DNA from: a virus
Direction: 5' to 3' (one strand)
Length of the DNA: 64,000 nt
Virus record (IMG/VR): IMGVR_UViG_3300042895_001344
Span: 1-64,000 of that record
Program-made: the position numbers and the translations under genes
Shown: piece after piece, positions 1 to 64,000 of the stretch
Position numbering within the stretch: position 1 is the stretch's first letter
Layout: the number at the start of each line of letters is the position of its first letter
The notes under the pieces: model-generated
Seen by the model: the letters and a program-made list of their open reading frames with translations, nothing else
Databases searched by the model: none
Told to the model about the DNA's origin: nothing

Positions 1-418
1 ATGCTTGACGATACTGAATTTCATCTGGTAAGTTATCATACTCTAAGAAATGAATATATTGTTTACCTAATTGTTTAACAAGATTGAAAGCATTTTTCAT
101 TGTCAACCAAATTGCATAGTCGTGATGAAAATCTATTTTATTAGTTATCTTATATGAACCCATATCGGTCCATCTATCACTATTAATACCATACTCAGCA
201 AAATCCTTTTCTAATAATATGTCGTTATTACCATCATATAGATAGTAATCTGCTAACACTTGTATCTCAGGTGAAACTGCATAATGTCCACATAATATAA
301 TGGGACAGTTATAAACCTTTAAACTTATAAGTAATTTCTTTAAAACATTTTCTTTATCTTTATTATCAGGCCAGCAGTCAACTACAAAAACATCATCATT
401 AAATTGTGTATATCCCAT
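1..418 (-). CDS. Glycosyltransferase-like protein, 3' part outside window
   Basis: An open frame starts at an ATG whose first base is 418 and runs off the left edge, giving 139 visible codons without a stop. The start forms a TAATG overlap with the stop of the methyltransferase gene upstream. The protein begins MGYTQFNDDVFVVDCWPDN and contains NCPIILCGHYAVSPEIQ and HHDYAIWLTMKNAF. This layout (a short first strand, a conserved 'prefer this direction' loop, then HHDYA) resembles GT-A type glycosyltransferases of phage and O-antigen clusters. The catalytic DxD is not visible in this part, so the family call is tentative, while the reading frame itself is secure. Confidence 0.7.
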   Translation of the reverse strand, partial: MGYTQFNDDVFVVDCWPDNKDKENVLKKLLISLKVYNCPIILCGHYAVSPEIQVLADYYLYDGNNDILLEKDFAEYGINSDRWTDMGSYKITNKIDFHHDYAIWLTMKNAFNLVKQLGKQYIHFLEYDNLPDEIQYRQA

Positions 419-1080
419 TATCTTTTTCTTATTAAAATTATTCCATTAAGGAAGGTTATTGATTCTATATCAGTTCTACAATCAGGTTGTACTTTATTTG
501 AATATGGTATTAGTTTATCTTCTCGTCGATCCCATACTGCGGCTTGATCATCTAAGTTCTCAACACCTCTAAAGTTAATATCATCCGTTAATTTCTTGAA
601 GTATTCCATCATACTCTTAGGGTCATTTAAACCTCCACCGTACCAAGGGAAATAGGATGTTGCAACATCTTCAACAATGTACATGCCACCCGATTTAACG
701 TATTGAAATAGTGTTTTAAATGAATAAATAACATGTTCATTCAAATGTGATCCGTCATCTAATATAAAATCAAATGGACCATATTCATTTGAAATTTGAT
801 TTAAAAACTTATCATCATCTTGTGAACCTATTTCAACAAAAATTCTATCTTCCTCATATTTTTTACAATCAGGATTGATGTCAATACCTAAAATATTAGA
901 ACGATAATAATAATCCTTCCAAGTTAATAGTGATTTACCATCTAAGACACCAATCTCCAATATGTTTAATTTATCATATCTGTTAAATGGTAAATACTTT
1001 TCATATTTAACACAATAATTGTGATTGTCGGAAGACTTATCAGTTCCGTATACTTTAGCCAAATTATCTAATGTACTCAT
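418..1080 (-). CDS. SAM-dependent methyltransferase (MycE/TylF/CmcI-like)
   Basis: A 220-residue class I methyltransferase predicted to transfer a methyl group from S-adenosylmethionine, probably to a sugar hydroxyl. The N-terminal LAKVYGTDKSSDNHNY and the SAM-binding NILEIGVLDGKS (about residues 40-51) match the macrolide-sugar O-methyltransferase and cephalosporin-hydroxylase-like group. The FDFILDDGSHLNEHV segment supplies the usual acidic metal or substrate residues, followed by GGMYIVEDV. I choose the ATG at 1080, giving MSTLDNLAKV. It makes an ATGA overlap with the stop of the upstream gene; a TTG two codons earlier is less likely. Setting between glycosyltransferases supports a role in capping or decorating a glycan. 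The exact acceptor is unknown. Confidence 0.85.
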   Translation of the reverse strand: MSTLDNLAKVYGTDKSSDNHNYCVKYEKYLPFNRYDKLNILEIGVLDGKSLLTWKDYYYRSNILGIDINPDCKKYEEDRIFVEIGSQDDDKFLNQISNEYGPFDFILDDGSHLNEHVIYSFKTLFQYVKSGGMYIVEDVATSYFPWYGGGLNDPKSMMEYFKKLTDDINFRGVENLDDQAAVWDRREDKLIPYSNKVQPDCRTDIESITFLNGIILIRKR

Positions 1081-3812
1081 TTCCAAAAATATATCATTTG
1101 TAAACTGTTATTATTACCCATAAATAATAGATATGAATTGAATCCTAATCCATTCATTTTATTTATAAAATTTGTTCTTAATTCATCATCAAAATCAAAA
1201 TGACTATGATGATATTCCATTGCTATGGTTTTAACTTTTTGTAAGTTCTCATCACTGATACCCGCAAATGCTGCATGTTCTGCTCCTTCAATATCGACCT
1301 TAAGGAAATCAATATGATCCACCAAACCACTTTCAAAAAGATAGTTTAATGTATATGTTTTAACACTATATCCTTCCTGACCTTCAATACCAAAAACATT
1401 TGATCCTCCTAAGTGAGTACTCTCATATAAATTCAATTCTCCAATTTCATGTGCAGCAGCCGCATTAAATAATATTGAACGTGGGTCAGCATTAAGTGAC
1501 AGTAATTTAAAATATCGTCTATCTGGTTCAAATGAAATTACTTTACTTGCACCTTGACTATACGCCCATCTATTAAAGATACCCATATTACCTCCCAAGT
1601 CAACAACAATATCACCTTCATTTATTCTTCTTTCATTACCACCCTTATAATAATCATGTAAATTGAATATCTCATGATAGATTGCTCTTGCCCATCCATA
1701 TTTGTCCGCAATTTCTATTGTTCCACCCTCAACATCTTTGATGTCACCTAAGTTCTCTAACTTATATGTATTAACATCTAATGATGTATAAAATTGTTCT
1801 GATTTATAAAAACTATTATCACGTTTCATCTTAATGAAGTCCATCATAAAATCGGACATCTGTGCATTCTTATTACCGTGGAAATAAAGAATTTGATTCT
1901 TATCTTTTGGTATTGCTTGGTACCCAAATATTCTATTGAAGTTTTGTGGTCCTTCTTCATTCCAAAACTTTAAGAAATGATGTTGTGTTTCATTTGTCAT
2001 TCCATCATCTCCGTCGTAAGATGATGTGTCAAAATTAGATAGTGGTAAATGTTTTTTAAAATTATATTTCCATCTCATTGCATTATCAATACCCTCATCG
2101 TTCCATAGGTATAGTCGTTTGTAATCTTTACCTCCATCTTTCATTACTTCCACATAATGATTAAGGATCTCTTCAAACCACCATTTACATTCTTTATTAT
2201 AGACATACATACAAACATGCATATAAGGTTGTTGTTTTTGAACTCCCCATTCTTTTGCAACTTGTTCGTTGAATAGTTGTGAATTTTTTCCATCATCATA
2301 CCAACCAAAGAATTCTTCCTGAACATGTACATCAGATATTGGATAGTTCTCAATCTCTTTGAAATAAGATTTAATATTATCTACGTTGTAGTTTACGACA
2401 ACATCACCATCCATCCAAACGTAATTATCAAATCCTTCATTAATAGATTCAATACATGCCATTTGTTTCCAATACCATTTATCGTGTTCAGATATCTTTG
2501 GTGTTGTTATCGTTCTTTTGATAATATTTGGATAGTCAAATGGAACCTCACAATCAATACCATATACTATAATCTTACGTTTAGAAAATTCTAATAATGA
2601 TTGAACTAACTTTTCAATAACCGGCATGTATCCGATATTACCAGTTGTGATGAAAGCAAAGTCATCAAATTTATTTTCAAGTATATCTGAAGCACCCTTT
2701 GCAACAGTACTCCAATTAAACTCTTCATGTATTTCTTTTGATTCAGCCACAGCAAATGATTTATGTCGTTTATATTCGTTAAATGCACTTAACATTTGTT
2801 CTCCCAAATTATTCCAATCAGGTTCACAATATTCACCAGGGAAATCTTTATGTTCCACATTAGCAGGTCTTAATCCATCTATCTTTACAGGAATACCTTT
2901 ACCTTCCGCAAACTGTAATTGACCTCCCCAATCTGAGTAAATTGACGGTGTTCCACAAGCCATAGCTTCAATCAACGGTAAGTTCCATCCTTCACTACGT
3001 GCACATGTAACAAACACATCACCCTCTTGCAAATATTTTACATATTCTTCCTGTGGTGTGAATTTTATAAATTTAATGTTCGTTGTGTCTATATTGTGAT
3101 GTTTAACCCTATCTTCAGTTGTTTTAAGTCCGTCAAATGGATAAGGGTTTTCAACTGATGCAATTAACTCCACATCATCCCTATCTTTAAATGTCTTACT
3201 AAACGCACTTAAAACCTCTGTAGTTCCCTTTCTATAATCCCATCTACCAAAATGTAAGAACCTAAATTTGTCCTTCTTTGATGTCTTAGTTAACGGTTTA
3301 AATGTATCTACATCAACTCCCTCAGGAACTATTGATATTTTATGTGATGGATAACCCTGTTCAACCAAACAATCAAATTGCCATTGTGTTGGAACCCATA
3401 CCTCGTCAAAGTAATGTAATCTTTTAAAGAAATTATCGGGATAACGTGTTGATTCCCAAACATTATAAGCTATTTTATAACCATCATAGTCATCATAAAA
3501 ATAACGATTGTTAGTATCAACCAAAACAATATGAACGTCAGGTTTATAACCACCATCATATCCATAGATTGGGTAATCCGACCTACTACCATCCGAATTA
3601 TTAAGAGTTTGAAGAATTAACATATCCTTCATCTCATCTGTAATATAAGGTTCATTATCGTGTGGGGTATCATTCATACCCTTCCAACCCCCACCTATAG
3701 TGGAGTTTCTAACCTTTACTGTGTGGTATTTGTTCAGAGCACAAAAAAAGGACTTTGCGTGGTTAGCATATCCTGTTACTCCAATAAAACATGTATGTAC
3801 AAGTATTTTCAT
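1077..3812 (-). CDS. Three-domain GT4 / GT-A / FkbM methyltransferase fusion
   Basis: A 911-residue multidomain enzyme. Residues about 1-380 are a GT-B fold GT4 glycosyltransferase: IVPEGVDVDTFKP (161-173), the hinge LHFGRWDYRKG (186-196), and the donor-binding SEGWNLPLIEAMACGTPSI (273-291) with the paired glutamates. Residues about 385-690 look like a second, GT-A type transferase with VWMDGDVVV (465-473), a DxD-type metal site. Residues about 705-911 are an FkbM-type methyltransferase with VVDLGGNMGIF, VISFEPD and FLKVDIEGAEHAAFAG. It probably adds two sugars and one methyl group in a coordinated way in the cytoplasm. Domain boundaries are by eye. It lies at the upstream end of a minus-strand pair and overlaps the next methyltransferase by 4 bases. 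Confidence 0.85.
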   Translation of the reverse strand: MKILVHTCFIGVTGYANHAKSFFCALNKYHTVKVRNSTIGGGWKGMNDTPHDNEPYITDEMKDMLILQTLNNSDGSRSDYPIYGYDGGYKPDVHIVLVDTNNRYFYDDYDGYKIAYNVWESTRYPDNFFKRLHYFDEVWVPTQWQFDCLVEQGYPSHKISIVPEGVDVDTFKPLTKTSKKDKFRFLHFGRWDYRKGTTEVLSAFSKTFKDRDDVELIASVENPYPFDGLKTTEDRVKHHNIDTTNIKFIKFTPQEEYVKYLQEGDVFVTCARSEGWNLPLIEAMACGTPSIYSDWGGQLQFAEGKGIPVKIDGLRPANVEHKDFPGEYCEPDWNNLGEQMLSAFNEYKRHKSFAVAESKEIHEEFNWSTVAKGASDILENKFDDFAFITTGNIGYMPVIEKLVQSLLEFSKRKIIVYGIDCEVPFDYPNIIKRTITTPKISEHDKWYWKQMACIESINEGFDNYVWMDGDVVVNYNVDNIKSYFKEIENYPISDVHVQEEFFGWYDDGKNSQLFNEQVAKEWGVQKQQPYMHVCMYVYNKECKWWFEEILNHYVEVMKDGGKDYKRLYLWNDEGIDNAMRWKYNFKKHLPLSNFDTSSYDGDDGMTNETQHHFLKFWNEEGPQNFNRIFGYQAIPKDKNQILYFHGNKNAQMSDFMMDFIKMKRDNSFYKSEQFYTSLDVNTYKLENLGDIKDVEGGTIEIADKYGWARAIYHEIFNLHDYYKGGNERRINEGDIVVDLGGNMGIFNRWAYSQGASKVISFEPDRRYFKLLSLNADPRSILFNAAAAHEIGELNLYESTHLGGSNVFGIEGQEGYSVKTYTLNYLFESGLVDHIDFLKVDIEGAEHAAFAGISDENLQKVKTIAMEYHHSHFDFDDELRTNFINKMNGLGFNSYLLFMGNNNSLQMIYFWK

Positions 3813-3843
3813 TAATGATAATATAATGAAAATATGTGAAAAA

Positions 3844-4656
3844 TCAAATCAAATTTTGTTTATTTTTTGGTAAATAATTTATATAACTTGGGAAATTTTT
3901 TGATATAAAATCATGTAGTTTATTTGCATAGGTCTTATTATGGTTAGGCCCTGGATGTCCATTATCCACACCTAAATCTAAATATTTCCCATAATCACCA
4001 TCAAATCTGTTGAGTTCATTATGATCTATCGATGTTATTTCTCTAACATTCCAACCATTCCATACCCAATTACAATTTTTAGATTCTAAAAAATATTTTA
4101 TTAATAAATGATTTTTATACCAATTTACGGTATCCTCATTATAATTTTGTAAATAAGTTAAATATTCTTGTGTTTTAATACCATCATCAGTTTCTTTTAA
4201 ATAACCCCAAGAAGCCGTTGGCATGAACGGTTCAATACCACAATCTTTAGTATATATTTCTCTTCTTAAAGGTGAAGGATACATTATAAATATTAAATCA
4301 GGTTTTATTACATCATAATACGTTAATAAACATCTAACAATGAAATCATTACTTCTACCGCCAGCACCAAAATTAAAATTAACACCATTTGGTATCAATG
4401 ATGTGAATTGAGCTGGCCAAGTTTCATGATCATTAACCGCAACACCTTCGGTATTTGAACATCCAAATGACATAATTTTAAACCCTTCTCTTTTAATACT
4501 ATCACCTCTAAATCCTAATTCATTATATGTGTATGTACATAAACCTGTGTTGTCTGTACCTGATGTTTTAAATATTTTGTTTTTTCGTTCACCTAATTTA
4601 AACTTGTACGATGAGATTTCAAATTCATTAGGGTCCCAATATTTTAGTGGATTCAT
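3844..4656 (-). CDS. SGNH/GDSL-like hydrolase or acyl-esterase
   Basis: A 270-residue SGNH-superfamily protein. Block I is IMSFGCSNTEG (about 81-91), where the nucleophile serine follows a cysteine instead of the usual aspartate. FNFGAGGRSND supplies the glycine and asparagine of blocks II/III, and the C-terminal DNGHPGPNHNKTYANKL carries the catalytic-type histidine. The central strand ends in MYPSPLRRE, matching the [ST]-x-x-x-R pattern seen in the other SGNH genes of this window. Such enzymes remove or transfer acyl groups on sugars. A long N-terminal extension (about 75 residues) with the NELGFRGD pattern is also typical of this phage-type group. Overlaps the next oxygenase gene by 4 bases. 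Substrate unknown. Confidence 0.75.
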   Translation of the reverse strand: MNPLKYWDPNEFEISSYKFKLGERKNKIFKTSGTDNTGLCTYTYNELGFRGDSIKREGFKIMSFGCSNTEGVAVNDHETWPAQFTSLIPNGVNFNFGAGGRSNDFIVRCLLTYYDVIKPDLIFIMYPSPLRREIYTKDCGIEPFMPTASWGYLKETDDGIKTQEYLTYLQNYNEDTVNWYKNHLLIKYFLESKNCNWVWNGWNVREITSIDHNELNRFDGDYGKYLDLGVDNGHPGPNHNKTYANKLHDFISKNFPSYINYLPKNKQNLI

Positions 4657-5153
4657 ATTAATTTATTTGTTTCTATTTTTATATGTTCGTTTTCTAAAAA
4701 CCATAATAAAGAATATCGTACACCTTCTAAAATTGGTGTTATTTCATGGTCTATTCTTACATCAAATAAATATGTATTCCCAATAACTTTATCTAATGTA
4801 ATTTCATTTGGGTTATACAATTTAAAGTCACCTCCTTCAAAATCACCATTTAATAAAACTCCCACTGCATATAATCTATTATTTCTAATATCATTATGTT
4901 TTCCAAACCAATCACCTTTTACAAATTTATGAAAATGTATAACTTCTTTATTTTTTTTTATCCGTATGTTTGATTGTTCTTCAAAAAATGTTTTAAGTTT
5001 ATCAAACAACCATTTCGTTTCCAACGAATATGTAATTGATTGTGAATTATATTTTCTATCACTCATTATCCAATTTTTAATATGGGTGTCGTTATACGAT
5101 ATTATAGATTCACACTCCTCTTTATTAAATAAGACTTGTTCCTTTATTAACAT
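4653..5153 (-). CDS. 2OG-Fe(II) oxygenase, prolyl 4-hydroxylase type
   Basis: A 166-residue dioxygenase with the double-stranded beta-helix signature of the P4H group. The iron ligands are H86-x-D88 (in FGKHNDIRN) and H136 (in VRIDHEITP), and R146 is the likely 2-oxoglutarate carboxylate ligand. LLNGDFEGGDFKLY is the conserved strand between them. Family members hydroxylate proline in proteins or act on small molecules; here the target is not known. The gene overlaps the sulfotransferase upstream by 29 bases and the SGNH gene downstream by 4 bases, so the three are likely co-translated. The window also encodes very Pro/Thr-rich fibre proteins, which makes a protein substrate worth considering. 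Confidence 0.82.
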   Translation of the reverse strand: MLIKEQVLFNKEECESIISYNDTHIKNWIMSDRKYNSQSITYSLETKWLFDKLKTFFEEQSNIRIKKNKEVIHFHKFVKGDWFGKHNDIRNNRLYAVGVLLNGDFEGGDFKLYNPNEITLDKVIGNTYLFDVRIDHEITPILEGVRYSLLWFLENEHIKIETNKLI

Positions 5154-5685
5154 TTATTCTATATTTTTCTCCGTAAGGAAAATTTTTATTTTCTAATTCA
5201 ACCATATTTAAATAATCTAATATTTTTTGAAAACCATTATTGTAATATAGTTCTTCATATGATATATTAAAATAATCTTTATTTAAATAATTTTCTTTTA
5301 ATCCGTTTTTGATTTGATTAAAATATGATACATCTCCGTCTTTTATTAAATTTTCTTTAAATACCCATGCTTTATCCCAATTATTTGTTTTATTAGCATT
5401 TAACCAAGATTCACTTTGTTCACTTATATTTTCTCTATATAAAATAATTACCTTATCTGATATTTCTATTAATTCTGAAAAATCTGTTTTAATATCATAT
5501 GTTTCTTTAATTAAAATGTGTGGTGTTTTATATTCCCACAATTTTGGTGATACACCATGTTTATACCACTTCCAATTTGGACTTGTTATGGGTTCAAATA
5601 ATGTGGTAAAATTTTTATTACTAAAAAACCAATTAGTTAAGTTGGTTGATCCACTTCGTGGTTCTGCTAGTATTGTTATAACCAT
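5125..5685 (-). CDS. Sulfotransferase-like protein
   Basis: A 186-residue P-loop protein. ILAEPRSGSTNLTNWF (residues 5-20) matches the 5'-phosphosulfate-binding loop of PAPS-dependent sulfotransferases. VIILYRENISEQSES (79-93) matches the 3'-phosphate motif, with R84 and S91 in the expected spacing. It is shorter than most family members (about 250-300). It probably transfers sulfate from PAPS to a hydroxyl group of a sugar or lipid. An APS-kinase gene lies in the same strand block at 12821-13258 and could supply the donor. The 29-base overlap with the downstream oxygenase suggests coupled translation. The family is fairly clear; the acceptor is not. Confidence 0.78.
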   Translation of the reverse strand: MVITILAEPRSGSTNLTNWFFSNKNFTTLFEPITSPNWKWYKHGVSPKLWEYKTPHILIKETYDIKTDFSELIEISDKVIILYRENISEQSESWLNANKTNNWDKAWVFKENLIKDGDVSYFNQIKNGLKENYLNKDYFNISYEELYYNNGFQKILDYLNMVELENKNFPYGEKYRINVNKGTSLI

Positions 5686-5771
5686 TATTAAAAAATTGAT
5701 GTTGTTAAAGCTCTCATATTAATTTATTTTATAATTTTAATTATATGTTAAAAATTTATTACATAATAAAA

Positions 5772-6353
5772 TTATAATAATGTATTTTTTTCTTTTACAT
5801 TAGAAACATTAAATTTAAAATTACCAGCAATTACAATTCTATCTTTAGTTGAATTTGGGGAAATTTCAGGTTTGTGAAGTATTTTTGACGAAAATAAAAA
5901 TAATTCGTCTTCTTCAGGTAAAACTGAAAATTCATTTTTATCAAAACTATATGAGAACATACCTTCATTACCATTTAAATTATTTGGCATTTGTACATAA
6001 TAAGTGAAGGTTAAATCAGTTATAATGGAATTTTTATATTTTCCTCCCATTTTTAAATGGTCATGCCATAAAGATTGTTTTGTTTCATTTCTTGATATAA
6101 AAACCCAAGTCTCTAAACAATAATCTATAACCGTATCAATTATACCATTCTTTTTGAGATAATCAATTGCCTTTTTAGTTGCTATTTCTTTTATGAAAGT
6201 GATTTCCTTTGTGACCAATCCTAATGGAGTTTGTATACCAGGAGAATCATAATCACCTGTTTGGGATGAATATAAATTAATATTTTTTTTAAGTTGACTA
6301 ATTAATATTTGTTTATCGTATGGATAATCTATTTTATATTTTTCTATTTTCAT
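5772..6353 (-). CDS. Putative 2OG-Fe(II) oxygenase (PF13759-like)
   Basis: A 193-residue protein resembling the TIGR02466/PF13759 oxygenase group. The metal site reads SLWHDHLKMGG with H97 and H99 (an HxH arrangement also found in that family), the distal histidine is in SSKILHKPEISPN (H160) and the 2-oxoglutarate arginine is R172 in DRIVIAGNF. TYYVQMP is the conserved strand following the first histidines. Substrate unknown. The gene has an 86-base A+T-rich gap downstream with no visible feature and a 4-base overlap with the SGNH gene upstream, so it is translated from the same message as the SGNH and sulfotransferase genes. Confidence 0.7.
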   Translation of the reverse strand: MKIEKYKIDYPYDKQILISQLKKNINLYSSQTGDYDSPGIQTPLGLVTKEITFIKEIATKKAIDYLKKNGIIDTVIDYCLETWVFISRNETKQSLWHDHLKMGGKYKNSIITDLTFTYYVQMPNNLNGNEGMFSYSFDKNEFSVLPEEDELFLFSSKILHKPEISPNSTKDRIVIAGNFKFNVSNVKEKNTLL

Positions 6354-6976
6354 ATTATACTTTTATTATTTTTAAAATCTACAATTGGTTCATCTATATT
6401 TAAAAGTTTATGTAGTTTAACATAAAAATCATGGCACCCTTTCCAACCTGGATGCCAATCTATTGGGTCACCTCCTTCATCTGCAATAGAAGTTACTTTT
6501 ATTAATTCTATAAACTCTTTTGTTTTTTCATAAAACTCATCGTTCCATGTTACAAATATTGGTTGGTGGTGGTTATAAAACATTTTTATTTTCTTAAGAA
6601 ATAAAATTTCATCGTCTCGTTCACCATTTAACCAACTATTTGTTTCTTTAATTCGTAATTCAAACAGTTTTTTTGCAAATAATTTATCCTTATACCATTC
6701 CCAATTTAAATATTTTGAATTATGATTTATTTCTCTTTCCCCAAAATATCTTCTTGGGAATCTTGATGGGGATGTAAAAACTATTATGATTCTATCACCA
6801 TTTGTATAATTTGGTATATTTCCTGTTTGGTATAATATAGAGTGATTATCAGCTCCAAATTTTCCAAATTTAATTACGTTATAATGATTGGATAGATAGT
6901 CCGTCCAATGCATTTTAGGTACTTCCCAATCAACAAAACTATCACCACAAATATATAAATTAGATTTTTGTTTCAT
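6350..6976 (-). CDS. SGNH hydrolase-like protein
   Basis: A 208-residue SGNH protein with a classic block I, LYICGDSFVDWE, near the N-terminus. Other landmarks are FGKFGADNHSI (glycine and asparagine of blocks II/III) and a C-terminal IDWHPGWKGCHDFY with the catalytic Asp-x-His-type pair. IVFTSPSRFPRRY carries the [ST]-x-x-x-R-F motif shared by the SGNH proteins of this window. It is likely an esterase or acyl-group handler on carbohydrates. It shares 1 base with the upstream sulfotransferase gene and 4 bases with the downstream oxygenase gene. No signal peptide is seen, so it should act in the cytoplasm on precursors or on virion proteins. Confidence 0.76.
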   Translation of the reverse strand: MKQKSNLYICGDSFVDWEVPKMHWTDYLSNHYNVIKFGKFGADNHSILYQTGNIPNYTNGDRIIIVFTSPSRFPRRYFGEREINHNSKYLNWEWYKDKLFAKKLFELRIKETNSWLNGERDDEILFLKKIKMFYNHHQPIFVTWNDEFYEKTKEFIELIKVTSIADEGGDPIDWHPGWKGCHDFYVKLHKLLNIDEPIVDFKNNKSII

Positions 6977-7659
6977 TACACTAATCTCATATTTTTGGTG
7001 AAGGGCTTTTCAAAAACATCCCAAACCCATTTTTTTAATTCATCATTAACTTCAATTTTATTTTTTATTTTTGATGTTCCATTCATTTTTTTAATTTTTA
7101 ATACTACACCAAATTTTTCATATATTAAATTTTTGAATTTATCTATTTCGGAAATATCAAATTCATAATCACATTTTGTGTTATCTGTCCAATAATTCTT
7201 ACATGCAAATATCGATAACGTATCGGGTAAGTTTTTATTTATTACATTAAAAAATTTACTATATTCTTTTTGTATTTTATATTCATTATCACAATATATT
7301 GCATCTGCTAAATTTTTATTAAAATATTCATAAATAAAGTTATTATCAATATCCGACCAATTATATTTTAATTCGTTTCTATGAAGATGATTTGATATTT
7401 CAAAAAAATATTCCAATGCACTATACCATCTGTCAAACCAATTTCTTGTGATACAACAAGTTTTTTGAAAACCAAATTCTTCTAATAAGAAGTTTTTTCT
7501 AAAATGAAAATGGTGGTTTGTATTTATATTGGGGTAGGGTTCTTTAGATGTTAGATTTATTTGTAATTGATTATTATTTTTTAATGAATCTTCTATTGAG
7601 ACAGACGCACATCTTGGAATTGAAACCCAAATAAGTTGATTGTTAATAAGAATTGACAT
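6976..7659 (-). CDS. Sulfotransferase family protein
   Basis: A 227-residue sulfotransferase-like protein. LIWVSIPRCASVSIEDSL (9-26) is the 5'-phosphosulfate loop and CCITRNWFDRWYSALEYF (68-85) is the 3'-phosphate segment with R72 and S80. The C-terminal MNGTSK...ELKKWVWDVFEKPF pattern is typical of the family's last helices. It probably sulfates a glycan or other hydroxyl acceptor using PAPS. It overlaps the zinc-ribbon gene upstream by one base and the SGNH gene downstream by one base. It is not a close copy of the sulfotransferase at 5125-5685, so the two likely act on different acceptors. Confidence 0.8.
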   Translation of the reverse strand: MSILINNQLIWVSIPRCASVSIEDSLKNNNQLQINLTSKEPYPNINTNHHFHFRKNFLLEEFGFQKTCCITRNWFDRWYSALEYFFEISNHLHRNELKYNWSDIDNNFIYEYFNKNLADAIYCDNEYKIQKEYSKFFNVINKNLPDTLSIFACKNYWTDNTKCDYEFDISEIDKFKNLIYEKFGVVLKIKKMNGTSKIKNKIEVNDELKKWVWDVFEKPFTKNMRLV

Positions 7660-7943
7660 TAAATAATTTTTTCATTATTTAATTTTTTTGCAAAAAACAA
7701 CTTGTCAACTTCTTCCCATTTTCCAATCGGGCATGGATTGTTATTTTTAGAATAAATTTTTTTCATTAATGGACATCCACATAAATCACAAACTATACCT
7801 AATTTAAATTTTTTTATACGTTCTTTTTTGTGTTCACAAGAATTACAAATTTCTGAACGTTTTTGTGCAAGGGACGCTTCTGCGTCAGATGGGTTTGCTG
7901 CTGTTATCCATGCGGATACTATTTCTAATAAATCTAAACTCAT
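7659..7943 (-). CDS. Small zinc-ribbon-like protein
   Basis: A 94-residue protein with C33-x2-C36, C52-x2-C55-x-C57 and a late CPIGKW (C71), spaced as in small zinc-ribbon proteins frequent in marine phages. The N-terminal part, LEIVSAWITAANPSDAEASL, is predicted helical. It could bind zinc and act as an adaptor. I know of no proven function. It shares one base with the sulfotransferase gene downstream and is preceded by a short open frame at 7982-8068. The upstream leader AGTTATATTTAATCA is A+T-rich and lacks a Shine-Dalgarno match. Confidence 0.7.
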   Translation of the reverse strand: MSLDLLEIVSAWITAANPSDAEASLAQKRSEICNSCEHKKERIKKFKLGIVCDLCGCPLMKKIYSKNNNPCPIGKWEEVDKLFFAKKLNNEKII

Positions 7944-7981
7944 TGATTAAATATAACTAATTAAACGATAGGTGTAATTTT

Positions 7982-8068
7982 TTAAGAATTTTCGTTAATA
8001 ATTAATGCACCGATTTGGGTCATTAAATTATTCATTTCTAATATTTCTTGTTCTGTTATTGTATTCAT
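7982..8068 (-). CDS. 28-residue small ORF
   Basis: A short complete frame lies in the gap between the Hint-like protein gene and the zinc-ribbon gene. It encodes MNTITEQEILEMNNLMTQI and then GALIINENS. The peptide is amphipathic and acidic without cysteines. Its start is 22 bases past the stop of the large upstream gene, in line with normal gene packing here. It could be a real small protein or a chance frame; its position beside an ATP-grasp-like protein is noted without claiming a precursor-peptide role. Confidence 0.4.
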   Translation of the reverse strand: MNTITEQEILEMNNLMTQIGALIINENS

Positions 8069-8089
8069 AATATAAATTTTAATAGTTTT

Positions 8090-9625
8090 TTAGAGTTGTA
8101 GACATCTATTTGAATAATATCCACAAGCACCTGTTGCCGAACAAACTTCATACATCTTATCACATCCACCAGACCCTACTCCAATTGAATTACATGGTGC
8201 ACAATATGAATTGTGTTCTACTGCGATATATGATGATACGGTTGCAGAATCACCATCTGTTATGGTTAGGAAAATATGTTCGTCTTGTACACCTATTATA
8301 TATCCACTTAATACTTCGGTTTCGTCTTGTATAGATATCACAGTTTTTTCATTAAATGAAATAGTATCATAATTACCAACATTTATTAATAATAATATAT
8401 CCCCTATTTGTAAATTTGATGTAGTTTGTGTGTTTATATCTTCCCCAATTGTTGCCCACATAACATTGTTATTTCTTTTTATTAAATAAACAGAATTTGA
8501 TGTATCTTTCCAATTTGTTTCGTCACTAAAGTTTAGTGTTGTTAATTTAACTGAAACATCAATTCTTTTTTTAAATGTTATTACATTGGTACTAAATGAT
8601 GAATTTGAAAGAAGTTCATTATAATCAACGTTATATGTCCTCAATTCGTTGGCCTCAGTTATGTTAGGTTGATTTTCATATAGTCTAATTGTTTTAACAG
8701 TATCACCAACCTGTAAATCTTGCCCTGTTTTAAAACTACCATCTGCCATTACAACTAAATCCGTATCAAGTAATTTAGGTTTCACCAACCTTTGTGTCCC
8801 TGTTAAGTATCCGTTTCTATCTACATTAGAAATTTGATGTGTTAGACTATCATATGAGTTGTCATTTAATTCTTGCATAACCTTTAAATTACCATATTTT
8901 TTGTATGCACAGATAGGAATCGATTCTAATGTTGGTGGGTATAAGATATTTAAGGAACGAATAATTGTAATACGTCCTTCGTTTAATTTTTCCTCATTAA
9001 ACAAATATTCCATTAAGAAATAATCTTCATTTACATTATTTGTAATAACTTCATTTAATTCTTCAATATTTGAAACTTTAAAAAATTTTGGGTATACTTC
9101 CCTATCATATATTGGAAATCTTGCTTTTAAAATAAAGTTTGGGTGTATACCATTATTAGGTATGGTCGTTATATTTGATATAACTTGTGAAGTTTCATCC
9201 ATATATGCAAACTTAAACCCAAAATTTTCATTCTGAAACAGTTTTAAAAAATTTACTTTATCTTTGCAGTAAGTTTCGTCAACGATTGCTGAAACATCGT
9301 AGGCACTTCTTACAATTAAGTGATTATCACTATCTTCAATATATGGAATTGTAATACCCCCTAAAGTTTCAATAAATTCATATTCTACCCCCAAATTAAC
9401 ACAAGCCTCATTAAATTTTTCACTTACTTGTGGAATTCCACCGATAAATGTGACCTTTACAAAATTGTTGTTTGATACAAAGCTTATAAATTGTGTCAAA
9501 TTTATGGCCCCCTCAGTCTCAGCCGCTAATCTCACATCCCAACCAATATTGGTGTTTATCTCAATTGGTCTTAAATCACCATTTGAATTGTATGCAAAAT
9601 CTGTCCCTAATAGCAATGTTCTCAT
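8090..9625 (-). CDS. ATP-grasp-like protein with Hint-like module and Cys-rich tail
   Basis: A 511-residue protein with three visible parts. Residues about 1-275 carry RPIEINTNIGWD near the start, HPNFILKARFP and YFLMEYLFNEEKLNEGR, which resemble the metal-binding and nucleotide-binding strands of a divergent ATP-grasp enzyme. Residues about 285-472 resemble a Hint/intein fold: VVMADGSFKTGQDLQVGDTV near its start, LQIGDILLLI in the middle, HIFLTITDGD, and an ending AVEHN followed by Ser. The cysteine or serine expected at the first Hint position is absent (KPKLLDTD). The last 39 residues hold six cysteines. It resembles structural or adhesin-type phage proteins rather than a known biosynthetic enzyme. 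Function unknown; domain calls are by eye. Confidence 0.6.
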   Translation of the reverse strand: MRTLLLGTDFAYNSNGDLRPIEINTNIGWDVRLAAETEGAINLTQFISFVSNNNFVKVTFIGGIPQVSEKFNEACVNLGVEYEFIETLGGITIPYIEDSDNHLIVRSAYDVSAIVDETYCKDKVNFLKLFQNENFGFKFAYMDETSQVISNITTIPNNGIHPNFILKARFPIYDREVYPKFFKVSNIEELNEVITNNVNEDYFLMEYLFNEEKLNEGRITIIRSLNILYPPTLESIPICAYKKYGNLKVMQELNDNSYDSLTHQISNVDRNGYLTGTQRLVKPKLLDTDLVVMADGSFKTGQDLQVGDTVKTIRLYENQPNITEANELRTYNVDYNELLSNSSFSTNVITFKKRIDVSVKLTTLNFSDETNWKDTSNSVYLIKRNNNVMWATIGEDINTQTTSNLQIGDILLLINVGNYDTISFNEKTVISIQDETEVLSGYIIGVQDEHIFLTITDGDSATVSSYIAVEHNSYCAPCNSIGVGSGGCDKMYEVCSATGACGYYSNRCLQL

Positions 9626-9721
9626 ATGTTTTGTTTATACTTTTTTATAAATGATATATCGATTATTTTTATTTAAATATACAAATAATTATTCAATTTA
9701 TCAAATCTATTTTACTTTATC

Positions 9722-9729
9722 TATAAATA
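9722..9729 (-). promoter_or_regulatory. Conserved TATTTATA element upstream of 8090-9625
   Basis: On the minus strand the sequence reads TTAACTATTTATAGATAAAG, about 95 bases upstream of the start of the gene at 9625. It matches the elements before the fibre genes at 56880, 59283 and 62982. I read it as a candidate phage promoter core; the plus-strand reading TATAAATAG looks like a T4-type late promoter but points away from the neighbouring genes. Confidence 0.35.
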
Positions 9730-9739
9730 GTTAATTTTT

Positions 9740-9951
9740 CTCTTTTAGTTCATATTTTATTCATTTATACCAAATTATCTCATATATATAGTATTAAGTG
9801 GGGTTTACATACTAATTTCACAACCTTTTTTTGGGGGGGTCTCAATCTTAATAGATCCACTTTATCCACCATATTGTTAAGAATTAGGTTAAAATACTTA
9901 TAAGACGATATAAAATAGTTTTGAATATATGTCTATTTTTTATACCGTCAT
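9740..9951 (-). pseudogene. Decayed second copy of the DUF2061 gene
   Basis: This otherwise empty 322-base gap (9626-9947) aligns along its right-hand two thirds with the intact DUF2061 gene at 11666-11893. Shared stretches include CATTTATACCAAATT, CCACCATATT and CAATCTTAAT (plus-strand reading). The relic keeps an ATG that overlaps the stop of the upstream oxygenase gene as ATGA, exactly as the intact copy does. Its frame is broken by in-frame stops at codon 4, about 18, 21, 25 and 30 and later, and by a T7G7 homopolymer tract. The SGSIKI residues are still readable. I see no other gene in the gap. Confidence 0.8.
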
Positions 9952-10427
9952 AATAATCTTTTATTCTTTGTGATCCAAATGGCCATAATTTCTCTACAAC
10001 CCGATGTTATTTCTTTAACCTCATGTTGTTCGGTTTGACCATTAAAGTTAACTAAATCTCCCTTTTTAAAATTTACCAATTCATTATTAACATATAATTC
10101 ACCTCCTTCAAAACTATCGTTTAACATAATCAAATACGTTTTACTTGACTTTACATCTATATGATTTCTAGCATAATAACCTGTCTCATATTTAATATAA
10201 TGTAATGAATATATAACCTCATCTTCCTCCAATTTTATATATTTTATTATAGTACTAACTAATATTTGATTACTTAAATCACAATAAAATATTTCTTTTA
10301 AATGAACTATTTTCTCAAAAGACTTACCATGATATGATATTACATCATTATTTTGATTACCAAAATTATAATATTTTAATATTATATCAATATCGTCTTG
10401 ACTTATATAATTTTTAAAAATATTCAT
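9948..10427 (-). CDS. 2OG-Fe(II) oxygenase, PF13640-like
   Basis: A 159-residue dioxygenase. The iron site is H89-x-D91 in YYARNHIDVKSS, with H135 in GQTEQHEVKEI and the co-substrate arginine R145 in SGCREIMAIW. NDSFEGGELYVN and KKGDLVNFNG are conserved family strands. Compact size is typical of the P4H-like group. The stop overlaps the start codon of the decayed DUF2061 copy. The next oxygenase gene begins only 3 bases upstream, so two hydroxylase-type enzymes are made from one message. Substrate unknown. Confidence 0.82.
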   Translation of the reverse strand: MNIFKNYISQDDIDIILKYYNFGNQNNDVISYHGKSFEKIVHLKEIFYCDLSNQILVSTIIKYIKLEEDEVIYSLHYIKYETGYYARNHIDVKSSKTYLIMLNDSFEGGELYVNNELVNFKKGDLVNFNGQTEQHEVKEITSGCREIMAIWITKNKRLL

Positions 10428-10430
10428 TTA

Positions 10431-10991
10431 TTAAATTAAATTTAATTTTTGAATTATTTGACTTTTTTCAATTGGCATCACAATAGACCATCTTTCCCCA
10501 TTTGTAATTTCTTTTATTTCGTGCCATATTCTACAATGATATCCCAACGCCGTACCAGGTTCTTTATTTATTATAATCTCGTTACCGGAATCATCCCACG
10601 TAATGTATTCACCACCATCATAGTCATCATTCAATTGTATCCCTAAATTATATCTTCTTTCTTCGTATCCTTTAATTAAATCTATATGCTTTGTAAAATG
10701 GTCGCCAATTGTATATCTATGCAAAGTACATATAAGTGTTTTAAAAGTTTTGTCAATTTTAACTTCACTAACTTCACTAAACCAATTAATTAATTTATCA
10801 TAAAACCAATTGGTTTCATTATTATTTAATATGGTGTACACTTCATATGACATTAAATTTTGATTACTTTTTATTCTCTGTCCATCGATAAGTTTTGACG
10901 GAAACCAACCTTCTAATTCTGTATATTTTTTGTGGTATTGTATTATAGTTTGACATTCCTCTTTTGTAAATATTTTTTCTTGGTAAATCAT
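10431..10991 (-). CDS. 2OG-Fe(II) oxygenase, prolyl 4-hydroxylase type
   Basis: A 186-residue dioxygenase with H102-x-D104 in HFTKHIDLIKG, H157 in CRIWHEIKEI and R167 in NGERWSIVMP. LGIQLNDDYDGGEYITW is the P4H family strand. It resembles the protein at 4653-5153 in layout (MxxxEKIFTKEECQTII against MLIKEQVLFNKEECESII at the N-terminus), so the two are probably paralogues. The leader on the minus strand contains ATTGTATATTTAAATTAAA, also found upstream of the gene starting at 9625, and may be a shared promoter. Target unknown. Confidence 0.83.
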   Translation of the reverse strand: MIYQEKIFTKEECQTIIQYHKKYTELEGWFPSKLIDGQRIKSNQNLMSYEVYTILNNNETNWFYDKLINWFSEVSEVKIDKTFKTLICTLHRYTIGDHFTKHIDLIKGYEERRYNLGIQLNDDYDGGEYITWDDSGNEIIINKEPGTALGYHCRIWHEIKEITNGERWSIVMPIEKSQIIQKLNLI

Positions 10992-11031
10992 ACATACTAC
11001 TTTAATTTAAATATACAATAATTTTTTGTAA

Positions 11032-11598
11032 TTACCAATTCTTTCCATTATAATGTGGTTCTATCATTAGTTTAAGCCACTTCTCCTCTTCACTAATCAA
11101 TTTTTCTAATTGAATAGAGTGTTCGTGTGGTAAGGTACTTAATGCCGTTTCTATGGAATTGTATTTAGTTGGTAGTTTAAATTCATATTGGGTCGGTGAC
11201 CATTGTAATTTGGAATCAGTTGGAGTAAGTTGAGACAGATCTCGAAGTTTATAAAATGAAAATCCTAACTTTTTATGTAATGGATAAAGTTTTTTATATA
11301 GATACGGATACCAATGTACGGAACCACCTTCTATCATATTGGTTACAATATCAATTACGTCCAATTGAGGTTTGAATGATAAATCAGTTACTGTACCAGA
11401 TAGAAAATGTTCCATTATAGGTCTATATATAAAAGTAGTACCACTATGTATATGTTTCTCTAAATCAGTTATGTCAAATCCAAAAGTATCTATACGATTT
11501 TTCACATCTAACCCCTCTAACCAACGGGTACCACATTTTAAAGGTGCGATTATATCTAATCCGTTTTTATATATACAACGTTTAAGTCTAATTTTCAT
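11032..11598 (-). CDS. Divergent sulfotransferase-like protein
   Basis: A 188-residue protein. GLDIIAPLKCGTRWLEGL (13-30) has the position and shape of a 5'-phosphosulfate loop, and TTFIYRPIMEHFLSGTV (54-70) matches the 3'-phosphate motif with R59 and S67 in the right spacing. The rest is not recognisable to me. It is a plausible but degenerate sulfotransferase. It lies directly downstream of the APS-kinase operon in the same orientation, which fits use of PAPS. Alternative: an unrelated P-loop-like protein. A 67-base gap on its upstream side holds no gene. Confidence 0.55.
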   Translation of the reverse strand: MKIRLKRCIYKNGLDIIAPLKCGTRWLEGLDVKNRIDTFGFDITDLEKHIHSGTTFIYRPIMEHFLSGTVTDLSFKPQLDVIDIVTNMIEGGSVHWYPYLYKKLYPLHKKLGFSFYKLRDLSQLTPTDSKLQWSPTQYEFKLPTKYNSIETALSTLPHEHSIQLEKLISEEEKWLKLMIEPHYNGKNW

Positions 11599-11665
11599 TA
11601 TAGGTTAGTTACAGTATAATACTTTTATTTGTAATTCCCCCCACCATTTCTTTATACCATTATAA

Positions 11666-11893
11666 CTATGTTTTGGATTTTTTGAAATCTTTTAATCCAA
11701 ATTTTATCCATTTATACCAAATTCTTTCGTGAATATAGTATTGGATGGGTTTATATATTAATTCTACTACCCCAAAAGCCGTTCCAATCTTAATTGATCC
11801 ACTTACCCACCATATTATTAAGAACCCAATAAGGGTACTTATAATACGATATGATATGGTTTTAGCGATGTGTCTCTTCCTTTCTACTATCAT
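11666..11893 (-). CDS. DUF2061 small membrane protein
   Basis: A 75-residue protein matching the DUF2061 pattern: KTISYRIISTLIGFLIIWW, then SGSIKIGTAFGVVELIYKP and YYIHERIWYKW. Two hydrophobic segments (about residues 17-30 and 35-50) suggest a small inner-membrane protein. Its function is unknown. The start overlaps the upstream hydroxylase-like gene as ATGA, and it ends a four-gene overlapping operon with APS kinase. DUF2061 genes are often found near sulfate-activation genes in bacteria, to my knowledge, which fits this context. A broken copy lies at 9740-9951. Confidence 0.85.
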   Translation of the reverse strand: MIVERKRHIAKTISYRIISTLIGFLIIWWVSGSIKIGTAFGVVELIYKPIQYYIHERIWYKWIKFGLKDFKKSKT

Positions 11894-12441
11894 AATAATG
11901 TTTTAGATTTTTTGGAATTGTTTTTATCAATAACTTTCCAATCAATTAATAAATGAATTCTATCAGTTTCTCCATTATTGATAACCGAATGTGGTTTATC
12001 ACTATTATTTATTTCCCAAATCTCACCTTGTTTCATATTAATCTCTTCACCATCAACTTCAAATATGCACATATCGTTGGTTACAATTGGAATGTGTATT
12101 CTGTTTCTAGAATCAAAATATATATGTGCATCGGTATGTGGTTTTATTTTTTTAGATTTTGGTAAATTTATTAGAATTGCAGTTTCAATATGACCTTCTC
12201 CTATTTTTGTTGTTAAAATATCACCGATACTATCCAAATCATTTTTAAAAATATTATAATCTTTCCAATATTTTAATTGTGTTTTTTCGTTATCCCATAA
12301 AATCGGAATTGTAAATGTTTCCGCGTGGACATGATACGATTCTTGTCTAAATGTAAATTCATTCCAATCTAAATCTTTTAGATGATTTGATATATTGCTA
12401 ACATCATATCTTTCGTAATATTTAAAATTAAAATCTATCAT
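11890..12441 (-). CDS. Aspartyl/asparaginyl beta-hydroxylase-like oxygenase
   Basis: A 183-residue 2OG-Fe(II) enzyme of the PF05118 type. The core reads KPHTDAHIYFD (H102, D104), RNRIHIPIVTN, MKQGEIWEINNSDKPHSV (H151) and ETDRIHLLIDW (R161), the standard order of this family. Members hydroxylate Asp/Asn in proteins or lipids. It overlaps the nucleotidyltransferase gene upstream and the DUF2061 gene downstream by 4 bases each, so all are translationally linked. Substrate is unknown; operon context with PAPS-type enzymes suggests a role in the same surface modification. Confidence 0.85.
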   Translation of the reverse strand: MIDFNFKYYERYDVSNISNHLKDLDWNEFTFRQESYHVHAETFTIPILWDNEKTQLKYWKDYNIFKNDLDSIGDILTTKIGEGHIETAILINLPKSKKIKPHTDAHIYFDSRNRIHIPIVTNDMCIFEVDGEEINMKQGEIWEINNSDKPHSVINNGETDRIHLLIDWKVIDKNNSKKSKTLL

Positions 12442-12824
12442 TTATCATTCATATTAGGATATTCGATAATATCTCCGTTAGAGTCAATATACCCGTTTCT
12501 GATACTTGTACCACTAATTTTAGCAACATCTTCAGGTGGTTCGTGGTAAATAACATCATACCCAACCCCTCTACCATAATTGATACTTTCAATATCGGGA
12601 ATAATAGATATATTAATTTTATGTGAATTTTCCTTAAAAAACGGTTCGTCCGCCAAATCCATCATAACCTGTTGAGCGGTTTTTGGGTTATTCTCATCTG
12701 TCTCCACATTTCTAATGGCTACCCACACATTCTTTCCTTTCTCTAATTGTTGATTAAGTAACCACTCGTGACCCTTGTGCCAATTCTGCCATCTGCCCAC
12801 ATACATCGCATATTTTTTATTCAT
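12438..12824 (-). CDS. HxGH nucleotidyltransferase (cytidylyltransferase-like)
   Basis: A 128-residue protein of the HIGH superfamily: MYVGRWQNWHKGHEWLL carries H16-x-G-H19, and AKISGTSIRNG (101-111) is the second nucleotide-binding signature. The ISGTxxR form resembles the C-terminal motif of ATP sulfurylase and of NMN adenylyltransferases. It directly follows the APS-kinase gene with a 4-base overlap, so a role in making APS (sulfate plus ATP) is possible, but the protein is far shorter than a typical ATP sulfurylase. Other possibilities are NMN or CTP:alcohol-phosphate adenylyl/cytidylyl transfer. Confidence 0.7.
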   Translation of the reverse strand: MNKKYAMYVGRWQNWHKGHEWLLNQQLEKGKNVWVAIRNVETDENNPKTAQQVMMDLADEPFFKENSHKINISIIPDIESINYGRGVGYDVIYHEPPEDVAKISGTSIRNGYIDSNGDIIEYPNMNDK

Positions 12825-13258
12825 AGTGTTAATTTTTTTAATATTTCATAATAAGAATCTACTTCGGTTTTACCTGTTGTATCCAAATCTATAAAGTTTT
12901 CGGTCGGTGGTTCGTAGTTCTCCACATGAAACTGATTTCTACCTCTATCCTCTGTCGTGTGTACATAAACCTCAATAACGTCTTCTCTATTCTTAAAGTC
13001 CTCCCTTTGGTCTTTATATGGTGAAACTAAGGATACCAAGACCGTAAACCCCTTTTTATTCAAAAATTGAGCAATGTCTTGTGCTCTTTCAATATTTTTT
13101 CTCCTTCCCACCTCAGAATAGTCCTTATTTTGGAAGATATCCCTCAAATCGTCACCATCTATAATAATAGTGTTCTCCTTACCAAAATGGGTTAGGAGGT
13201 TGTTTACTAACGTAGTCTTACCTGATGCGGGTTGTCCGGTGAACCAATATATTGACAT
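12821..13258 (-). CDS. cysC: Adenylylsulfate (APS) kinase, short form
   Basis: A 145-residue P-loop kinase expected to phosphorylate APS to PAPS, the donor for sulfotransferases. Walker A is FTGQPASGKTTLV (6-18). IIIDGDDLRDIF (31-42), YSEVGRRKNIERAQDIA (47-63) and LVSPYKDQRE (77-86) match the CysC order DGDxxR / RxxNI / SPYR. It is shorter than bacterial CysC (about 200). It is first of four overlapping genes (CysC, nucleotidyltransferase, hydroxylase, DUF2061). The leader CTTTATATTATAGTATTATG lacks a Shine-Dalgarno match. Three sulfotransferase-like genes lie downstream on the same strand. Confidence 0.85.
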   Translation of the reverse strand: MSIYWFTGQPASGKTTLVNNLLTHFGKENTIIIDGDDLRDIFQNKDYSEVGRRKNIERAQDIAQFLNKKGFTVLVSLVSPYKDQREDFKNREDVIEVYVHTTEDRGRNQFHVENYEPPTENFIDLDTTGKTEVDSYYEILKKLTL

Positions 13259-13296
13259 AATACTATAATATAAAGAAAGTTTTTTAAAAAACCAAA

Positions 13297-13413
13297 TTAA
13301 TGGTTATAGATAAATGGATCTCTTTTACGTAATTCTTCTAATTTCTTTTTAAATTCCTTCTTTCTCTTTTTGTCGGCAAAGTATTTCTTTACCCAATTGA
13401 TTAGTTTTTTCAT
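13297..13413 (-). CDS. 38-residue basic small ORF
   Basis: A complete frame with product MKKLINWVKKYFADKKRKKE then a lysine-rich stretch ending KRDPFIYNH. It begins 3 bases past the stop of the carbamoyltransferase gene, so it is probably translated from the same message. The peptide is amphipathic and very basic, with about half of residues Lys/Arg/Glu. I do not know a function; small ORFs next to NodU/CmcH genes occur in other clusters. Spacing and codon use support it as real. Confidence 0.6.
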   Translation of the reverse strand: MKKLINWVKKYFADKKRKKEFKKKLEELRKRDPFIYNH

Positions 13414-13416
13414 ATT

Positions 13417-15084
13417 TTAATTTTTATACATAACATAATTACCCATTACTAATATATCCATATCAGTATCAAAGAAAGTATCGACAGCATCTTTTGGCGT
13501 TAATACCATTGTTTTATCTTTAACATTGAATGAGGTATTCAGTAAAATTGGATAACCACTTAATTTTTCAAATTCCCTTAATAAATCATGAATTACGGTG
13601 TATTTGTAAACTGTTTGAACTCTTGCACTACCATCTACGTGTGTAACCGCCAGTAGTTTATCACGATATTCTTCCTTTACTTTAACAACTTGATTCATAT
13701 ATGGAACATCGTCTGTCATCTCAAAGAATTGATCTTGTTTCTCTTTGGTTACCATTGGGGCAAATGGTCTAAAACCTTCTCTTTTCTTAATCACCTTATT
13801 AATTCTATCTTTCATATTAGGTAATGTTGGATTTGCTAATATTGATCTATTACCTAACGCCCTTGATCCAAATTCTATATGACCATTAAACCATCCAACA
13901 ACTTTACCTTCAAATAATTTTTGTGCAATATGTGTTCTTAATTTATTTTCAGATTCAAACTTTTTAAAGTTCTTGGTACCAATTGCATGTCTAATATCAT
14001 CTAAATAATATTCGGGACCTAAAAATGGATTTCTTGTAATTTTACTTCTTACTTTACGTTCTTTAACCAAATAATGAACCACAGCACCTATTGCCGACCC
14101 TGCGTCAGATGGTGCAGGTGGAATCCAAAGGTGTGTAAAATGTGATTTGTCTATAATCTTGCCATTCGCCGTTCCATTATATGCACATCCACCACTTAAT
14201 GTTAAGTTTGAACTTTTACTTACGTGTCTAATTGATTTGATAATTTCAAATAATACCTCTTCGTATCTTAATTGAACCGCTGCCGCCAAATCTTTGTGTG
14301 TTTGTTCCAATGTTTCTTCCGGTAATCTTTGTGGGACGCTTAATAGTTCCGCAAGTTTTTCGTTGAACATGGATTTATCGGTCTTATTCCAACAAAATAC
14401 ATCCATATTACACACCAACTTACCACTTTTAAATGAAATCAAATCACGTACCTCTTTAATATACTTTTGAGGGTCACCATAGGACGCCAATCCCATTACC
14501 TTATACTCACCTTCGTTCGGTCTAAACCCTAAATAAGAGGTTAATGCGGAGTAATAAAGACCCATTGAATGTGGATACTTTGCAACTGAACTGTACTTAA
14601 TTCCATTGTAATCGGCAACCCCTAACGACACCGTATCAATTTCACCTACACCGTCAACGGATAAACAAGTAGATTCCTCAAAATGAGACGTATAATGTGC
14701 ATAATACTGATGAGCCTCGTGATGTGTTGAATAAAATACCGTGGGACAAATCTCTTTTAATTTCTTATCAATTTCTTTTATGTTATTACGTATTTTCAAA
14801 TACGACTTTAACGAATATATGGGATTCTTAAACCATTGAGGTTTGATGTTTTTCATTACTCTTTGATACTTTAATTGGGGATCTTCGTAATAACAAACCG
14901 CCTGTAAGTTCTTAGGTGTAATCTTATATTGTTTATAGATATATTCCAACGCTTTGGTTGGAAACGAATCATCATGTTTAATACCTGTGAATTTTTCTTC
15001 CTCGCAAGCAAATATTAATTGGTTATCTCTGAATAAACAAACAGAGGAGTCATGATAAAATGCTGAAATTCCTATAATATACAT
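13417..15084 (-). CDS. NodU/CmcH-family O-carbamoyltransferase
   Basis: A 555-residue enzyme predicted to move a carbamoyl group from carbamoyl phosphate, through a carbamoyl-AMP intermediate, to a sugar hydroxyl. The N-terminal domain starts MYIIGISAFYHDSSVCLF, with THHEAHQYYAHYTSHF and SVDGVGE. LSGGCAYNGTANGK is the conserved ASKHA-type loop. The C-terminal domain has WFNGHIEFGSRALGNRSIL, FRPFAPMV and YPILLNTSFNVKD. Length and order match the family well. Its start lies 3 bases from the stop of a DUF5672 gene. It fits glycan decoration in this cluster. Confidence 0.95.
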   Translation of the reverse strand: MYIIGISAFYHDSSVCLFRDNQLIFACEEEKFTGIKHDDSFPTKALEYIYKQYKITPKNLQAVCYYEDPQLKYQRVMKNIKPQWFKNPIYSLKSYLKIRNNIKEIDKKLKEICPTVFYSTHHEAHQYYAHYTSHFEESTCLSVDGVGEIDTVSLGVADYNGIKYSSVAKYPHSMGLYYSALTSYLGFRPNEGEYKVMGLASYGDPQKYIKEVRDLISFKSGKLVCNMDVFCWNKTDKSMFNEKLAELLSVPQRLPEETLEQTHKDLAAAVQLRYEEVLFEIIKSIRHVSKSSNLTLSGGCAYNGTANGKIIDKSHFTHLWIPPAPSDAGSAIGAVVHYLVKERKVRSKITRNPFLGPEYYLDDIRHAIGTKNFKKFESENKLRTHIAQKLFEGKVVGWFNGHIEFGSRALGNRSILANPTLPNMKDRINKVIKKREGFRPFAPMVTKEKQDQFFEMTDDVPYMNQVVKVKEEYRDKLLAVTHVDGSARVQTVYKYTVIHDLLREFEKLSGYPILLNTSFNVKDKTMVLTPKDAVDTFFDTDMDILVMGNYVMYKN

Positions 15085-15087
15085 TCT

Positions 15088-15834
15088 CTACTTTTTAAAT
15101 AAAACCTTTTTTAATAATTCTGGTTCAATATATTTTATTGGGTAATGGACACCTAATGGGTTTGGTGAATAAACGTCTTCCATACTAAACCGTTTAGCGG
15201 TTTCAATATCTGCAACACCTCGACCTTTAAGATACTTCACAAAATAAATATCTTCCCAAATAACTTCTTTAATTTTATTCGTTACAGATATTTCTAACAT
15301 TACATTTCGAGTTCTTAATGATAATCCACCGTTACCCACATACGACCCTTCTTTGGGTTTTCTCCAAGGTGCTCCGATGTAATCATAATCTAAAAACTCG
15401 TCAATTCCACTCCTTAATAATATAGAATCCAGTTGAAAAGTAAAGACCTTGTCACCTTTTACTGTTTTCCAAAATTCAACATCTCTAAACAAGACATTAT
15501 ATTCTATTTTTGTTAGACTCGGCATTTCTAAATTAATAACAATTACCTCTCCCCAATCTTTTACCATATCTTTAATGTGCTCGTGATTATCACACCCACA
15601 AAAAATCTGTAATCCCCATTTAATATTGGAATCTGTCTCATTAAGATAATACATACAAGTTTTCATAGTGATATATAAATCTTCATGATGTCTCGGTTCA
15701 AGTGTCATTGCGTAATGAGTTGTCCCGCTTTTTATATTTGGGGTATACCACTCCAATTCCTTTTCCATATTTCTAAGATGCTCATTCCATATGGGAATGT
15801 TTATCTCGTTATATTTTTTTTCTAAGTTTTCCAT
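15088..15834 (-). CDS. DUF5672 glycosyltransferase-like protein
   Basis: A 248-residue protein with the DUF5672 signature: VFTFQLDSILLRSGIDEF, YDYIGAPWRKPKEG, and YVGNGGLSLRTRNVML. DUF5672 resembles GT-A transferases found in capsule and O-antigen clusters. I choose the ATG at 15834 (MENLEKKY) over an upstream ATT codon at 15849. It overlaps the SGNH gene upstream by 26 bases. It is followed within 3 bases by the carbamoyltransferase gene. It probably adds a sugar that is later carbamoylated, but no donor can be assigned. Confidence 0.8.
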   Translation of the reverse strand: MENLEKKYNEINIPIWNEHLRNMEKELEWYTPNIKSGTTHYAMTLEPRHHEDLYITMKTCMYYLNETDSNIKWGLQIFCGCDNHEHIKDMVKDWGEVIVINLEMPSLTKIEYNVLFRDVEFWKTVKGDKVFTFQLDSILLRSGIDEFLDYDYIGAPWRKPKEGSYVGNGGLSLRTRNVMLEISVTNKIKEVIWEDIYFVKYLKGRGVADIETAKRFSMEDVYSPNPLGVHYPIKYIEPELLKKVLFKK

Positions 15835-16432
15835 ATATGTAATTAGCAATCACTTTATACCCATCTAAATTTGGGTGGTAGTCTCCTTCATAAAAATTCT
15901 TCTCATCGTTCCATACACTTCTACTCCCGTACTCCCAAACACCGACATCGTTCTTTATTTCATATTCTCGTAATATATCTGAAACGCATCCATCTGGATT
16001 TATAAAATACTCTGGTAATTTTTTTGTATCAACATCCTCTTCTCTAAACGACGGATAAAAAGAATTAAAGTAAAAATGTTTATATCCCTCCAATAATTCT
16101 TCCATTAATAGATATATTTCAACCACATTGTGAATGTCTTTTGATTTATAACGATATGGATAAGATAACATTATTATAACAACATCATCTTTATCGATAA
16201 ATCCGTTTTCAATCGTTTCTCTCAAATCTCTTAAAATATATTCATTACCATAACCACAAACACCTAAATTAATATATTCACATTTTAATTTATCTGAAAC
16301 CCATCTTGGCCATGAGTTCATGTCTCTTAATTTTTGTATGAACATGTGGGGAAATGGTTCTTCTTTATATTTTACGTCAGTTTCAACCCCGTGTCCGGCA
16401 GTCCAACTGTCACCAAATGTTATTAATCTCAT
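15809..16432 (-). CDS. SGNH/GDSL hydrolase-like protein
   Basis: A 207-residue SGNH protein. Block I is LITFGDSWTAGHG (3-15), NLGVCGYGNEYIL supplies the block II/III glycine and asparagine, and EGDYHPNLDGYKV carries the C-terminal Asp-x-x-His. IIMLSYPYRYKS holds the [ST]-x-x-x-R motif typical of this set. It is the first of four consecutive SGNH genes. It probably acts on acyl or acetyl groups of a glycan. It overlaps the adjacent genes on both sides. Confidence 0.8.
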   Translation of the reverse strand: MRLITFGDSWTAGHGVETDVKYKEEPFPHMFIQKLRDMNSWPRWVSDKLKCEYINLGVCGYGNEYILRDLRETIENGFIDKDDVVIIMLSYPYRYKSKDIHNVVEIYLLMEELLEGYKHFYFNSFYPSFREEDVDTKKLPEYFINPDGCVSDILREYEIKNDVGVWEYGSRSVWNDEKNFYEGDYHPNLDGYKVIANYIYGKLRKKI

Positions 16433-17160
16433 TGTATATATTTTAAAAATAAATTTGCCAAGACCTCATGTCCTGAAGATGCCATATGATCGTCAATAAT
16501 AACCTCATTAGTTTCGTCTATTATTCGTAAACCACCATTTTCTTTTACGATTTCTTGATATGGTTTATCATATTTTAAAGTATTGGATAATAACCATCTA
16601 TTATTAATATCGTTAATTTCATCTATTTTATACTCAATAATTTTTTTATCTATCGTCCAATAATAAACACGTAATCCTATACTATCGGCAAGTTTATTGA
16701 TTAAAATTTGATACTTAAATAATTCTTCAATCCATAAAACATATGTTCTATTAACAAAAATAGATTCAATAACATTTTTATCATATTCAATTGGTATTTG
16801 ATTAGGTGTTATTGTTGTTATCCTATTAGTTTTATGATCCGCCCATTTAAATCTTTCCATGTGTGTCCATTCAATGATGACAATATCTCCCCTTTGGAAA
16901 TCTTTACTTGCCATACATATATTATTAAAAATTGAAAAGTTACAGTTTCCTTCCATTCCAGTTTTACCGGTTATACCATCTATTCCACCGTGATTTCTCA
17001 ATTTCATGTTTAATTGTTCAGACATAATCTGTGGCCAACTTTTTGGTATAATACCGTTATGATAATTCATGATATAATCGTAACGTGTTGTACCTGGATA
17101 TTTTATAAATGGATCAAAATTTTCAGTAAAACTACATCCAAACGTATATAATGTATTCAT
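16429..17160 (-). CDS. SGNH-like protein, GCSF variant
   Basis: A 243-residue SGNH protein with block I LYTFGCSFTENFD (4-16), where Cys replaces the usual Asp before the nucleophile Ser. EGNCNFSIFNN lies near the block III position, IIEWTHMERFKWA has the family-specific W-T-x-x-x-R-F motif and IIDDHMASSGHEVLANL gives the C-terminal Asp-Asp-His. Tandem paralogues with the same pattern follow at 17160-17912 and 17905-18510. The set suggests different acyl or glycan positions. Overlaps upstream by 1 and downstream by 4 bases. Confidence 0.78.
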   Translation of the reverse strand: MNTLYTFGCSFTENFDPFIKYPGTTRYDYIMNYHNGIIPKSWPQIMSEQLNMKLRNHGGIDGITGKTGMEGNCNFSIFNNICMASKDFQRGDIVIIEWTHMERFKWADHKTNRITTITPNQIPIEYDKNVIESIFVNRTYVLWIEELFKYQILINKLADSIGLRVYYWTIDKKIIEYKIDEINDINNRWLLSNTLKYDKPYQEIVKENGGLRIIDETNEVIIDDHMASSGHEVLANLFLKYIQ

Positions 17161-17912
17161 TATTTATTTAATATTTTTGAGTGTCTTTTTATGTGTTTAT
17201 AAAAATATTCCATTTGATTAATATGTCCATATTCTCCCATATGATCATCAATAACTTCGCCGTTTGTTTCTTCCACAATTCTCGCTTTTAAAAGTCCATC
17301 AAAAAATTTTGGTAAGTTTAAATAACCCATTAAACTTGTTTTAATGCTTTCAGGATCATCAATAACGATAAATCTTTCATCAATAAATTTACTATGTTGA
17401 TTAAATAAAGTGTCATCACTACACCAATGGTACACTTCAGCACCTTTTTCCTTAACGACCATGTTAATTAATTTAATCCAATCTAAAACTTCATTAATCC
17501 ATAATGGATGAGATCTGTTAACAATAATTTCTTCCAATGTAGTTTTAGAATAACCCGTGTCACTATAATTTGTGGCATTTGGTAATAGTTCAATGACTAT
17601 ATTCTCATTTAAATTAATTACAGGAAATCTAAGCATACTAGTCCAACCAAATATTAATATATCACCTTTTTTTATTAAGTCACACACATTAATATATTGT
17701 CTAAAAATACTATAATTTGATGATCCTCCGACACCACAATTCATGGTTTGATATTCAATTTTTTTACCCAATAATTCAGACCAAACTAACGGAAGTTTTC
17801 CACCCTTAAATTTCTTATACCGATCGTATTGATTTTCAAATGGATGATAAACACCTTCAATTGGATTATATTCAGCGGTAAAACTACATCCAAACGTCCA
17901 AAGTCTATTCAT
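17160..17912 (-). CDS. SGNH-like protein, GCSF variant
   Basis: A 250-residue tandem paralogue. LWTFGCSFTAEYN is block I, MNCGVGGSSNYSIFRQ the block II/III glycine and asparagine, LIFGWTSMLRFPV the W-T-x-x-x-R-F motif, and VIDDHMGEYGHINQM the C-terminal catalytic-type His. The overall order is the same as in 16429-17160 and 17905-18510, so the three arose by local duplication. No signal peptide is seen. The start codon overlaps the stop of the gene upstream by 8 bases. Confidence 0.78.
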   Translation of the reverse strand: MNRLWTFGCSFTAEYNPIEGVYHPFENQYDRYKKFKGGKLPLVWSELLGKKIEYQTMNCGVGGSSNYSIFRQYINVCDLIKKGDILIFGWTSMLRFPVINLNENIVIELLPNATNYSDTGYSKTTLEEIIVNRSHPLWINEVLDWIKLINMVVKEKGAEVYHWCSDDTLFNQHSKFIDERFIVIDDPESIKTSLMGYLNLPKFFDGLLKARIVEETNGEVIDDHMGEYGHINQMEYFYKHIKRHSKILNK

Positions 17913-18510
17913 TATTAATATAATTTAAAAATACGTCAACCGCTTTATTGTGTCCATTTATACCTAAATGTGTGTCGGGAATTTTTCCCTCTGTTTCATC
18001 ATACATCGATAAACAATTATTTTGTTTTAATGTTTGATTGTTTAATTTATGATTTAATCTAAACTCTTCTCCTGACCAAAAATATACATTAAAATTTTTA
18101 GATTTGGAAAATGTTTTAATTAAATTTTCCCAACTATATATTTCCTCAACCCATTTATCTTGATTTCTATCAGATATAATTTCATTATCAACACCATTTA
18201 AGTTAGGGTATACATTTTGAAACTCATTGTTTTTAACTTTTCTAAATTTAGAAACCAATCCCCAACCAATTATAACAATATCTTTTTCGTTAATTAAATG
18301 CGACACATCACAAAAATCTTGAAATATTTGATAATTGGAACTACCTGCAATTGCTAAATTTTTAATGTTTGAATTTAATTTTTCCGCCAATAGGTTTGGC
18401 CACGATACAATTTCTAATTGTTCCACCATATTAAGATATTGTCTATGATTATCACTTAAATCTTTTATATTGGCAGTAAAGCTATCTCCAAATGTCCAAA
18501 GTGTTCTCAT
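17905..18510 (-). CDS. SGNH-like protein
   Basis: A 201-residue tandem paralogue with the canonical block I aspartate: LWTFGDSFTANIK. AIAGSSNYQIFQD is the block III region, VIIGWGLVSKFRK the equivalent of the W-T-x-x-x-R-F motif, and IPDTHLGINGHNKAV the C-terminal Asp-x-His. It follows a glycosyltransferase-like gene whose stop overlaps its start by 4 bases, so the glycosyltransferase and SGNH products are made together. Predicted to handle acyl groups on sugars; no substrate can be named. Confidence 0.78.
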   Translation of the reverse strand: MRTLWTFGDSFTANIKDLSDNHRQYLNMVEQLEIVSWPNLLAEKLNSNIKNLAIAGSSNYQIFQDFCDVSHLINEKDIVIIGWGLVSKFRKVKNNEFQNVYPNLNGVDNEIISDRNQDKWVEEIYSWENLIKTFSKSKNFNVYFWSGEEFRLNHKLNNQTLKQNNCLSMYDETEGKIPDTHLGINGHNKAVDVFLNYINNE

Positions 18511-19784
18511 TTACATAAATTTTCAAAAAAAAGATAATCATCATCAACTATCGTTAAAAGATCTAAAACTTTTTGTTTATTACTTTCAAATCGTTCCTTG
18601 TTGTTTTTATAAAAATTTATTAGTTCTTCTTTTATATTTGATAACCTTACAATTTCATCTACAAACATACCCAAACGTTTTCTTTGGTCTGGTTCCTCAT
18701 CATAACTATGATTCAAAATATCATCGTAGAAATCTAATTTATATTTTTCCTTTACCATCTTAATGTGGTTATGTGTTGATAAAATAACAGGCATTTGGTA
18801 ATAGTAAAATGGTTTAAATGATTTTTCAGATATGTGTATATTATTGTTTGAATCTAAAAACATTGATTCCGTTATAATATTAACATATGTGTTCTCATAA
18901 TTTTTAGGATATTCAGGTGTATGCATCCATATCGGAAAATCTTTATTATTAACCTCACTAAATTCGTGAAACCAATCTTTTTCAACCTCGTAATCACTTT
19001 TCTTAAAGTGTAATTCATTGAAGTATTTCATCTCCTCTTCCAACATAACTCTATCCTCTTTTGAAAATAATGGGTAGTAATAACTTTCTATTGGTCTACA
19101 GTCATATCCGGGTACTAATGACCAATTAATATCATCCAATAAATTATATTTTTTTAAGAAACACAATAAACCATATCTGTGAATTTTAGGGGATTTGTTA
19201 AATAATTGAAAGAACTTACCCTCTTTTATCGGTTCAAAATCACAACCGCCCACTTTTTTCAAGACCTTTGTGGATGAATGTGGAACAAATCTTATTGTGT
19301 GTACATTTATTTGTGATTGATGTTTTTCTTTGTATTCGGGTAATTTATAATTGTTATTTACGATGTAAATTTGTTTCTCGTTTATACCTATTCCTCGAAC
19401 AAAATCTAAAATTTTCTTAAAACTTTCTTCACAATCAGGTTCGTGTTCGGTTAGGAACATAACAAAGAAATTTGTACATTTTTTTAAACAATCAACGACA
19501 CCGTCATTAAAAGGTGTTATACCATTCTCAAAAAAATCACTAATAAATTCTCCCCCATGATTTATAATATAATAGTAATTTTGTGTTGGGTTATTACTCA
19601 CTTCAGACATTGTACAGGTTCTTTGTATAAATTTATCACCATATGATGTATCATCTATAAAATGTTTGATTAAATTCCTTGAATCACAAACTCCTCTTTT
19701 TGGATAACGAAATATTATATTGGGAATTGGTTCTTCGGTGTATTCATCAAAATTATCATAAACCAAATTTAAAACTTTCTGCAT
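18507..19784 (-). CDS. Glycosyltransferase-like protein, phage GT-B family
   Basis: A 425-residue member of a family present five times in this window. It begins QKVLNLVYDNFDE and has FFQLFNKSPKIHRYGLLC in the middle and TESMF...IHISEKSFKPFYYYQMPV in the last third, followed by LDFYDDILNHSYDE. The TES/SEK block resembles the nucleotide-sugar site of GT10 and related GT-B transferases (ITEKL...P). Catalytic role and donor are unknown. Paralogues lie at 19784-22321 (two copies in one protein), 24534-25796 and 33027-34313. It overlaps the gene upstream by a TAATG junction. Confidence 0.68.
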   Translation of the reverse strand: MQKVLNLVYDNFDEYTEEPIPNIIFRYPKRGVCDSRNLIKHFIDDTSYGDKFIQRTCTMSEVSNNPTQNYYYIINHGGEFISDFFENGITPFNDGVVDCLKKCTNFFVMFLTEHEPDCEESFKKILDFVRGIGINEKQIYIVNNNYKLPEYKEKHQSQINVHTIRFVPHSSTKVLKKVGGCDFEPIKEGKFFQLFNKSPKIHRYGLLCFLKKYNLLDDINWSLVPGYDCRPIESYYYPLFSKEDRVMLEEEMKYFNELHFKKSDYEVEKDWFHEFSEVNNKDFPIWMHTPEYPKNYENTYVNIITESMFLDSNNNIHISEKSFKPFYYYQMPVILSTHNHIKMVKEKYKLDFYDDILNHSYDEEPDQRKRLGMFVDEIVRLSNIKEELINFYKNNKERFESNKQKVLDLLTIVDDDYLFFENLCK

Positions 19785-22321
19785 TATATTAAATTTTCAA
19801 AAAACGAATAATCTTTTTGGATGTACTCCAATAAATTTATAATTATTTTTTTATTATTTTCGAATCTATCTTGATTATTTCTATAGAATTCAGTAAATAA
19901 ATCTTTATTGTCATTTATTCTTTTTATTTCATCAATAATCATTATGAGTCTTTTTTTGTGGTCAGATTCACCATCGTAACTATGATCTATAATATCATCA
20001 AAAAAATCTAATCCATATTCTTCTTTCATTTGTTTTACATGTCCTTTAGAGGCAACAAATATTGGAAACTGATAATAAAAAAATGGTTTAAAGGATTTTT
20101 CTGAGATATGAACGGTATTTGGTAATCTATTGAATACAGATTCTGTTGTAATATTAACGTATGAGTTTATATATGTATCCACAATTTCAATCTCAGTTAA
20201 TTTTTGTGATAAATTACGCTTTTCATTATCATCATCTTTATTATAAGTAAACATATTATTTTCATAATCACTTAATTTATAATTAACTTCTAAAAGATAT
20301 TTAAATAAATTTTCTAATTCTTTATCTTCATTTATAACGTCTTCCATAAAATCAGGATGAATTGTTTCGTTCTTATTTGGAATAAATGACCAATTAACAT
20401 GATCTATTAAATTATATTTCATTAATAAACACAATAACGCCGTTCTATGTGGTTTAATTGATTTATTAAATGTCATAAAAAATTTACCTTGTTTATTTGT
20501 CGTAAATTCACATCCACCTCCGTCTCTCATATCCCTAATTTTACAAAAAAGTAAAAAATTAATCTTATAAACATTAATATCACTATTATATTTCTTTTTA
20601 TATTCTTCTAATTTTGAATTGTTATTGATACAATATATTTGAGACAAATTTACATTTTTTTTAATGAAGTAATTGTTGATTAAAACAAATACATTTTCAT
20701 CAATAGGTTCATGTTCAGTGATTAATAATAACTTAAAATTTTTATATTGCTTTAATTTTTCAATTACCTCATTAGTTATTACAAAATCTTCATTTTCTTT
20801 AGTTATAAAAGTGGGGTTAATGTGATGATTAATTATGTAAAAAAAATTACCATATTCATTAATTTCATTTAATTTATATTTTTTTATTAAAAATTCTCCC
20901 TTTTTTACATTTACTAAAGTATGATTTAATAAACTATCTCCATCGTTAAAGGCCCATTTATTATCGTAGTATATTGAACCATTTGAAATTGGGTTATTGT
21001 TTTGCCAAACATCGTATACCAAATTAAATGATTTTATATTAAGGTCCTTCCAAACATTGTTGATCAAATTTGATATTTCTTTATTAATATTGTTTGATCC
21101 ATATTTTAATCCATAAAGTCTTATAAAATTTTGTTGGTTATGGTTACAAACTTCTTTCATTTCTTCTCTAATTGAAGATAATTCTTCTTTAGATTTTTGG
21201 CTATAATCAATTAATATTTTAATAATTTTATTAATTCTAATAGTTTCATCATTGTCGTTGTCATAATCTTCGTTAAACCATTTATCAAAGGTTTTATACC
21301 CAATTGATTTAAGAAATTTTAACGTTCCTTTATTTCCTAATATTATAAATGGATGACCAACCATAATTGGTTTCCAAGTTTTTTCTGATATGAATAAAGT
21401 GTCTTCATATGTTAACGTTTCAGATATTACAGAAATAAATGTTTTATCATAATCTTCCGTTGTTATATTACATGCCAAATTATAATGTAAATTTGGTGCC
21501 GATTCAATGTGAATTGGTGAATTATCTTTTAAAAAATTAAAATGATTAATATCATTCTCAGATATTAAATAAATTTCAGGATCGTACATATTAACATCCC
21601 CTAAACTCACAAATCCTCTATTAAAAATATTATTTTTTAGTAATTCAATTAAAAATCTAACTCTGTGTGGTCTTGGGTTTCTATTATACATTAAAAATAA
21701 ATTTCTATCATCAATAGTTTTATACTCAACAATTTTCTCATATGAAAATTTATTCCACGCCTCAAAATCTAAAATAGGTTCAACATTTATATGTAATTCT
21801 TTATTTCTTACAATTTCTTTACTCAACAAATTACCACACGCATAATAGACCGAAAATGAAGGTAAATTAGATTCCTTTCTCCATTTTTCTATTATTTCAA
21901 AATCATCGTTTCCTTTAGAACCTGAATATCCTTCATATGTTAAAAATAATAATATTTTACATTTACCATTTCTAACGTCCTCCAAATATTTCTCAGATAC
22001 ACATTTAAACCCAATATCATAATTATCCCTAAAAAAAGACATATTATAAATATTTATTATGTATATGTGTTTATTGTTACCTATTTTATCTATTGTCAGA
22101 TATGTAATATTATGGTTATATATTGAGGGGCACACTTTACCTTTGAAGAAATCCGAACTAAACATTTCACCATTTTCAGAAAAAATATCCCAATCTCCCC
22201 ACATAAGGGGTCTTGATATTCTTTTTAATTCTTTGATGTACCAACTTTTAGAAGATCCATTAGGTCTATAAAAATCTAATATACTATCCCATTCTTCTAA
22301 ACTACATATAATTTTGTCCAT
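19784..22321 (-). CDS. Tandem-duplicated glycosyltransferase-like protein
   Basis: An 845-residue protein made of two copies of the family seen at 18507-19784. The first half has FLMYNRNPRPHRVRFLIE and SETLT...FISEKTWKPIMVG. The second half starts at about residue 430 with SFNLVYDVWQN and has MTFNKSIKPHRTALLC and TESVF...HISEKSFKPFFYYQF. Each half therefore keeps the H-R and TES/SEK motifs. I place the start at the ATG at 22321 (MDKIICSLEEW); an upstream TTG would add 14 hydrophobic residues read from the A+T-rich intergenic region. It probably transfers two sugars. Family function is inferred from motifs. Confidence 0.72.
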   Translation of the reverse strand: MDKIICSLEEWDSILDFYRPNGSSKSWYIKELKRISRPLMWGDWDIFSENGEMFSSDFFKGKVCPSIYNHNITYLTIDKIGNNKHIYIINIYNMSFFRDNYDIGFKCVSEKYLEDVRNGKCKILLFLTYEGYSGSKGNDDFEIIEKWRKESNLPSFSVYYACGNLLSKEIVRNKELHINVEPILDFEAWNKFSYEKIVEYKTIDDRNLFLMYNRNPRPHRVRFLIELLKNNIFNRGFVSLGDVNMYDPEIYLISENDINHFNFLKDNSPIHIESAPNLHYNLACNITTEDYDKTFISVISETLTYEDTLFISEKTWKPIMVGHPFIILGNKGTLKFLKSIGYKTFDKWFNEDYDNDNDETIRINKIIKILIDYSQKSKEELSSIREEMKEVCNHNQQNFIRLYGLKYGSNNINKEISNLINNVWKDLNIKSFNLVYDVWQNNNPISNGSIYYDNKWAFNDGDSLLNHTLVNVKKGEFLIKKYKLNEINEYGNFFYIINHHINPTFITKENEDFVITNEVIEKLKQYKNFKLLLITEHEPIDENVFVLINNYFIKKNVNLSQIYCINNNSKLEEYKKKYNSDINVYKINFLLFCKIRDMRDGGGCEFTTNKQGKFFMTFNKSIKPHRTALLCLLMKYNLIDHVNWSFIPNKNETIHPDFMEDVINEDKELENLFKYLLEVNYKLSDYENNMFTYNKDDDNEKRNLSQKLTEIEIVDTYINSYVNITTESVFNRLPNTVHISEKSFKPFFYYQFPIFVASKGHVKQMKEEYGLDFFDDIIDHSYDGESDHKKRLIMIIDEIKRINDNKDLFTEFYRNNQDRFENNKKIIINLLEYIQKDYSFFENLI

Positions 22322-22398
22322 AATATTATATAATAATATAAATAAAAAAAATCGTAATAACAATTTGTAATTAGAGATTTTTTTAGTATATTTTATAT
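22322..22398. promoter_or_regulatory. Divergent promoter region between strand blocks
   Basis: A 77-base A+T-rich gap separates the minus-strand and plus-strand gene blocks. Reading right, TTTG at 22364-22367 and TATATTTT at 22387-22394 are 19 bases apart, close to the Bacteroidota -33/-7 promoter form. Reading left, TATTTATA (minus strand, 22337-22344) lies 15 bases before the ATG at 22321 and resembles the element before the fibre genes. Start codons are very near these boxes, so transcripts would have little or no leader. Confidence 0.45.
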
Positions 22399-23370
22399 AT
22401 GAAAATATTAATTACGGGAGGTGCTGGTTATCTTGGTTCCGTTATAACGGGTAAGATGTTATCTGAAGGTCACGAGGTGGTAGTTCTTGATAAGTTAATC
22501 TTTAATCAAGTATCTTTATTATCTTATACTTCAAACCCAAATTTTAAGTTTATACATGGTGATGTTCGTAATGAAGTATTATTAGAGAGATTATGTAATG
22601 AGGTTGATGTTATTATACCATTAGCTGCAATTGTGGGATTTCCCGCATGTGCATCTGAACCTGAATTGGCTAAAGAAATTAATTTTAGTCAAATTGTTAA
22701 TATCGTAAAATACTGTAACGGTAAAGGTAAAAAAATATTATATCCAAATACAAATAGTGGTTACGGTTTAGGAACAGGTCAACTTGAATGTGATGAGGAA
22801 TCACCATTAACACCAATATCTGTTTATGGTCAAACTAAATGTGAGGCTGAAAATTTCTTAAGGACCTCCACTGACGCCATTGTTTTTAGATTAGCCACCG
22901 TATTTGGTGTGTCTCCTCGTATGAGGACTGATTTATTAGTAAATGATTTTACATATAAAGCAATAACAGACAAATATATTGTTGTGTTTGAAAAATCATT
23001 CAAACGTAATTTTATTCATATTCAAGACGTTGCAAATGTATTCTTGTTTATGTTGACTAACTATGAACAATATAAGGGTGAAGTCTTTAATGTTGGTTTA
23101 AGTGATGCTAATTTAAGTAAACAAGAATTATTAGAAAAAATTCAATCTCACGTTAAAAACTTTGCGGTATCATATAATGACTATTACGAAGATCCCGACA
23201 AAAGGGATTACATAGTATCAAACACTAAAATAGAGTCGACTGGATGGTACCCAAAATGGACTATAGATATGGGTATTAAAGAATTAATAATGGCCTACCA
23301 AATGATAGTACCAAGAATGGGTGCTGAATTTAGAAATGGTTTTCCTTTAGGATACGCAAATCAAACATAA
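22399..23370 (+). CDS. NAD-dependent epimerase/dehydratase (extended SDR)
   Basis: A 323-residue extended SDR enzyme. ILITGGAGYLGSVITG is the Rossmann GxxGxxG, AAIVGFPAC the central strand, NTNSGYG the serine-containing region, and YGQTKCEAE the catalytic Y-x-x-x-K. FKRNFIHIQDVANVF is the sugar-binding end. Likely a UDP- or dTDP-sugar 4-epimerase or dehydratase. It opens the plus-strand island and ends 1 base before RmlC, so the two are co-expressed. The catalytic tyrosine is intact here, unlike in the two SDR proteins further on. Confidence 0.88.
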   Translation: MKILITGGAGYLGSVITGKMLSEGHEVVVLDKLIFNQVSLLSYTSNPNFKFIHGDVRNEVLLERLCNEVDVIIPLAAIVGFPACASEPELAKEINFSQIVNIVKYCNGKGKKILYPNTNSGYGLGTGQLECDEESPLTPISVYGQTKCEAENFLRTSTDAIVFRLATVFGVSPRMRTDLLVNDFTYKAITDKYIVVFEKSFKRNFIHIQDVANVFLFMLTNYEQYKGEVFNVGLSDANLSKQELLEKIQSHVKNFAVSYNDYYEDPDKRDYIVSNTKIESTGWYPKWTIDMGIKELIMAYQMIVPRMGAEFRNGFPLGYANQT

Positions 23371-23371
23371 T

Positions 23372-23917
23372 ATGAGTAATAAATGGGATGAGTTCATAGA
23401 AACTCCGTCAAAAAAATTCGGGTATCAAGTACCCATATTTACACCTTCAATTTATAGAGAATATAGAGGTGAGATATTCACGACATTTCATAGTGAGGAA
23501 CATCCTGTAATGAAACACATTCATTATGAGAAATCTGAAATTAGTATTCACGGTAGATTCTCAAAATCATATAAAGGTGTATTAAGAGGATTACATTATG
23601 ATAATAAAACTTGGAAATTGGTACAAGCTGCAGTCGGTGATATATATTTAATAGTGTTAGATATGAGACCAACGTCGGACACCTTCGGTGAATGGGAATC
23701 TTTTATGATAACTGAAAAAGATAGGAACCAGGTATTGGTACCACCAGGATTTGCGAATGGACATTACGCACTAACCGATTGTATGTTTCATTATAACTTA
23801 TTTTACAAAGATGGTTATGTTGATGCTAACGAACAAGGTGTTGTTAAATGGAATGATCCTGAATATCAAATGGAATGGCCAACAGATAAACCAACATTAC
23901 AAAAAAGAGACAGATGA
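23372..23917 (+). CDS. rmlC: RmlC-like dTDP-sugar 3,5-epimerase
   Basis: A 181-residue cupin of the dTDP-4-dehydrorhamnose 3,5-epimerase family. FSKSYKGVLRGLHYDNKTW holds the active-site histidine in RGLHY, KLVQAAVGDIYLIVLDMRP the first barrel strands, and VPPGFANGHYALTD and NDPEYQMEWP the C-terminal active-site region. Length matches RmlC. It probably epimerises C3 and/or C5 of a keto-sugar. No RmlA, RmlB or RmlD is seen, so the rest of the pathway may come from the host or nearby. It overlaps the following gene by 4 bases. Confidence 0.88.
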   Translation: MSNKWDEFIETPSKKFGYQVPIFTPSIYREYRGEIFTTFHSEEHPVMKHIHYEKSEISIHGRFSKSYKGVLRGLHYDNKTWKLVQAAVGDIYLIVLDMRPTSDTFGEWESFMITEKDRNQVLVPPGFANGHYALTDCMFHYNLFYKDGYVDANEQGVVKWNDPEYQMEWPTDKPTLQKRDR

Positions 23918-24549
23918 TTAAAAATTTAGTAGATGAATTACCAATGGTCAATAATCCGTTATGGGATAAAGCTGGTTTAATTCAATTTGAAAGAAAAATG
24001 GCGGATCATTGGGAATCCGGTAAGGTAAAAGGTCCAATACACTTAAGTGGTGGTAATGAAGATGAATTAATTGAAATATTTAAATACATTAAGAAAACAG
24101 ATTGGGTATTCTCAACTTGGAGATCTCATTATCATGCACTACTTAAAGGTATTCCATCTGAATGGTTAGAAGAAGAGATACTTGCTGGTCGTTCTATTAC
24201 TATAGTTAGTAAAGAACATAAGTTTTATTCATCAGCAATAGTTGGTGCGATTATTCCAATTGCAACAGGTGTTGCACTCGCAAATAAGAGAGATGGTAAG
24301 GATGATAAAGTTTGGTGTTTTATTGGTGATATGGCATTTGAAACTGGTGGTTTTTATGAAATGCACAAATACGCTCAACGTTATGATTTACCAATACGTT
24401 TTGTTGTTGAGGATAACGGTGTATCTACAAATACACCTACGGAAGAAACTTGGAATGGAATAAAAAGAGAAGTACCTAATGATGTTATTTGGTATAATTA
24501 TAAAAAAGAGTGGCCGCACTACGGAACAGGAAAATGGGTGATTTTTTAA
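23914..24549 (+). CDS. Thiamine diphosphate enzyme, E1-alpha-like subunit
   Basis: A 211-residue subunit resembling E1-alpha of dehydrogenase/decarboxylase enzymes. WVFSTWRSHYHALLKGIP is the entry motif, YSSAIVGAIIPIATGVALA the helix before the cofactor site, and CFIGDMAFETGGFYEM...VVEDNGVST the GDx...N thiamine-diphosphate and Mg2+ motif. The end GTGKWVIF is normal for such subunits. The matching E1-beta-like protein is at 30031-30576, five genes away. Together they could make a two-carbon or branched sugar modification. The following gene overlaps it by 16 bases. Confidence 0.82.
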   Translation: MIKNLVDELPMVNNPLWDKAGLIQFERKMADHWESGKVKGPIHLSGGNEDELIEIFKYIKKTDWVFSTWRSHYHALLKGIPSEWLEEEILAGRSITIVSKEHKFYSSAIVGAIIPIATGVALANKRDGKDDKVWCFIGDMAFETGGFYEMHKYAQRYDLPIRFVVEDNGVSTNTPTEETWNGIKREVPNDVIWYNYKKEWPHYGTGKWVIF

Positions 24550-25796
24550 ATGTAGTTTACGATAATTGGGATGAGAATGTTAATCCCAAACCAAATTTAG
24601 AAAATATGTTTGGTCAAAATAAATTCAAAGTTGTAAATGGACTTTTTCGTTATTATGAAATGATGTTTAAAGTAAGATTATGGAACATATTAGATGTTTA
24701 TAATAATCCAAATGAAAATTTTTATTATTTTATTAATCCAATAGGTAATAGTTTATACCTATTTCATGAATATGGTGATATACCATTACCAGATGACGTT
24801 AAAGAATGTTTTTTAAAATGTAAAAATTTTAACATAGTTTTCTTAAACGAACATGAATATGAAGAATTTGAATATTTGGAATTTATACATAATAAATCAT
24901 TAAAACACGGATTTGACCACTCTAGAATTTTTGTTTTAAATAATAATTCAAAATTAAAATTATATAAAGAACAAATAGGTACATCAATTAATGTTTATAC
25001 TTTAGAATTCTTACTTAATTTTATTTCAGGTCATATGTTAGAATATATTAGTGAACATAAACCTATAAAAGAAGGTAAATTTTTTCTTTGCCACAATAGA
25101 TCGCCTAAACCACATAGATATTCTCTTTTGGTTTTACTAAGAAATAATAATTTATTGGATCAAGTAGATTGGTCATTAATAATGGGGTGGAATAGAAAAC
25201 AAAATTTAGTAGGTGGTGATGTTTCCAAAAATTTCTTTTCTCGATTTTTTAATTTTATCGAATATGAAAATCTTAAAGACGATATAGATTTTTTTGAAAA
25301 TATAGGTATTAAAAAAAGTATATATGAGAATGAAACAAATTGGTTTAGTGAAGGTGACTTATCCCCTAATTTTAATTGGAAAGATATTTATGAATTACGA
25401 TCTTTTCATGAGAGTTATGTAAATGTTGTAACAGAGTCTAATTTTTTTAGTGATAGTGTTCATATAACTGAAAAATCAATAAAACCATTTTATTTTTATC
25501 AGCTACCCATTTTTCTATCGGGGGTTGATCATGTGAAATTTTTAAAAAATAAATATGATTTTGACTTTTTTGATGAAATTATAGATCATAGTTATGATAA
25601 TATTAAAGATAACAAAAAAAGATTATTTGCTGTTTTTAATGAAATAAAAAGGCTTTTTAGTAATAAAGAAGAAATTATTAATTTTTATATAAATAATAAA
25701 GATAGATTTGAAGAAAATAAAAATAAAGTGATTAAAATTAAAAAGGTCAATTCTGATGTAGATTATTTTAACTCATTAATAAATAAAACATTTTAA
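24534..25796 (+). CDS. Glycosyltransferase-like protein, phage GT-B family
   Basis: A 420-residue paralogue of the minus-strand proteins at 18507-19784 and 19784-22321. It starts GDFLNVVYDNWDE and has FFLCHNRSPKPHRYSLLVL and VTESNF...HITEKSIKPFYFYQLP, then FDFFDEIIDHSYDN. I choose the ATG at 24534; the GTG at 24510 would add eight residues that align with no paralogue. It starts inside the thiamine-enzyme gene. It is the only plus-strand member of the family, pointing to past rearrangement or duplication into this island. Confidence 0.7.
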   Translation: MGDFLNVVYDNWDENVNPKPNLENMFGQNKFKVVNGLFRYYEMMFKVRLWNILDVYNNPNENFYYFINPIGNSLYLFHEYGDIPLPDDVKECFLKCKNFNIVFLNEHEYEEFEYLEFIHNKSLKHGFDHSRIFVLNNNSKLKLYKEQIGTSINVYTLEFLLNFISGHMLEYISEHKPIKEGKFFLCHNRSPKPHRYSLLVLLRNNNLLDQVDWSLIMGWNRKQNLVGGDVSKNFFSRFFNFIEYENLKDDIDFFENIGIKKSIYENETNWFSEGDLSPNFNWKDIYELRSFHESYVNVVTESNFFSDSVHITEKSIKPFYFYQLPIFLSGVDHVKFLKNKYDFDFFDEIIDHSYDNIKDNKKRLFAVFNEIKRLFSNKEEIINFYINNKDRFEENKNKVIKIKKVNSDVDYFNSLINKTF

Positions 25797-25797
25797 A

Positions 25798-27447
25798 ATG
25801 AAAAACGTGTTGATAACCGGTTGTTCTGGTTTATTAGGAACATATTTAATAAAAAAATTCTTAACAATTCAAAATTCGTATAAAGTAATTGGAGTTGATA
25901 TTGTTGACACTAAATTAAATTTTAAACAGCCTAATTTTGTTTTTGAGAAATTAGATTTAACTGATGAAAAAAATATAAAATATCTTTTTGATAAGTATAA
26001 ACCTGATTTAGTAATCAATTCTTTTGGAATTAAAGGATCTCCATTGAAGGCTAAAAATCAACCTGTTGACTTTTTATACCCATCATTAAAAATTAATACT
26101 GAAATAATTAATCAATCATATAAAAATAATAGTTGGTTAATATTTGTTAGTTCGGTTGGGGTTTACTCTCCTGCTGAGAAATTTGTCGAAGATGATGTAT
26201 GGAAAACTTTACCTTCTGAGAACGATTGGTACCCTTCTTGGTCAAAAAGGGTTGGTGAACTTTTATTAGAGTCATATAAAGTGCAATATGGTTATGATAA
26301 ATGGTCCATCATAAGACCCGCAAACATATTTGGTGATTATGATGATTTTAGTGGTAATGGTACCGTAATATCAACTACAATTAAGAAAATATGGGAATCT
26401 GAAGGGACAATGGAATGTTGGGGAGATGGTAGTCCAACTAGAGACTTTGTATTTGGTGATGACGTTGCGGACGCAATATATAAAATGTATGAAAATAAAA
26501 TTAATGATATTGTAAATTTTGGTTCAGGAGAAGAAATTACTATTAAATCGATGATAGAAGATTTAATATCCATTAGTAAAAAGAATATTTCGATTACTTG
26601 GGATTCTTCAAAACCTAATGGTGATTTAAGAAGACAAATGGATACCACAAAACAAGAAAAATACGATTTATTACCAACAACTTCATTTAAAAGAGCGTTA
26701 GAAAGGACATATTATTACTACATTTCCCAATTTAAAACCGAAGAATTATCTTTTTTAAAAAGAGATTTGTTTGATAATGGATTTTATGTTGGTAAATTAG
26801 ACGAAATTTTTACTGATATAAATACATTAAATGGTAAAATAGAAGAATTAAAATCATTATCAAAAACTAAAGAATACTATAGTGCTAGATTTGATTACAA
26901 TTTAAGTGATAACGAACCTAGATATAAAATTAGTTTAAATGAAGAAGAATATGAAGAAAGGAAAAAATTTGTAAAAGAAAATAATAAAAAAGTGGTTCAA
27001 AAATGGTGGGAAAGCACAAGTCCTGTTTTTAACGAATTAAAAAATTATTTTAATGATGAAGTAGTAAAATGTTTAAAGAAAATTTATCCTGAATCAATTG
27101 GTAATGAATTACATAATTCTAATTTTACATTATATGAAAATGGAGATTTTATCACCCCACATAGAGATGGATTTAATATATCAAGATATTGTGTTATATT
27201 AATTTACTTATCAGATGAAAAAGACTACAATAATGGTGGTGGTGAATTAGTTATAATTGAAAATGGAGTAGAAGTTGTGGTCCCTCCTATAAAAGGTAAC
27301 TTCGCAATATTAGACTTTACAAGAAATAACGCAAATCACGCAGTTAATCCAGTTAAAAATGATTTCGTAAGATATACGTATATTAATTTTTATCAAAATG
27401 AAAAAATACATTTAGAAGAAATGGAAAAAAATACAAAATATAAATAA
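25798..27447 (+). CDS. SDR epimerase fused to 2OG-Fe(II) oxygenase
   Basis: A 549-residue fusion. Residues 1-310 are an extended SDR: VLITGCSGLLGTYLI (Rossmann), FVSSVGVY, GDGSPTRDFVFGDD. The catalytic region reads WYPSWSKRVGE, where Tyr lies 5 rather than 4 residues before Lys. Residues about 430-549 are a 2-oxoglutarate dioxygenase: FITPHRDGFN (H455, D457), NNANHAVNP (H514) and DFVRYTY (R525). It may modify the sugar that its partner SDRs make. The last third has strong oxygenase signatures, so a fusion rather than a misread frame is likely. Confidence 0.85.
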   Translation: MKNVLITGCSGLLGTYLIKKFLTIQNSYKVIGVDIVDTKLNFKQPNFVFEKLDLTDEKNIKYLFDKYKPDLVINSFGIKGSPLKAKNQPVDFLYPSLKINTEIINQSYKNNSWLIFVSSVGVYSPAEKFVEDDVWKTLPSENDWYPSWSKRVGELLLESYKVQYGYDKWSIIRPANIFGDYDDFSGNGTVISTTIKKIWESEGTMECWGDGSPTRDFVFGDDVADAIYKMYENKINDIVNFGSGEEITIKSMIEDLISISKKNISITWDSSKPNGDLRRQMDTTKQEKYDLLPTTSFKRALERTYYYYISQFKTEELSFLKRDLFDNGFYVGKLDEIFTDINTLNGKIEELKSLSKTKEYYSARFDYNLSDNEPRYKISLNEEEYEERKKFVKENNKKVVQKWWESTSPVFNELKNYFNDEVVKCLKKIYPESIGNELHNSNFTLYENGDFITPHRDGFNISRYCVILIYLSDEKDYNNGGGELVIIENGVEVVVPPIKGNFAILDFTRNNANHAVNPVKNDFVRYTYINFYQNEKIHLEEMEKNTKYK

Positions 27448-27448
27448 A

Positions 27449-28423
27449 ATGATAAATAAAAATTCAAGAATATTAATTACCGGTGGTTCGGGATTAGTAG
27501 GTCAAAACTTAACCGAAAGATTACTTAAAGAAGGTTACACTAATTTAAGAATAAATTTACACAAAAGAGGTGTTAGAAAAATTCATGATGGTGTTCATTA
27601 CACATATCACGATTTACAAACTTACGAAGGTTGTTTAACTGCAACTAAAGATGTGGATGTAGTATTTCACGCCGCAGCGTCAACATCTAATGCGGTAGAT
27701 ACTGTTGTTGATCCGTTAGCTCACGTTACACCTAACGTCGCAATGAATAACTTCTTAATTGACTCCAGTTGGAGAAATAAGGTTCAACATTACATCTTCT
27801 TATCATCTAACACAGTTTATCCACCAAAAGGAGATGAACCCGTTGTTGAGACTGATTTCTTATTTAATGAACCATATCCTGTTTACTTCCCTGTGGGTTG
27901 GATGAAAAGATATGCTGAGATTCAATGTGAATTGTATGGTAAGTATTTACCTGTTAAAATGAAATGTACCGTTGTTAGACCAGCCAATTTATTTGGTCCT
28001 CACGATAAGTATGATTTCAATAAATGTCACGTAACTCCAGCAACTATTCGTAAAGTGGCCGATAAAATGGATCCAATTCCAGTATGGGGTGATGGTAGTG
28101 AATTGAGAGATTTATTATACATTGAAGATTTTGTTGAGGCATTACAAGTTATTATGGAAAATGAGACTGAAATGTTTGAAGTTTATAATGTTGGGTCTAA
28201 TAAAGTTTATTCCGTATTAGAAGTATTAGAAATGATGAAAGTAATTGCTAACCATGACGCTCCAACTGAATTTATTAGTGGAAAACCTTCCATGATACCA
28301 ACTCGTAAAATTGATTCAAATAAAATTAAAGAAAAATTAGGGTGGGAATCTAAAACATCATTAACAACAGGTTTATCCTTAGCTTACAATTGGTATACTG
28401 AAAATAAAAACGAATTTAATTAA
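27449..28423 (+). CDS. SDR-family epimerase/dehydratase, Tyr-to-Val variant
   Basis: A 324-residue extended SDR with ILITGGSGLVGQNLTERLL, FHAAASTSN, IFLSSNTVYPP and VWGDGSELRDLLYIEDF. The catalytic motif, normally Y-x-x-x-K, reads VGWMKRYAE: the lysine is present but the residue four positions earlier is valine, read directly from the codons. It is therefore either altered in mechanism or uses a neighbouring Tyr. By length it resembles GDP-fucose synthase-like SDRs. Starts 1 base after the preceding gene. Confidence 0.83.
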   Translation: MINKNSRILITGGSGLVGQNLTERLLKEGYTNLRINLHKRGVRKIHDGVHYTYHDLQTYEGCLTATKDVDVVFHAAASTSNAVDTVVDPLAHVTPNVAMNNFLIDSSWRNKVQHYIFLSSNTVYPPKGDEPVVETDFLFNEPYPVYFPVGWMKRYAEIQCELYGKYLPVKMKCTVVRPANLFGPHDKYDFNKCHVTPATIRKVADKMDPIPVWGDGSELRDLLYIEDFVEALQVIMENETEMFEVYNVGSNKVYSVLEVLEMMKVIANHDAPTEFISGKPSMIPTRKIDSNKIKEKLGWESKTSLTTGLSLAYNWYTENKNEFN

Positions 28424-28424
28424 T

Positions 28425-29252
28425 ATGAAAGGATTATTATTTGGTGGTTGTTCATTTACATGGGGTCAAGGTCTATATTTCTATTCGGACTTACCTAAAC
28501 AAAAATACCCATTAAATGAATTCACATATCGACGTGAAGAATTAACCGACGCACATCTAAGATTTAAAGATACATTAAGATTTCCTCGTTTAGTTGCAAA
28601 TCACTTTAATACTTTTGAATTAGTTAAAGGTCAGAATGGTGGGAGTGAAGATGAAACATTTGATTTTTTACGTACAGTTTTTAAACATAAAATTAATGAA
28701 AAGCACGACCATTATGTAAGTGATAACATAGAATATGGGGATATTGAATATATAATTATTCAAACATCTCAAATTTGGCGTAATAAATTCTATTTTACAT
28801 TAAATGGTAAAGAAGATTATGCTATGATTTCATTGAATAATAATCATCACGGTTATAATTGGGATAACCTTTATAAATGGTTGATTGAAAATAATGAAAC
28901 AATTGAAAATGTTGTAAAATCTCATTTAAAAATACAATTAGATAGATTTGAAAATGAAGTGAAGTTTTATGAGGATAAGGGTATAAAAGTAAGATTTCTA
29001 TGTTGGGAACCTGATTTCTATTATGAATTGGATAAATACCCATATCTTAGAGAGAGATTCGTACCAATTTTTTACAATGATGTAAGATATAATACAATAC
29101 GTAAAATGCACGATGAGAATCCACATTTAAAGATCAAGGGTGATGTTGTATTTTTCGGTGATAATATTCCCGATGATCATCATCCATCAAAAGAATGTCA
29201 TAAGGTGATTGCTGAAAGTATAATTAGAAGACTTGAATCTGAAATAAAATAA
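28425..29252 (+). CDS. SGNH-like protein, GCSF variant
   Basis: A 275-residue SGNH protein: LLFGGCSFTWGQG (block I with Cys before Ser), KGQNGGSEDE (block II/III), IIIQTSQIWRNKF (T-x-x-x-R motif), and IPDDHHPSKECHKVIAE (C-terminal Asp-x-His). Followed by a paralogue that overlaps by one base. The two are nearly alike in block order (GCSFTWGQGLY; TDAH; FPRLVANHF). Predicted acyl-transfer or esterase role on a sugar; exact reaction unknown. Confidence 0.8.
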   Translation: MKGLLFGGCSFTWGQGLYFYSDLPKQKYPLNEFTYRREELTDAHLRFKDTLRFPRLVANHFNTFELVKGQNGGSEDETFDFLRTVFKHKINEKHDHYVSDNIEYGDIEYIIIQTSQIWRNKFYFTLNGKEDYAMISLNNNHHGYNWDNLYKWLIENNETIENVVKSHLKIQLDRFENEVKFYEDKGIKVRFLCWEPDFYYELDKYPYLRERFVPIFYNDVRYNTIRKMHDENPHLKIKGDVVFFGDNIPDDHHPSKECHKVIAESIIRRLESEIK

Positions 29253-30028
29253 TGAAAGGTATAATATTCGCCGGTTGTTCGTTTACTTGGGGTCAGGGAT
29301 TGTATTATTATTCCACTATGAAAAATGTGGTTAATCAAGGAAATCAATTTAAACCTAATTTATTAACAGATGCACACATTCGTTATAAAAATATATTTAG
29401 ATTTCCAAGATTGGTGGCTAATCATTTTAATGGATTTGAAATTGTTAGAGAACCGAATGGTGGTAATGATATAACGTCAATCGATTTTGTTAACAACTTA
29501 TTCGATAAATATAAATTTAATGATGGAGGTAAATATGATTATTCGGAAATTGATTATATTATATTACAAACATCTCAAATTGTTAGGAACCATTTTGATG
29601 TTGGGGTGGGTGGTAAATTAAAAACATTATCCTGTAGTCAAAACGATTCTAAGTTAACAAAATATTTAGTAGAAAATAACATAACATTTAATGAATGGTT
29701 TAATATATTTACAGGACAAGTATTTCAAAAAATAAAAGATTTTATTATATTCTACGAAAATAAAGGTATTAAAACTAAGATATGGTGTTGGCAAGATGAT
29801 TTATTAAAATATATTAAAACAGATTCTTATTTTTCAGATAAATTTATTAAATTTGAATATGAAGGACAAACATATGATTGTTTAGATTATATGATAAATT
29901 TGAATGAAAATTTACTTATATCAAATGATAAAATTAATTTTACAGAATTGATACCGGATCAACATCCATCTAAATTATGTCATGAAATAATTGCCAAAAA
30001 TATAATAAAAAATATAGAAAATAAATAA
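29252..30028 (+). CDS. SGNH-like protein, GCSF variant
   Basis: A 258-residue paralogue of the gene just upstream. FAGCSFTWGQGLYYYS is block I, EPNGGNDITS the block II/III region, IILQTSQIVRNHF the T-x-x-x-R motif, and IPDQHPSKLCHEIIAK the C-terminal catalytic-type His. Sequence similarity is highest in the first 75 residues. The start is a TAATG overlap with the upstream gene. Same function is expected with a different acyl or sugar target. Confidence 0.8.
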   Translation: MKGIIFAGCSFTWGQGLYYYSTMKNVVNQGNQFKPNLLTDAHIRYKNIFRFPRLVANHFNGFEIVREPNGGNDITSIDFVNNLFDKYKFNDGGKYDYSEIDYIILQTSQIVRNHFDVGVGGKLKTLSCSQNDSKLTKYLVENNITFNEWFNIFTGQVFQKIKDFIIFYENKGIKTKIWCWQDDLLKYIKTDSYFSDKFIKFEYEGQTYDCLDYMINLNENLLISNDKINFTELIPDQHPSKLCHEIIAKNIIKNIENK

Positions 30029-30030
30029 TT

Positions 30031-30576
30031 ATGAGTTCACCAGAATATACCCCATATAAGGACGCACTAACAAATTCAATGACTTACCTTGGTCAACAGG
30101 AAGATACTGTATTTATAGGTCAACAGGTTCTTTGGCACGGTAATCCAATGAGTACGACCATTGGTGATGTTCCTAAAGAAAAACTAATTGAACTTCCCGT
30201 TATGGAAGAATCTCAAATGGGTATGTCATTAGGAATGGCTATGGCTGGTAAGTTTGTCGTTACATTCTACCCTCGTTGGGATTTTGTAATATGTTCAACA
30301 AATCAATTAGTTAACCATGTTGATAAAATTGGATTAATGAGTCAAGGTAAATGGCAACCTAATATGATTATTCGTTTAGGTAAGGGTTCTGATAAACCGT
30401 TAGATCCAGGTCATCAACACAGAGGTAATTACTTTGAGGAATTCAAATCCATGTGTCCTAATATTAATTTTATTGATTTAAAGGATTGGAACGATATTGA
30501 ATTACATTATAAAAACGCATACGAAAAAGGTGGTATTCATGTAATTGTGGAATATCCTGAATTATATTATATTTAA
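30031..30576 (+). CDS. Thiamine diphosphate enzyme, E1-beta-like subunit
   Basis: A 181-residue protein matching the transketolase pyrimidine-binding domain: DTVFIGQQVLWHGNPM, LPVMEESQMGMSLGMAMAG with the catalytic glutamate, FYPRWDFVICSTNQLVNHV and MIIRLGKGS. The usual C-terminal transketolase_C domain is absent, so it is a stripped-down beta subunit. Its alpha partner is at 23914-24549. The last 15 bases overlap the end of a convergent radical SAM gene. This is the last gene of the plus-strand island. Confidence 0.8.
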   Translation: MSSPEYTPYKDALTNSMTYLGQQEDTVFIGQQVLWHGNPMSTTIGDVPKEKLIELPVMEESQMGMSLGMAMAGKFVVTFYPRWDFVICSTNQLVNHVDKIGLMSQGKWQPNMIIRLGKGSDKPLDPGHQHRGNYFEEFKSMCPNINFIDLKDWNDIELHYKNAYEKGGIHVIVEYPELYYI

Positions 30577-31644
30577 TTTTTTATTAACTAAATGATGGAA
30601 ATTATGTGTAACAATTTTCTTTTTATTTATATAATATAATTCATTCATGAATGAATTAAAAAATGGATGATCTTCTTTAAAAACTTGTATTTTTTTAACT
30701 TCTTCTTCGGTGTATGCACCATCTCCCCAATGTACATGTTGTGTATAATTAATATGTAATTTAAAACTACTACTTTTAAAAATATCTGTCATTATATTAT
30801 AAAACATTCCCATTTCTAAATAATTTTTCTCACTTACAACAAAAGACAATGTTAAATAATTAATAGTATCAATTGTACTTATAAATTTGAGATTACCTAA
30901 TAACATATCCCAATCACCATTTAATCTGGTAATATTTTCGTAAGTATATTTAGTTCCCGCATCTATACTAATTTCAATAGATCCTATATATTTTTTCGCT
31001 TGTAATGAATTCCACATTTTTTCATTTAACATTTTACCGTTAGTAATAATGTTTATATATTGTAAATTTGGATATTTTTTAATATCAAAATTAATTAAAT
31101 AGTTTCTATAAATTTTAGAATAAAATGGATCTCCACTACCAGTTATTAATATTGTTTTTATATGACTGGCAAATTTAGTCTCAATTTCATAAAGAGTTTT
31201 TAATTTATCTTGATGTTTTTTAGAATTTTCATCATCATTTGAAACTAAGTCCAATCTACAAGATGGACATTTAAAATTACAACTTCTATCAAAACCAAAT
31301 AAAACGTTCTCAGGATGGGTTTCTATTTTTTCAACATCTTCGATTGAGTTAATTTTATGATAGTTTAGAAATTTTTCTTTTTCTATGAAATTAATTGGTA
31401 TTTCGTTTGTGTTTAATAATCTATTTAAACTAGGACACACATTATGATCACAATGTCTATATGTTCCATCTAATACTGATTTCCGTATATCAATTGCCGT
31501 ATTAGTATCCCACTCTATTTCTTCTTTGCCGTCTCTAATACTTGTTGGACACCATGAGGGGCAACAAACATACACTTGATATGGTTGTAAGTCCATATAA
31601 CTAAACGGGTTAGTACAAACATATTTATTTAACTTATCCTTCAT
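30562..31644 (-). CDS. Radical SAM protein
   Basis: A 360-residue radical SAM enzyme. The CxxxCxxC cluster motif is DRSCNFKCPSCRLD (C122, C126, C129). The cysteines before it (CCPSWC, CDHNVC) suggest additional cluster or metal sites, as in SPASM/twitch-type proteins. ILITGSGDPFYSK matches the SAM-binding region. I take the ATG at 31644 (MKDKLNKYVC); earlier in-frame codons would extend it across the next gene. The start overlaps the upstream small-protein gene by 11 bases. Substrate unknown; peptide or glycan modification is possible. Confidence 0.78.
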   Translation of the reverse strand: MKDKLNKYVCTNPFSYMDLQPYQVYVCCPSWCPTSIRDGKEEIEWDTNTAIDIRKSVLDGTYRHCDHNVCPSLNRLLNTNEIPINFIEKEKFLNYHKINSIEDVEKIETHPENVLFGFDRSCNFKCPSCRLDLVSNDDENSKKHQDKLKTLYEIETKFASHIKTILITGSGDPFYSKIYRNYLINFDIKKYPNLQYINIITNGKMLNEKMWNSLQAKKYIGSIEISIDAGTKYTYENITRLNGDWDMLLGNLKFISTIDTINYLTLSFVVSEKNYLEMGMFYNIMTDIFKSSSFKLHINYTQHVHWGDGAYTEEEVKKIQVFKEDHPFFNSFMNELYYINKKKIVTHNFHHLVNKKLNII

Positions 31645-32062
31645 TTTCTTCTTTTGTTGGCCAACTAACTTCCCAATCTTTAAAATCAGCCGCAATACAA
31701 TCAATTTTATAATCTTTTCTTCCACCAACAACTTCTTGTATTTTATTCTTGGCGGTATTTCTTATACCATTTAATCCGTGAGTTAACGATAACATACTTG
31801 GTCCTTCTTTTCCACTTCTTACATTAGATTCGTTATGCCAAATGTGTAAATTCATTTGTGCACATACAATAACCGCTCTCAACATCTCACCAGTTATAAC
31901 AACATCTTTCTCACTTAAAATAAGTTGTATGTCGTGTGTGATATCAGCAATTTCTTTAGCGTATTCTTCTTTATGTTCAGTTATAAACACTTCTTTTAAT
32001 TGTACAATCGAAAGTCTATCAATTAACTCCGATAATGTTGGTAAAAATCTTCTTTGTTCCAT
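31634..32062 (-). CDS. Conserved phage protein, unknown function
   Basis: A 142-residue helical protein. It contains LPTLSELIDRLSIVQLKE near the start, LRAVIVCAQMNLHIWHNES in the middle and SLTHGLNGIRNTAKNKI. No catalytic motif or signal peptide is seen. The SELIDRLSI pattern with paired helices recalls small phage and cluster proteins near glycosyltransferases, but I cannot assign a family. It sits between an SGNH gene upstream (1-base overlap) and a radical SAM gene downstream, so it is probably part of that operon. Confidence 0.55.
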   Translation of the reverse strand: MEQRRFLPTLSELIDRLSIVQLKEVFITEHKEEYAKEIADITHDIQLILSEKDVVITGEMLRAVIVCAQMNLHIWHNESNVRSGKEGPSMLSLTHGLNGIRNTAKNKIQEVVGGRKDYKIDCIAADFKDWEVSWPTKEENEG

Positions 32063-33027
32063 TATATTAATTTGTTTTGTTTTTTTATTTCTGATAAATA
32101 ATCATTTTTTATTATAAAATCATACATAGTTTTTGCAATCTCAGTATGAGCTTTTATTGACGGGTGTGCACAGGGTGTTATATATCCACCTTTTGACATT
32201 TTTTTATTTGAGTACGCGTAATCGTAATATTTTGCCGATGATTCTACACCTATTAAATCGTCTCTATTCTCTAAATGACATAACATGTCAGCAACACAAG
32301 AAAAACCTCCTGGTTTGAGGTAACTATCCCAATTAACCATAGTCATCAATTCATTAAGATAATGAATATTACCATAAAGATAGTTTTCCTTTGTTTTTTC
32401 TCCTCTTATTTTTTTATAAAATGATTCATTGTTATAATCTGTTGAGAAAGCACTTGTTAATATTAATTTTGCATTATTTGCTTTACACCATGTTTGAGCT
32501 TCATGAATGTTCAATATTAATTCTATTGTTGCGGATCTATCTGAATAGATATGAGTAAGATACTCATTCCATAAACCTCTTTCATCTCCGACATGTGAAT
32601 CGGTTGGCCACATTGTTTTAAAATGAATATGTTGATTTAAATTTTTATGTACAAAATCAAATCTCTCCATACCTGTTAACATGAAAATAACTATTTTTTC
32701 TTTTATATTTTCAAATTTAAACGCGGGGTGCATTGATAATTGTTTAACAGATGCTCGATTACCTCTACCTACCATACCTAAATTAATCGACATATAATCT
32801 GTTAAATGGTTTTTACATAATTGATTTACCCATGAGTTTTCATAAAAGATTGTATCCACGATTTTTTCGTCGGATTCAGGAACATTTTTCATATCCCAAT
32901 TATATTTTTTCCATATATCTTCACTACAAGCACCTTGTCCTTGTGTAAAACTATCTCCAATACCAATTATAACTTTAGAATCTGTAGTTAATTTTCTAAT
33001 TAAATCGTATTTATACCAATCAAACAT
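32062..33027 (-). CDS. SGNH hydrolase-like protein
   Basis: A 321-residue SGNH protein, longest of the set. VIIGIGDSFTQGQGAC is block I with the normal Asp, NLGMVGRGNRASVKQ the block II/III glycine and asparagine, IFMLTGMERFDFV the T-x-x-x-R-F motif and ITPCAHPSIKAHTEI the C-terminal histidine region. An insert of about 60 residues precedes the last motif. Overlaps the glycosyltransferase gene upstream by 1 base. Predicted acyl-group handling on a glycan. Confidence 0.78.
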   Translation of the reverse strand: MFDWYKYDLIRKLTTDSKVIIGIGDSFTQGQGACSEDIWKKYNWDMKNVPESDEKIVDTIFYENSWVNQLCKNHLTDYMSINLGMVGRGNRASVKQLSMHPAFKFENIKEKIVIFMLTGMERFDFVHKNLNQHIHFKTMWPTDSHVGDERGLWNEYLTHIYSDRSATIELILNIHEAQTWCKANNAKLILTSAFSTDYNNESFYKKIRGEKTKENYLYGNIHYLNELMTMVNWDSYLKPGGFSCVADMLCHLENRDDLIGVESSAKYYDYAYSNKKMSKGGYITPCAHPSIKAHTEIAKTMYDFIIKNDYLSEIKKQNKLI

Positions 33028-34313
33028 TAAATTAAATTTTTAATTTTATTTGTATGATTACAATAATTTTTTAAATTGGTATACGCTTCAGGTAATTTAA
33101 ATAATTTACCAACCAATACTGATTGATTATATTTTATAATTTCTTCCATAGAAGAAAACCATTTTAATTTATCTTGAATATCATCAACTTTTTTAATTGA
33201 CTCAATAATATATTGTAACCTTTCATGTGTCGGTAAATGATCATATCCCTCATCTATAAAACCATCAAATGTTTTATATCCAATTTTTTTCATCATTTCC
33301 ATACTATCCTTATTCCCCATTATAATAAATGGACTATTACATGCAATAACTTTAAATGTTTTTTCACTTAAAAACATGGTTTCGTCACTATCACCACAAT
33401 GAGCTTCACTAATAACCGTCATAAATGTATCTAATGAAATTTGATTATTGAATCTTCTAATATAGAAATTATCATCAAATTCATCGTTACTTTTTTCATG
33501 TACTAAAAGTGGTAATCCAACTAATATTTCGTCTATACGTTCTTTACTTATTTCTTGTCCTTCAAATATATAACCATGTTTATCGAATGAGTTCATACTA
33601 ACTAATCCCTTGTTAATTAATCCCGCTTGATGTAAGTAATTATAAAACCAAACTCTTTGTAATCTAATTCTTTTATTTAAACAAGCGAAAGTTTTAATAT
33701 GAGATATATTTTCTGTTTTATGTGTGATGTGATCTTCAAATGTTGGTAATGGGTGGTTATCTCTGATTTTTTCATAACACATCATCCCCATATCTAATTC
33801 AAAATGTGAATATGGTATAACTTTAATCTTTTCAATTACATCATTGTCTTTTGTCCATTTTTCATATGTTTCATCGGCAATCATATTACCAGTAACATAA
33901 ATGATACGTGTTGGTGAAACATTCCATTCTTTACATTCTTTATGAAACCACTCCCATAACCAAGGTGTTTGATACCCCTCTAAACTTTGATCCAACATAA
34001 CATAAGCTTTATTATTTCTTAAGTCAGTTAGATATTTTTCATTAAGATAAAAGAAAAAACTTTTAACCCTAGGGTCATACCCTGTCCAATCATCGGGACT
34101 ATGGTTTACTGATGTTGGGATTATATACTCTTCATCAATTATTTCATCTACCGAATAATAATTTAACTCTCCATTAATATTTGATAATTGGCAATTAATG
34201 TTTGTTGCGGTTAATAATGGTGATATACCAAACCTATTAATCCCTGATCTATTAATATCTTTACAGGAAGTAAAATTAGCCAGATTAAACTTATCTTCAA
34301 AAACAAAATTCAT
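33027..34313 (-). CDS. Glycosyltransferase-like protein, divergent member of phage GT-B family
   Basis: A 428-residue protein related to those at 18507-22321 and 24534-25796, with greatest similarity to the first half of the duplicated protein. TFACLNKRIRLQRVWFYNY replaces the usual HR block, and TVISEAHCGDSDETMFLSEK followed by TFKVIACNSPFIIMG is the TES/SEK equivalent; KTFDGFIDEGYDHL also aligns. It lacks the family H in the HR motif (LQR). A donor-sugar role is inferred. It overlaps the radical SAM gene upstream by 1 base and the SGNH gene downstream by 1 base. Confidence 0.68.
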   Translation of the reverse strand: MNFVFEDKFNLANFTSCKDINRSGINRFGISPLLTATNINCQLSNINGELNYYSVDEIIDEEYIIPTSVNHSPDDWTGYDPRVKSFFFYLNEKYLTDLRNNKAYVMLDQSLEGYQTPWLWEWFHKECKEWNVSPTRIIYVTGNMIADETYEKWTKDNDVIEKIKVIPYSHFELDMGMMCYEKIRDNHPLPTFEDHITHKTENISHIKTFACLNKRIRLQRVWFYNYLHQAGLINKGLVSMNSFDKHGYIFEGQEISKERIDEILVGLPLLVHEKSNDEFDDNFYIRRFNNQISLDTFMTVISEAHCGDSDETMFLSEKTFKVIACNSPFIIMGNKDSMEMMKKIGYKTFDGFIDEGYDHLPTHERLQYIIESIKKVDDIQDKLKWFSSMEEIIKYNQSVLVGKLFKLPEAYTNLKNYCNHTNKIKNLI

Positions 34314-35761
34314 TATTTATTGTAATTTTCTTTATCTGACACATAAACTCCAGGTTCATAGTGTGTTATTCTACCATCAGTAATTTTTACATCTTGTATT
34401 GTGTTGTCAATCACTAATGAATTATACCAATCTTCTAACTCAGGGAATGTCTCCACGAAATTCTTGTTTCTACGAATATCATATTGAACATAGAAGCTTT
34501 TAAAGTCATGATATTGTATTGACATGTCCATTTCACTTGTATTATGACCTCTATTAACAACTTCAATATAATCAATCAATCTTTGAATTTGAGCACCTTC
34601 ATGCATATTGATTAACGGATTCTTTTTATGTTTTCTCCACCACATTGATAACTTACCGTGTAAATCGTGTTTAATATCGTCCGGTAATGTAAGTGGTGAC
34701 ATAAACGCCGGCCATCTTAAAATGTTAAAGTCAACAATTGGTTTATGTGTTCCGTATTTCTCTTTTAATTTCAACATATCATCTAAAAATTCAGTAATAC
34801 TAAATAAACACAAACTATTAATTGTCATCATAATAACAACTTGTCTAATTTTAGCACTCTCAATTACTTTAACTAAATTACTTCTCCATAGTTCATAATT
34901 TAAACCATCCCTAATATATTCCGCTTGCTCACCATAAGCTTCACAACTTGTATACAAATCGAATTCTTTGATGTCTAATTCGTGAGATATACTAATTAAC
35001 CTATTCACCGTCGTTTCGTTAAGACCTAGGTTAGAATTGACTGCAAGTCGTAAATTAGGGGACGGATATTGTTTCATTGTATCCATGAACTGCCAAAAAT
35101 TACGAGATTGTGATGGTTCTCCACCAGTTACACGTATTTCCATTAATTTTTGTGACAATTCAGGCCACCATTTTAAGAAAGCATCAACATATGGATTGTT
35201 CTCATTGTATTTACCGTAAATCTCAGACCAAGATCCGTCAGCATAATATGCCCCCGCACTTGTTGTTTTAAATTTCTGATATGGACCATTATCTTTAATG
35301 TCTTTACCCCATGTTGTTGAGTATCCTGAATTACAATATGAACAAGCAAAATTACATGTTCTATCAAAAGATACCTCGATAGTCTGTGGTACAATATCCG
35401 CATCCCAAGGTAGTTCTTTTAATGCCGCAATATCTTCAGAACTATAAATTTGACTTTTATATATACGATCCGAAATATTATTTCTACCGATATCTTCAAT
35501 CTTCCAACAGTAAGAACATTCCGCCGGTTTAACACCTTCTAACATCATTTTACGAATTTCTTTCTTAAAATCAGTATTATGTAATGCTGCTGGATTTGTT
35601 TTTATTGCTTCAACATCAATGGGATGTGGTAATGGTAAATGACACGAGTTTGTAAATCCATGACCTAAGTGTAAACTAACATTTAACCATTTAGCCGCAC
35701 AAAAACTACAACTTACTTTATTTAAATGTTCATCTCTCCAGTTTGCTAATTGTTCTGACAT
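34313..35761 (-). CDS. Twitch-type radical SAM protein
   Basis: A 482-residue radical SAM protein. The N-terminal twitch-like region has SCSFCAAKWLNVSLHLGHG, NSCHLPLPHP and ECSYCWKIED. The SAM cluster is DRTCNFACSYCNSGY (C136, C140, C143), followed by RVTGGEPSQS. It is closely related in motif order to residues 224-699 of the LamG fusion at 36520-38619 and begins at the matching point (MSEQLANW against MSNVGFEL). Function unknown; such proteins cluster with surface glycan genes. Start is 34 bases downstream of the stop of a LamG-only gene. Confidence 0.85.
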   Translation of the reverse strand: MSEQLANWRDEHLNKVSCSFCAAKWLNVSLHLGHGFTNSCHLPLPHPIDVEAIKTNPAALHNTDFKKEIRKMMLEGVKPAECSYCWKIEDIGRNNISDRIYKSQIYSSEDIAALKELPWDADIVPQTIEVSFDRTCNFACSYCNSGYSTTWGKDIKDNGPYQKFKTTSAGAYYADGSWSEIYGKYNENNPYVDAFLKWWPELSQKLMEIRVTGGEPSQSRNFWQFMDTMKQYPSPNLRLAVNSNLGLNETTVNRLISISHELDIKEFDLYTSCEAYGEQAEYIRDGLNYELWRSNLVKVIESAKIRQVVIMMTINSLCLFSITEFLDDMLKLKEKYGTHKPIVDFNILRWPAFMSPLTLPDDIKHDLHGKLSMWWRKHKKNPLINMHEGAQIQRLIDYIEVVNRGHNTSEMDMSIQYHDFKSFYVQYDIRRNKNFVETFPELEDWYNSLVIDNTIQDVKITDGRITHYEPGVYVSDKENYNK

Positions 35762-35795
35762 TTTTATATTTTTATTAATGTAATTAAAATTATTG

Positions 35796-36536
35796 TTATT
35801 TCATATATTGTATTGGTACTTTTTCTAAAAAGTTACAATTTTTTGATTCATCATAAATTATATCTAAATTGTTAATAATCTCAAAATCGTATAAACAAAT
35901 AAGATCTTCATAATAATATTTTTCTACTAAACCTACTAATTCAGATTGATATAAATCTTTTGCATCATTTATATCTGACGACTTCATTAAAATAGAAAAA
36001 TGATTTAAGTCCATTTCCCCATAATATCTTTGTTCTTTCAACCCGCAATCAGGACTCGAACACCCTAAATATAAACCGTCCGACCTATAATCTTCAATTA
36101 ATTGTCCTTCAAATGTTAGTTCATTTACTTCGACAAAGTTTTTATATAATATAAATTTATTTAATTTTCTAATAACAGATAGTGTTACACCATTTTCAAC
36201 GTCCTTCTTATCCACATCTTTAAAATGTATATATTTAAATTCATCTTCTCCATTGTCTTTTCTTACCCAAAATTCCCAAGCAACATCGTTAGTTTCACTA
36301 TTATATGATAATCCCATATTTTTTCCAGGTTTACCGTATATCATACAAATTTTATCAATTTTATATTTTTCTTTAATTGTAAAATTACAGGTAATTATAA
36401 ATTTTTCTTTATGTTGAAAATCATACACATTATAATTTTTTTCTTTATCAAAAATAGTAACGTATTGATTATCGTGATGTTCACTTAAATCCCAATTATA
36501 TTTAATCCAATAAGGGTGTTTATATTTTATTCTCAT
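35796..36536 (-). CDS. LamG-like lectin-fold protein, free-standing
   Basis: A 246-residue protein with concanavalin A/LamG-like strands: CMIYGKPGKNMGLSYN, VAWEFWVRKDNGEDEFKY, TLSVIRKLNKFILYKNF and GLYLGCSSPD. It is clearly homologous to residues 1-215 of the next gene upstream (MRIKYKHPYW against MRIEYQKPWF; GKPGKNMGLSY against GVPGKNFGISY). The ATG at 36536 is chosen over a TTG two codons earlier. No signal peptide. It may bind a glycan for the adjacent radical SAM protein. Confidence 0.75.
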   Translation of the reverse strand: MRIKYKHPYWIKYNWDLSEHHDNQYVTIFDKEKNYNVYDFQHKEKFIITCNFTIKEKYKIDKICMIYGKPGKNMGLSYNSETNDVAWEFWVRKDNGEDEFKYIHFKDVDKKDVENGVTLSVIRKLNKFILYKNFVEVNELTFEGQLIEDYRSDGLYLGCSSPDCGLKEQRYYGEMDLNHFSILMKSSDINDAKDLYQSELVGLVEKYYYEDLICLYDFEIINNLDIIYDESKNCNFLEKVPIQYMK

Positions 36537-38619
36537 ATTCAATTTTCTTTATAAATTTAATCAATTCTGGAAAATATTCTTCGCAAACATAACCTCTTCT
36601 AATTTCATATTCTCTAATAAATTTTACAAAATCTAATTTGTCTTTATTAAATGAATTAGAATCAAGTTCTGAATCACTAATAAAAATATCTCTCAATCTA
36701 GATATTTTTTCAATTTCTTGTAATGAAAAACCAACATCTTTAATTTCTTGCATTTTATGAAAATTTAAACTTCTAAAACTTGTGTTAAATTTCATAAATT
36801 TTATACATCTATCAAAATAATCAATTTTAACATAATCTTTTAATATCCTAAAACTTAAAAACGGTGGATGTCTTAAATATGATGTGTCCAAAATAATTGC
36901 CGAATTCCAATATCTTTCATCATTAAAATGTTTAATTTTCATTTTATATATTCTTTTTATTAATCTCTCATAAGAAAATACACTAAATATATTAAATGTT
37001 GCCATAACGACAATAGTTACTTTCGGTAATAAAGTTAGAATTTTATCTATATTTTTAAATAACATATTAAAATCTAAACCATACCTAGTGTATTCGGCTT
37101 GTTTTCCGTCAGCTTCACAAGATGTAAAAATAATTATTTCTTTTACTCTTTTTTCGTCAATTATAATTGTTAACTTTTCAATTAATTTATCAACTAAATC
37201 ATCAGGTATACCTAAATTACTATTAATTGATAATTTTAAATTTTTATTTGGTTCCTCAGTTTCAATAATGTAATCTAGTACTTTCCAAGTATCTTTAGAT
37301 AGCAATGGTTCTCCTCCGGTAATTCTAAACGTATCTAAACTACTATATAATTCGGGAAACCACGTCCAAAAAGCTTGGACGTATGGATTTTCTTCAGAAT
37401 GTTTATATGGTACCGTATTTCGTTCTTCCATTCTTTTTGTACCATTATAATCATATGAAAGTCTATATGGTCCATATTGATTAATTTCTTCCATCCATTT
37501 AGATGAATATTCAGGTCCACAATATGCACATTTAAAATTACAAGTATTGGAAAAACTAACTTCAGCATACTTTGGGTTAAAATCATCTCTCCAATTTGAT
37601 TTAGATATATCATGAAAATATGGTTCTGACCAAGGTTCCGATGATTTAAAAATTCTATCTGAAAATGATTTTACAGTTGTGTCTTCAACATTCCAACAAT
37701 ATTGACATTCGGATGGTCGTTCTCCTTCCAACATTTCTTTTCTAGCTTGTTTTTTTATTAGACTATTATGTAATGCCGTTGGATTTCTTTTAATTTCATT
37801 TAAATTTACTTTATGTGGTTCTGGATGGTGACAACTATGTGTTGTTCCATTATGTAAATGCATGGTTACTTGAGTCCATTTAGCCAAACAAAATCCGCAA
37901 CCAACACCATCTAATTTTTCCTTCATTAATTCGAATCCAACGTTAGACATTTTATTTTTTTTCTTTAAAAATGTCTTATCTTTTAACTCGTCCATTATTA
38001 AAAACTCGTCATTTTTATCCTCCAAATCATAATAACAATATAATGTATCAAAATCATATGAATTTTTTAATTCAGTACTATCTGTTGAATATTTTTCTAA
38101 CTTTTCAATATCAATATCCTCAGAATATATACTTAAATGTTTTAACTCCATTTCGGTTAAACATTTATGTCTAATATTTGTACTATCAATATTATGACAT
38201 CCAATATATATTGGTTCATTAATATAATCACTAACCAATTCACCTTCACTTTCTATTGTGTCGATTAATTTAAAATCTTTATATAATTTAAATGTTTTTT
38301 TATTGTAGGTAATTGACAATGTTAATCCACTCGATAAAGTGGAGTTATTTAAGATGTCATAAGTATAACAATTAAATTTTTCTTCTCCGTTTTCTTGTAC
38401 TGTCCAAAATTCAAATACAAACAAATCAACTTCATAATCATAACTAATACCAAAATTTTTACCAGGTACACCTAAAAATCCAATTTTGTAGTCTTTTTCA
38501 AAGTCTTTACCTATTTTAAATGAAATATTAATACTAAAACTACCTTGAGTAATTATATTACTTTGTATTTCATGTAATTTTGGTTTTAGGAACCACGGTT
38601 TCTGATATTCTATTCTCAT
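36520..38619 (-). CDS. LamG-like domain fused to radical SAM protein
   Basis: A 699-residue fusion. Residues 1-215 are a LamG-like domain (GFLGVPGKNFGISYDYEV; VFEFWTVQENGEEKFN; EPIYIGCHN). Residues about 224-699 are a twitch-type radical SAM enzyme: CGFCLAKWTQVTMHLHNG, HSCHHPEPHK, ECQYCWNVED, then SNTCNFKCAYCGPEYSS (C360, C364, C367) and RITGGEPLLS. The internal Met224 (MSNVGFELMKEKL) aligns with the start of the neighbouring radical SAM protein, showing the fusion point. It overlaps the GT7 gene upstream by 4 bases. Target unknown. Confidence 0.85.
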   Translation of the reverse strand: MRIEYQKPWFLKPKLHEIQSNIITQGSFSINISFKIGKDFEKDYKIGFLGVPGKNFGISYDYEVDLFVFEFWTVQENGEEKFNCYTYDILNNSTLSSGLTLSITYNKKTFKLYKDFKLIDTIESEGELVSDYINEPIYIGCHNIDSTNIRHKCLTEMELKHLSIYSEDIDIEKLEKYSTDSTELKNSYDFDTLYCYYDLEDKNDEFLIMDELKDKTFLKKKNKMSNVGFELMKEKLDGVGCGFCLAKWTQVTMHLHNGTTHSCHHPEPHKVNLNEIKRNPTALHNSLIKKQARKEMLEGERPSECQYCWNVEDTTVKSFSDRIFKSSEPWSEPYFHDISKSNWRDDFNPKYAEVSFSNTCNFKCAYCGPEYSSKWMEEINQYGPYRLSYDYNGTKRMEERNTVPYKHSEENPYVQAFWTWFPELYSSLDTFRITGGEPLLSKDTWKVLDYIIETEEPNKNLKLSINSNLGIPDDLVDKLIEKLTIIIDEKRVKEIIIFTSCEADGKQAEYTRYGLDFNMLFKNIDKILTLLPKVTIVVMATFNIFSVFSYERLIKRIYKMKIKHFNDERYWNSAIILDTSYLRHPPFLSFRILKDYVKIDYFDRCIKFMKFNTSFRSLNFHKMQEIKDVGFSLQEIEKISRLRDIFISDSELDSNSFNKDKLDFVKFIREYEIRRGYVCEEYFPELIKFIKKIEYENKI

Positions 38620-40049
38620 TTCATTTTAACATTTATAAATTTTGTATTAGGGTATAATGTATCATCAACATTATCAACATCTAACACTTCTAATATTTTA
38701 TTAAGTCCATCTTTTTTATAATCTATCTTTTTTTGTTGCATTTCAGTAACAAATCTTTTCTCATTTCTTGCGGTCGTTTCTCCCTTTTTCCATTCACCAT
38801 TAATAAATCCTTCGTCTTCATGAAACATACAATTAAAATTACCTTCTCTTCTTATTGGAATTATATTATCGATAACTTCAATATCTTCTTTAGTAATTTC
38901 AGTATTAAGATTTTCACATATTATATTATTTACCTTATCTAAATAACCATTCTCAAAATCCATATGTAAAACCAAACTTTTTTCTTTACTAACCGACATT
39001 TTTATATTTTTATAACACTTGTCATATATTTTAACTTCAGCAATTTGGCCTTTAAAATATGTTTTTTGGTTGCTACAAAACCCTAATATAAATGGATTGG
39101 TGTTATCGTGTTTTTTAAGGTTTTCTCCAATCATAAATGATTTATTCTCTTTAACATCGTTTACGTTAGTGACTAATTCATTATTAACAAAGAAATACAT
39201 TTCTTTTGTTTTATTATCAAATGAAACTGTTACCCACGTCCATTCATTTTCAAATTTCTTAACCCAATTATTATGATAATTTTCGTTTTTATCAAAAACT
39301 GTCATGTTAACCGTCCTTGAATTATTAAAGGATAACCCCCATGTCCAAGATTCGTGTTTTCTTAATATTGGGTATTCAATAAATTTCTTTTCTTTGTCAC
39401 CAACCAACCAAATAGGCACTTTCTCTTGTTGTTGTTCTGCTTTAAATAATACAGAAATAGTATGATTACCAGATAAACATTTACTTATCTTTTCGTTTGT
39501 TGGTATAACCACTAATGAATCATCTCCATTAAAATTTACAACCGATTTTTCTTTATGTGATTTAAAAATCTTACCATCTTTATAACCCTCAAAATAACAC
39601 CTCCAAAAAAGATCATCATCTTCTTGACCCCAATCCCAATATTCGTTTGAATAACCATTGGTTTGATACGCTTGTTCTTTGGTAAATAAAACAACACCTC
39701 CAAAGTATTGATCATACCCTAATGTGTAATTATACTTTGATAATTTGGTTGCAATATGAACTGGTGATTTTTCAGGATAGGAGTAATCACAAATTAAATT
39801 ATCTTTATCGATTGCTAACATATCCACGTCGTGCCAAGCTACATAATCACAACCATCTTCAAACGCATAATGTGCTGCAATGTTTTTTGTTGCACCTCTA
39901 TTAAATAATTTATCATCAACTTGATGTCCAACATAAAATTTATGTTCTATTCCTTTTTCATTTAAATATTTTGATAAATGTGGTATCAAATTCTCAATGT
40001 GTTCCTTTCTATTTCTGTACGGTATACAAATACCTAATTTATGACTCAT
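38616..40049 (-). CDS. GT7-type galactosyltransferase with nested LamG domain
   Basis: A 477-residue protein. Residues 1-155 carry the beta-1,4-galactosyltransferase core: LGICIPYRNRKEH, KLFNRGATKNI, AWHDVDML (DVD metal motif), YDQYFGGVVLF and NGYSNEYWDWGQEDDD. Residues about 165-385 are a LamG-like insert (VNFNGDDSLV; WTWGLSFNN; EWTWVTVSFDN; FKGQIAEVKIYD). After it, NEKRFVTEMQQ and YKKDGLNKI match the normal GT7 C-terminus. The LamG thus sits inside the GT7 order. It probably transfers galactose or GalNAc/GlcNAc. A paralogue follows at once upstream. Confidence 0.85.
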   Translation of the reverse strand: MSHKLGICIPYRNRKEHIENLIPHLSKYLNEKGIEHKFYVGHQVDDKLFNRGATKNIAAHYAFEDGCDYVAWHDVDMLAIDKDNLICDYSYPEKSPVHIATKLSKYNYTLGYDQYFGGVVLFTKEQAYQTNGYSNEYWDWGQEDDDLFWRCYFEGYKDGKIFKSHKEKSVVNFNGDDSLVVIPTNEKISKCLSGNHTISVLFKAEQQQEKVPIWLVGDKEKKFIEYPILRKHESWTWGLSFNNSRTVNMTVFDKNENYHNNWVKKFENEWTWVTVSFDNKTKEMYFFVNNELVTNVNDVKENKSFMIGENLKKHDNTNPFILGFCSNQKTYFKGQIAEVKIYDKCYKNIKMSVSKEKSLVLHMDFENGYLDKVNNIICENLNTEITKEDIEVIDNIIPIRREGNFNCMFHEDEGFINGEWKKGETTARNEKRFVTEMQQKKIDYKKDGLNKILEVLDVDNVDDTLYPNTKFINVKMK

Positions 40050-41461
40050 ATTCCAACTGTTACAAATGTTATGTTATTTTCGTTTGTTATTCCGTGTTCT
40101 ACAAAATTTAAATCTGATAATCCATCGTTATATAATAATTCGTGATTTGTAGATACTTCATTTATAAATCGTAGTTGATTCCATCTAGTAGATTGATCTT
40201 TCCATTTGTTATCTAAAAATCCATTTTCTTCGTGAGGTAAACTTTCAAATAGAGATTTTCTCCTATGTGGAACATATAATTCGTATATACTATCTACTAT
40301 TAAGTCTGTAATTTCACAATTAATGATTTCACCATCATTATTATTTCCTGATAAATCTTTTAATTTATAACCTTTTATTATCTTAGTGTCATAATATAAT
40401 TTAAGGGAATCCGCAGATTTGTAATCACCAAAATTTTGTGTTAAACCCTTAAATTTATTTTTTGATATTTCCATTATTTCATTATCATCTAAAACGATAT
40501 CATAAACGGCAAAAGCATCAAAATATCCTTTAAAATATTTTGGTTCATATTCATTGTTAAGGTCACCTGTTCCAATATAAAAAAATGGTTGTTTTTGGTA
40601 TTGATGTAGTTTTCCTGAAAATTCTACTTTACCAATAATATCCCCGTCTTGGTATACTTTAATAATCTTATCTGTGTCGTTAATTGTAATGGAAATATTT
40701 GTCTTATAATTTTTCTTTATTTTAGAATTAACATAAAGTACATTATGTTTATTATCAAAAGTACAAATATTATATCTGGAAAATGAGTTGAATGATATTG
40801 AAAAATCATATCCTGGTATTGTAAATATATTAAATTGATCCACTTCTTTTGTATGGTCACATATTATATCATCAGGATAAAAGGAAATAAATAATGTAAT
40901 ATCCTTATTAAAGTTAAGATTATTTATACCTTTTACGTAAGCATCTTTTCCATTAAATTTTAATACAGAACCTGATGTTCCCATATTATCTAAGTAAAGT
41001 GTATTTAAATCTAAATCATTCACAACACACCTTAAAAGTAAATCAGTATCTTCATAACCCCATCCCCAATACTTGTTAGAATACCCGTTTATTTTTTTAA
41101 AATCTTTAACATTAAACATGGTCACTCCTCCAAAATATGTGTCAAATATTTCTCTATCTTGGTTTGAAAAATTGGTAGCTAAGTGTGTGGGTGTAATAGA
41201 ATAACTGTAGTCTACGTCGATCGGTAACATATCTATATCATGAAAAACAACATACTTACATTTAAGTTTCTCAGCATAAGTAAATCCTATATTTAATAAC
41301 ATTCCTCTATTGAACAATTTAGCATCATCTTGTTCAACTATGATAATCTCATACGGAATATTCTTTTCACTAAGATATTTTGTAATTCTCTCTTTAAAAA
41401 TATCAAGCTGTTCGTATCTATTTCTAAATGGAACTATTATACCTACTTTTCTATTGTGCAT
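40046..41461 (-). CDS. GT7-type galactosyltransferase with nested LamG domain
   Basis: A 471-residue paralogue with the same nesting. GIIVPFRNRYEQL, KLFNRGMLLNI, VVFHDIDMLP, FDTYFGGVTMF and NGYSNKYWGWGYEDTD are the GT7 core (1-150). VLKFNGKDAYV, FKGYFDAFAVYD and YKLKDLSGNNNDGEII mark the LamG-like insert (about 165-385). WNQLRFINEVS and YNDGLSDLNFVE restore the GT7 C-terminus. The insertion point is the same as in the downstream copy, so it predates the duplication. It overlaps neighbours by 4 and 11 bases. Confidence 0.86.
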   Translation of the reverse strand: MHNRKVGIIVPFRNRYEQLDIFKERITKYLSEKNIPYEIIIVEQDDAKLFNRGMLLNIGFTYAEKLKCKYVVFHDIDMLPIDVDYSYSITPTHLATNFSNQDREIFDTYFGGVTMFNVKDFKKINGYSNKYWGWGYEDTDLLLRCVVNDLDLNTLYLDNMGTSGSVLKFNGKDAYVKGINNLNFNKDITLFISFYPDDIICDHTKEVDQFNIFTIPGYDFSISFNSFSRYNICTFDNKHNVLYVNSKIKKNYKTNISITINDTDKIIKVYQDGDIIGKVEFSGKLHQYQKQPFFYIGTGDLNNEYEPKYFKGYFDAFAVYDIVLDDNEIMEISKNKFKGLTQNFGDYKSADSLKLYYDTKIIKGYKLKDLSGNNNDGEIINCEITDLIVDSIYELYVPHRRKSLFESLPHEENGFLDNKWKDQSTRWNQLRFINEVSTNHELLYNDGLSDLNFVEHGITNENNITFVTVGI

Positions 41462-41693
41462 TTTTCTTTACTTTCTTATCGTCAGTTTTAATTTCTTCTT
41501 CTACATCATCACCCTTTACTATTTTATTATGAAATTCGGCAAGATAATATTGGACTCTTTGTCCCCACTCATCTTTATCGATTTCTTCAAACCACACAGT
41601 TAATGCGTCTAATGAATTGGCAATTTTTTCTAATGCTTTTATTTTTCTCGTTTCGAGAGCTAATTGCTCATCTTTTTCTGTTTTTACACTCAT
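41451..41693 (-). CDS. Small conserved phage protein
   Basis: An 80-residue acidic and helical protein: ALEKIANSLDALTVWFEEI, then DKDEWGQRVQYYLAEFHNK and a charged, lysine-rich tail. I recall the SLDALTxWFEEIDKDEW pattern from T4-like marine phages, but no function is known to me. It lies between a GT7-type and a GT92-like gene, with 11 and 4 base overlaps, so it is likely co-translated. It could be an adaptor. Confidence 0.7.
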   Translation of the reverse strand: MSVKTEKDEQLALETRKIKALEKIANSLDALTVWFEEIDKDEWGQRVQYYLAEFHNKIVKGDDVEEEIKTDDKKVKKNAQ

Positions 41694-42547
41694 ATTGATA
41701 TGATTTTTTTAATTAATTTATTCCAATTTTTATAATGGTTATATTCTGGTTTATTTAATCCTAATTCAAACATAAAATCAGGATTTAATAAATTTATTTT
41801 AAAATTTGTCTTTTTTAATTCTTTATACATTTGAAAATATTCACTTGAAAACGCATAATCTTCATTTAGGTTTGCAACATTCGATACTCTATCTATTGAT
41901 GTTGAGTCCCATTTAAAGTGATGAACTTGTACTGAGTGTGTATCCACTGGTGCAATTAATGGATGACTCCACCCTTGCCATCTCCATGTTGTGTGGTCGT
42001 CAATTTTAGCATAATGTTGTCCTGCCGTTACATCAACATATCCTTTCATAATACAAATCTTATTTGGACATGCGTTACTCATTGGATATCTAAAAAAACC
42101 AGCATTAGGAAATTGTTCCCATATAGATACGTCATTAACTAACTCAGTAAATTCGCCCCCTGTACCAATTCTATCAATAAAACCACCTCTTACAATATCC
42201 CAATTATTTTCTTGACAATCATATATTATTTTACGTAAATCATCATTAGGATATAAATGAAATTCATCAATATCAGCAATAACATACCAACTATCTTTTC
42301 GTTTTGATTTAACAAAATTATAAAGTTGCGTTACTTTTTCCCAATCAAATACTCTTTCTTGTATAGTTATAACAACATTAACTTTTTCGTAGTTTTTAAT
42401 TACTTGATTAATTTCTTCGGTTAAATTTGGATGTAATTCGGTTTCGTATACGGCAATATTAATTTCATCAACATGTTTTTGATAATGTTCAATGAAATGT
42501 GGAAGTAAGTTAATTCCGTGACCTATAACTGTTAATAATTTAACCAT
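41690..42547 (-). CDS. Glycosyltransferase, GT-A (PF13704/GT92-like)
   Basis: A 285-residue transferase. The N-terminus LLTVIGHGINLLPHFIEHYQ and the metal-binding WYVIADIDEFHLYP (DxDEF) are the core motifs of Glyco_tranf_2_4/GT92-like enzymes. CPNKICIMKGYVDVTAGQH and VDTHSVQVHHFKW provide further conserved His residues. Probable sugar addition to a surface glycan. It overlaps the methyltransferase gene upstream by 8 bases and the small gene downstream by 4 bases. Confidence 0.8.
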   Translation of the reverse strand: MVKLLTVIGHGINLLPHFIEHYQKHVDEINIAVYETELHPNLTEEINQVIKNYEKVNVVITIQERVFDWEKVTQLYNFVKSKRKDSWYVIADIDEFHLYPNDDLRKIIYDCQENNWDIVRGGFIDRIGTGGEFTELVNDVSIWEQFPNAGFFRYPMSNACPNKICIMKGYVDVTAGQHYAKIDDHTTWRWQGWSHPLIAPVDTHSVQVHHFKWDSTSIDRVSNVANLNEDYAFSSEYFQMYKELKKTNFKINLLNPDFMFELGLNKPEYNHYKNWNKLIKKIISI

Positions 42548-43271
42548 TTTTCTTATTAATTACCGTAATACCACTAGATGACGGTTTATTAGGTAATATA
42601 CCAAAATTAAATAGATTAATCAAATTAAAAGATGGGTTTTTTTCTAATTCTTTAATAAACTTTGATGGTCCATCGAATCTATGATGATCTTTTTTTGCAT
42701 CTTCAGAAACTATAAGTTTTTCCTCATAATCTGAATCCGTATCGTGGATAACGATAATACCTTTATCTGTTAATAGTGTTGAATATAACTCAAAATCTTT
42801 CTTGACTCCTTCATATGAATGGTCACCATCTATAAAGATAAAATCTAATTTAATATCTTGTAAAACAAAGAAATTATAATATGCGTCTTCTGATGTTGAT
42901 TTAATCAATCTGGGATGAAATTTATAACGGAAATATGAATTCTCATCCTCTAAGTCGTTAGGTCCTCCTACCCCATTACAAGCGTCAACCAGGTAGGTTA
43001 CTCCAATGTCTCCCCAACTTAAATTATCATCTCCCTCAAATATTCCTTGTTTGTGTAAATCAATTCTTGCTTGTGTCATAATACGGGGTATAAACCCACC
43101 TCCAGACCCGATACAGACACAGGTTTTTGCTCTCATATGTTGTATCAGTGAATAAACAACAAGACCGTCACCCATATGTTCTGTCGTTGCACCATGTGTC
43201 CATCTATAAGGGACTGGATCACCTCCATTTGTTGTGATATTTCCTGTTATGAAATCTTGATTGGTAATCAT
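42540..43271 (-). CDS. SAM-dependent methyltransferase, Methyltransf_24-like
   Basis: A 243-residue methyltransferase. CVCIGSGGGFIPRIM is the glycine-rich SAM loop and LDFIFIDGDHSYEGVKKDF the hallmark acidic DGDH motif, followed by LTDKGIIVIHDT. The N-terminal NGGDPVPYRWTHGATTEHM is conserved in O-antigen and phage homologues, and its role is unclear. Likely methylates a sugar. It is the first gene of the minus-strand block that follows the adhesin bank. The leader TTATATTATCTTAATG is A+T-rich without Shine-Dalgarno. Confidence 0.82.
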   Translation of the reverse strand: MITNQDFITGNITTNGGDPVPYRWTHGATTEHMGDGLVVYSLIQHMRAKTCVCIGSGGGFIPRIMTQARIDLHKQGIFEGDDNLSWGDIGVTYLVDACNGVGGPNDLEDENSYFRYKFHPRLIKSTSEDAYYNFFVLQDIKLDFIFIDGDHSYEGVKKDFELYSTLLTDKGIIVIHDTDSDYEEKLIVSEDAKKDHHRFDGPSKFIKELEKNPSFNLINLFNFGILPNKPSSSGITVINKKNG

Positions 43272-43295
43272 TAAGATAATATAAGAAAAATATTT

Positions 43296-44009
43296 CTATA
43301 AACCAAACCTTCCCTTTTGTATGTTGTAATTTAATAATACTTCCGTAGATGATAGTGTTCTATCATATAGTTGTACATTTCCTAAATACGCATTATGATA
43401 TGTAGTATCTATTGCATATGAACAAAGTCTAGCTACCGTTGTTGCATTAATAGTACCTGTATTACCTGCACTTGACGCCCAAGATGTACCATTTCTATAT
43501 ATTACCATTGCCCCCGTAGATGTATTTTTAGTAAAACACCAATAATTCCATCCTAAATAAGTTGAACCAGCTGCTTGAGACAATCTATCACCACCGCAAT
43601 CAAAATAAATAGTTCCATCTGCCCATGGTAAATGTATATTTAATGTTCTAGCACCTGCTATATCTCTAGATTCAACAACCGATGATTGTTGTGTAGTAAT
43701 TCCGTAATTCCAAACACAAAAACTTATTTGATTTCCAAATGGAATTGATGATGGTGAAACTGTAACATTCTGATTACTACCATTAAATATTAAATACCCA
43801 CCATTGAATCCGCTAAATGTTGGGCTATTATTTAAAGTTGTAGTGATTCCGTTATAACTTAGATCATACCAACTGGTTCCTGAACCTGGGTAAGATGAAA
43901 TATTAGCGGTATCCAAATGTAATACTAATCCATTTAATATAATATCATTAGTTGCAAATAATTTTGCACTTGAAGAATTTATTTCATATCCGCCAACATT
44001 TACACCCAT
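43296..44009 (-). CDS. LamG-domain adhesin or fibre tip
   Basis: A 237-residue protein with the shared N-terminus MGVNVGGYEI and a LamG lectin fold: LVLHLDTANISSYPGSGTSW, YLIFNGSNQNVTV, ISFCVWNYG, WNYWCFTKN and AYLGNVQLYDRTLSSTEV, ending NYNIQKGRFGL. Similar proteins are at 44959-45726, 47173-47991 and 48002-48682. It probably binds a glycan or host surface as part of a tail-fibre tip. Stop and next start are 13 bases apart. Confidence 0.8.
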   Translation of the reverse strand: MGVNVGGYEINSSSAKLFATNDIILNGLVLHLDTANISSYPGSGTSWYDLSYNGITTTLNNSPTFSGFNGGYLIFNGSNQNVTVSPSSIPFGNQISFCVWNYGITTQQSSVVESRDIAGARTLNIHLPWADGTIYFDCGGDRLSQAAGSTYLGWNYWCFTKNTSTGAMVIYRNGTSWASSAGNTGTINATTVARLCSYAIDTTYHNAYLGNVQLYDRTLSSTEVLLNYNIQKGRFGL

Positions 44010-44022
44010 AATTATTTATTAT

Positions 44023-44220
44023 TTAATCGTAATATACTTCTTTTATTGTTAATGTAACACCAGAATAAATAGAATATCCATTCATTTGATTTATTTTATT
44101 TTCACATTCTTCTACAGTATTAAATTCATATATTCCATCACCTATTATTGGTGGATGTAATATTAATGGGTCTCCAACATGTTCTATTTTTTTCTTTAAT
44201 ATTTGATATTTTATTGTCAT
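44023..44220 (-). CDS. Small protein of adhesin region
   Basis: A 65-residue protein: ILKKKIEHVGDPLILHPPII then YEFNTVEECENKINQM. No domain is recognised. It is in the adhesin bank and in the same orientation, with 6 bases to the next gene upstream and 13 bases to the gene downstream. Codon use matches neighbours. It may be a small chaperone or connector for a fibre, but this is an inference from position only. Confidence 0.55.
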   Translation of the reverse strand: MTIKYQILKKKIEHVGDPLILHPPIIGDGIYEFNTVEECENKINQMNGYSIYSGVTLTIKEVYYD

Positions 44221-44226
44221 ATAATA

Positions 44227-44946
44227 TTATTTTATAAACCACATATGATAATGTTGTCCACTACCACCTGCACATTCTACTTTATATTTTAAGTCGGGAT
44301 TAGTTCCACTTCCTAATAATACCCAATATAATTTTAATACACTCATATCAGGTTGTGCACTACAACATGCATTTACAAAATTACCATCTCCCCAAGTACA
44401 CATTCCACTACTTGTAAAAGAACCAGCGTAAACAGGACCACTATAATATCCAGAATCCGTTCCACCCCAAATAGCTGAACACTGTCCTATTGTAGATATT
44501 CTATGCATTAACATCATTGTATTAGTATATGAGTATCCATAATCATTTGGATTTTTTAATGTATATTGACTCGTCGTCCAACCACCACCACATCCCACTT
44601 CCACTACATTTACATTTAATATTTGTGGATTATTTTTTTGTAATCTACCAGAACTATTCGTTTCCCAAGTTGCAGATGTATTTGAATTTGATGATTGTGG
44701 GCATAGGTCAGAAGTTACTCCCATCCAACCTCCACCATTAATTCCTGTATCCATTATACAATAAACTCTTTTAACTCCAAATGTTCCAAATTTAATGTAA
44801 TAATAACCATCAGCAACTCCTGGATTTGCAGACATAATTGCTGAAGCACTAGACGCTGCCAATGATGGTATTGTTCCCAATTTTTTATTTAATTCGGACG
44901 ATACTATTGTACCACTATACACATAACCACCTATATTAAATCCCAT
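44227..44946 (-). CDS. Fibrinogen-like adhesin or fibre tip
   Basis: A 239-residue protein. N-terminal signature MGFNIGGYVY as in neighbours. ADGYYYIKFGTFGVKRVYC and MDTGINGGGWMGVTSD match the start of fibrinogen-like domains (DGxYxI...yCxM...GGGW). The C-terminal part is rich in Gly, Ser and Cys. Likely binds carbohydrate on the host surface. Cysteines (about eight) could form disulfides outside the cell. A related domain is at 48983-50161. Confidence 0.72.
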   Translation of the reverse strand: MGFNIGGYVYSGTIVSSELNKKLGTIPSLAASSASAIMSANPGVADGYYYIKFGTFGVKRVYCIMDTGINGGGWMGVTSDLCPQSSNSNTSATWETNSSGRLQKNNPQILNVNVVEVGCGGGWTTSQYTLKNPNDYGYSYTNTMMLMHRISTIGQCSAIWGGTDSGYYSGPVYAGSFTSSGMCTWGDGNFVNACCSAQPDMSVLKLYWVLLGSGTNPDLKYKVECAGGSGQHYHMWFIK

Positions 44947-44958
44947 AATTTTTTATTT

Positions 44959-45726
44959 TTATAAACCAAATCTTGATTTTTGTATATTATAATTTATTAA
45001 AACTTCATCCTCCGATAATTGTCTATTATATGCTCTAACTACTGCAATTTTTCCATTTAAAGGTACTATATAATTTGGGGTGTCAAAGTCTATACCAATT
45101 ATAAGTGGTCTACTACTATTACATACCTCATTTATATGACTACCATATAAATAATTAGTATAAGATTGTGAAACTCCATTTTTATATAATTTCATTTGGG
45201 TATATCCACCAGAACCTTTTGAAAAAATTAAATGATTCCAAACTCCAGTTGTTACTACGCCGGTTGATGATAATGCTCCTTCTAAACAACTTCCGTAACT
45301 TTGTGATGAGTAATATCCAACAAATTTTCCAGTATTATCAACATACATTGATATTGCCGGCCAATAATCATTTTCGGTATTTTTTTTCATAATACAATTA
45401 TTAGAATTAAATGCTGTAAAATATACCCAAGTTTCTAAAGTAAATTCTGCTGTACTACCAAAGTCAACATCTCCCGTCGTAACATAATCATTAGTTCCGT
45501 CAAATACAATACAACCACTATTTACACTACTGTAGGTTGGTCCATTTGTTAATGTACCATTATAGAGATTTCCTGTTAAATCATACCAACCCGTTCCACT
45601 ACCCACATATGAACCTGTAGATGAAGCGTCTAAATGTAATTTTAATCCTCTATTTATAATATGTGTAGTTTGTATTGATTTTACTAATGTACTATCAACA
45701 ACACTACCACTTATATTTAATGGCAT
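44959..45726 (-). CDS. LamG-domain adhesin or fibre tip
   Basis: A 255-residue protein beginning MPLNISGSVV. LKLHLDASSTGSYVGSGTGW, CIVFDGTNDYVTTGDV, FTLETWVYFTAF, WNHLIFSKGSGG and GKIAVVRAYNRQLSEDEV are LamG strands, and it ends NYNIQKSRFGL, like the protein at 43296-44009. Probably a host-glycan-binding tip. It is separated from neighbours by 12-18 bases. Confidence 0.8.
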   Translation of the reverse strand: MPLNISGSVVDSTLVKSIQTTHIINRGLKLHLDASSTGSYVGSGTGWYDLTGNLYNGTLTNGPTYSSVNSGCIVFDGTNDYVTTGDVDFGSTAEFTLETWVYFTAFNSNNCIMKKNTENDYWPAISMYVDNTGKFVGYYSSQSYGSCLEGALSSTGVVTTGVWNHLIFSKGSGGYTQMKLYKNGVSQSYTNYLYGSHINEVCNSSRPLIIGIDFDTPNYIVPLNGKIAVVRAYNRQLSEDEVLINYNIQKSRFGL

Positions 45727-45744
45727 ATCTTATTATTTTCCATA

Positions 45745-46104
45745 TTATTGTTTATCCCATTTTAATTCTTCTTCATTCCAAATATAAAGATTATTTGTAT
45801 CAGGATATGATATTGGTGGTTCCCATAAACATGTTTCTTCATTTAATATCCAACTATTAAATGGTTTTGGTGCAATAAATGCATCTCTAATAACATCATA
45901 TGTATATCCAATTCCTGCAAAGTTTTTTCTAAAAGGACTTCCACCATTTATATGTGTTCCTCCTAATGTATTAAATGATGTTCGTTTACATAATTGAGCA
46001 CGAAAATCACCATAATGTCTTTCCCAATCAAAGTTAGTTTCATCTTTACCTACTATTACTTCCGTAACAATATAATTTTCATCTAAAAAAGCATAATGTG
46101 CCAT
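45745..46104 (-). CDS. Conserved fibre-associated phage protein
   Basis: A 119-residue protein: AHYAFLDENYIVTEVIVGKD, then TSFNTLGGTHINGG, PFRKNFAGIGYTYDVIRDAF and PFNSWILNEETCLWEPPI. This pattern (MAHxAxLDENxxVxxVIV; RKNxAGIGYxYD; SWxLNExTCLWE) is known to me from many T4-like marine phages, usually beside tail-fibre genes. Function not known; a structural or fibre-assembly role is likely. Strong support for a phage origin of the window. Confidence 0.85.
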   Translation of the reverse strand: MAHYAFLDENYIVTEVIVGKDETNFDWERHYGDFRAQLCKRTSFNTLGGTHINGGSPFRKNFAGIGYTYDVIRDAFIAPKPFNSWILNEETCLWEPPISYPDTNNLYIWNEEELKWDKQ

Positions 46105-46113
46105 AATTTTTTT

Positions 46114-47145
46114 TTAAGTAAATGTTACTGTTCCAGTACCTGCTGTTATTTGATATATTTTATTTAATCCAGATGTAATAGTTGTAACGGTTAAACCATT
46201 ACTAAATGTTCCGATATAAGAATTAGGTACACTAATAATTACTACACCACTTCCACCTGCGCCACCTGCACTAGTACCTCCACTAGTAGTTGATGCACCA
46301 CCACCTCCACCACCTGTGTTAGCCGTGCCGGCAACACCGGGATTGTTTAAATTCGGAGTACCACCTGCACCACCACCTCCCAAACCACCTGTACTTGCTG
46401 TACCAGGAGGGTTATGACTACCACCACCGCCACCGCCACCAATATAATAATTACCTCCTGAATTTTGACCTATAGTACTTCCTGATATTGTGTTTTGAAT
46501 ACCAGCACCACCATTACCACATGCATCTTGTGTTCCGGTTCCGCCAACGGCTCCTGCACCGCCACCTCCACCATGATTGTACGCCGCTGTACTGGTACAT
46601 GGTCCACCATCATAACCTTGTCTAGTTGCACTTATATAAGATGATCCGGGGTATATTCCATATCCATTTGTTTTTGATTCAGCGGCACCACCACCACTAC
46701 CACCATTACCACCATTACCACCATCAAAACTAGAACCACCACCACCACCAACTGCGGTAGATGATCTAAATATTGTGTCTGATCCATTACCACCAACATT
46801 TGGATTTCCTCCTGCACCACCTGCACCTACCGTAATACTATAAGTATTGTTTATACTTAGGGTATCTGTTCCACTTATATACCCACCGGCACCACCACCC
46901 GCACCATGTCTATATCCACCACCACCACCTCCAGCAACAAGTAGAAATTGAGCATTAAAATTTGGTGATTTAACAGTTTGCCAAATTGCACCGGTACTAT
47001 CATACCACTCAGGTTCTCCTATTGTACTATTAAATCTAAACATACCCGCACTTGGTGATGCTGGTCTTTGTGCTGTTGTTCCACTAGGAAGTTTTAATGA
47101 TCCAGTTCCCGACATTATAATATCACCTAATGTATTTATTCCCAT
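46114..47145 (-). CDS. Glycine-rich fibre tip protein
   Basis: A 343-residue protein. N-terminal MGINTLGDIIMSGTGSLKLP and TAQRPASPSAGMFRFNST are fibre-type headers. Residues about 68-310 are a Gly-rich domain with many GGGGGG runs and GAGGAGGNPNVGGNGS-like motifs, as in polyglycine-II sandwich adhesins of phage tail tips. It ends in a small beta-rich cap. Predicted to bind the host surface. It lies between the LamG genes and the small fibre protein. Confidence 0.78.
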   Translation of the reverse strand: MGINTLGDIIMSGTGSLKLPSGTTAQRPASPSAGMFRFNSTIGEPEWYDSTGAIWQTVKSPNFNAQFLLVAGGGGGGYRHGAGGGAGGYISGTDTLSINNTYSITVGAGGAGGNPNVGGNGSDTIFRSSTAVGGGGGSSFDGGNGGNGGSGGGAAESKTNGYGIYPGSSYISATRQGYDGGPCTSTAAYNHGGGGGAGAVGGTGTQDACGNGGAGIQNTISGSTIGQNSGGNYYIGGGGGGGSHNPPGTASTGGLGGGGAGGTPNLNNPGVAGTANTGGGGGGASTTSGGTSAGGAGGSGVVIISVPNSYIGTFSNGLTVTTITSGLNKIYQITAGTGTVTFT

Positions 47146-47172
47146 ATTGATAAATATTTGTTTTATTGTGTT

Positions 47173-47991
47173 TTAACAATGTGTACAACTTGGATCATAA
47201 TTATAAAGTGCACATCCACTACCGCAATCAAACCATTGCTCAAACTTTTCTCTTGTTGCTTGATAATTTTGTATAATTTCAGTTGAGGTTAATGGTCTAT
47301 TATATATCATAACAATAGATAAGTTACCGTCTAAATATTCTGCAGTTCCTGGTGAAACCCCTATAATTGTACTACCTGTCTTTGTTTTTAATTGACCTCC
47401 TGAGGAATGTGCAGAACTAGTGAATAATGCACCGTCGAGATAAGTTTTTAATGTTGTATTGTCATATGTTCCACTATAAAAATGCCATTGAGAGAGTGGA
47501 GCATTTGTTACAATTCCTGTTGTAGCGCTAGATGAATTTGTAATGTTAAAATATAAACTAGTACCATTATTTGTACCACCGGCATAATTTTCTCTTCCAT
47601 ATCTAAATTCAAAACCACCAATTCTATCATCACTAACACCATTGGTTACAACACCTCTATATGGACCTGTTCCACCACCATTCTTATGCCAAACACAAAG
47701 AGTTATACCATTAGTATATGAATAGTTTTCCATACCAGTTGTTGTAACATAGTTATTTGAATAATTGAAAGCAAAATTACTAACATATGAATTACTAAAA
47801 GTTGGACTATTAATTAATGTTCCATTATAGGCGTTACCACTTAAATCAGTCCATGCAGTTCCAGTGCCAGAATATGAATTACCATCAGTAGCATTTAAAT
47901 ATAAAAGTAAACCGTTGGTGACTACATTACTTGATGATACAATATTTGCACCTAACGTACTGAATAACTCACCATTTATATTAAATGCCAT
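47173..47991 (-). CDS. LamG-domain adhesin with Cys-rich end
   Basis: A 272-residue protein starting MAFNINGELF. LLLYLNATDGNSYSGTGTAW, VTTTGMENYSYTNGITLCVW, WHFYSGTYDNTTLK and GNLSIVMIYNRPLTSTEI are LamG strands. The C-terminal extension DCGSGCALYNYDPSCTHC has five cysteines and is not found in the other LamG tips. Probably a receptor-binding tip. Leader AACAAATATTTATCAATATG has a partial match to the conserved TATTTAT element. Confidence 0.8.
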   Translation of the reverse strand: MAFNINGELFSTLGANIVSSSNVVTNGLLLYLNATDGNSYSGTGTAWTDLSGNAYNGTLINSPTFSNSYVSNFAFNYSNNYVTTTGMENYSYTNGITLCVWHKNGGGTGPYRGVVTNGVSDDRIGGFEFRYGRENYAGGTNNGTSLYFNITNSSSATTGIVTNAPLSQWHFYSGTYDNTTLKTYLDGALFTSSAHSSGGQLKTKTGSTIIGVSPGTAEYLDGNLSIVMIYNRPLTSTEIIQNYQATREKFEQWFDCGSGCALYNYDPSCTHC

Positions 47992-48001
47992 AATTAATTT
48001 T

Positions 48002-48682
48002 TTATACTCCCAATCTATTTCTAAAAACTTGATAATTTTGTAAAATTTCCGCCGCTGTTAATTCTCTATTATAAACTAATAAAAATGAAACATTACCATC
48101 AGAAAATTCACTAGAACCTAAATGACCACCTAATGAAAACCCATTAGGTCCTGCGGTTCCGGTAGTATTAGTTGTGTTTAATGCACCATTAATATACAAT
48201 TTATATGTTCCTCCAATTACACCCGTTCCAGCATATATTCTCCAATTTGTATCGGAACCACCTTGTGCTTCATTAGTTATCCATCCCGCAGAATAATATG
48301 CCGCCACGCTATTACCCCAATGACCTAATAACCAATTATTATTTAACGCAGATATTATTCTTCCAGAACCATTCGCATATCTTGATGCTCCAATAACAGT
48401 AAAATTAGATGAAGTTAAATTTATACTACTATTTCTAAAATGTGCACCAGCCGCGGTAGTTACCATCCTTCCTCCTGTTGTTAAACTCCAAGTTGGACTA
48501 CTATTAAATGTAAAATTATTACCATTACCACTTAAATCGTACCATGTTGTTCCGGTACCAGGATATGAATTTGAATTAGCGGCATCTATATAACAAATCA
48601 AATTAGTTGTAACTATATTTTTATAATTAAAGTATTTTGTCCCGTTTGATGTTAATATATTTCCGTTTACGTTTAATGGCAT
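48002..48682 (-). CDS. LamG-domain adhesin or fibre tip
   Basis: A 226-residue protein starting MPLNVNGNIL. LICYIDAANSNSYPGTGTTW, WYDLSGNGNNFTFNSSPTW, TVIGASRYANGSGRII and GNVSFLLVYNRELTAAEI are LamG strands, ending NYQVFRNRLGV. Same family as the other three tips in this bank. Likely host-surface binding. Ten bases separate it from the gene at 47173-47991. Confidence 0.8.
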   Translation of the reverse strand: MPLNVNGNILTSNGTKYFNYKNIVTTNLICYIDAANSNSYPGTGTTWYDLSGNGNNFTFNSSPTWSLTTGGRMVTTAAGAHFRNSSINLTSSNFTVIGASRYANGSGRIISALNNNWLLGHWGNSVAAYYSAGWITNEAQGGSDTNWRIYAGTGVIGGTYKLYINGALNTTNTTGTAGPNGFSLGGHLGSSEFSDGNVSFLLVYNRELTAAEILQNYQVFRNRLGV

Positions 48683-48685
48683 TTC

Positions 48686-48979
48686 TTAATATTTTTGTAT
48701 TATATTTTCAATCCAATTTATCACATCACTCTCTAACCATTCATCACCAACTAATGGCCCAAATGGTGTTAAATTATGTATCATTATTGCCCTATTTTTT
48801 ATATCATCCACAGTCACTTCAATTAAACTATCTGGAATAAAATAATTTCTATCTTCCTCATTTGGTATAAAGGCAATATTTGTACCATTATCCATATCTA
48901 ATGGAAGTGGAAATTCAATAAAATCAGGTTTTAAACTATCTTTTCCTATTCTGTGATTTTTATATTCGTAAAATGGCAT
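48686..48979 (-). CDS. Small hypothetical protein of adhesin region
   Basis: A 97-residue protein: YEYKNHRIGKDSLKPDFIEF, then IAFIPNEEDRNYFIPDSLIE and a C-terminal helix VINWIENIIQKY. No domain recognised. Its 3-base spacing on both sides suggests co-translation with flanking fibre genes. A chaperone or assembly role is possible by position only. Confidence 0.55.
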   Translation of the reverse strand: MPFYEYKNHRIGKDSLKPDFIEFPLPLDMDNGTNIAFIPNEEDRNYFIPDSLIEVTVDDIKNRAIMIHNLTPFGPLVGDEWLESDVINWIENIIQKY

Positions 48980-48982
48980 AAT

Positions 48983-50161
48983 TTAATTTTTAAAATATAA
49001 TGATGCTGCAGTTGATGATGATCCCCATTGTACGCTACCAGCAGACGCTGCGGAGTTACCCGTCCACGGATGTAAATTTGTATACCAAGATGACGCACCT
49101 ACCGTCCAACATATTGGATATCCAGCACTTGATGTTTTAGTTCCCAACAATAAAGTGCTACCTGAACCAACTGGTGAATTGTGATCACTTATCCATATTG
49201 AAGTTGTATGAGCACATCTACTTTGTTCTGTTGGGACATACCGATATCCATAATCCCATGTACCGTCATTTGCGGCATCAACATAAATGTCATATGGTTG
49301 TGATGTAGTTGGTAGTGCATCTGTACCCCAATTAGGTAATGATGAAAAGATTATTTTTAATGCACCCGCACCATAGTTCATAAGTGGATCCGCACTACCG
49401 GTAACTCTCCATAATGTTGTAAGTGAACTTTTTAAAATATTAATATCTGTACTTGGTATTTTTCCTGCAGATAAACCAATTTGACTTGACGTCCAAGAAC
49501 CACCAGCATTTACACCTCCAGCACCTGATAAATCAGTTGTATTATACCATTGAACTGCTTTAACCCATGGACCATCTGGTTTATCAAAGATAATATACGC
49601 TTGAAATGCTGTGTTAGAACCTGATACAAATTTTAACCAATAAACACCATTTGGTGCCGCCGGATTAAGTGCTTTTATCACACTTGCAGAAGGTGCCGCA
49701 GTTTCAGCAGATGAACCATTTAATGCTGACATATAAATCCAATCGGTTCCTGTATAAACTTCAGCTAACCCAACACTTGTGTTAAATCTAACCATACCTG
49801 ACAATGGTGATGATGGTCTTTGACCTGTTGTTCCTTTTGGTAACGTTAATGATCCCGTACCAGATAAAATCATATCTCCATTAAAATTAGAACTACCGTC
49901 AGAATGGCAAAGATTTATTTTAGCTAGTCCTCCTCCAATAAATGCGGTGGAATTGGCTTTCACATCAACTGCACCTGCAACTGTTAATGTTGTATCAATA
50001 TTTCTATTATAAATTCCCCAAATTGCAGCATCACCCCAATTCATTAACCAACAATCATTATTATTATCATTTGATTTAATAATTGCATTATCAACTGATG
50101 TGTTTCCAACATAAGTTTGAACGTTTGCCCCTGAACCTAAATGTGATGAGTTTACTCCCAT
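48983..50161 (-). CDS. Tail-fibre protein with fibrinogen-like domain
   Basis: A 392-residue protein. The N-terminal MGVNSSHLGSGANVQTYVG is followed by a fibre header, MILSGTGSLTLPKGTTGQRP and MVRFNTSVGLAEVYTG, shared with the glycine-rich tip. Residues about 165-390 resemble fibrinogen-like folds: PNGVYWLKFVSGSNTAFQAY and PWVKAVQWYN. Predicted distal fibre with host binding. Three bases separate it from the large repeat fibre at 50165-53692, so the two may be co-translated. Confidence 0.75.
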   Translation of the reverse strand: MGVNSSHLGSGANVQTYVGNTSVDNAIIKSNDNNNDCWLMNWGDAAIWGIYNRNIDTTLTVAGAVDVKANSTAFIGGGLAKINLCHSDGSSNFNGDMILSGTGSLTLPKGTTGQRPSSPLSGMVRFNTSVGLAEVYTGTDWIYMSALNGSSAETAAPSASVIKALNPAAPNGVYWLKFVSGSNTAFQAYIIFDKPDGPWVKAVQWYNTTDLSGAGGVNAGGSWTSSQIGLSAGKIPSTDINILKSSLTTLWRVTGSADPLMNYGAGALKIIFSSLPNWGTDALPTTSQPYDIYVDAANDGTWDYGYRYVPTEQSRCAHTTSIWISDHNSPVGSGSTLLLGTKTSSAGYPICWTVGASSWYTNLHPWTGNSAASAGSVQWGSSSTAASLYFKN

Positions 50162-50164
50162 CTC

Positions 50165-53100
50165 TTATGATTTTTTAGGTGTTGCAATATTAGGGTTAAC
50201 TTCAGTTAAAGCAAACTTATATACTTTACCCTTCTTATTATTATATAAGAATAAATCATCTTCACCTTCCACTATTGTCCAATCACCAATTCCGTTGTTT
50301 AAGGATAAATCCGACGTATAAACTGTACTCCAACGATATGTTGCCGAACCTAAATCTCTTGTTCCATTTGCTTCAGGTAAAACGTTACCTGCTACCGTTA
50401 ATGTTGAACCGTCAAATGTTAAATTGGCTTCAGCATTTAATGTAACTCCACCGGCACTTGTCATTATTCTATTGTCAACAGCATTTGTAATTGTTGTTGT
50501 ACCACTGGAACCTGAAGAACCGTTACTACCACTAGAACCTGATGTTCCTGAACTACCGTTAGAACCTGAAGAACCACTAGTTCCTGATGACCCTGAACTA
50601 CCCGATGTTCCACTAGAACCTGATGAACCGTTAGATCCACTAGAACCTGATGTACCACTAGACCCTGAAGAACCATTTGAACCTGATGTTCCTGAAGATC
50701 CACTAGTACCTGATGTTGCTGCAGTATATGATGTTCCGTTTATTGATAATGAACCAGTTATACTTAAACTACCTGTAACTTGATGTGTGTCATCTAATGT
50801 ATCACCAAATTTTGTTGATCCTGAAGAATACATAACAGATGATGTAACATATGTCATGAAAAGTTCGTCAGCCGTAATTGCCCCTTTAACTTTTAATGAA
50901 CCTGTAATCTCAACATTTTTAGTTGCCGACCATATAGACCCTGTTTGTGCGAATATTGAATCTCCCGATGAACCACTTGAACCATTGGAACCTGAACTAC
51001 CTGATGTTCCACTTGATCCTGAAGTACCTGAAGTACCGCCTGATCCAGATGATCCTGATCCACCGCTAGAACCTGATGTACCTGATGTTGCGGACGTATA
51101 TGATAGACCACCAATTGTAACTCCATTTGTAAAATTAGCTGAACCCGATACGATAATATCGTCACCAAAAACAACACTATTACCACCTGAACTTAATATT
51201 TTAGATCCGTCTTGTAGTACAATATTTCCTCTAACATCAACCGAACCCGTCGTTGGGTCAATTAATATATTACCTCCACCCGATGACTTTAATTGAATAT
51301 CTCCATCCACAGTTTGGAATGTGATTGTATCTGTACCTTGTTCTAAAATCTTAATTGATTGACCGTTGTCGGTTGTAATCTGTAATTCTTGGTTTGTACT
51401 ACCTAAAACTTTTTGTCCGTCAATGTATAATGATGCACTTGATAAGTATAAGTGTCTAAATGGATTTGACTCACTACCCAAATCAAATGAACCACTACCT
51501 ACAGGTACAATTGACCCACTGAATGTTTGAGTTCCTTTAAACGTATTTGAACCTGTGATTGCAAAACCTAAATTTGTTCCTTGAACACTTGAACTTACAA
51601 TATTACTACTTAATAGAGCTGAAGATAAATCCACCGCTCCACTAACCATATGTCCACCTCTAACTACATTCACACTACCTGAAACTGCAAGTGGGAAATA
51701 AACATTAAGATTATTATTATCAACAGATTCTATTCTACTTGGTATGATTATACTTCTACTATCGTCCCAAACCGTAACAACAGGGAAATCAATACCTAAA
51801 TTGTGGAATACCGACCATGTTGCTAATGATGCGAATGTTTGTGTTGCTCCACCTATTCCATCTCTACCACTTGTTCCTGATGTACCTGAAGTACCACCTG
51901 AACCTGATGAACCCGAACCACCACTGGTTCCTGAAGAACCATTAATACCACTTGTTCCTGAAGAACCATTAATACCACTAGTTCCTGATGAACCACTAGT
52001 TCCAGATGAACCACTTGTACCTGATGTACCCGCAGTTCCCGCTCCACCTACAGTTACACTTATTGTTCCCTCTTGTGCAAATGGGAAATATACACTTATA
52101 TTATTTGTGTCTGTTGAAATTATTTCACTTGGGATTACAATACGTCCGTCATTATCAAATACTTGAACTGATGGATATCTAACACCCATTTGGTGATTAA
52201 ATGACCATGTGGCTGCTGCAACACTAACGTTTTGTGTTTTTGTTTGTCCATTTAATACAACGGCGTTTAAAGCATGTGATGCCGTTAATGCGTATGATGA
52301 ACTTGCAATTGTTGTTGTTGAACTTGATACGTATGAATTAAACCATGACTCATCTAACTTACCTGTTCCAACAACTGCACCATTAACGTATAATGATCCA
52401 GTAATCTTTACAGATCCAGTAAAATTATGATTATCGTCAAATGTATTACCAAATGCTGTTGAACCTGATTCAAATAATACTGAAGACGTAACTAATGCCG
52501 TATGAATTTCTTTTGCTGTAAGTGTTCCTGTAATTGTTAAATCACCATTTACTTTAGCATTATTTGTGGTTTCCCAAACCGAACCTGTTAAAGCAAATAA
52601 ACTATCTCCTGATGAACCTGATGAACCACTTGTTCCTGTTGTACCACTTGATCCTGCAGTACCTGAAGAACCTGCAGTTCCTGAAGAACCACTAGATCCT
52701 GATGTACCTGATGAACCGTTACTTCCACTAGTTCCTGATGAACCTGAAGTTCCTGTGGATCCACTAGACCCTGATGTTCCACTTGTTCCATTACTACCTG
52801 ATGTTCCTGAAGAACCATTACTACCGCTAGATCCTGATGTTCCACTGCTACCTGATGAACCATTAGATCCACTAGAACCTGACGTACCTGAAGTACCTGA
52901 TGATCCATTACTACCGCTAGATCCTGATGTTCCTGAACTACCTGAAGAACCACTAGTTCCTGTAGAACCGCTAGATCCTGATGTTCCTGAACTACCTGAA
53001 GAACCTGACGTTCCAGAAGAACCATTACTACCCGATGTTCCTGATGAACCATTAGATCCTGAAGTTCCACTAGAACCACTTGTACCACTCGTTCCCGATG

Positions 53101-53692
53101 TTGTGGACGTATATTCGGTTCCATTTATATTAAATGAACCTGTTAAATTAATTGAACCTGATAAAATTAAATTATTGTTTTCATCAAGTAACATTTGTCT
53201 GTTACCATTTCTACTGAAAACTAAACCATCAATATCAGTTGTTGCACCTCTTGCAGCACCTATCGTCCAATTCTCTCCACTCCAATTAAAACGAACACCC
53301 GATGCAACTCTATTTGGTGTGTTAAATCCTGCTGCATTATAAATTGAACTATCAGGAACAAATGCTTGAACATTTGCAACGGGGTCCGAACCTGATACTA
53401 CTAATGATGTTAATGATGTATTCCCTAAAACTCTTAAAGAACCTGACGTATTTAAAGATCCTGTAATATTTTCTGTTCCAATTAAATTGAAACTACCACT
53501 AAGATTTAATGAACCTGTGTTCTGAGCATTTGTAGTAACTATTTCCTCAATAGAGGTAGAAGCCGATCCTGATTTGGCAAAGTATAATTTACCGTCGGTT
53601 GTGTTTATTGCTATTTCCCCTAATTGTAATTGGGAGTTAGTAGGTCTATTCCCACCAGTGGAACTTCTACGTAGTTTTACTATTTGACTCAT
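50165..53692 (-). CDS. Collagen-like repeat tail-fibre protein
   Basis: A 1175-residue fibre. The header SQIVKLRRSSTGGNRPTNSQ and LGEIAINTTDGKLYFAKSG is typical of phage fibre N-termini. Four G-[ST]-[SA] repeat blocks follow (about residues 195-365, 545-610, 865-915 and 990-1065), separated by beta-rich SGS modules such as NVSVAAATWSFNHQMGVRYP. A terminal domain ends the protein. It probably forms a trimeric, flexible stalk. It is paralogous to 59371-62982 and 63081-64000. The leader carries GTATTTAT and lies after a hairpin terminator. Confidence 0.85.
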   Translation of the reverse strand: MSQIVKLRRSSTGGNRPTNSQLQLGEIAINTTDGKLYFAKSGSASTSIEEIVTTNAQNTGSLNLSGSFNLIGTENITGSLNTSGSLRVLGNTSLTSLVVSGSDPVANVQAFVPDSSIYNAAGFNTPNRVASGVRFNWSGENWTIGAARGATTDIDGLVFSRNGNRQMLLDENNNLILSGSINLTGSFNINGTEYTSTTSGTSGTSGSSGTSGSNGSSGTSGSNGSSGTSGSSGSSGTSGSSGSTGTSGSSGSSGTSGSSGSNGSSGTSGTSGSSGSNGSSGSSGTSGSSGSNGSSGTSGSNGTSGTSGSSGSTGTSGSSGTSGSNGSSGTSGSSGSSGTAGSSGTAGSSGTTGTSGSSGSSGDSLFALTGSVWETTNNAKVNGDLTITGTLTAKEIHTALVTSSVLFESGSTAFGNTFDDNHNFTGSVKITGSLYVNGAVVGTGKLDESWFNSYVSSSTTTIASSSYALTASHALNAVVLNGQTKTQNVSVAAATWSFNHQMGVRYPSVQVFDNDGRIVIPSEIISTDTNNISVYFPFAQEGTISVTVGGAGTAGTSGTSGSSGTSGSSGTSGINGSSGTSGINGSSGTSGGSGSSGSGGTSGTSGTSGRDGIGGATQTFASLATWSVFHNLGIDFPVVTVWDDSRSIIIPSRIESVDNNNLNVYFPLAVSGSVNVVRGGHMVSGAVDLSSALLSSNIVSSSVQGTNLGFAITGSNTFKGTQTFSGSIVPVGSGSFDLGSESNPFRHLYLSSASLYIDGQKVLGSTNQELQITTDNGQSIKILEQGTDTITFQTVDGDIQLKSSGGGNILIDPTTGSVDVRGNIVLQDGSKILSSGGNSVVFGDDIIVSGSANFTNGVTIGGLSYTSATSGTSGSSGGSGSSGSGGTSGTSGSSGTSGSSGSNGSSGSSGDSIFAQTGSIWSATKNVEITGSLKVKGAITADELFMTYVTSSVMYSSGSTKFGDTLDDTHQVTGSLSITGSLSINGTSYTAATSGTSGSSGTSGSNGSSGSSGTSGSSGSNGSSGSSGTSGSSGSSGTSGSSGSNGSSGTSGSSGSNGSSGSSGTTTITNAVDNRIMTSAGGVTLNAEANLTFDGSTLTVAGNVLPEANGTRDLGSATYRWSTVYTSDLSLNNGIGDWTIVEGEDDLFLYNNKKGKVYKFALTEVNPNIATPKKS
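52600..53105 (-). repeat. Collagen-like G-x-S repeat array (gene 50165-53692)
   Basis: About 500 bases coding G-[ST]-[SA] triplets, read on the minus strand. Synonymous changes between units suggest purifying selection on a repetitive protein or repeated recombination. It is the longest of four such arrays in this gene. Confidence 0.85.
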
Positions 53693-53752
53693 ATATATGT
53701 GTTCTAAATCCTTGTGATATATATCACGGTTAAAGACCTATGTAGGTCTTAT

Positions 53753-53760
53753 GATAAATA
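53753..53760 (-). promoter_or_regulatory. Conserved AAGTATTTAT element
   Basis: Minus-strand reading TTATAAGTATTTATCATAAG, about 60 bases before the ATG at 53692 and 15 bases after a terminator. It matches elements before other fibre genes except for C in place of the last A. Candidate promoter. Confidence 0.35.
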
Positions 53761-53775
53761 CTTATAATAAATAAA

Positions 53776-53801
53776 AAAGGAGACTTTTTATGGTCTCCTT
53801 T
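53776..53801 (-). terminator. Rho-independent terminator
   Basis: A 9-bp stem AAAGGAGAC/GTCTCCTTT with an 8-base loop. On the minus strand it is followed by a run of six T, so it would end transcripts arriving from 54004-56880 and the small gene at 53812-53979. Confidence 0.8.
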
Positions 53802-53811
53802 GATGTTTTTA

Positions 53812-53979
53812 TTATACATTTTCGATTGAAAGGACCGTTCCTTCCTGTCTTCCAACATATTTGTTTACTTCTATTGTTGTAATGTTTAGTGCCTCTTCTA
53901 TTGAATTACCGATAGCACTACAATTAAATGTTATTTTTTCTTCACCTACTTGATATTCTACTTTAAATTTATGTCTCAT
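53812..53979 (-). CDS. Small 55-residue phage protein
   Basis: A complete frame: MRHKFKVEYQVGEEKITFNC, then SAIGNSIEEALNITTIEVNK and a short end. It lies between the stop of the Pro/Thr-rich protein and the terminator at 53776-53801, in the same orientation. It is beta-rich by look and has no recognised domain. Its codon use resembles neighbours. Possibly a chaperone for the adjacent fibre. Confidence 0.65.
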   Translation of the reverse strand: MRHKFKVEYQVGEEKITFNCSAIGNSIEEALNITTIEVNKYVGRQEGTVLSIENV

Positions 53980-54003
53980 TTTAGTTTATTTTGTTTTATT
54001 TTA

Positions 54004-56880
54004 TTAAGGTGCTTCTGCACAGAATGATTTATTGGATACTATTCCGGTATACGAAATGTTTCCTGAATATGGTGTGGCCCCTACACTATTTAAAGAAAAC
54101 GCATGAGTTTCATTTTCACCGGTATATACTGTTACTAAATTAGGATCTAAAAAGAATTGTTCTACATTAAATGGTTGATCTGCTGTTGCATATACTGTAG
54201 TGTAGAAATCCTGACCGTAATTTTGACAAGCCAAACTCGATGATGTGTAAGATGGTCCTAATTGATAAGCATATGATGTTGCAGGTATTGGTGTTGCGGT
54301 TGGTTCTGCTGTTGGTTCTGCCGTTGGTGGGAATGGTGTTGGTGTTGGTGATTGTGTTGGTACGTTAGTTGGTACGTTTGTTGGTACTACTGTTGGTTCT
54401 GGCGTATTAGTTGGTACTGCTGTTGGTTCTGGTGTATTAGTTGGTACTGCTGTTGGTACTGCTGTTGGTACAGGTGTTGATGTTGCAGGTAATGGTGTTG
54501 GTGTTGCTGTAGGTGCCGCCGGACAAGCTGTACAAGCTGTTTGTGCTGTTCCGGTTTCTGCGGAACCATTTCTAATAAACTCTCTTTCATCTGTACCATT
54601 AGAAACCCAGAATGTGGTGTTATTAGTCATATCACCATACACGTTACCATACAATGTGGATGATAAACCTTTTATTTGAGTTAAGTTACATAATGATGTA
54701 CCCTGTACGGTAATATTAACATTACCATATTCACCACCAGCACATGCTGTTGGTCCGTTAACTAAACTAACAAATCCACTAAACGTAGTTTCAAATGGTG
54801 TTGGTTGTGGTGTTGGTGTTGCAGTTGCTGGTACAGGTGTATTTGTTGGTACTGCTGTTGGTACTGCTGTTGGTACGTTAGTTGGTACTGCGGTTGGTAC
54901 TACTGTTGGTTCTGGTGTAACTGTTGGTGTTGCTGTTGGTACTACTGTTGGTACTACTGTTGGTTCTGGTGTAACTGTTGGTGTTGCTGTTGGTACTACT
55001 GTTGGTTCTGGTGTTGCCGTTGGTCCTGGAATAGCAAGACAATTTGTTAAGCTAATTATCGATCCTAAGTTGTCTGTATCTATTACATATTTATTTTCTT
55101 CATATTCAATTATAAAGTAATTTCCAATTCCAGTAAAATATATACTTGATAATTCCACATCTGTATATAATACATCACCAACATTTAATGTTGAATTTAT
55201 ACTGTAAAATGTAGAATCAACTGTTTGATTTTGACACGCCGTATATGGATCTAAATATGTCCCACCTAAATGTACTCCGTAACTATATAAAGGTATTGGT
55301 GTTGGTGTTGGTGTTTCAGTTGGTGTTGGGGTTGGTGTTGGTGATTCTGCCGCTGAACAACTTACACAAGCATTGGTAAATGTAAATATTCCACTTGTTA
55401 ATACCCCCTCTCTACTGTTTGTTCCATCGGAAAACCATCCTGGTGCATCTCCAGAAAATATATCGGCATCGTATGTTGATAATTCAAATCCTGTTGAGTT
55501 ACATAATGTTGATCCACTAATGAAATTTCCACCTCCTAATATGTTTATATATGTGTTTAAATTATTACATGTTTCGTATGCACCACTGAATCCCATAGAT
55601 AACGTTGGTGGTGTTGGTGTTGGTGTTGGTGTTGACGTTGCTGGTAATGGTGTTGGGGTTGGTGATTCTGTGGGTGCGTTTGTTGGTATTTGTGTACTAG
55701 TTGGTTCTGGTGTTGGTGTTTCAGTTGCTGGTAATGGTGTTGGCGTATCTGTTGGATTTGATGTTGATGTTGGTGTTGGTGTTGGTGTAACATCTGGAGG
55801 TAATCCACTGTTAAAACCAAAACTTTCCCAACTAACTGTATAATTATTTAAACCTGTTCCACTTACTGGCGAAAGTACCTCAATTGTTCCCAAGGTTGTT
55901 CCAGATTGAATTACATCATTATAGTTAATATCTGGATCAGTATAAAAATTACTAGTGAAAGTATTATTAGATGTTAGTAAATTACTTTGGAAAAATCCAC
56001 CATCCGGTATGTTTATTGTTCCTGTGGTGGTTTGTATTGTCAAAGACCATTGAATGATAACATCGTCCGTCACATTATAATCCGAATTTGGTGTAAAATA
56101 TCCTCGTAATTTTCCCGCTGCGGTTTGATAAAAAACAACATTCGCCATAATATTATTTACCGGTAATGGTGTTGATGTTGCGGTAGGTGTTGGTGTTGGT
56201 GTGCTAGTTGGTATTGTTGTACCTGTTATTGTTGGTGTAGGAGTTGGTCCACTTACATTTGTACAATTAACTAAACTATTTATTTCTGCATTTGGTCCTA
56301 CATTTACAACGTATTTATTTACCCCATCTTCAATAATGTTATAATCTTGTCCTGATAAACCAAATATTAAAGTAAGTTCAGAATCACTATATAAGATATG
56401 TCCCGTATTTAACGATGGATATTCTGTGTAAACAGTAGTATTAACTAATCCATTTTGACACGCAATATAAGGTTCAAAATATCCATTGAGATCTATTTGA
56501 TAAGAATATGACACAATTGTTGGTGTAGGTGTTGGAGTACTTGTTGCTGGTATTGGTGTTTCTGTTGGTGTTTCAGTTGGTACTTCTGTTGGTACTCCAC
56601 TTGGTAGTGGTGTACTTGTTGCCGGTACTGGTGTTGGTGTTGCCGTTGCAACAATTACCGTTGGTGTTGGTGTTGCAGTTGCACATGGAATACTAAAAGT
56701 ACAAGTTTGACTAAAACCAGTAAATAATAATGAATAATCTCCCATGTAATTTTCACTTACATAGTCGTAAGGGACAACATGTGACCCTAAGTCAATCGTT
56801 CCACCACTACAAGGTGAAAATGTGATAGTGGCAGTTTGTCCACTATAATTTGTTGTTAATATTCTAATCGATGTTGCCAT
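54004..56880 (-). CDS. Modular Pro/Thr-rich surface or fibre protein
   Basis: A 958-residue protein of folded modules joined by Pro/Thr linkers. Module A (1-67; [20 protein letters not shown]) is almost the same as in 56956-58788. Module B with an ACQN motif occurs three times (about 124-210, 531-617, 868-957). Module C (two copies; 426-511 and 697-789) holds cysteine pairs such as ACVSCSAA and ACTACPAA. Module D is at 242-362. Linkers are TPTPTPT, PTATPTV and PTAVPTN. Probably an elongated, cysteine-bridged and possibly glycosylated virion protein. No signal peptide; function inferred. Confidence 0.75.
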   Translation of the reverse strand: MATSIRILTTNYSGQTATITFSPCSGGTIDLGSHVVPYDYVSENYMGDYSLLFTGFSQTCTFSIPCATATPTPTVIVATATPTPVPATSTPLPSGVPTEVPTETPTETPIPATSTPTPTPTIVSYSYQIDLNGYFEPYIACQNGLVNTTVYTEYPSLNTGHILYSDSELTLIFGLSGQDYNIIEDGVNKYVVNVGPNAEINSLVNCTNVSGPTPTPTITGTTIPTSTPTPTPTATSTPLPVNNIMANVVFYQTAAGKLRGYFTPNSDYNVTDDVIIQWSLTIQTTTGTINIPDGGFFQSNLLTSNNTFTSNFYTDPDINYNDVIQSGTTLGTIEVLSPVSGTGLNNYTVSWESFGFNSGLPPDVTPTPTPTSTSNPTDTPTPLPATETPTPEPTSTQIPTNAPTESPTPTPLPATSTPTPTPTPPTLSMGFSGAYETCNNLNTYINILGGGNFISGSTLCNSTGFELSTYDADIFSGDAPGWFSDGTNSREGVLTSGIFTFTNACVSCSAAESPTPTPTPTETPTPTPIPLYSYGVHLGGTYLDPYTACQNQTVDSTFYSINSTLNVGDVLYTDVELSSIYFTGIGNYFIIEYEENKYVIDTDNLGSIISLTNCLAIPGPTATPEPTVVPTATPTVTPEPTVVPTVVPTATPTVTPEPTVVPTAVPTNVPTAVPTAVPTNTPVPATATPTPQPTPFETTFSGFVSLVNGPTACAGGEYGNVNITVQGTSLCNLTQIKGLSSTLYGNVYGDMTNNTTFWVSNGTDEREFIRNGSAETGTAQTACTACPAAPTATPTPLPATSTPVPTAVPTAVPTNTPEPTAVPTNTPEPTVVPTNVPTNVPTQSPTPTPFPPTAEPTAEPTATPIPATSYAYQLGPSYTSSSLACQNYGQDFYTTVYATADQPFNVEQFFLDPNLVTVYTGENETHAFSLNSVGATPYSGNISYTGIVSNKSFCAEAP

Positions 56881-56885
56881 ATCAA

Positions 56886-56893
56886 TATAAATA
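56886..56893 (-). promoter_or_regulatory. Conserved AACTATTTATA element
   Basis: Minus-strand reading AATAAACTATTTATATTGAT directly before the ATG at 56880. It follows a terminator by about 15 bases. If it is a -10-type box, transcripts would have almost no leader. Confidence 0.35.
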
Positions 56894-56907
56894 GTTTATT
56901 TAAACAA

Positions 56908-56936
56908 AAAAGGAGAACTTTTTATGATCTCCTTTT
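56908..56936 (-). terminator. Rho-independent terminator
   Basis: A 9-bp stem AAAAGGAGA/TCTCCTTTT with an 11-base loop. The minus strand has six T after the stem, so it would stop transcripts from 56956-58788. It is close in sequence to the hairpins at 53776-53801 and 59325-59351. Confidence 0.78.
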
Positions 56937-56955
56937 ATTATTTTTATTTGTTGTT

Positions 56956-58788
56956 TTACGCACATTGACCATCAGTTCCATTTATGAATACACCACCTGT
57001 GATGTCCATTACTTGTGAGAATGTTTGTCCACCTGAAGCCGCAATACTTTGTGGTCCGTTAAATGCGGTAGATACTGTTAAACATCCATCAGGAGCAACA
57101 TCGGCTATATGTACAACGACCGTTTGTGAACCTGTTAACGGAACTGTTCCTGAGAACCCATCTCCAGGACTTCTTGGAAACACATCATTTGTTGTAAGTG
57201 ATAAACCTCCAATTATAACACTTGTTATTGCACCACCAAAAAATCCATTACTACCTGTGACTTCAGTTGAAACTGCAGGTTCAGGTGTTGCAGTTGGTGG
57301 GAATGGTGTTGGTGTTGGTGATTGTGTTGGTACGTTAGTTGGTACTTGTGTTGGTTCTGGTGTTGGTGGGAATGGTGTTGGTGTTGGTGATTGTGTTGGT
57401 ACGTTAGTTGGTACTTGTGTTGGTTCTGGTGTATTAGTTGGAACTGCTGTTGGTATTGCTGTTGGAACCGCCGTTGGTATTGCTGTTGGTATTGCTGTTG
57501 GTATTGCTGTTGGTATTGCTGTTGGTTGTGGTGTATTAGTTGGTATTGCTGTTGGTTGTGGTGTATTAGTTGGTACTGCTGTTGGTTGTGGTGTATTAGT
57601 TGGTACTGCTGTTGGTTGTGGTGTATTAGTTGGTACTGCTGTTGGTATTGCTGTTGGTATTGCTGTTGGTATTGCTGTTGGTATTGCTGTTGGTATTGCT
57701 GTTGGAACTGCTGTTGGAACTGCTGTCGGTGGTGGCGTTGGAGGTAACGGTGTACTAGTTGGTACTTGTGTCGGAACTGCTGTTGGTACTACTGTTGGTA
57801 CTACTGTTGGTACCGGTGTTGCTGGTAATGGTGTATCAGTTGGTACCGCTGTTGGTATTGCTGTTGGTATTGCTGTTGGTAAAGGTGTATCAGTTGGTAC
57901 GTTAGTAGGTAAAGGTGTATCAGTTGGTACGTTTGTTGGTACGTTAGTAGGTAAAGGTGTATCAGTTGGTACGTTAGTAGGTAAAGGTGTATCAGTTGGT
58001 ACGTTAGTAGGTAAAGGTGTATCAGTTGGTACGTTAGTAGGTAAAGGTGTATCAGTTGGTACGTTAGTAGGTAAAGGTGTATCAGTTGGTACGTTAGTAG
58101 GTAAAGGTGTTGCCGGTAAAGGTGTTACTGTTGGTGTTGCTGTAGGTTCTGCTGTTGGTTCCGCTGTAGCTGGTAATGGTGTTGCTGTAGGTTCCGCTGT
58201 TGGTATATTTGTTGGTAATGGTGTATCTGTTGGTACCGGTGTTGCCGGTATTGGTGTACTAGTTGGAATATTAGTCGGCTCTATTGTTGGTTCTGGTGTA
58301 CTAGTTGGTACATCTGTTGGTACCGGTGTTGCCGGTATTGGTGTACTAGTTGGTACGTTAGTTGGTAATGGTGTATCAGTTGGTACCGCTGTTGGTATAT
58401 TTGTTGGTTCCGGTGTTGCTGTAGGTACTTGTGTTGGAATATCTGTCGGTGTTGGTGTATCTGTTGGTACAGGTGTTGGTATATCTGTAGGTAATGGTGT
58501 ATCTGTTGGTACAGGTGTTGGTATATCTGTAGGTAATGGTGTTGGTGTGGCGGTTGCAACAATTACCGTTGGTGTCGGTGTTGCGGTTGCACAAGGTATA
58601 CTGAAAGTACATGTTTGACTAAAACCAGTAAAGTATAATGAGTAATCTCCCAAATAGTTATCACTAATATAATTGTATGGAATAACATGTGAACCTAAAT
58701 TGATCGTTCCTCCACTACAGGGTGAAAATGTAATTGTAGCAGTTTCACCACTATAATTTGTTGTTAATATCTGAACCGTTATTGACAT
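56956..58788 (-). CDS. Pro/Thr-repeat surface or fibre protein
   Basis: A 610-residue protein. Module A (1-67) is almost identical to that of 54004-56880. Residues about 68-500 are Pro/Thr repeats: [10 protein letters not shown] decamers, [10 protein letters not shown] decamers and PTAIPTAI runs. Residues about 505-610 are a folded domain ([39 protein letters not shown]). The repeat DNA is close to perfect over long stretches (57521-57640; 57881-58102), indicating recent expansion. Long, extended Pro/Thr rods are classic O-glycosylation scaffolds; glycosylation is inferred, not shown. Confidence 0.78.
57521..57640. repeat. Four tandem 30-bp units
   Basis: Four near-perfect units, starting GTTGGTTGTGGTGTATTAGT on the plus strand, at 57521, 57551, 57581 and 57611. 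They encode PTxVPTNTPQ-type decamers in frame on the minus strand. The unit length is a multiple of three, so copy change keeps the frame. Confidence 0.85.
57881..58102. repeat. Seven tandem 30-bp units
   Basis: Units begin AAAGGTGTATCAGTTGGTAC (plus strand). Units at 57953, 57983, 58013, 58043 and 58073 are identical, and two more precede them, the second with a 12-base insert. They encode [10 protein letters not shown] decamers. Perfect identity suggests recent slippage or recombination. Confidence 0.9.
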
Positions 58789-58800
58789 TTTATTTTTATA

Positions 58801-59283
58801 TTAAATTGTTGTTATTTCGTAATTTATATCACATGTTGTATCAAATGGTATTATAATATATGTAATGTCACAAGTCATATCAAATGGTACTACATTATAT
58901 GTAATATCACAAGATGGTACGGATGGTGTTGGTGTTGGTGTACTAGTTGATACTGATGTTGGTTGTGGTGTACTTGTTGCCGGTAATGGTGTAGTGGTAC
59001 TAGTTGGTTGTGGTGTAGGAGTACTTGTTGCCGGTAATGGTGTTTCTGTACTAGTAGGTTGTGGTGTTGGGGTATCGGTTGGATTAGGAGTTGGTGTACT
59101 TGTTGCCGGTAATGGTGTTTCTGTATTTGTTGGTGTAGGTGTTGGTGTTTCTGTTGCCGGTAATGGTGTAGGAGTAGGTGTATTTGTTACAACATTAGTT
59201 GGTGCGGGTGTTGGAGTTGGTGTAAACGTTCCATTGTGAATATTTGGGACTATTTTTAGTCCTCCTGTAAATTGTATTCCCAT
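58801..59283 (-). CDS. Short Pro/Thr-rich protein with C-terminal tandem repeat
   Basis: A 160-residue protein. [20 protein letters not shown] is followed by Pro/Thr repeats ([37 protein letters not shown]). The end has three copies of a 13-residue repeat: [26 protein letters not shown] and [10 protein letters not shown]. Each copy contributes one cysteine. It probably is a small virion surface or fibre protein; no known domain. It stops 12 bases before the next Pro/Thr gene, so they may be one message. Confidence 0.68.
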
Positions 59284-59290
59284 AGTACTC

Positions 59291-59298
59291 TATAAATA
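59291..59298 (-). promoter_or_regulatory. Conserved AACTATTTATA element
   Basis: Minus-strand reading ATTAAACTATTTATAGAGTA, 7 bases before the ATG at 59283 and about 27 bases after a terminator. One of five close matches near gene starts in this window. Confidence 0.38.
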
Positions 59299-59324
59299 GT
59301 TTAATTTCTTAATAAGATAAAAAA

Positions 59325-59351
59325 AAAGGAAGATTTTTTAGGTCTTCCTTT
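59325..59351 (-). terminator. Rho-independent terminator
   Basis: Stem AAAGGAAGA/TCTTCCTTT with a 9-base loop. On the minus strand it is followed by nine T, a strong signal for transcripts from 59371-62982. Confidence 0.82.
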
Positions 59352-59370
59352 TAATTTTTGTTACGTTTTT

Positions 59371-62300
59371 TTAGAACGTTCCACCGTCTATTGTATTTGT
59401 GAATGTTAAACTACCATCTGAGGTTTTATAACCTAATATTGTAGTCACCACATCACTTGTATCTGTTGTCGGTACTTCACCAAATATGTCGTTAGCATTT
59501 TTAAATGTAACATTTGATCTTGTACTACTTATCAAGTCATTACCGTTAGTTGATACTTTTAATGTACCTGCTACCACTGTGTTTCCTGATACCGATTCAA
59601 CTGTGAATTTATCTGTATTGAATTGTAATGTTGTTCCACTATATTTCAATAAACTATCACCGATTGTGTTGTCAGAAGATGCAATTGGGAATGTTCCACT
59701 TGTTAAACTTGTTTCACTTCCTAATGTTCCTGCGGTCGTTCCAATTACTTTACTTGAATTGTTAGAACCATCAACTGTTAACCAATCATTATTTACTGAG
59801 TCCCATAGTAAAGAACCTGATTGTCCTATTGAACCTGAATCATATCCACTAATACCTGCGTATCTTTGGAATGGTGAGTAAGCATTTACTAAGATAATAT
59901 TATCACCTAATTCAACTGTATTTGATTGAATACTTACGTTTGTTGATGAACCTAATACTTGTAAGTTTCCTGATACAAATAAATTACCACCTAACATTGT
60001 TGCTGAACCTGAACTTACTGTTAATGAACCTGTAATTGATGTGTTAGCATTTACTTGTAGACCTGCTGCAGTTACCGATGCTGTTACCGCACCACTTGCA
60101 ATCTTATCTAATTGTAATCCTGTTACACCACTTGCTGGTATATTATAAAGTCCCGCACCATCACCAATGAACGAACCTGTGAATACAGAAGAAGTTACTG
60201 GTTGGTTAAATTTAACACTTAAGTTTGTTTCCCAAACTGATCCTGTTAAAGCGAATATACTGTCTCCTGAAGATCCTGATGTTCCTGATGAACCTGAAGA
60301 ACCTGAAGAACCTGCTGATCCTGATGAACCACTAGATCCTGAAGTTCCTGCTGTTCCTGAACTACCTGATGTACCGCTTGAACCACTTGTACCTGATGAA
60401 CCATTACTACCTGAAGAACCTGATGTTCCCGCTGTTCCTGAAGAACCGCTAGATCCTGAAGTTCCTGATGAACCTGAAGAACCACTAGTTCCTGATGAAC
60501 CATTACTACCTGATGTTCCGTCAGATCCTGAAGATCCTGAAGTTCCTGATGAACCACTAGATCCTGAAGATCCTGAAGAACCACTAGATCCTGAAGTTCC
60601 TGCAGTTCCTGATGTACCACTAGATCCTGATGAACCTGAAGTTCCTGAAGATCCTGATGAACCTGAAGAACCGCTAGAACCACTTGTTCCTGCTGTTCCT
60701 GAAGAACCGCTAGATCCTGAAGTTCCTGATGAACCTGAAGATCCACTTGTTCCTGATGAACCATTACTACCTGATGTTCCGTCAGATCCTGAAGATCCTG
60801 AAGTTCCTGATGAACCTGCTGTACCTGAAGAACCGCTAGATCCTGATGAACCATTACTACCTGATGTTCCTGATGTACCTGAAGAACCATTACTACCACT
60901 TGTTCCTGATGTTCCGTCTGATCCTGAAGAACCTGATGTACCTGAAGTACCTGCTGTTCCTGAAGAACCTGATGTACCTGCTGAACCTGATGAACCTGAT
61001 GAACCTGATGTACCCGCTGATCCTGAAGATCCTGAAGTTCCACCTGATCCACTTGTTCCTGATGAACCATTACCACCAATAGTAGCAATTACTGTACCTG
61101 TTTGTGCTTCATTAAAGTATACTTTTAAGTTATTACTATCAATAACTTCAATTTCTGTTGGTATAACAACTTTATCTGAACCGTCAAACACATTAATTGC
61201 AGGATATTTGTATCCTAAATTGTGGTTGAATGACCATGTTGTCGATGCTGAACCAATTACTAACGTTTTAGTTTGACCTGAAACAATAACCGCGTTTTCA
61301 GCGTATATTGCGTAAGACGATGTTCCTGCGAATTGAGAATTAGAACCTGAAACATATGTGTTGAACGCTGTTTCATCTAATTTACCCGTTCCAACTGTTA
61401 CACCGTTCAACATTAATGAACCTGTGATGTTAACGGAACCTGTGAATGAATGTACATCGTCTTGTGTGTCACCAAATTTGGTTGAACCTGATTGATAAAG
61501 AACTGAAGATGATACTAATGTAATGTTTAATTCTTTCGCTGTAAGTGTACCATCAATAAATGTATCTCCATTTACTCTGAATGTTCCGTCAGATGCGATA
61601 GATGCACTTACTGAACCACTTACAATTTTATTTAATTCTAATCCTGTTACACCCGAAGCTGGAATGTTATATAAACCTGCACCGTTTCCAACAAATGAAG
61701 ACGATACCACTGAAGCGGTTACCGCTCCAACAACTCTTACTGGATTTGTTGTTGACCATATTGAACCTGTTAATGCAAATAAACTATCTCCTGAAGTACC
61801 ATCACTACCTGAAGAACCACTTGTTCCTGAAGAACCACTAGATCCTGAAGTACCTGCCGTTCCTGATGAACCACTAGATCCTGAAGTTCCTGAAGATCCT
61901 GAAGTACCACTAGATCCGTTAGATCCTGATGAACCACTTGTTCCTGCAGTTCCCGATGTACCCGCCGATCCTGATGATCCTGATGAACCATCACTACCAC
62001 TAGATCCTGATGTACCTGCTGTTCCTGAAGATCCTGAAGATCCTGAAGTACCACTAGATCCGTTAGAACCTGAAGAACCACTTGTTCCTGCTGTTCCTGA
62101 TGAACCACTAGATCCTGATGTTCCTGATGAACCACTAGATCCTGATGTTCCTGTTGATCCTGAAGAACCATCACTACCACTAGATCCTGATGTACCTGCT
62201 GTTCCTGAAGATCCTGAAGATCCTGAAGTACCACTAGATCCGTTAGACCCACTAGAACCTGATGAACCATCACTACCACTTGTTCCTGATGTACCTGCAG

Positions 62301-62982
62301 TTCCTGAAGATCCTGAAGATCCTGAAGTTCCTGATGAACCGTTAGACCCACTAGAACCTGATGAACCTGAAGTTCCCGCAGTTCCTGAAGAACCACTAGA
62401 TCCTGATGTACCCGCAGATCCTGATGAACCTGAAGAACCACTAGATCCTGAAGTACCAGCTGTTCCTGATGAACCACTAGATCCTGATGAACCTGAAGTT
62501 CCTGAACTATTTGATGTATATTCAGAACCGTTTATAAATAAACTTCCTGTAACATTAATTGAACCACTAACGTTAACTTGACTACCAAACGTTGCTGTTG
62601 TACCTGTTAAATTAGTAATTGTAACACCACTGATAGTATTACCTTCAATGTTACCAACCAAATTCATGGTTGTATTACCAGCAATACCGGTGTCTAATAT
62701 ATATAATTTCTTTTCGGCAGTAGCGTAGAATGGTACACCATCTAAACCTGAACCATATGTACCAGCAGCAATTGATGGTGCGTTTGCTCCTTGATAAATC
62801 TTGGATGCTGCCCTAAATGCTCCTGCAACTCCTTCATCCGATAATTCCGGAGAACCAATAAATATAAAAGGTCCTTGTAAATTACCAATCGAACCGGTTG
62901 CGATGATTAATTCACCGTTTCTTGCCGTTGTGTTTTTGAGGGTTGATATCGAACCCCTCCTGTGTTTAATGATTTGTGCCAT
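59371..62982 (-). CDS. Collagen-like repeat tail-fibre protein
   Basis: A 1203-residue fibre with header AQIIKHRRGSISTLKNTTAR and a beta-rich N-terminal domain (to about residue 155). Two long G-[ST]-[SA] arrays (about residues 157-400 and 637-910) are separated by SGS beta modules: LFALTGSIWSTTNPVRVVGA and IDGTLTAKELNITLVSSS. The C-terminal domain has VELGDNIILVNAYSPFQRYA. It shares modules with 50165-53692 and 63081-64000. Predicted trimeric stalk with terminal binding domain. Header charge and repeat type support a virion role. Confidence 0.85.
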   Translation of the reverse strand: MAQIIKHRRGSISTLKNTTARNGELIIATGSIGNLQGPFIFIGSPELSDEGVAGAFRAASKIYQGANAPSIAAGTYGSGLDGVPFYATAEKKLYILDTGIAGNTTMNLVGNIEGNTISGVTITNLTGTTATFGSQVNVSGSINVTGSLFINGSEYTSNSSGTSGSSGSSGSSGTAGTSGSSGSSGSSGSAGTSGSSGSSGTAGTSGSSGSSGSNGSSGTSGSSGSSGTAGTSGTSGSDGSSGSSGSNGSSGTSGSSGSSGTAGTSGSSGSDGSSGSTGTSGSSGSSGTSGSSGSSGTAGTSGSSGSNGSSGTSGSSGSSGTAGTSGSSGSDGSSGSSGSAGTSGTAGTSGSSGSNGSSGTSGSSGTSGSSGSSGTAGTSGSSGSSGTSGSSGSDGTSGDSLFALTGSIWSTTNPVRVVGAVTASVVSSSFVGNGAGLYNIPASGVTGLELNKIVSGSVSASIASDGTFRVNGDTFIDGTLTAKELNITLVSSSVLYQSGSTKFGDTQDDVHSFTGSVNITGSLMLNGVTVGTGKLDETAFNTYVSGSNSQFAGTSSYAIYAENAVIVSGQTKTLVIGSASTTWSFNHNLGYKYPAINVFDGSDKVVIPTEIEVIDSNNLKVYFNEAQTGTVIATIGGNGSSGTSGSGGTSGSSGSAGTSGSSGSSGSAGTSGSSGTAGTSGTSGSSGSDGTSGTSGSNGSSGTSGTSGSNGSSGSSGSSGTAGSSGTSGSSGSDGTSGSNGSSGTSGSSGSSGTSGSSGSSGTAGTSGSSGSSGSSGSSGTSGSSGSSGTSGTAGTSGSSGSSGSSGSSGSSGTSGSSGSDGTSGSNGSSGTSGSSGSSGTSGSSGSSGTAGTSGSSGSNGSSGTSGSSGTSGSSGTAGTSGSSGSSGSAGSSGSSGSSGTSGSSGDSIFALTGSVWETNLSVKFNQPVTSSVFTGSFIGDGAGLYNIPASGVTGLQLDKIASGAVTASVTAAGLQVNANTSITGSLTVSSGSATMLGGNLFVSGNLQVLGSSTNVSIQSNTVELGDNIILVNAYSPFQRYAGISGYDSGSIGQSGSLLWDSVNNDWLTVDGSNNSSKVIGTTAGTLGSETSLTSGTFPIASSDNTIGDSLLKYSGTTLQFNTDKFTVESVSGNTVVAGTLKVSTNGNDLISSTRSNVTFKNANDIFGEVPTTDTSDVVTTILGYKTSDGSLTFTNTIDGGTF
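60255..61075 (-). repeat. Collagen-like G-x-S repeat array
   Basis: About 820 bases of G-[ST]-[SA] triplets in gene 59371-62982. The opposite strand is free of stops over most of it, giving false long frames. Confidence 0.85.
61785..62515 (-). repeat. Collagen-like G-x-S repeat array
   Basis: About 730 bases of G-[ST]-[SA] triplets, including GTAGTSGSSGSDGSS-type variants. It is the N-terminal array of gene 59371-62982 and is similar in units to 60255-61075. Confidence 0.85.
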
Positions 62983-63003
62983 CTACTTTGTGTTTGTTTA
63001 GTT

Positions 63004-63011
63004 TATAAATA
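63004..63011 (-). promoter_or_regulatory. Conserved AAGTATTTATA element
   Basis: Minus-strand reading AATTAAGTATTTATAAACTA, 21 bases before the ATG at 62982. The 98-base gap around it holds no gene and no clear terminator. Confidence 0.38.
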
Positions 63012-63080
63012 CTTAATTTTTACCAATCTTCGAGTTATTTCTATCTATTTGTAATATATTTTTATTATTAATTTGTTTTT

Positions 63081-64000
63081 TTAAAAACCACCTAAATCCA
63101 ATACAATATTATTTTGTTCTTGTGTTATTACGTTTTGTCCTCCCATTGATATTGAAGCAGAGATAATTTGTGATTGAATTTGAGCTTGCATCATTGCCAT
63201 TGCACCTGATATAATAAGTGATTCTCTTAATGGATCAGTTGATGTTAATGTTGTTGTTCCACGTACTGTTAAATCTCCATCAATAATAACTGAACCTGTT
63301 GTACGTAATGAACCTGTAAAATCATGTTTATCATCTAATGTATCACCGAACTTTGTTGACCCTGATTGATAAAGTATTGAAGATGTTACATAATCAATAC
63401 GTAATTCTTTTGCTGTGATTGTACCATCAATTACTACATCTGTATTAACTTTTAATTTTCCATCAGCTAATGATGCACTTACACTACCACTAACAATTCT
63501 ATCTAAGTTAAGTCCTGTAATTCCTGATGATGGGATATTATATAATCCTGCACCATCACCTGTAAATGAACCGCTAATTGTTCCGTTATTTACAGTTAAA
63601 TCACCTGTGTTAATTTCTAAATCACTATTTGTTAAATCAACAAGACCATTGAAAACATGTAAATTAGATCCACTTGTTAAATACAATGATGAACTGTCGG
63701 TCATTATTGTATTACTATCGGTAATTCCTAATTGAGATGTAATATTTAACGATCCCGTTATTTCTACATCATTTGTTGTCGTCCATGTGCCAGGTGTTGT
63801 TTCGGCAAATAAACTATCTCCGCTAGATCCTGATGTTCCACTTGTTCCCGATGTTCCACTTGTTCCTGATGTACCTGCAGTTCCTGATGAACCTGAAGTT
63901 CCGCTTGTTCCAGCCGAACCCGATGAACCACTAGTACCTGATGAACCATTACCACCGACAGTAGCAATTACTGTACCTGTTTGAGCCTCGTTAAAATATA
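63081..64000 (-). CDS. Collagen-like repeat tail-fibre protein, 5' part outside window
   Basis: The frame is open to the right edge and shows 305 residues before its stop at 63081. It begins inside the sequence with YFNEAQTGTVIATVGGNGSS, the module found in 59371-62982, then a short G-[ST]-[SA] array, then SGS beta modules (VVIDGTITAKELRIDYVTSS; STKFGDTLDDKHDFTGSLRT). The end SLIISGAMAMMQAQIQSQII then GGQNVITQEQNNIVLDLGGF is predicted helical, then hydrophobic. Third member of the fibre family. The start lies outside the window; an internal Met at 63704 is not the start. Confidence 0.8.
   Translation of the reverse strand, partial: YFNEAQTGTVIATVGGNGSSGTSGSSGSAGTSGTSGSSGTAGTSGTSGTSGTSGTSGSSGDSLFAETTPGTWTTTNDVEITGSLNITSQLGITDSNTIMTDSSSLYLTSGSNLHVFNGLVDLTNSDLEINTGDLTVNNGTISGSFTGDGAGLYNIPSSGITGLNLDRIVSGSVSASLADGKLKVNTDVVIDGTITAKELRIDYVTSSILYQSGSTKFGDTLDDKHDFTGSLRTTGSVIIDGDLTVRGTTTLTSTDPLRESLIISGAMAMMQAQIQSQIISASISMGGQNVITQEQNNIVLDLGGF

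Follow-up and report, generated by a model that had tools for sequence, protein, structure and literature searches.

The window, a stretch of 64,000 nucleotides of viral DNA, carries on its minus strand a cassette of client enzymes of unrelated folds, namely 2OG-Fe(II) oxygenases, sulfotransferases, SGNH hydrolases and, as an outlying member, a radical SAM enzyme, together with a small Zn-ribbon protein (Z) and gene H (8090-9625), which encodes an ATP-grasp region followed by a Hint domain ending in His-Asn and by a hypervariable Cys-rich tail (Table 1). The cassettes of relatives add tagged SET, GAMT-like and Trp-halogenase enzymes, and the two supply genes adjoining the cassette presumably serve PAPS. 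Gene H and the C-terminal tag common to the clients were both absent from an earlier note on this DNA.

Table 1. Features of the cassette and outlying tagged genes (window positions; Fe/2OG ligands of oxygenases by sequence)
Feature	Position	Strand	Tag	Basis
Client, SGNH/GDSL-like hydrolase	3844..4656	-	KQNLI	weak GDSL match of homologue
Client, 2OG-Fe(II) oxygenase	4653..5153	-	TNKLI	phrog_61 2.5e-13; HND/HEI/R
Client, sulfotransferase-like	5125..5685	-	GTSLI	family 45/46 tagged; no Pfam match of its own
Client, 2OG-Fe(II) oxygenase	5772..6353	-	KNTLL	phrog_81 1e-13
Client, SGNH-like hydrolase	6350..6976	-	NKSII	motif GDSFVDW
Client, sulfotransferase-like	6976..7659	-	NMRLV	family 52/58 tagged; family member L105 Sulfotransfer_2 1.1e-5
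Gene Z, small Zn-ribbon protein	7659..7943	-	NNEKII	conserved CxxC/CxxCxCP...C
Gene H, predicted released peptide SYCAPCNSIGVGSGGCDKMYEVCSATGACGYYSNRCLQL, 39 aa, 6 Cys	8093..8209	-		tail after HN
Gene H, Hint (intein/BIL/Hedgehog) domain, residues about 283-472	8210..8779	-		Foldseek, family profile
Gene H, N-terminal region, residues 1-275, circularly permuted glutathione-synthetase-like ATP-grasp	8801..9625	-		AF2 and Foldseek
Client, 2OG-Fe(II) oxygenase	9948..10427	-	NKRLL	PF13640 (Pfam), E 9.5e-9; HID/HEV/R
Client, prolyl-hydroxylase-like 2OG-Fe(II) oxygenase	10431..10991	-	KLNLI	PF13640 (Pfam), E 5e-10; PDB P4H/PKHD; HID/HEI/R
Untagged here, family mostly tagged (9/10 in relatives)	11032..11598	-		family comparison
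Client, Asp/Asn-hydroxylase-type oxygenase	11890..12441	-	SKTLL	PF05118 Asp_Arg_Hydrox (Pfam), E 1e-14; HTD/HSV/R
Supply genes, cytidylyltransferase-like (12438) and APS kinase (12821)	12438..13258	-		PF01583 1.5e-17, weak PF01467
Outlying client, radical SAM	30562..31644	-	KLNII	40% identity to tagged cassette gene of L014; family 18/20 tagged
Outlying tagged genes 32062 (SGNH) and 33027	32062..34313	-	QNKLI (32062), IKNLI (33027)	tag

The five stand-alone 2OG-Fe(II) oxygenases claimed in the earlier note (4653, 5772, 9948, 10431 and 11890) were all found as open reading frames on the minus strand, and the claimed fused oxygenase at 25798 indeed joins an NAD-sugar epimerase to PF13640. The HxD...H...R facial triad with the 2OG arginine was present in four of the five stand-alone enzymes and in 25798 (HRD/HAV/R), with an HDH pattern (HxH) replacing HxD at 5772; the enzymes at 4653 and 5772 fell below Pfam and matched PHROG 2OG families instead. 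The label 'P4H type' is fair, as searching the PDB with the family profile of 10431 and 4653 retrieved prolyl hydroxylases of bacterial, algal and collagen type alongside PKHD-type hydroxylases (E 1e-9 to 1e-3), PKHD and P4H matches having similar E-values. The nearest solved structure to 11890 was L-proline cis-4-hydroxylase (4p7w, E 3e-5). The sulfotransferases of the same note are supported in part, since a family member of 6976 matches Sulfotransfer_2 whereas 5125 and 6976 themselves have no Pfam match. Two further oxygenases lie outside the window, at record positions 200984 (PF13640) and 213915 (PhyH).

The AF2 model of H, built on 52 sequences, reached a pLDDT of 82 and a pTM of 0.77, and Foldseek matched its ATP-grasp region to yeast glutathione synthase (1m0t, E 2.6e-4) and to ArgX/LysX (0.03). 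Residues D9, E22, N24, T25, R106, K167 and R223 were invariant in 62 of 62 sequences. The modelled fold and the metal/ATP residues are thus those of a GSS-like ATP-grasp ligase, the ligase activity being only predicted. For the Hint domain, Foldseek retrieved BIL2 (6y75, 5e-9) and Hedgehog (1at0, 2e-5), the family profile matched the KlbA intein (2jmz, E 3.7e-5, hmmsearch), and the closing His-Asn was present in all 62 sequences, so that both the fold and the terminal residues for C-terminal cleavage are those of the Hint/intein superfamily. Splicing inteins need Cys or Ser at position 1 and Cys, Ser or Thr at +1, whereas in H position 1 is mostly Pro, Tyr, Leu or Lys and never Cys, and +1 is Ser or Thr in 6 of 62 sequences and Cys in none. 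As the position-1 nucleophile is lost and +1 is never Cys, C-terminal cleavage alone is expected, and the invariant HN predicts the release of a mature peptide; the block-F His is, however, missing in about half of the sequences, and this, together with the lack of Cys1, means that cleavage may be slow or lost. Across relatives the precursor measures 480-650 aa. In relative L105 a second Hint domain, one that does possess Cys1, comes after the Cys-rich part; in other relatives an S74 autoprotease takes that place. H was matched once among 84,980 prokaryotic genomes and not at all among 50,697 phage records, no named-phage relatives were found for H, Z, 3844, 5772 or 6976, and the cassette appears to occur almost only in viruses.

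The client enzymes end in K/N-x-[LI]-[LI]-COOH, a tag carried by 10 of 12 ORFs in the cassette versus 13 of 175 elsewhere in the record (p 6e-9). In the relatives' loci it closes 112/121 2OG, 97/104 sulfotransferase-like and 18/20 rSAM proteins, as compared to 0/57 H, 0/16 carbamoyltransferases and 0/12 APS kinases, and the supply families of 12438 and 12821 are never tagged (0/13 and 0/12). Over 3000 homologous pairs of 25-60% identity, the last two residues were both hydrophobic in 95-96% and K, R or N occupied -4 in 68%, the remaining tail being variable. Tag codons and stops differ between genes, which indicates selection in the protein. Neither of two other sources accounted for the tag: the T4-type late promoter TATAAATA, considered as the origin of L-I-stop endings, was not enriched and is at odds with the differing codons and stops, and ATGA gene overlaps could account for no more than the final base of the final codon and leave the pair of hydrophobic residues unexplained.

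Moreover, the tag follows H. Runs of at least three tagged genes were found in 121 of 126 relatives' loci with H and in 8 of 39 without it, all eight being short or ended by contig ends, and in ten loci from phages that have homologous enzymes and no H, 9 of 172 ORFs were tagged. Within the GDSL family, 77% of the neighbours of tagged members were themselves tagged versus 17% for untagged members (p 1e-5). Degrons or cargo peptides can be short hydrophobic C-termini, as in ssrA-like tags and encapsulin cargo peptides, and the tag might accordingly be a degron or a virion-packaging or membrane-targeting signal and not a docking element for H or Z. We consider this rather unlikely, as the tag is limited to H loci and modification enzymes and the ordinary phage genes of H-containing records are untagged. 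Such a signal would explain the tag alone and is compatible with a peptide substrate.

Similarly, where the locus contains H, Z mostly carries the strict tag (59 of 71 distinct sequences, the rest being mostly relaxed, e.g. KKTLF), and 15 of 18 Z sequences from loci that lack H are untagged. As Z is a small Zn-ribbon protein and ArgX/LysX, whose carrier is LysW, are distant fold matches of H, the cluster could also produce a halogenated, hydroxylated small molecule derived from an amino acid or a sugar, with H as an amino-acid ligase acting on a carrier; a secondary metabolite of this kind was proposed for the S-SSM6a cluster, which contains carbamoyltransferases, a halogenase and 2OG enzymes (Iyer et al. 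2021, PMC7824862). This seems very doubtful, given that a PDB comparison of Z, considered as a LysW relative, did not retrieve LysW, that tag and H are missing from those cyanophage homologues that were examined, and that the paired-Cys hypervariable tail would be left unexplained.

The Cys count was even in 54 of 56 diverged H tails (p 4e-14; 16% Cys), and at more than 100 loci H with its hypervariable Cys-rich tail lies beside 5-14 tagged enzymes, an arrangement matching that of a RiPP cluster. Disulfides need an oxidising setting, whereas the H precursor is cytoplasmic, a point which we count against a peptide factory. When enzyme families were related to H tail composition by PGLS (210 family-residue tests), SET with Lys ranked first (p 6e-5), GAMT-like with Arg second (p 6.6e-5) and the 2OG family f176, which had no match in the PDB, with Pro fourth (p 0.0015), the Arg and Pro pairings having been picked out only after the correlations were seen; the third rank, halogenase with Arg, is chemically senseless, as are other top-ranked pairs. 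The pairing of halogenase with Trp was lost after phylogenetic correction (p 0.79), and no covariation with the H tail was seen for sulfotransferase and Tyr or for Asp-hydroxylase and Asp/Asn. The body of H showed no such covariation. By composition covariation, the putative substrate is the Cys-rich tail of H.

These results bear directly on the proposal of the earlier note that the phage hydroxylates, glycosylates and sulfates the prolines-bearing virion proteins at 54004-59283 into an extensin-like coat. The Pro/Thr-rich proteins are real (P+T 32%, 48% and 51% for 54004, 56956 and 58801) and share record and strand with the oxygenases, 10431-type enzymes are related to P4H, and plant arabinogalactan glycomodules resemble TP repeats. 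Nevertheless, the tagged oxygenases belong to the H cassette and track H, not the Pro/Thr rods, and tail covariation likewise leads to H. In addition, the (PT)3P DNA pattern was undetected in 11 of 18 large H-containing records, which may be fragments; among these 11 is a 238-kb record with four PF13640 genes (G013), which has no (PT)3P-coding DNA whatsoever. Collagen-like hydroxylation of the GXY fibres was likewise discarded, their GXY tracts containing no Pro. We thus regard the coat as very unlikely; what the sequence supports is that the phage hydroxylates and sulfates a product of its own genes, and not that this product is a Pro/Thr-rich fibre coat. Untagged enzymes (glycosyltransferases, 25798, 200984) may act on the rods.

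Alternatively, a surface-glycan/LPS cluster could decorate a host-envelope sugar or lipid and thereby exclude other phages, with tag and H organising that pathway instead of a peptide. Glycosyltransferases, epimerases and a NolO/NodU-type carbamoyltransferase lie nearby, and PF05118 takes in LpxO-type lipid hydroxylases. However, the tag is missing from the glycan genes of these loci, as indicated above for the carbamoyltransferases, the tagged SET, GAMT-like and Trp-halogenase enzymes are of protein or amino-acid type, and the enzymes covary with H tail residues. Although hypervariable regions of pelagimyophages have been read as surface-glycan/LPS modification (PMC7029224), we consider this explanation clearly unlikely here.

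Taken together, the tag with its clustering and its association with H, the domain make-up of this gene's product, the disulfide-type tails and the covariation, all observed in sequence, make it probable that a virus-encoded, RiPP-like peptide factory employs the oxygenases at 4653-12441 as tailoring enzymes. In such a factory, the product of gene H would be the precursor, and hydroxylases, sulfotransferases, SGNH hydrolases and radical SAM enzymes would dock through their tags on one shared receptor, for which H and Z are the likeliest candidates, and modify side chains in the Cys-rich tail, after which Asn cyclisation at His471-Asn472 would free the peptide; docking, modification, self-cleavage, export and function are what we infer. 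The cassette would thus resemble a viral production line not described before, with a dozen modifying enzymes, unrelated to one another, sharing one end-tag and working on one cysteine-rich mini-protein, which probably releases itself by cleavage. A broader model, to which we give even weight for and against, is that of a virus-specific plug-in system in which any enzyme acquiring the tag would be recruited to the self-excising ATP-grasp-Hint precursor, on whose disulfide-rich hypervariable tail it would act. Each phage would then have a set of modifications particular to it, drawn from hydroxylation, sulfation, methylation and halogenation, and the ATP-grasp domain might here read or even ligate the C-terminal carboxylate of the tag. 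If true, part of the many oxygenase and sulfotransferase-like genes of large aquatic phages would gain a function, phages would be producers of conotoxin-like modified peptides, and one short C-terminal tag would be a simple rule gathering unrelated enzymes on one substrate, helping to find further clients by sequence and to study peptide modification.

Several known systems share features with the cassette. The S-SSM6a jumbo cyanophage cluster (PMC7824862) likewise combines 2OG oxygenases, a Trp halogenase and carbamoyltransferases in a large aquatic phage, whereas neither tag nor H nor Z was found in the cyanophage and pelagiphage loci with homologous genes that were examined, a set without S-SSM6a itself. 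Encapsulin cargo-loading peptides and NRPS/PKS C-terminal docking motifs are also short C-terminal motifs bringing unrelated enzymes into one pathway, but differ in sequence, partner and setting, and neither a shell protein nor a carrier domain was found with the cassette. H shares the permuted fold and the ExNT metal motif with GSS-type ATP-grasp ligases and with ArgX/LysX acting with LysW, the known ones ligating carboxylates, but is fused to Hint and a Cys-rich tail; with inteins, BIL and Hedgehog (6y75, 1at0, 2jmz) it shares the fold, a block A-like DG..K..L..GD motif and the terminal His-Asn, but neither the position-1 nucleophile nor a Cys at +1. The likened product class for its tail is that of conotoxin-like modified Cys-rich peptides. 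Similar to RiPP clusters, a ribosomal precursor with a variable C-terminal core adjoins its tailoring enzymes, which are predicted here to assemble through protein-protein contacts, as in the scaffolded micrococcin pathway (PMC10634744). Unlike in RiPP clusters, the precursor combines ATP-grasp and Hint domains in 480-650 aa and is predicted to excise the core by itself, and one C-terminal tag marks all tailoring enzymes of a system found almost only in viruses.

The window belongs to a 217-kb IMG/VR record whose major capsid protein is of T4 type and closest to those of Microcystis phage Mel-JY01 and Flavobacterium phage immuto (38-39% identity), so that the record can be assigned to a T4-like myovirus. 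The five stand-alone 2OG-Fe(II) oxygenases and the fused copy named in the earlier note are present; their catalytic residues are in place, the oxygenase at 5772 having HxH where the others have HxD. According to sections of PMC3037559, 2OG enzymes of unknown role are carried by large cyanophages.

Ten of the 12 ORFs of at least 90 aa between 3844 and 12441, a cassette around the gene termed H, end in two aliphatic residues after Lys or Asn (for example, NKQNLI, IETNKLI, KGTSLI, EKNTLL, NNKSII, KNMRLV, NNEKII, KNKRLL, QKLNLI and SKKSKTLL). The tagged proteins are members of unrelated families. Outside the cassette, such endings were found in only 13 of 175 further ORFs of the record (Fisher 6e-9), and the observed adjacency of tagged genes was reached in 158 of 100,000 gene-order shuffles. 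Since the codons encoding the tag and the stop codons differ between genes, the tag is a peptide rather than a DNA element.

Using the oxygenase, H and the Zn-ribbon gene Z to scan IMG/VR, we obtained about 170 loci. In loci with H, Z is tagged and followed by 5-14 tagged genes, often consecutive, whereas in loci with a Z relative but without H, Z is untagged and no tagged run occurs. Overall, tagged runs were present in 121/126 loci with H versus 8/39 without, all eight of the latter lying on contigs that are short or that break off close to the cassette. The tag was carried by PF13640-like oxygenases (112/121), two sulfotransferase-like families (52/58 and 45/46), radical SAM (18/20), SET (9/10) and Trp halogenase (5/6) proteins, and never, in the same loci, by H, carbamoyltransferases, APS kinase or nucleotidyltransferase. 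Among 3000 homologous pairs (25-60% identity), hydrophobic residues are retained at the last two positions in 95-96% and K/R/N at -4 in 68%, whereas adjacent positions vary. Ten loci came from phages that have homologous enzymes and lack H (S-CAM8, ACG-2014d, PhiXhv-12, AG-345-E15, DLP_6, HTVC008M, P-SSM2, S-PM2 and two uncultured); there, 9 of 172 ORFs end in this way, and the oxygenases end directly after the fold. Other viruses have Z-type Zn-ribbon proteins that lack the tag and are not accompanied by H (loci L162-L178 and similar), so that Z, which in this record matches phrog_13558, probably had an older role.

An AF2 model of H, built from 52 relatives (pLDDT 82, pTM 0.77), matches two known folds. 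Residues 1-275 resemble glutathione synthase (1m0t, 2.6e-4), with no variation in the ExNT motif near the N-terminus or in other ATP-grasp residues. Residues about 283-472 resemble Hint domains (BIL2 6y75, 5e-9; Hedgehog, 2e-5; inteins), the KlbA intein also being found from sequence by the H family profile (3.7e-5). The nucleophile expected at the Hint start has been lost, all of 62 sequences keep the terminal His-Asn and the residue after it is never Cys, a combination predicted to allow C-terminal cleavage but not ordinary splicing. The tail that follows is hypervariable, about 25-90 residues long and 16% Cys, and among 56 tails that are less than 60% alike, 54 have an even Cys count (p 4e-14), which, judged from sequence, is the signature of a disulfide-bonded mini-protein. 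A Peptidase_S74 autoprotease follows the tail in some members, and in the related locus L105 a second Hint domain, whose first residue is Cys, does so; in those members the tail is thus flanked by two self-cutting domains.

If the tail were the substrate of the cassette enzymes, enzyme types would be expected to track its composition. We tested 210 family-residue pairs across 74 distinct tails by phylogenetic regression, using the tree of H. This ranked SET, a protein-lysine methyltransferase fold, with Lys first (p 6e-5), family f205 with Arg second (p 6.6e-5) and family f176 with Pro fourth (p 0.0015). The SET/Lys pairing was expected before the test; f205, a guanidinoacetate-methyltransferase relative (E 6e-21), and f176, by its sequence an HxD...H...R oxygenase, were identified after the correlation. 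The rest of H displayed no such relation. Nothing was left after correction for halogenase/Trp, sulfotransferase/Tyr and Asp-hydroxylase/Asp, and some high-ranking pairs (halogenase/Arg) are chemically senseless. Given these post hoc identities, null pairs and senseless pairs, covariation constitutes good but not conclusive evidence that the H tail is the substrate.

The earlier note had instead proposed that the oxygenases serve an extensin-type coat of Pro/Thr-rich virion proteins. Such proteins do exist in the window; however, (PT)3P-coding DNA is missing from 11 of the 18 large records with H, which argues against a tie between the oxygenases and Pro/Thr rods. Some phage product is still likely to be hydroxylated, but the substrate would be other than this coat. 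Fibres could still be acted on by enzymes of the window that lack the tag, for example glycosyltransferase 38616, which is fused to LamG and is the one protein with a Pfam Laminin_G_3 match.

Positions of features in the record and in related loci
Feature	Source	Position	Remarks
Gene H	window	8090-9625 (-)	ATP-grasp, Hint domain, Cys-rich tail
Gene Z	window	7659-7943	Zn-ribbon
Stand-alone oxygenases	window	4653, 5772, 9948, 10431, 11890	lower coordinates of minus-strand ORFs
Fused oxygenase	window	25798	ORF position
DUF2061 membrane protein	window	11666-11893	conserved; adjoins nucleotidyltransferase in many related loci
Nucleotidyltransferase	window	12438	
APS kinase	window	12821	
Glycosyltransferase-7-type 38616, 40046; radical SAM 36520	window	36520-41461	LamG-like domains appear present (by eye except 38616), resembling those at 43296-48682
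Virion-type proteins	window	43296-48682	LamG-like domains (by eye)
Long fibre-like proteins	window; record	50165-53692, 59371-62982; 68312-70012	Gly-X-Y tracts with Ser/Thr/Asn, zero Pro; collagen-like in period only
Two large virion-type proteins	window; record	54004-56880; 97970-103333	common C-terminus KSFCAEAP
Pro/Thr-rich proteins	window	54004-59283	
Further Pro/Thr-rich proteins	record	153689, 158156	
Major capsid protein	record	178504-180261	T4-type
PF13640 oxygenase	record	200984-201712	beyond cassette, no tag
PhyH-type 2OG oxygenase	record	213915-214697	beyond cassette, no tag
H homologue	L105	10001-11947	Cys-rich part, then canonical Hint start (CFTGDALISTPDG); C-terminal end LLVHNN
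Two H genes	G002 (virus record of L042)	27285-28793, 65135-66634	

Taken together, we propose a model in which the tagged enzymes would dock on H or Z through the C-terminal carboxylate tag and hydroxylate, sulfate or otherwise alter the tail, as supported by the covariation, with PAPS possibly supplied by APS kinase 12821 and nucleotidyltransferase 12438, and in which a 39-residue peptide is predicted to be freed by cyclisation of Asn472. The proximity of the cassette to fibre genes and the presence of the fibre chaperone S74 on some H proteins favour display of this peptide on the virion, rather than secretion or action in the cell.

The 84,980 prokaryotic genomes searched gave a single H relative, on a 3.7-kb contig from a Pelagibacterales MAG where a tagged oxygenase and a tagged Z adjoin it, and the 50,697 phage records gave none. 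A literature search aimed at such a tag or precursor returned no report, and the sections of PMC3037559 and PMC7824862 considered here mention neither a C-terminal tag nor an ATP-grasp-Hint precursor; those of the latter propose a cyanophage halogenase/2OG/carbamoyltransferase cluster as a secondary-metabolite maker or capsule decorator. The cassette, known here from its genes and not its product, would work like a RiPP pathway; however, because its tag, precursor architecture and near restriction to viruses occur in no RiPP class found, it may represent a new kind of system, set apart from these classes.
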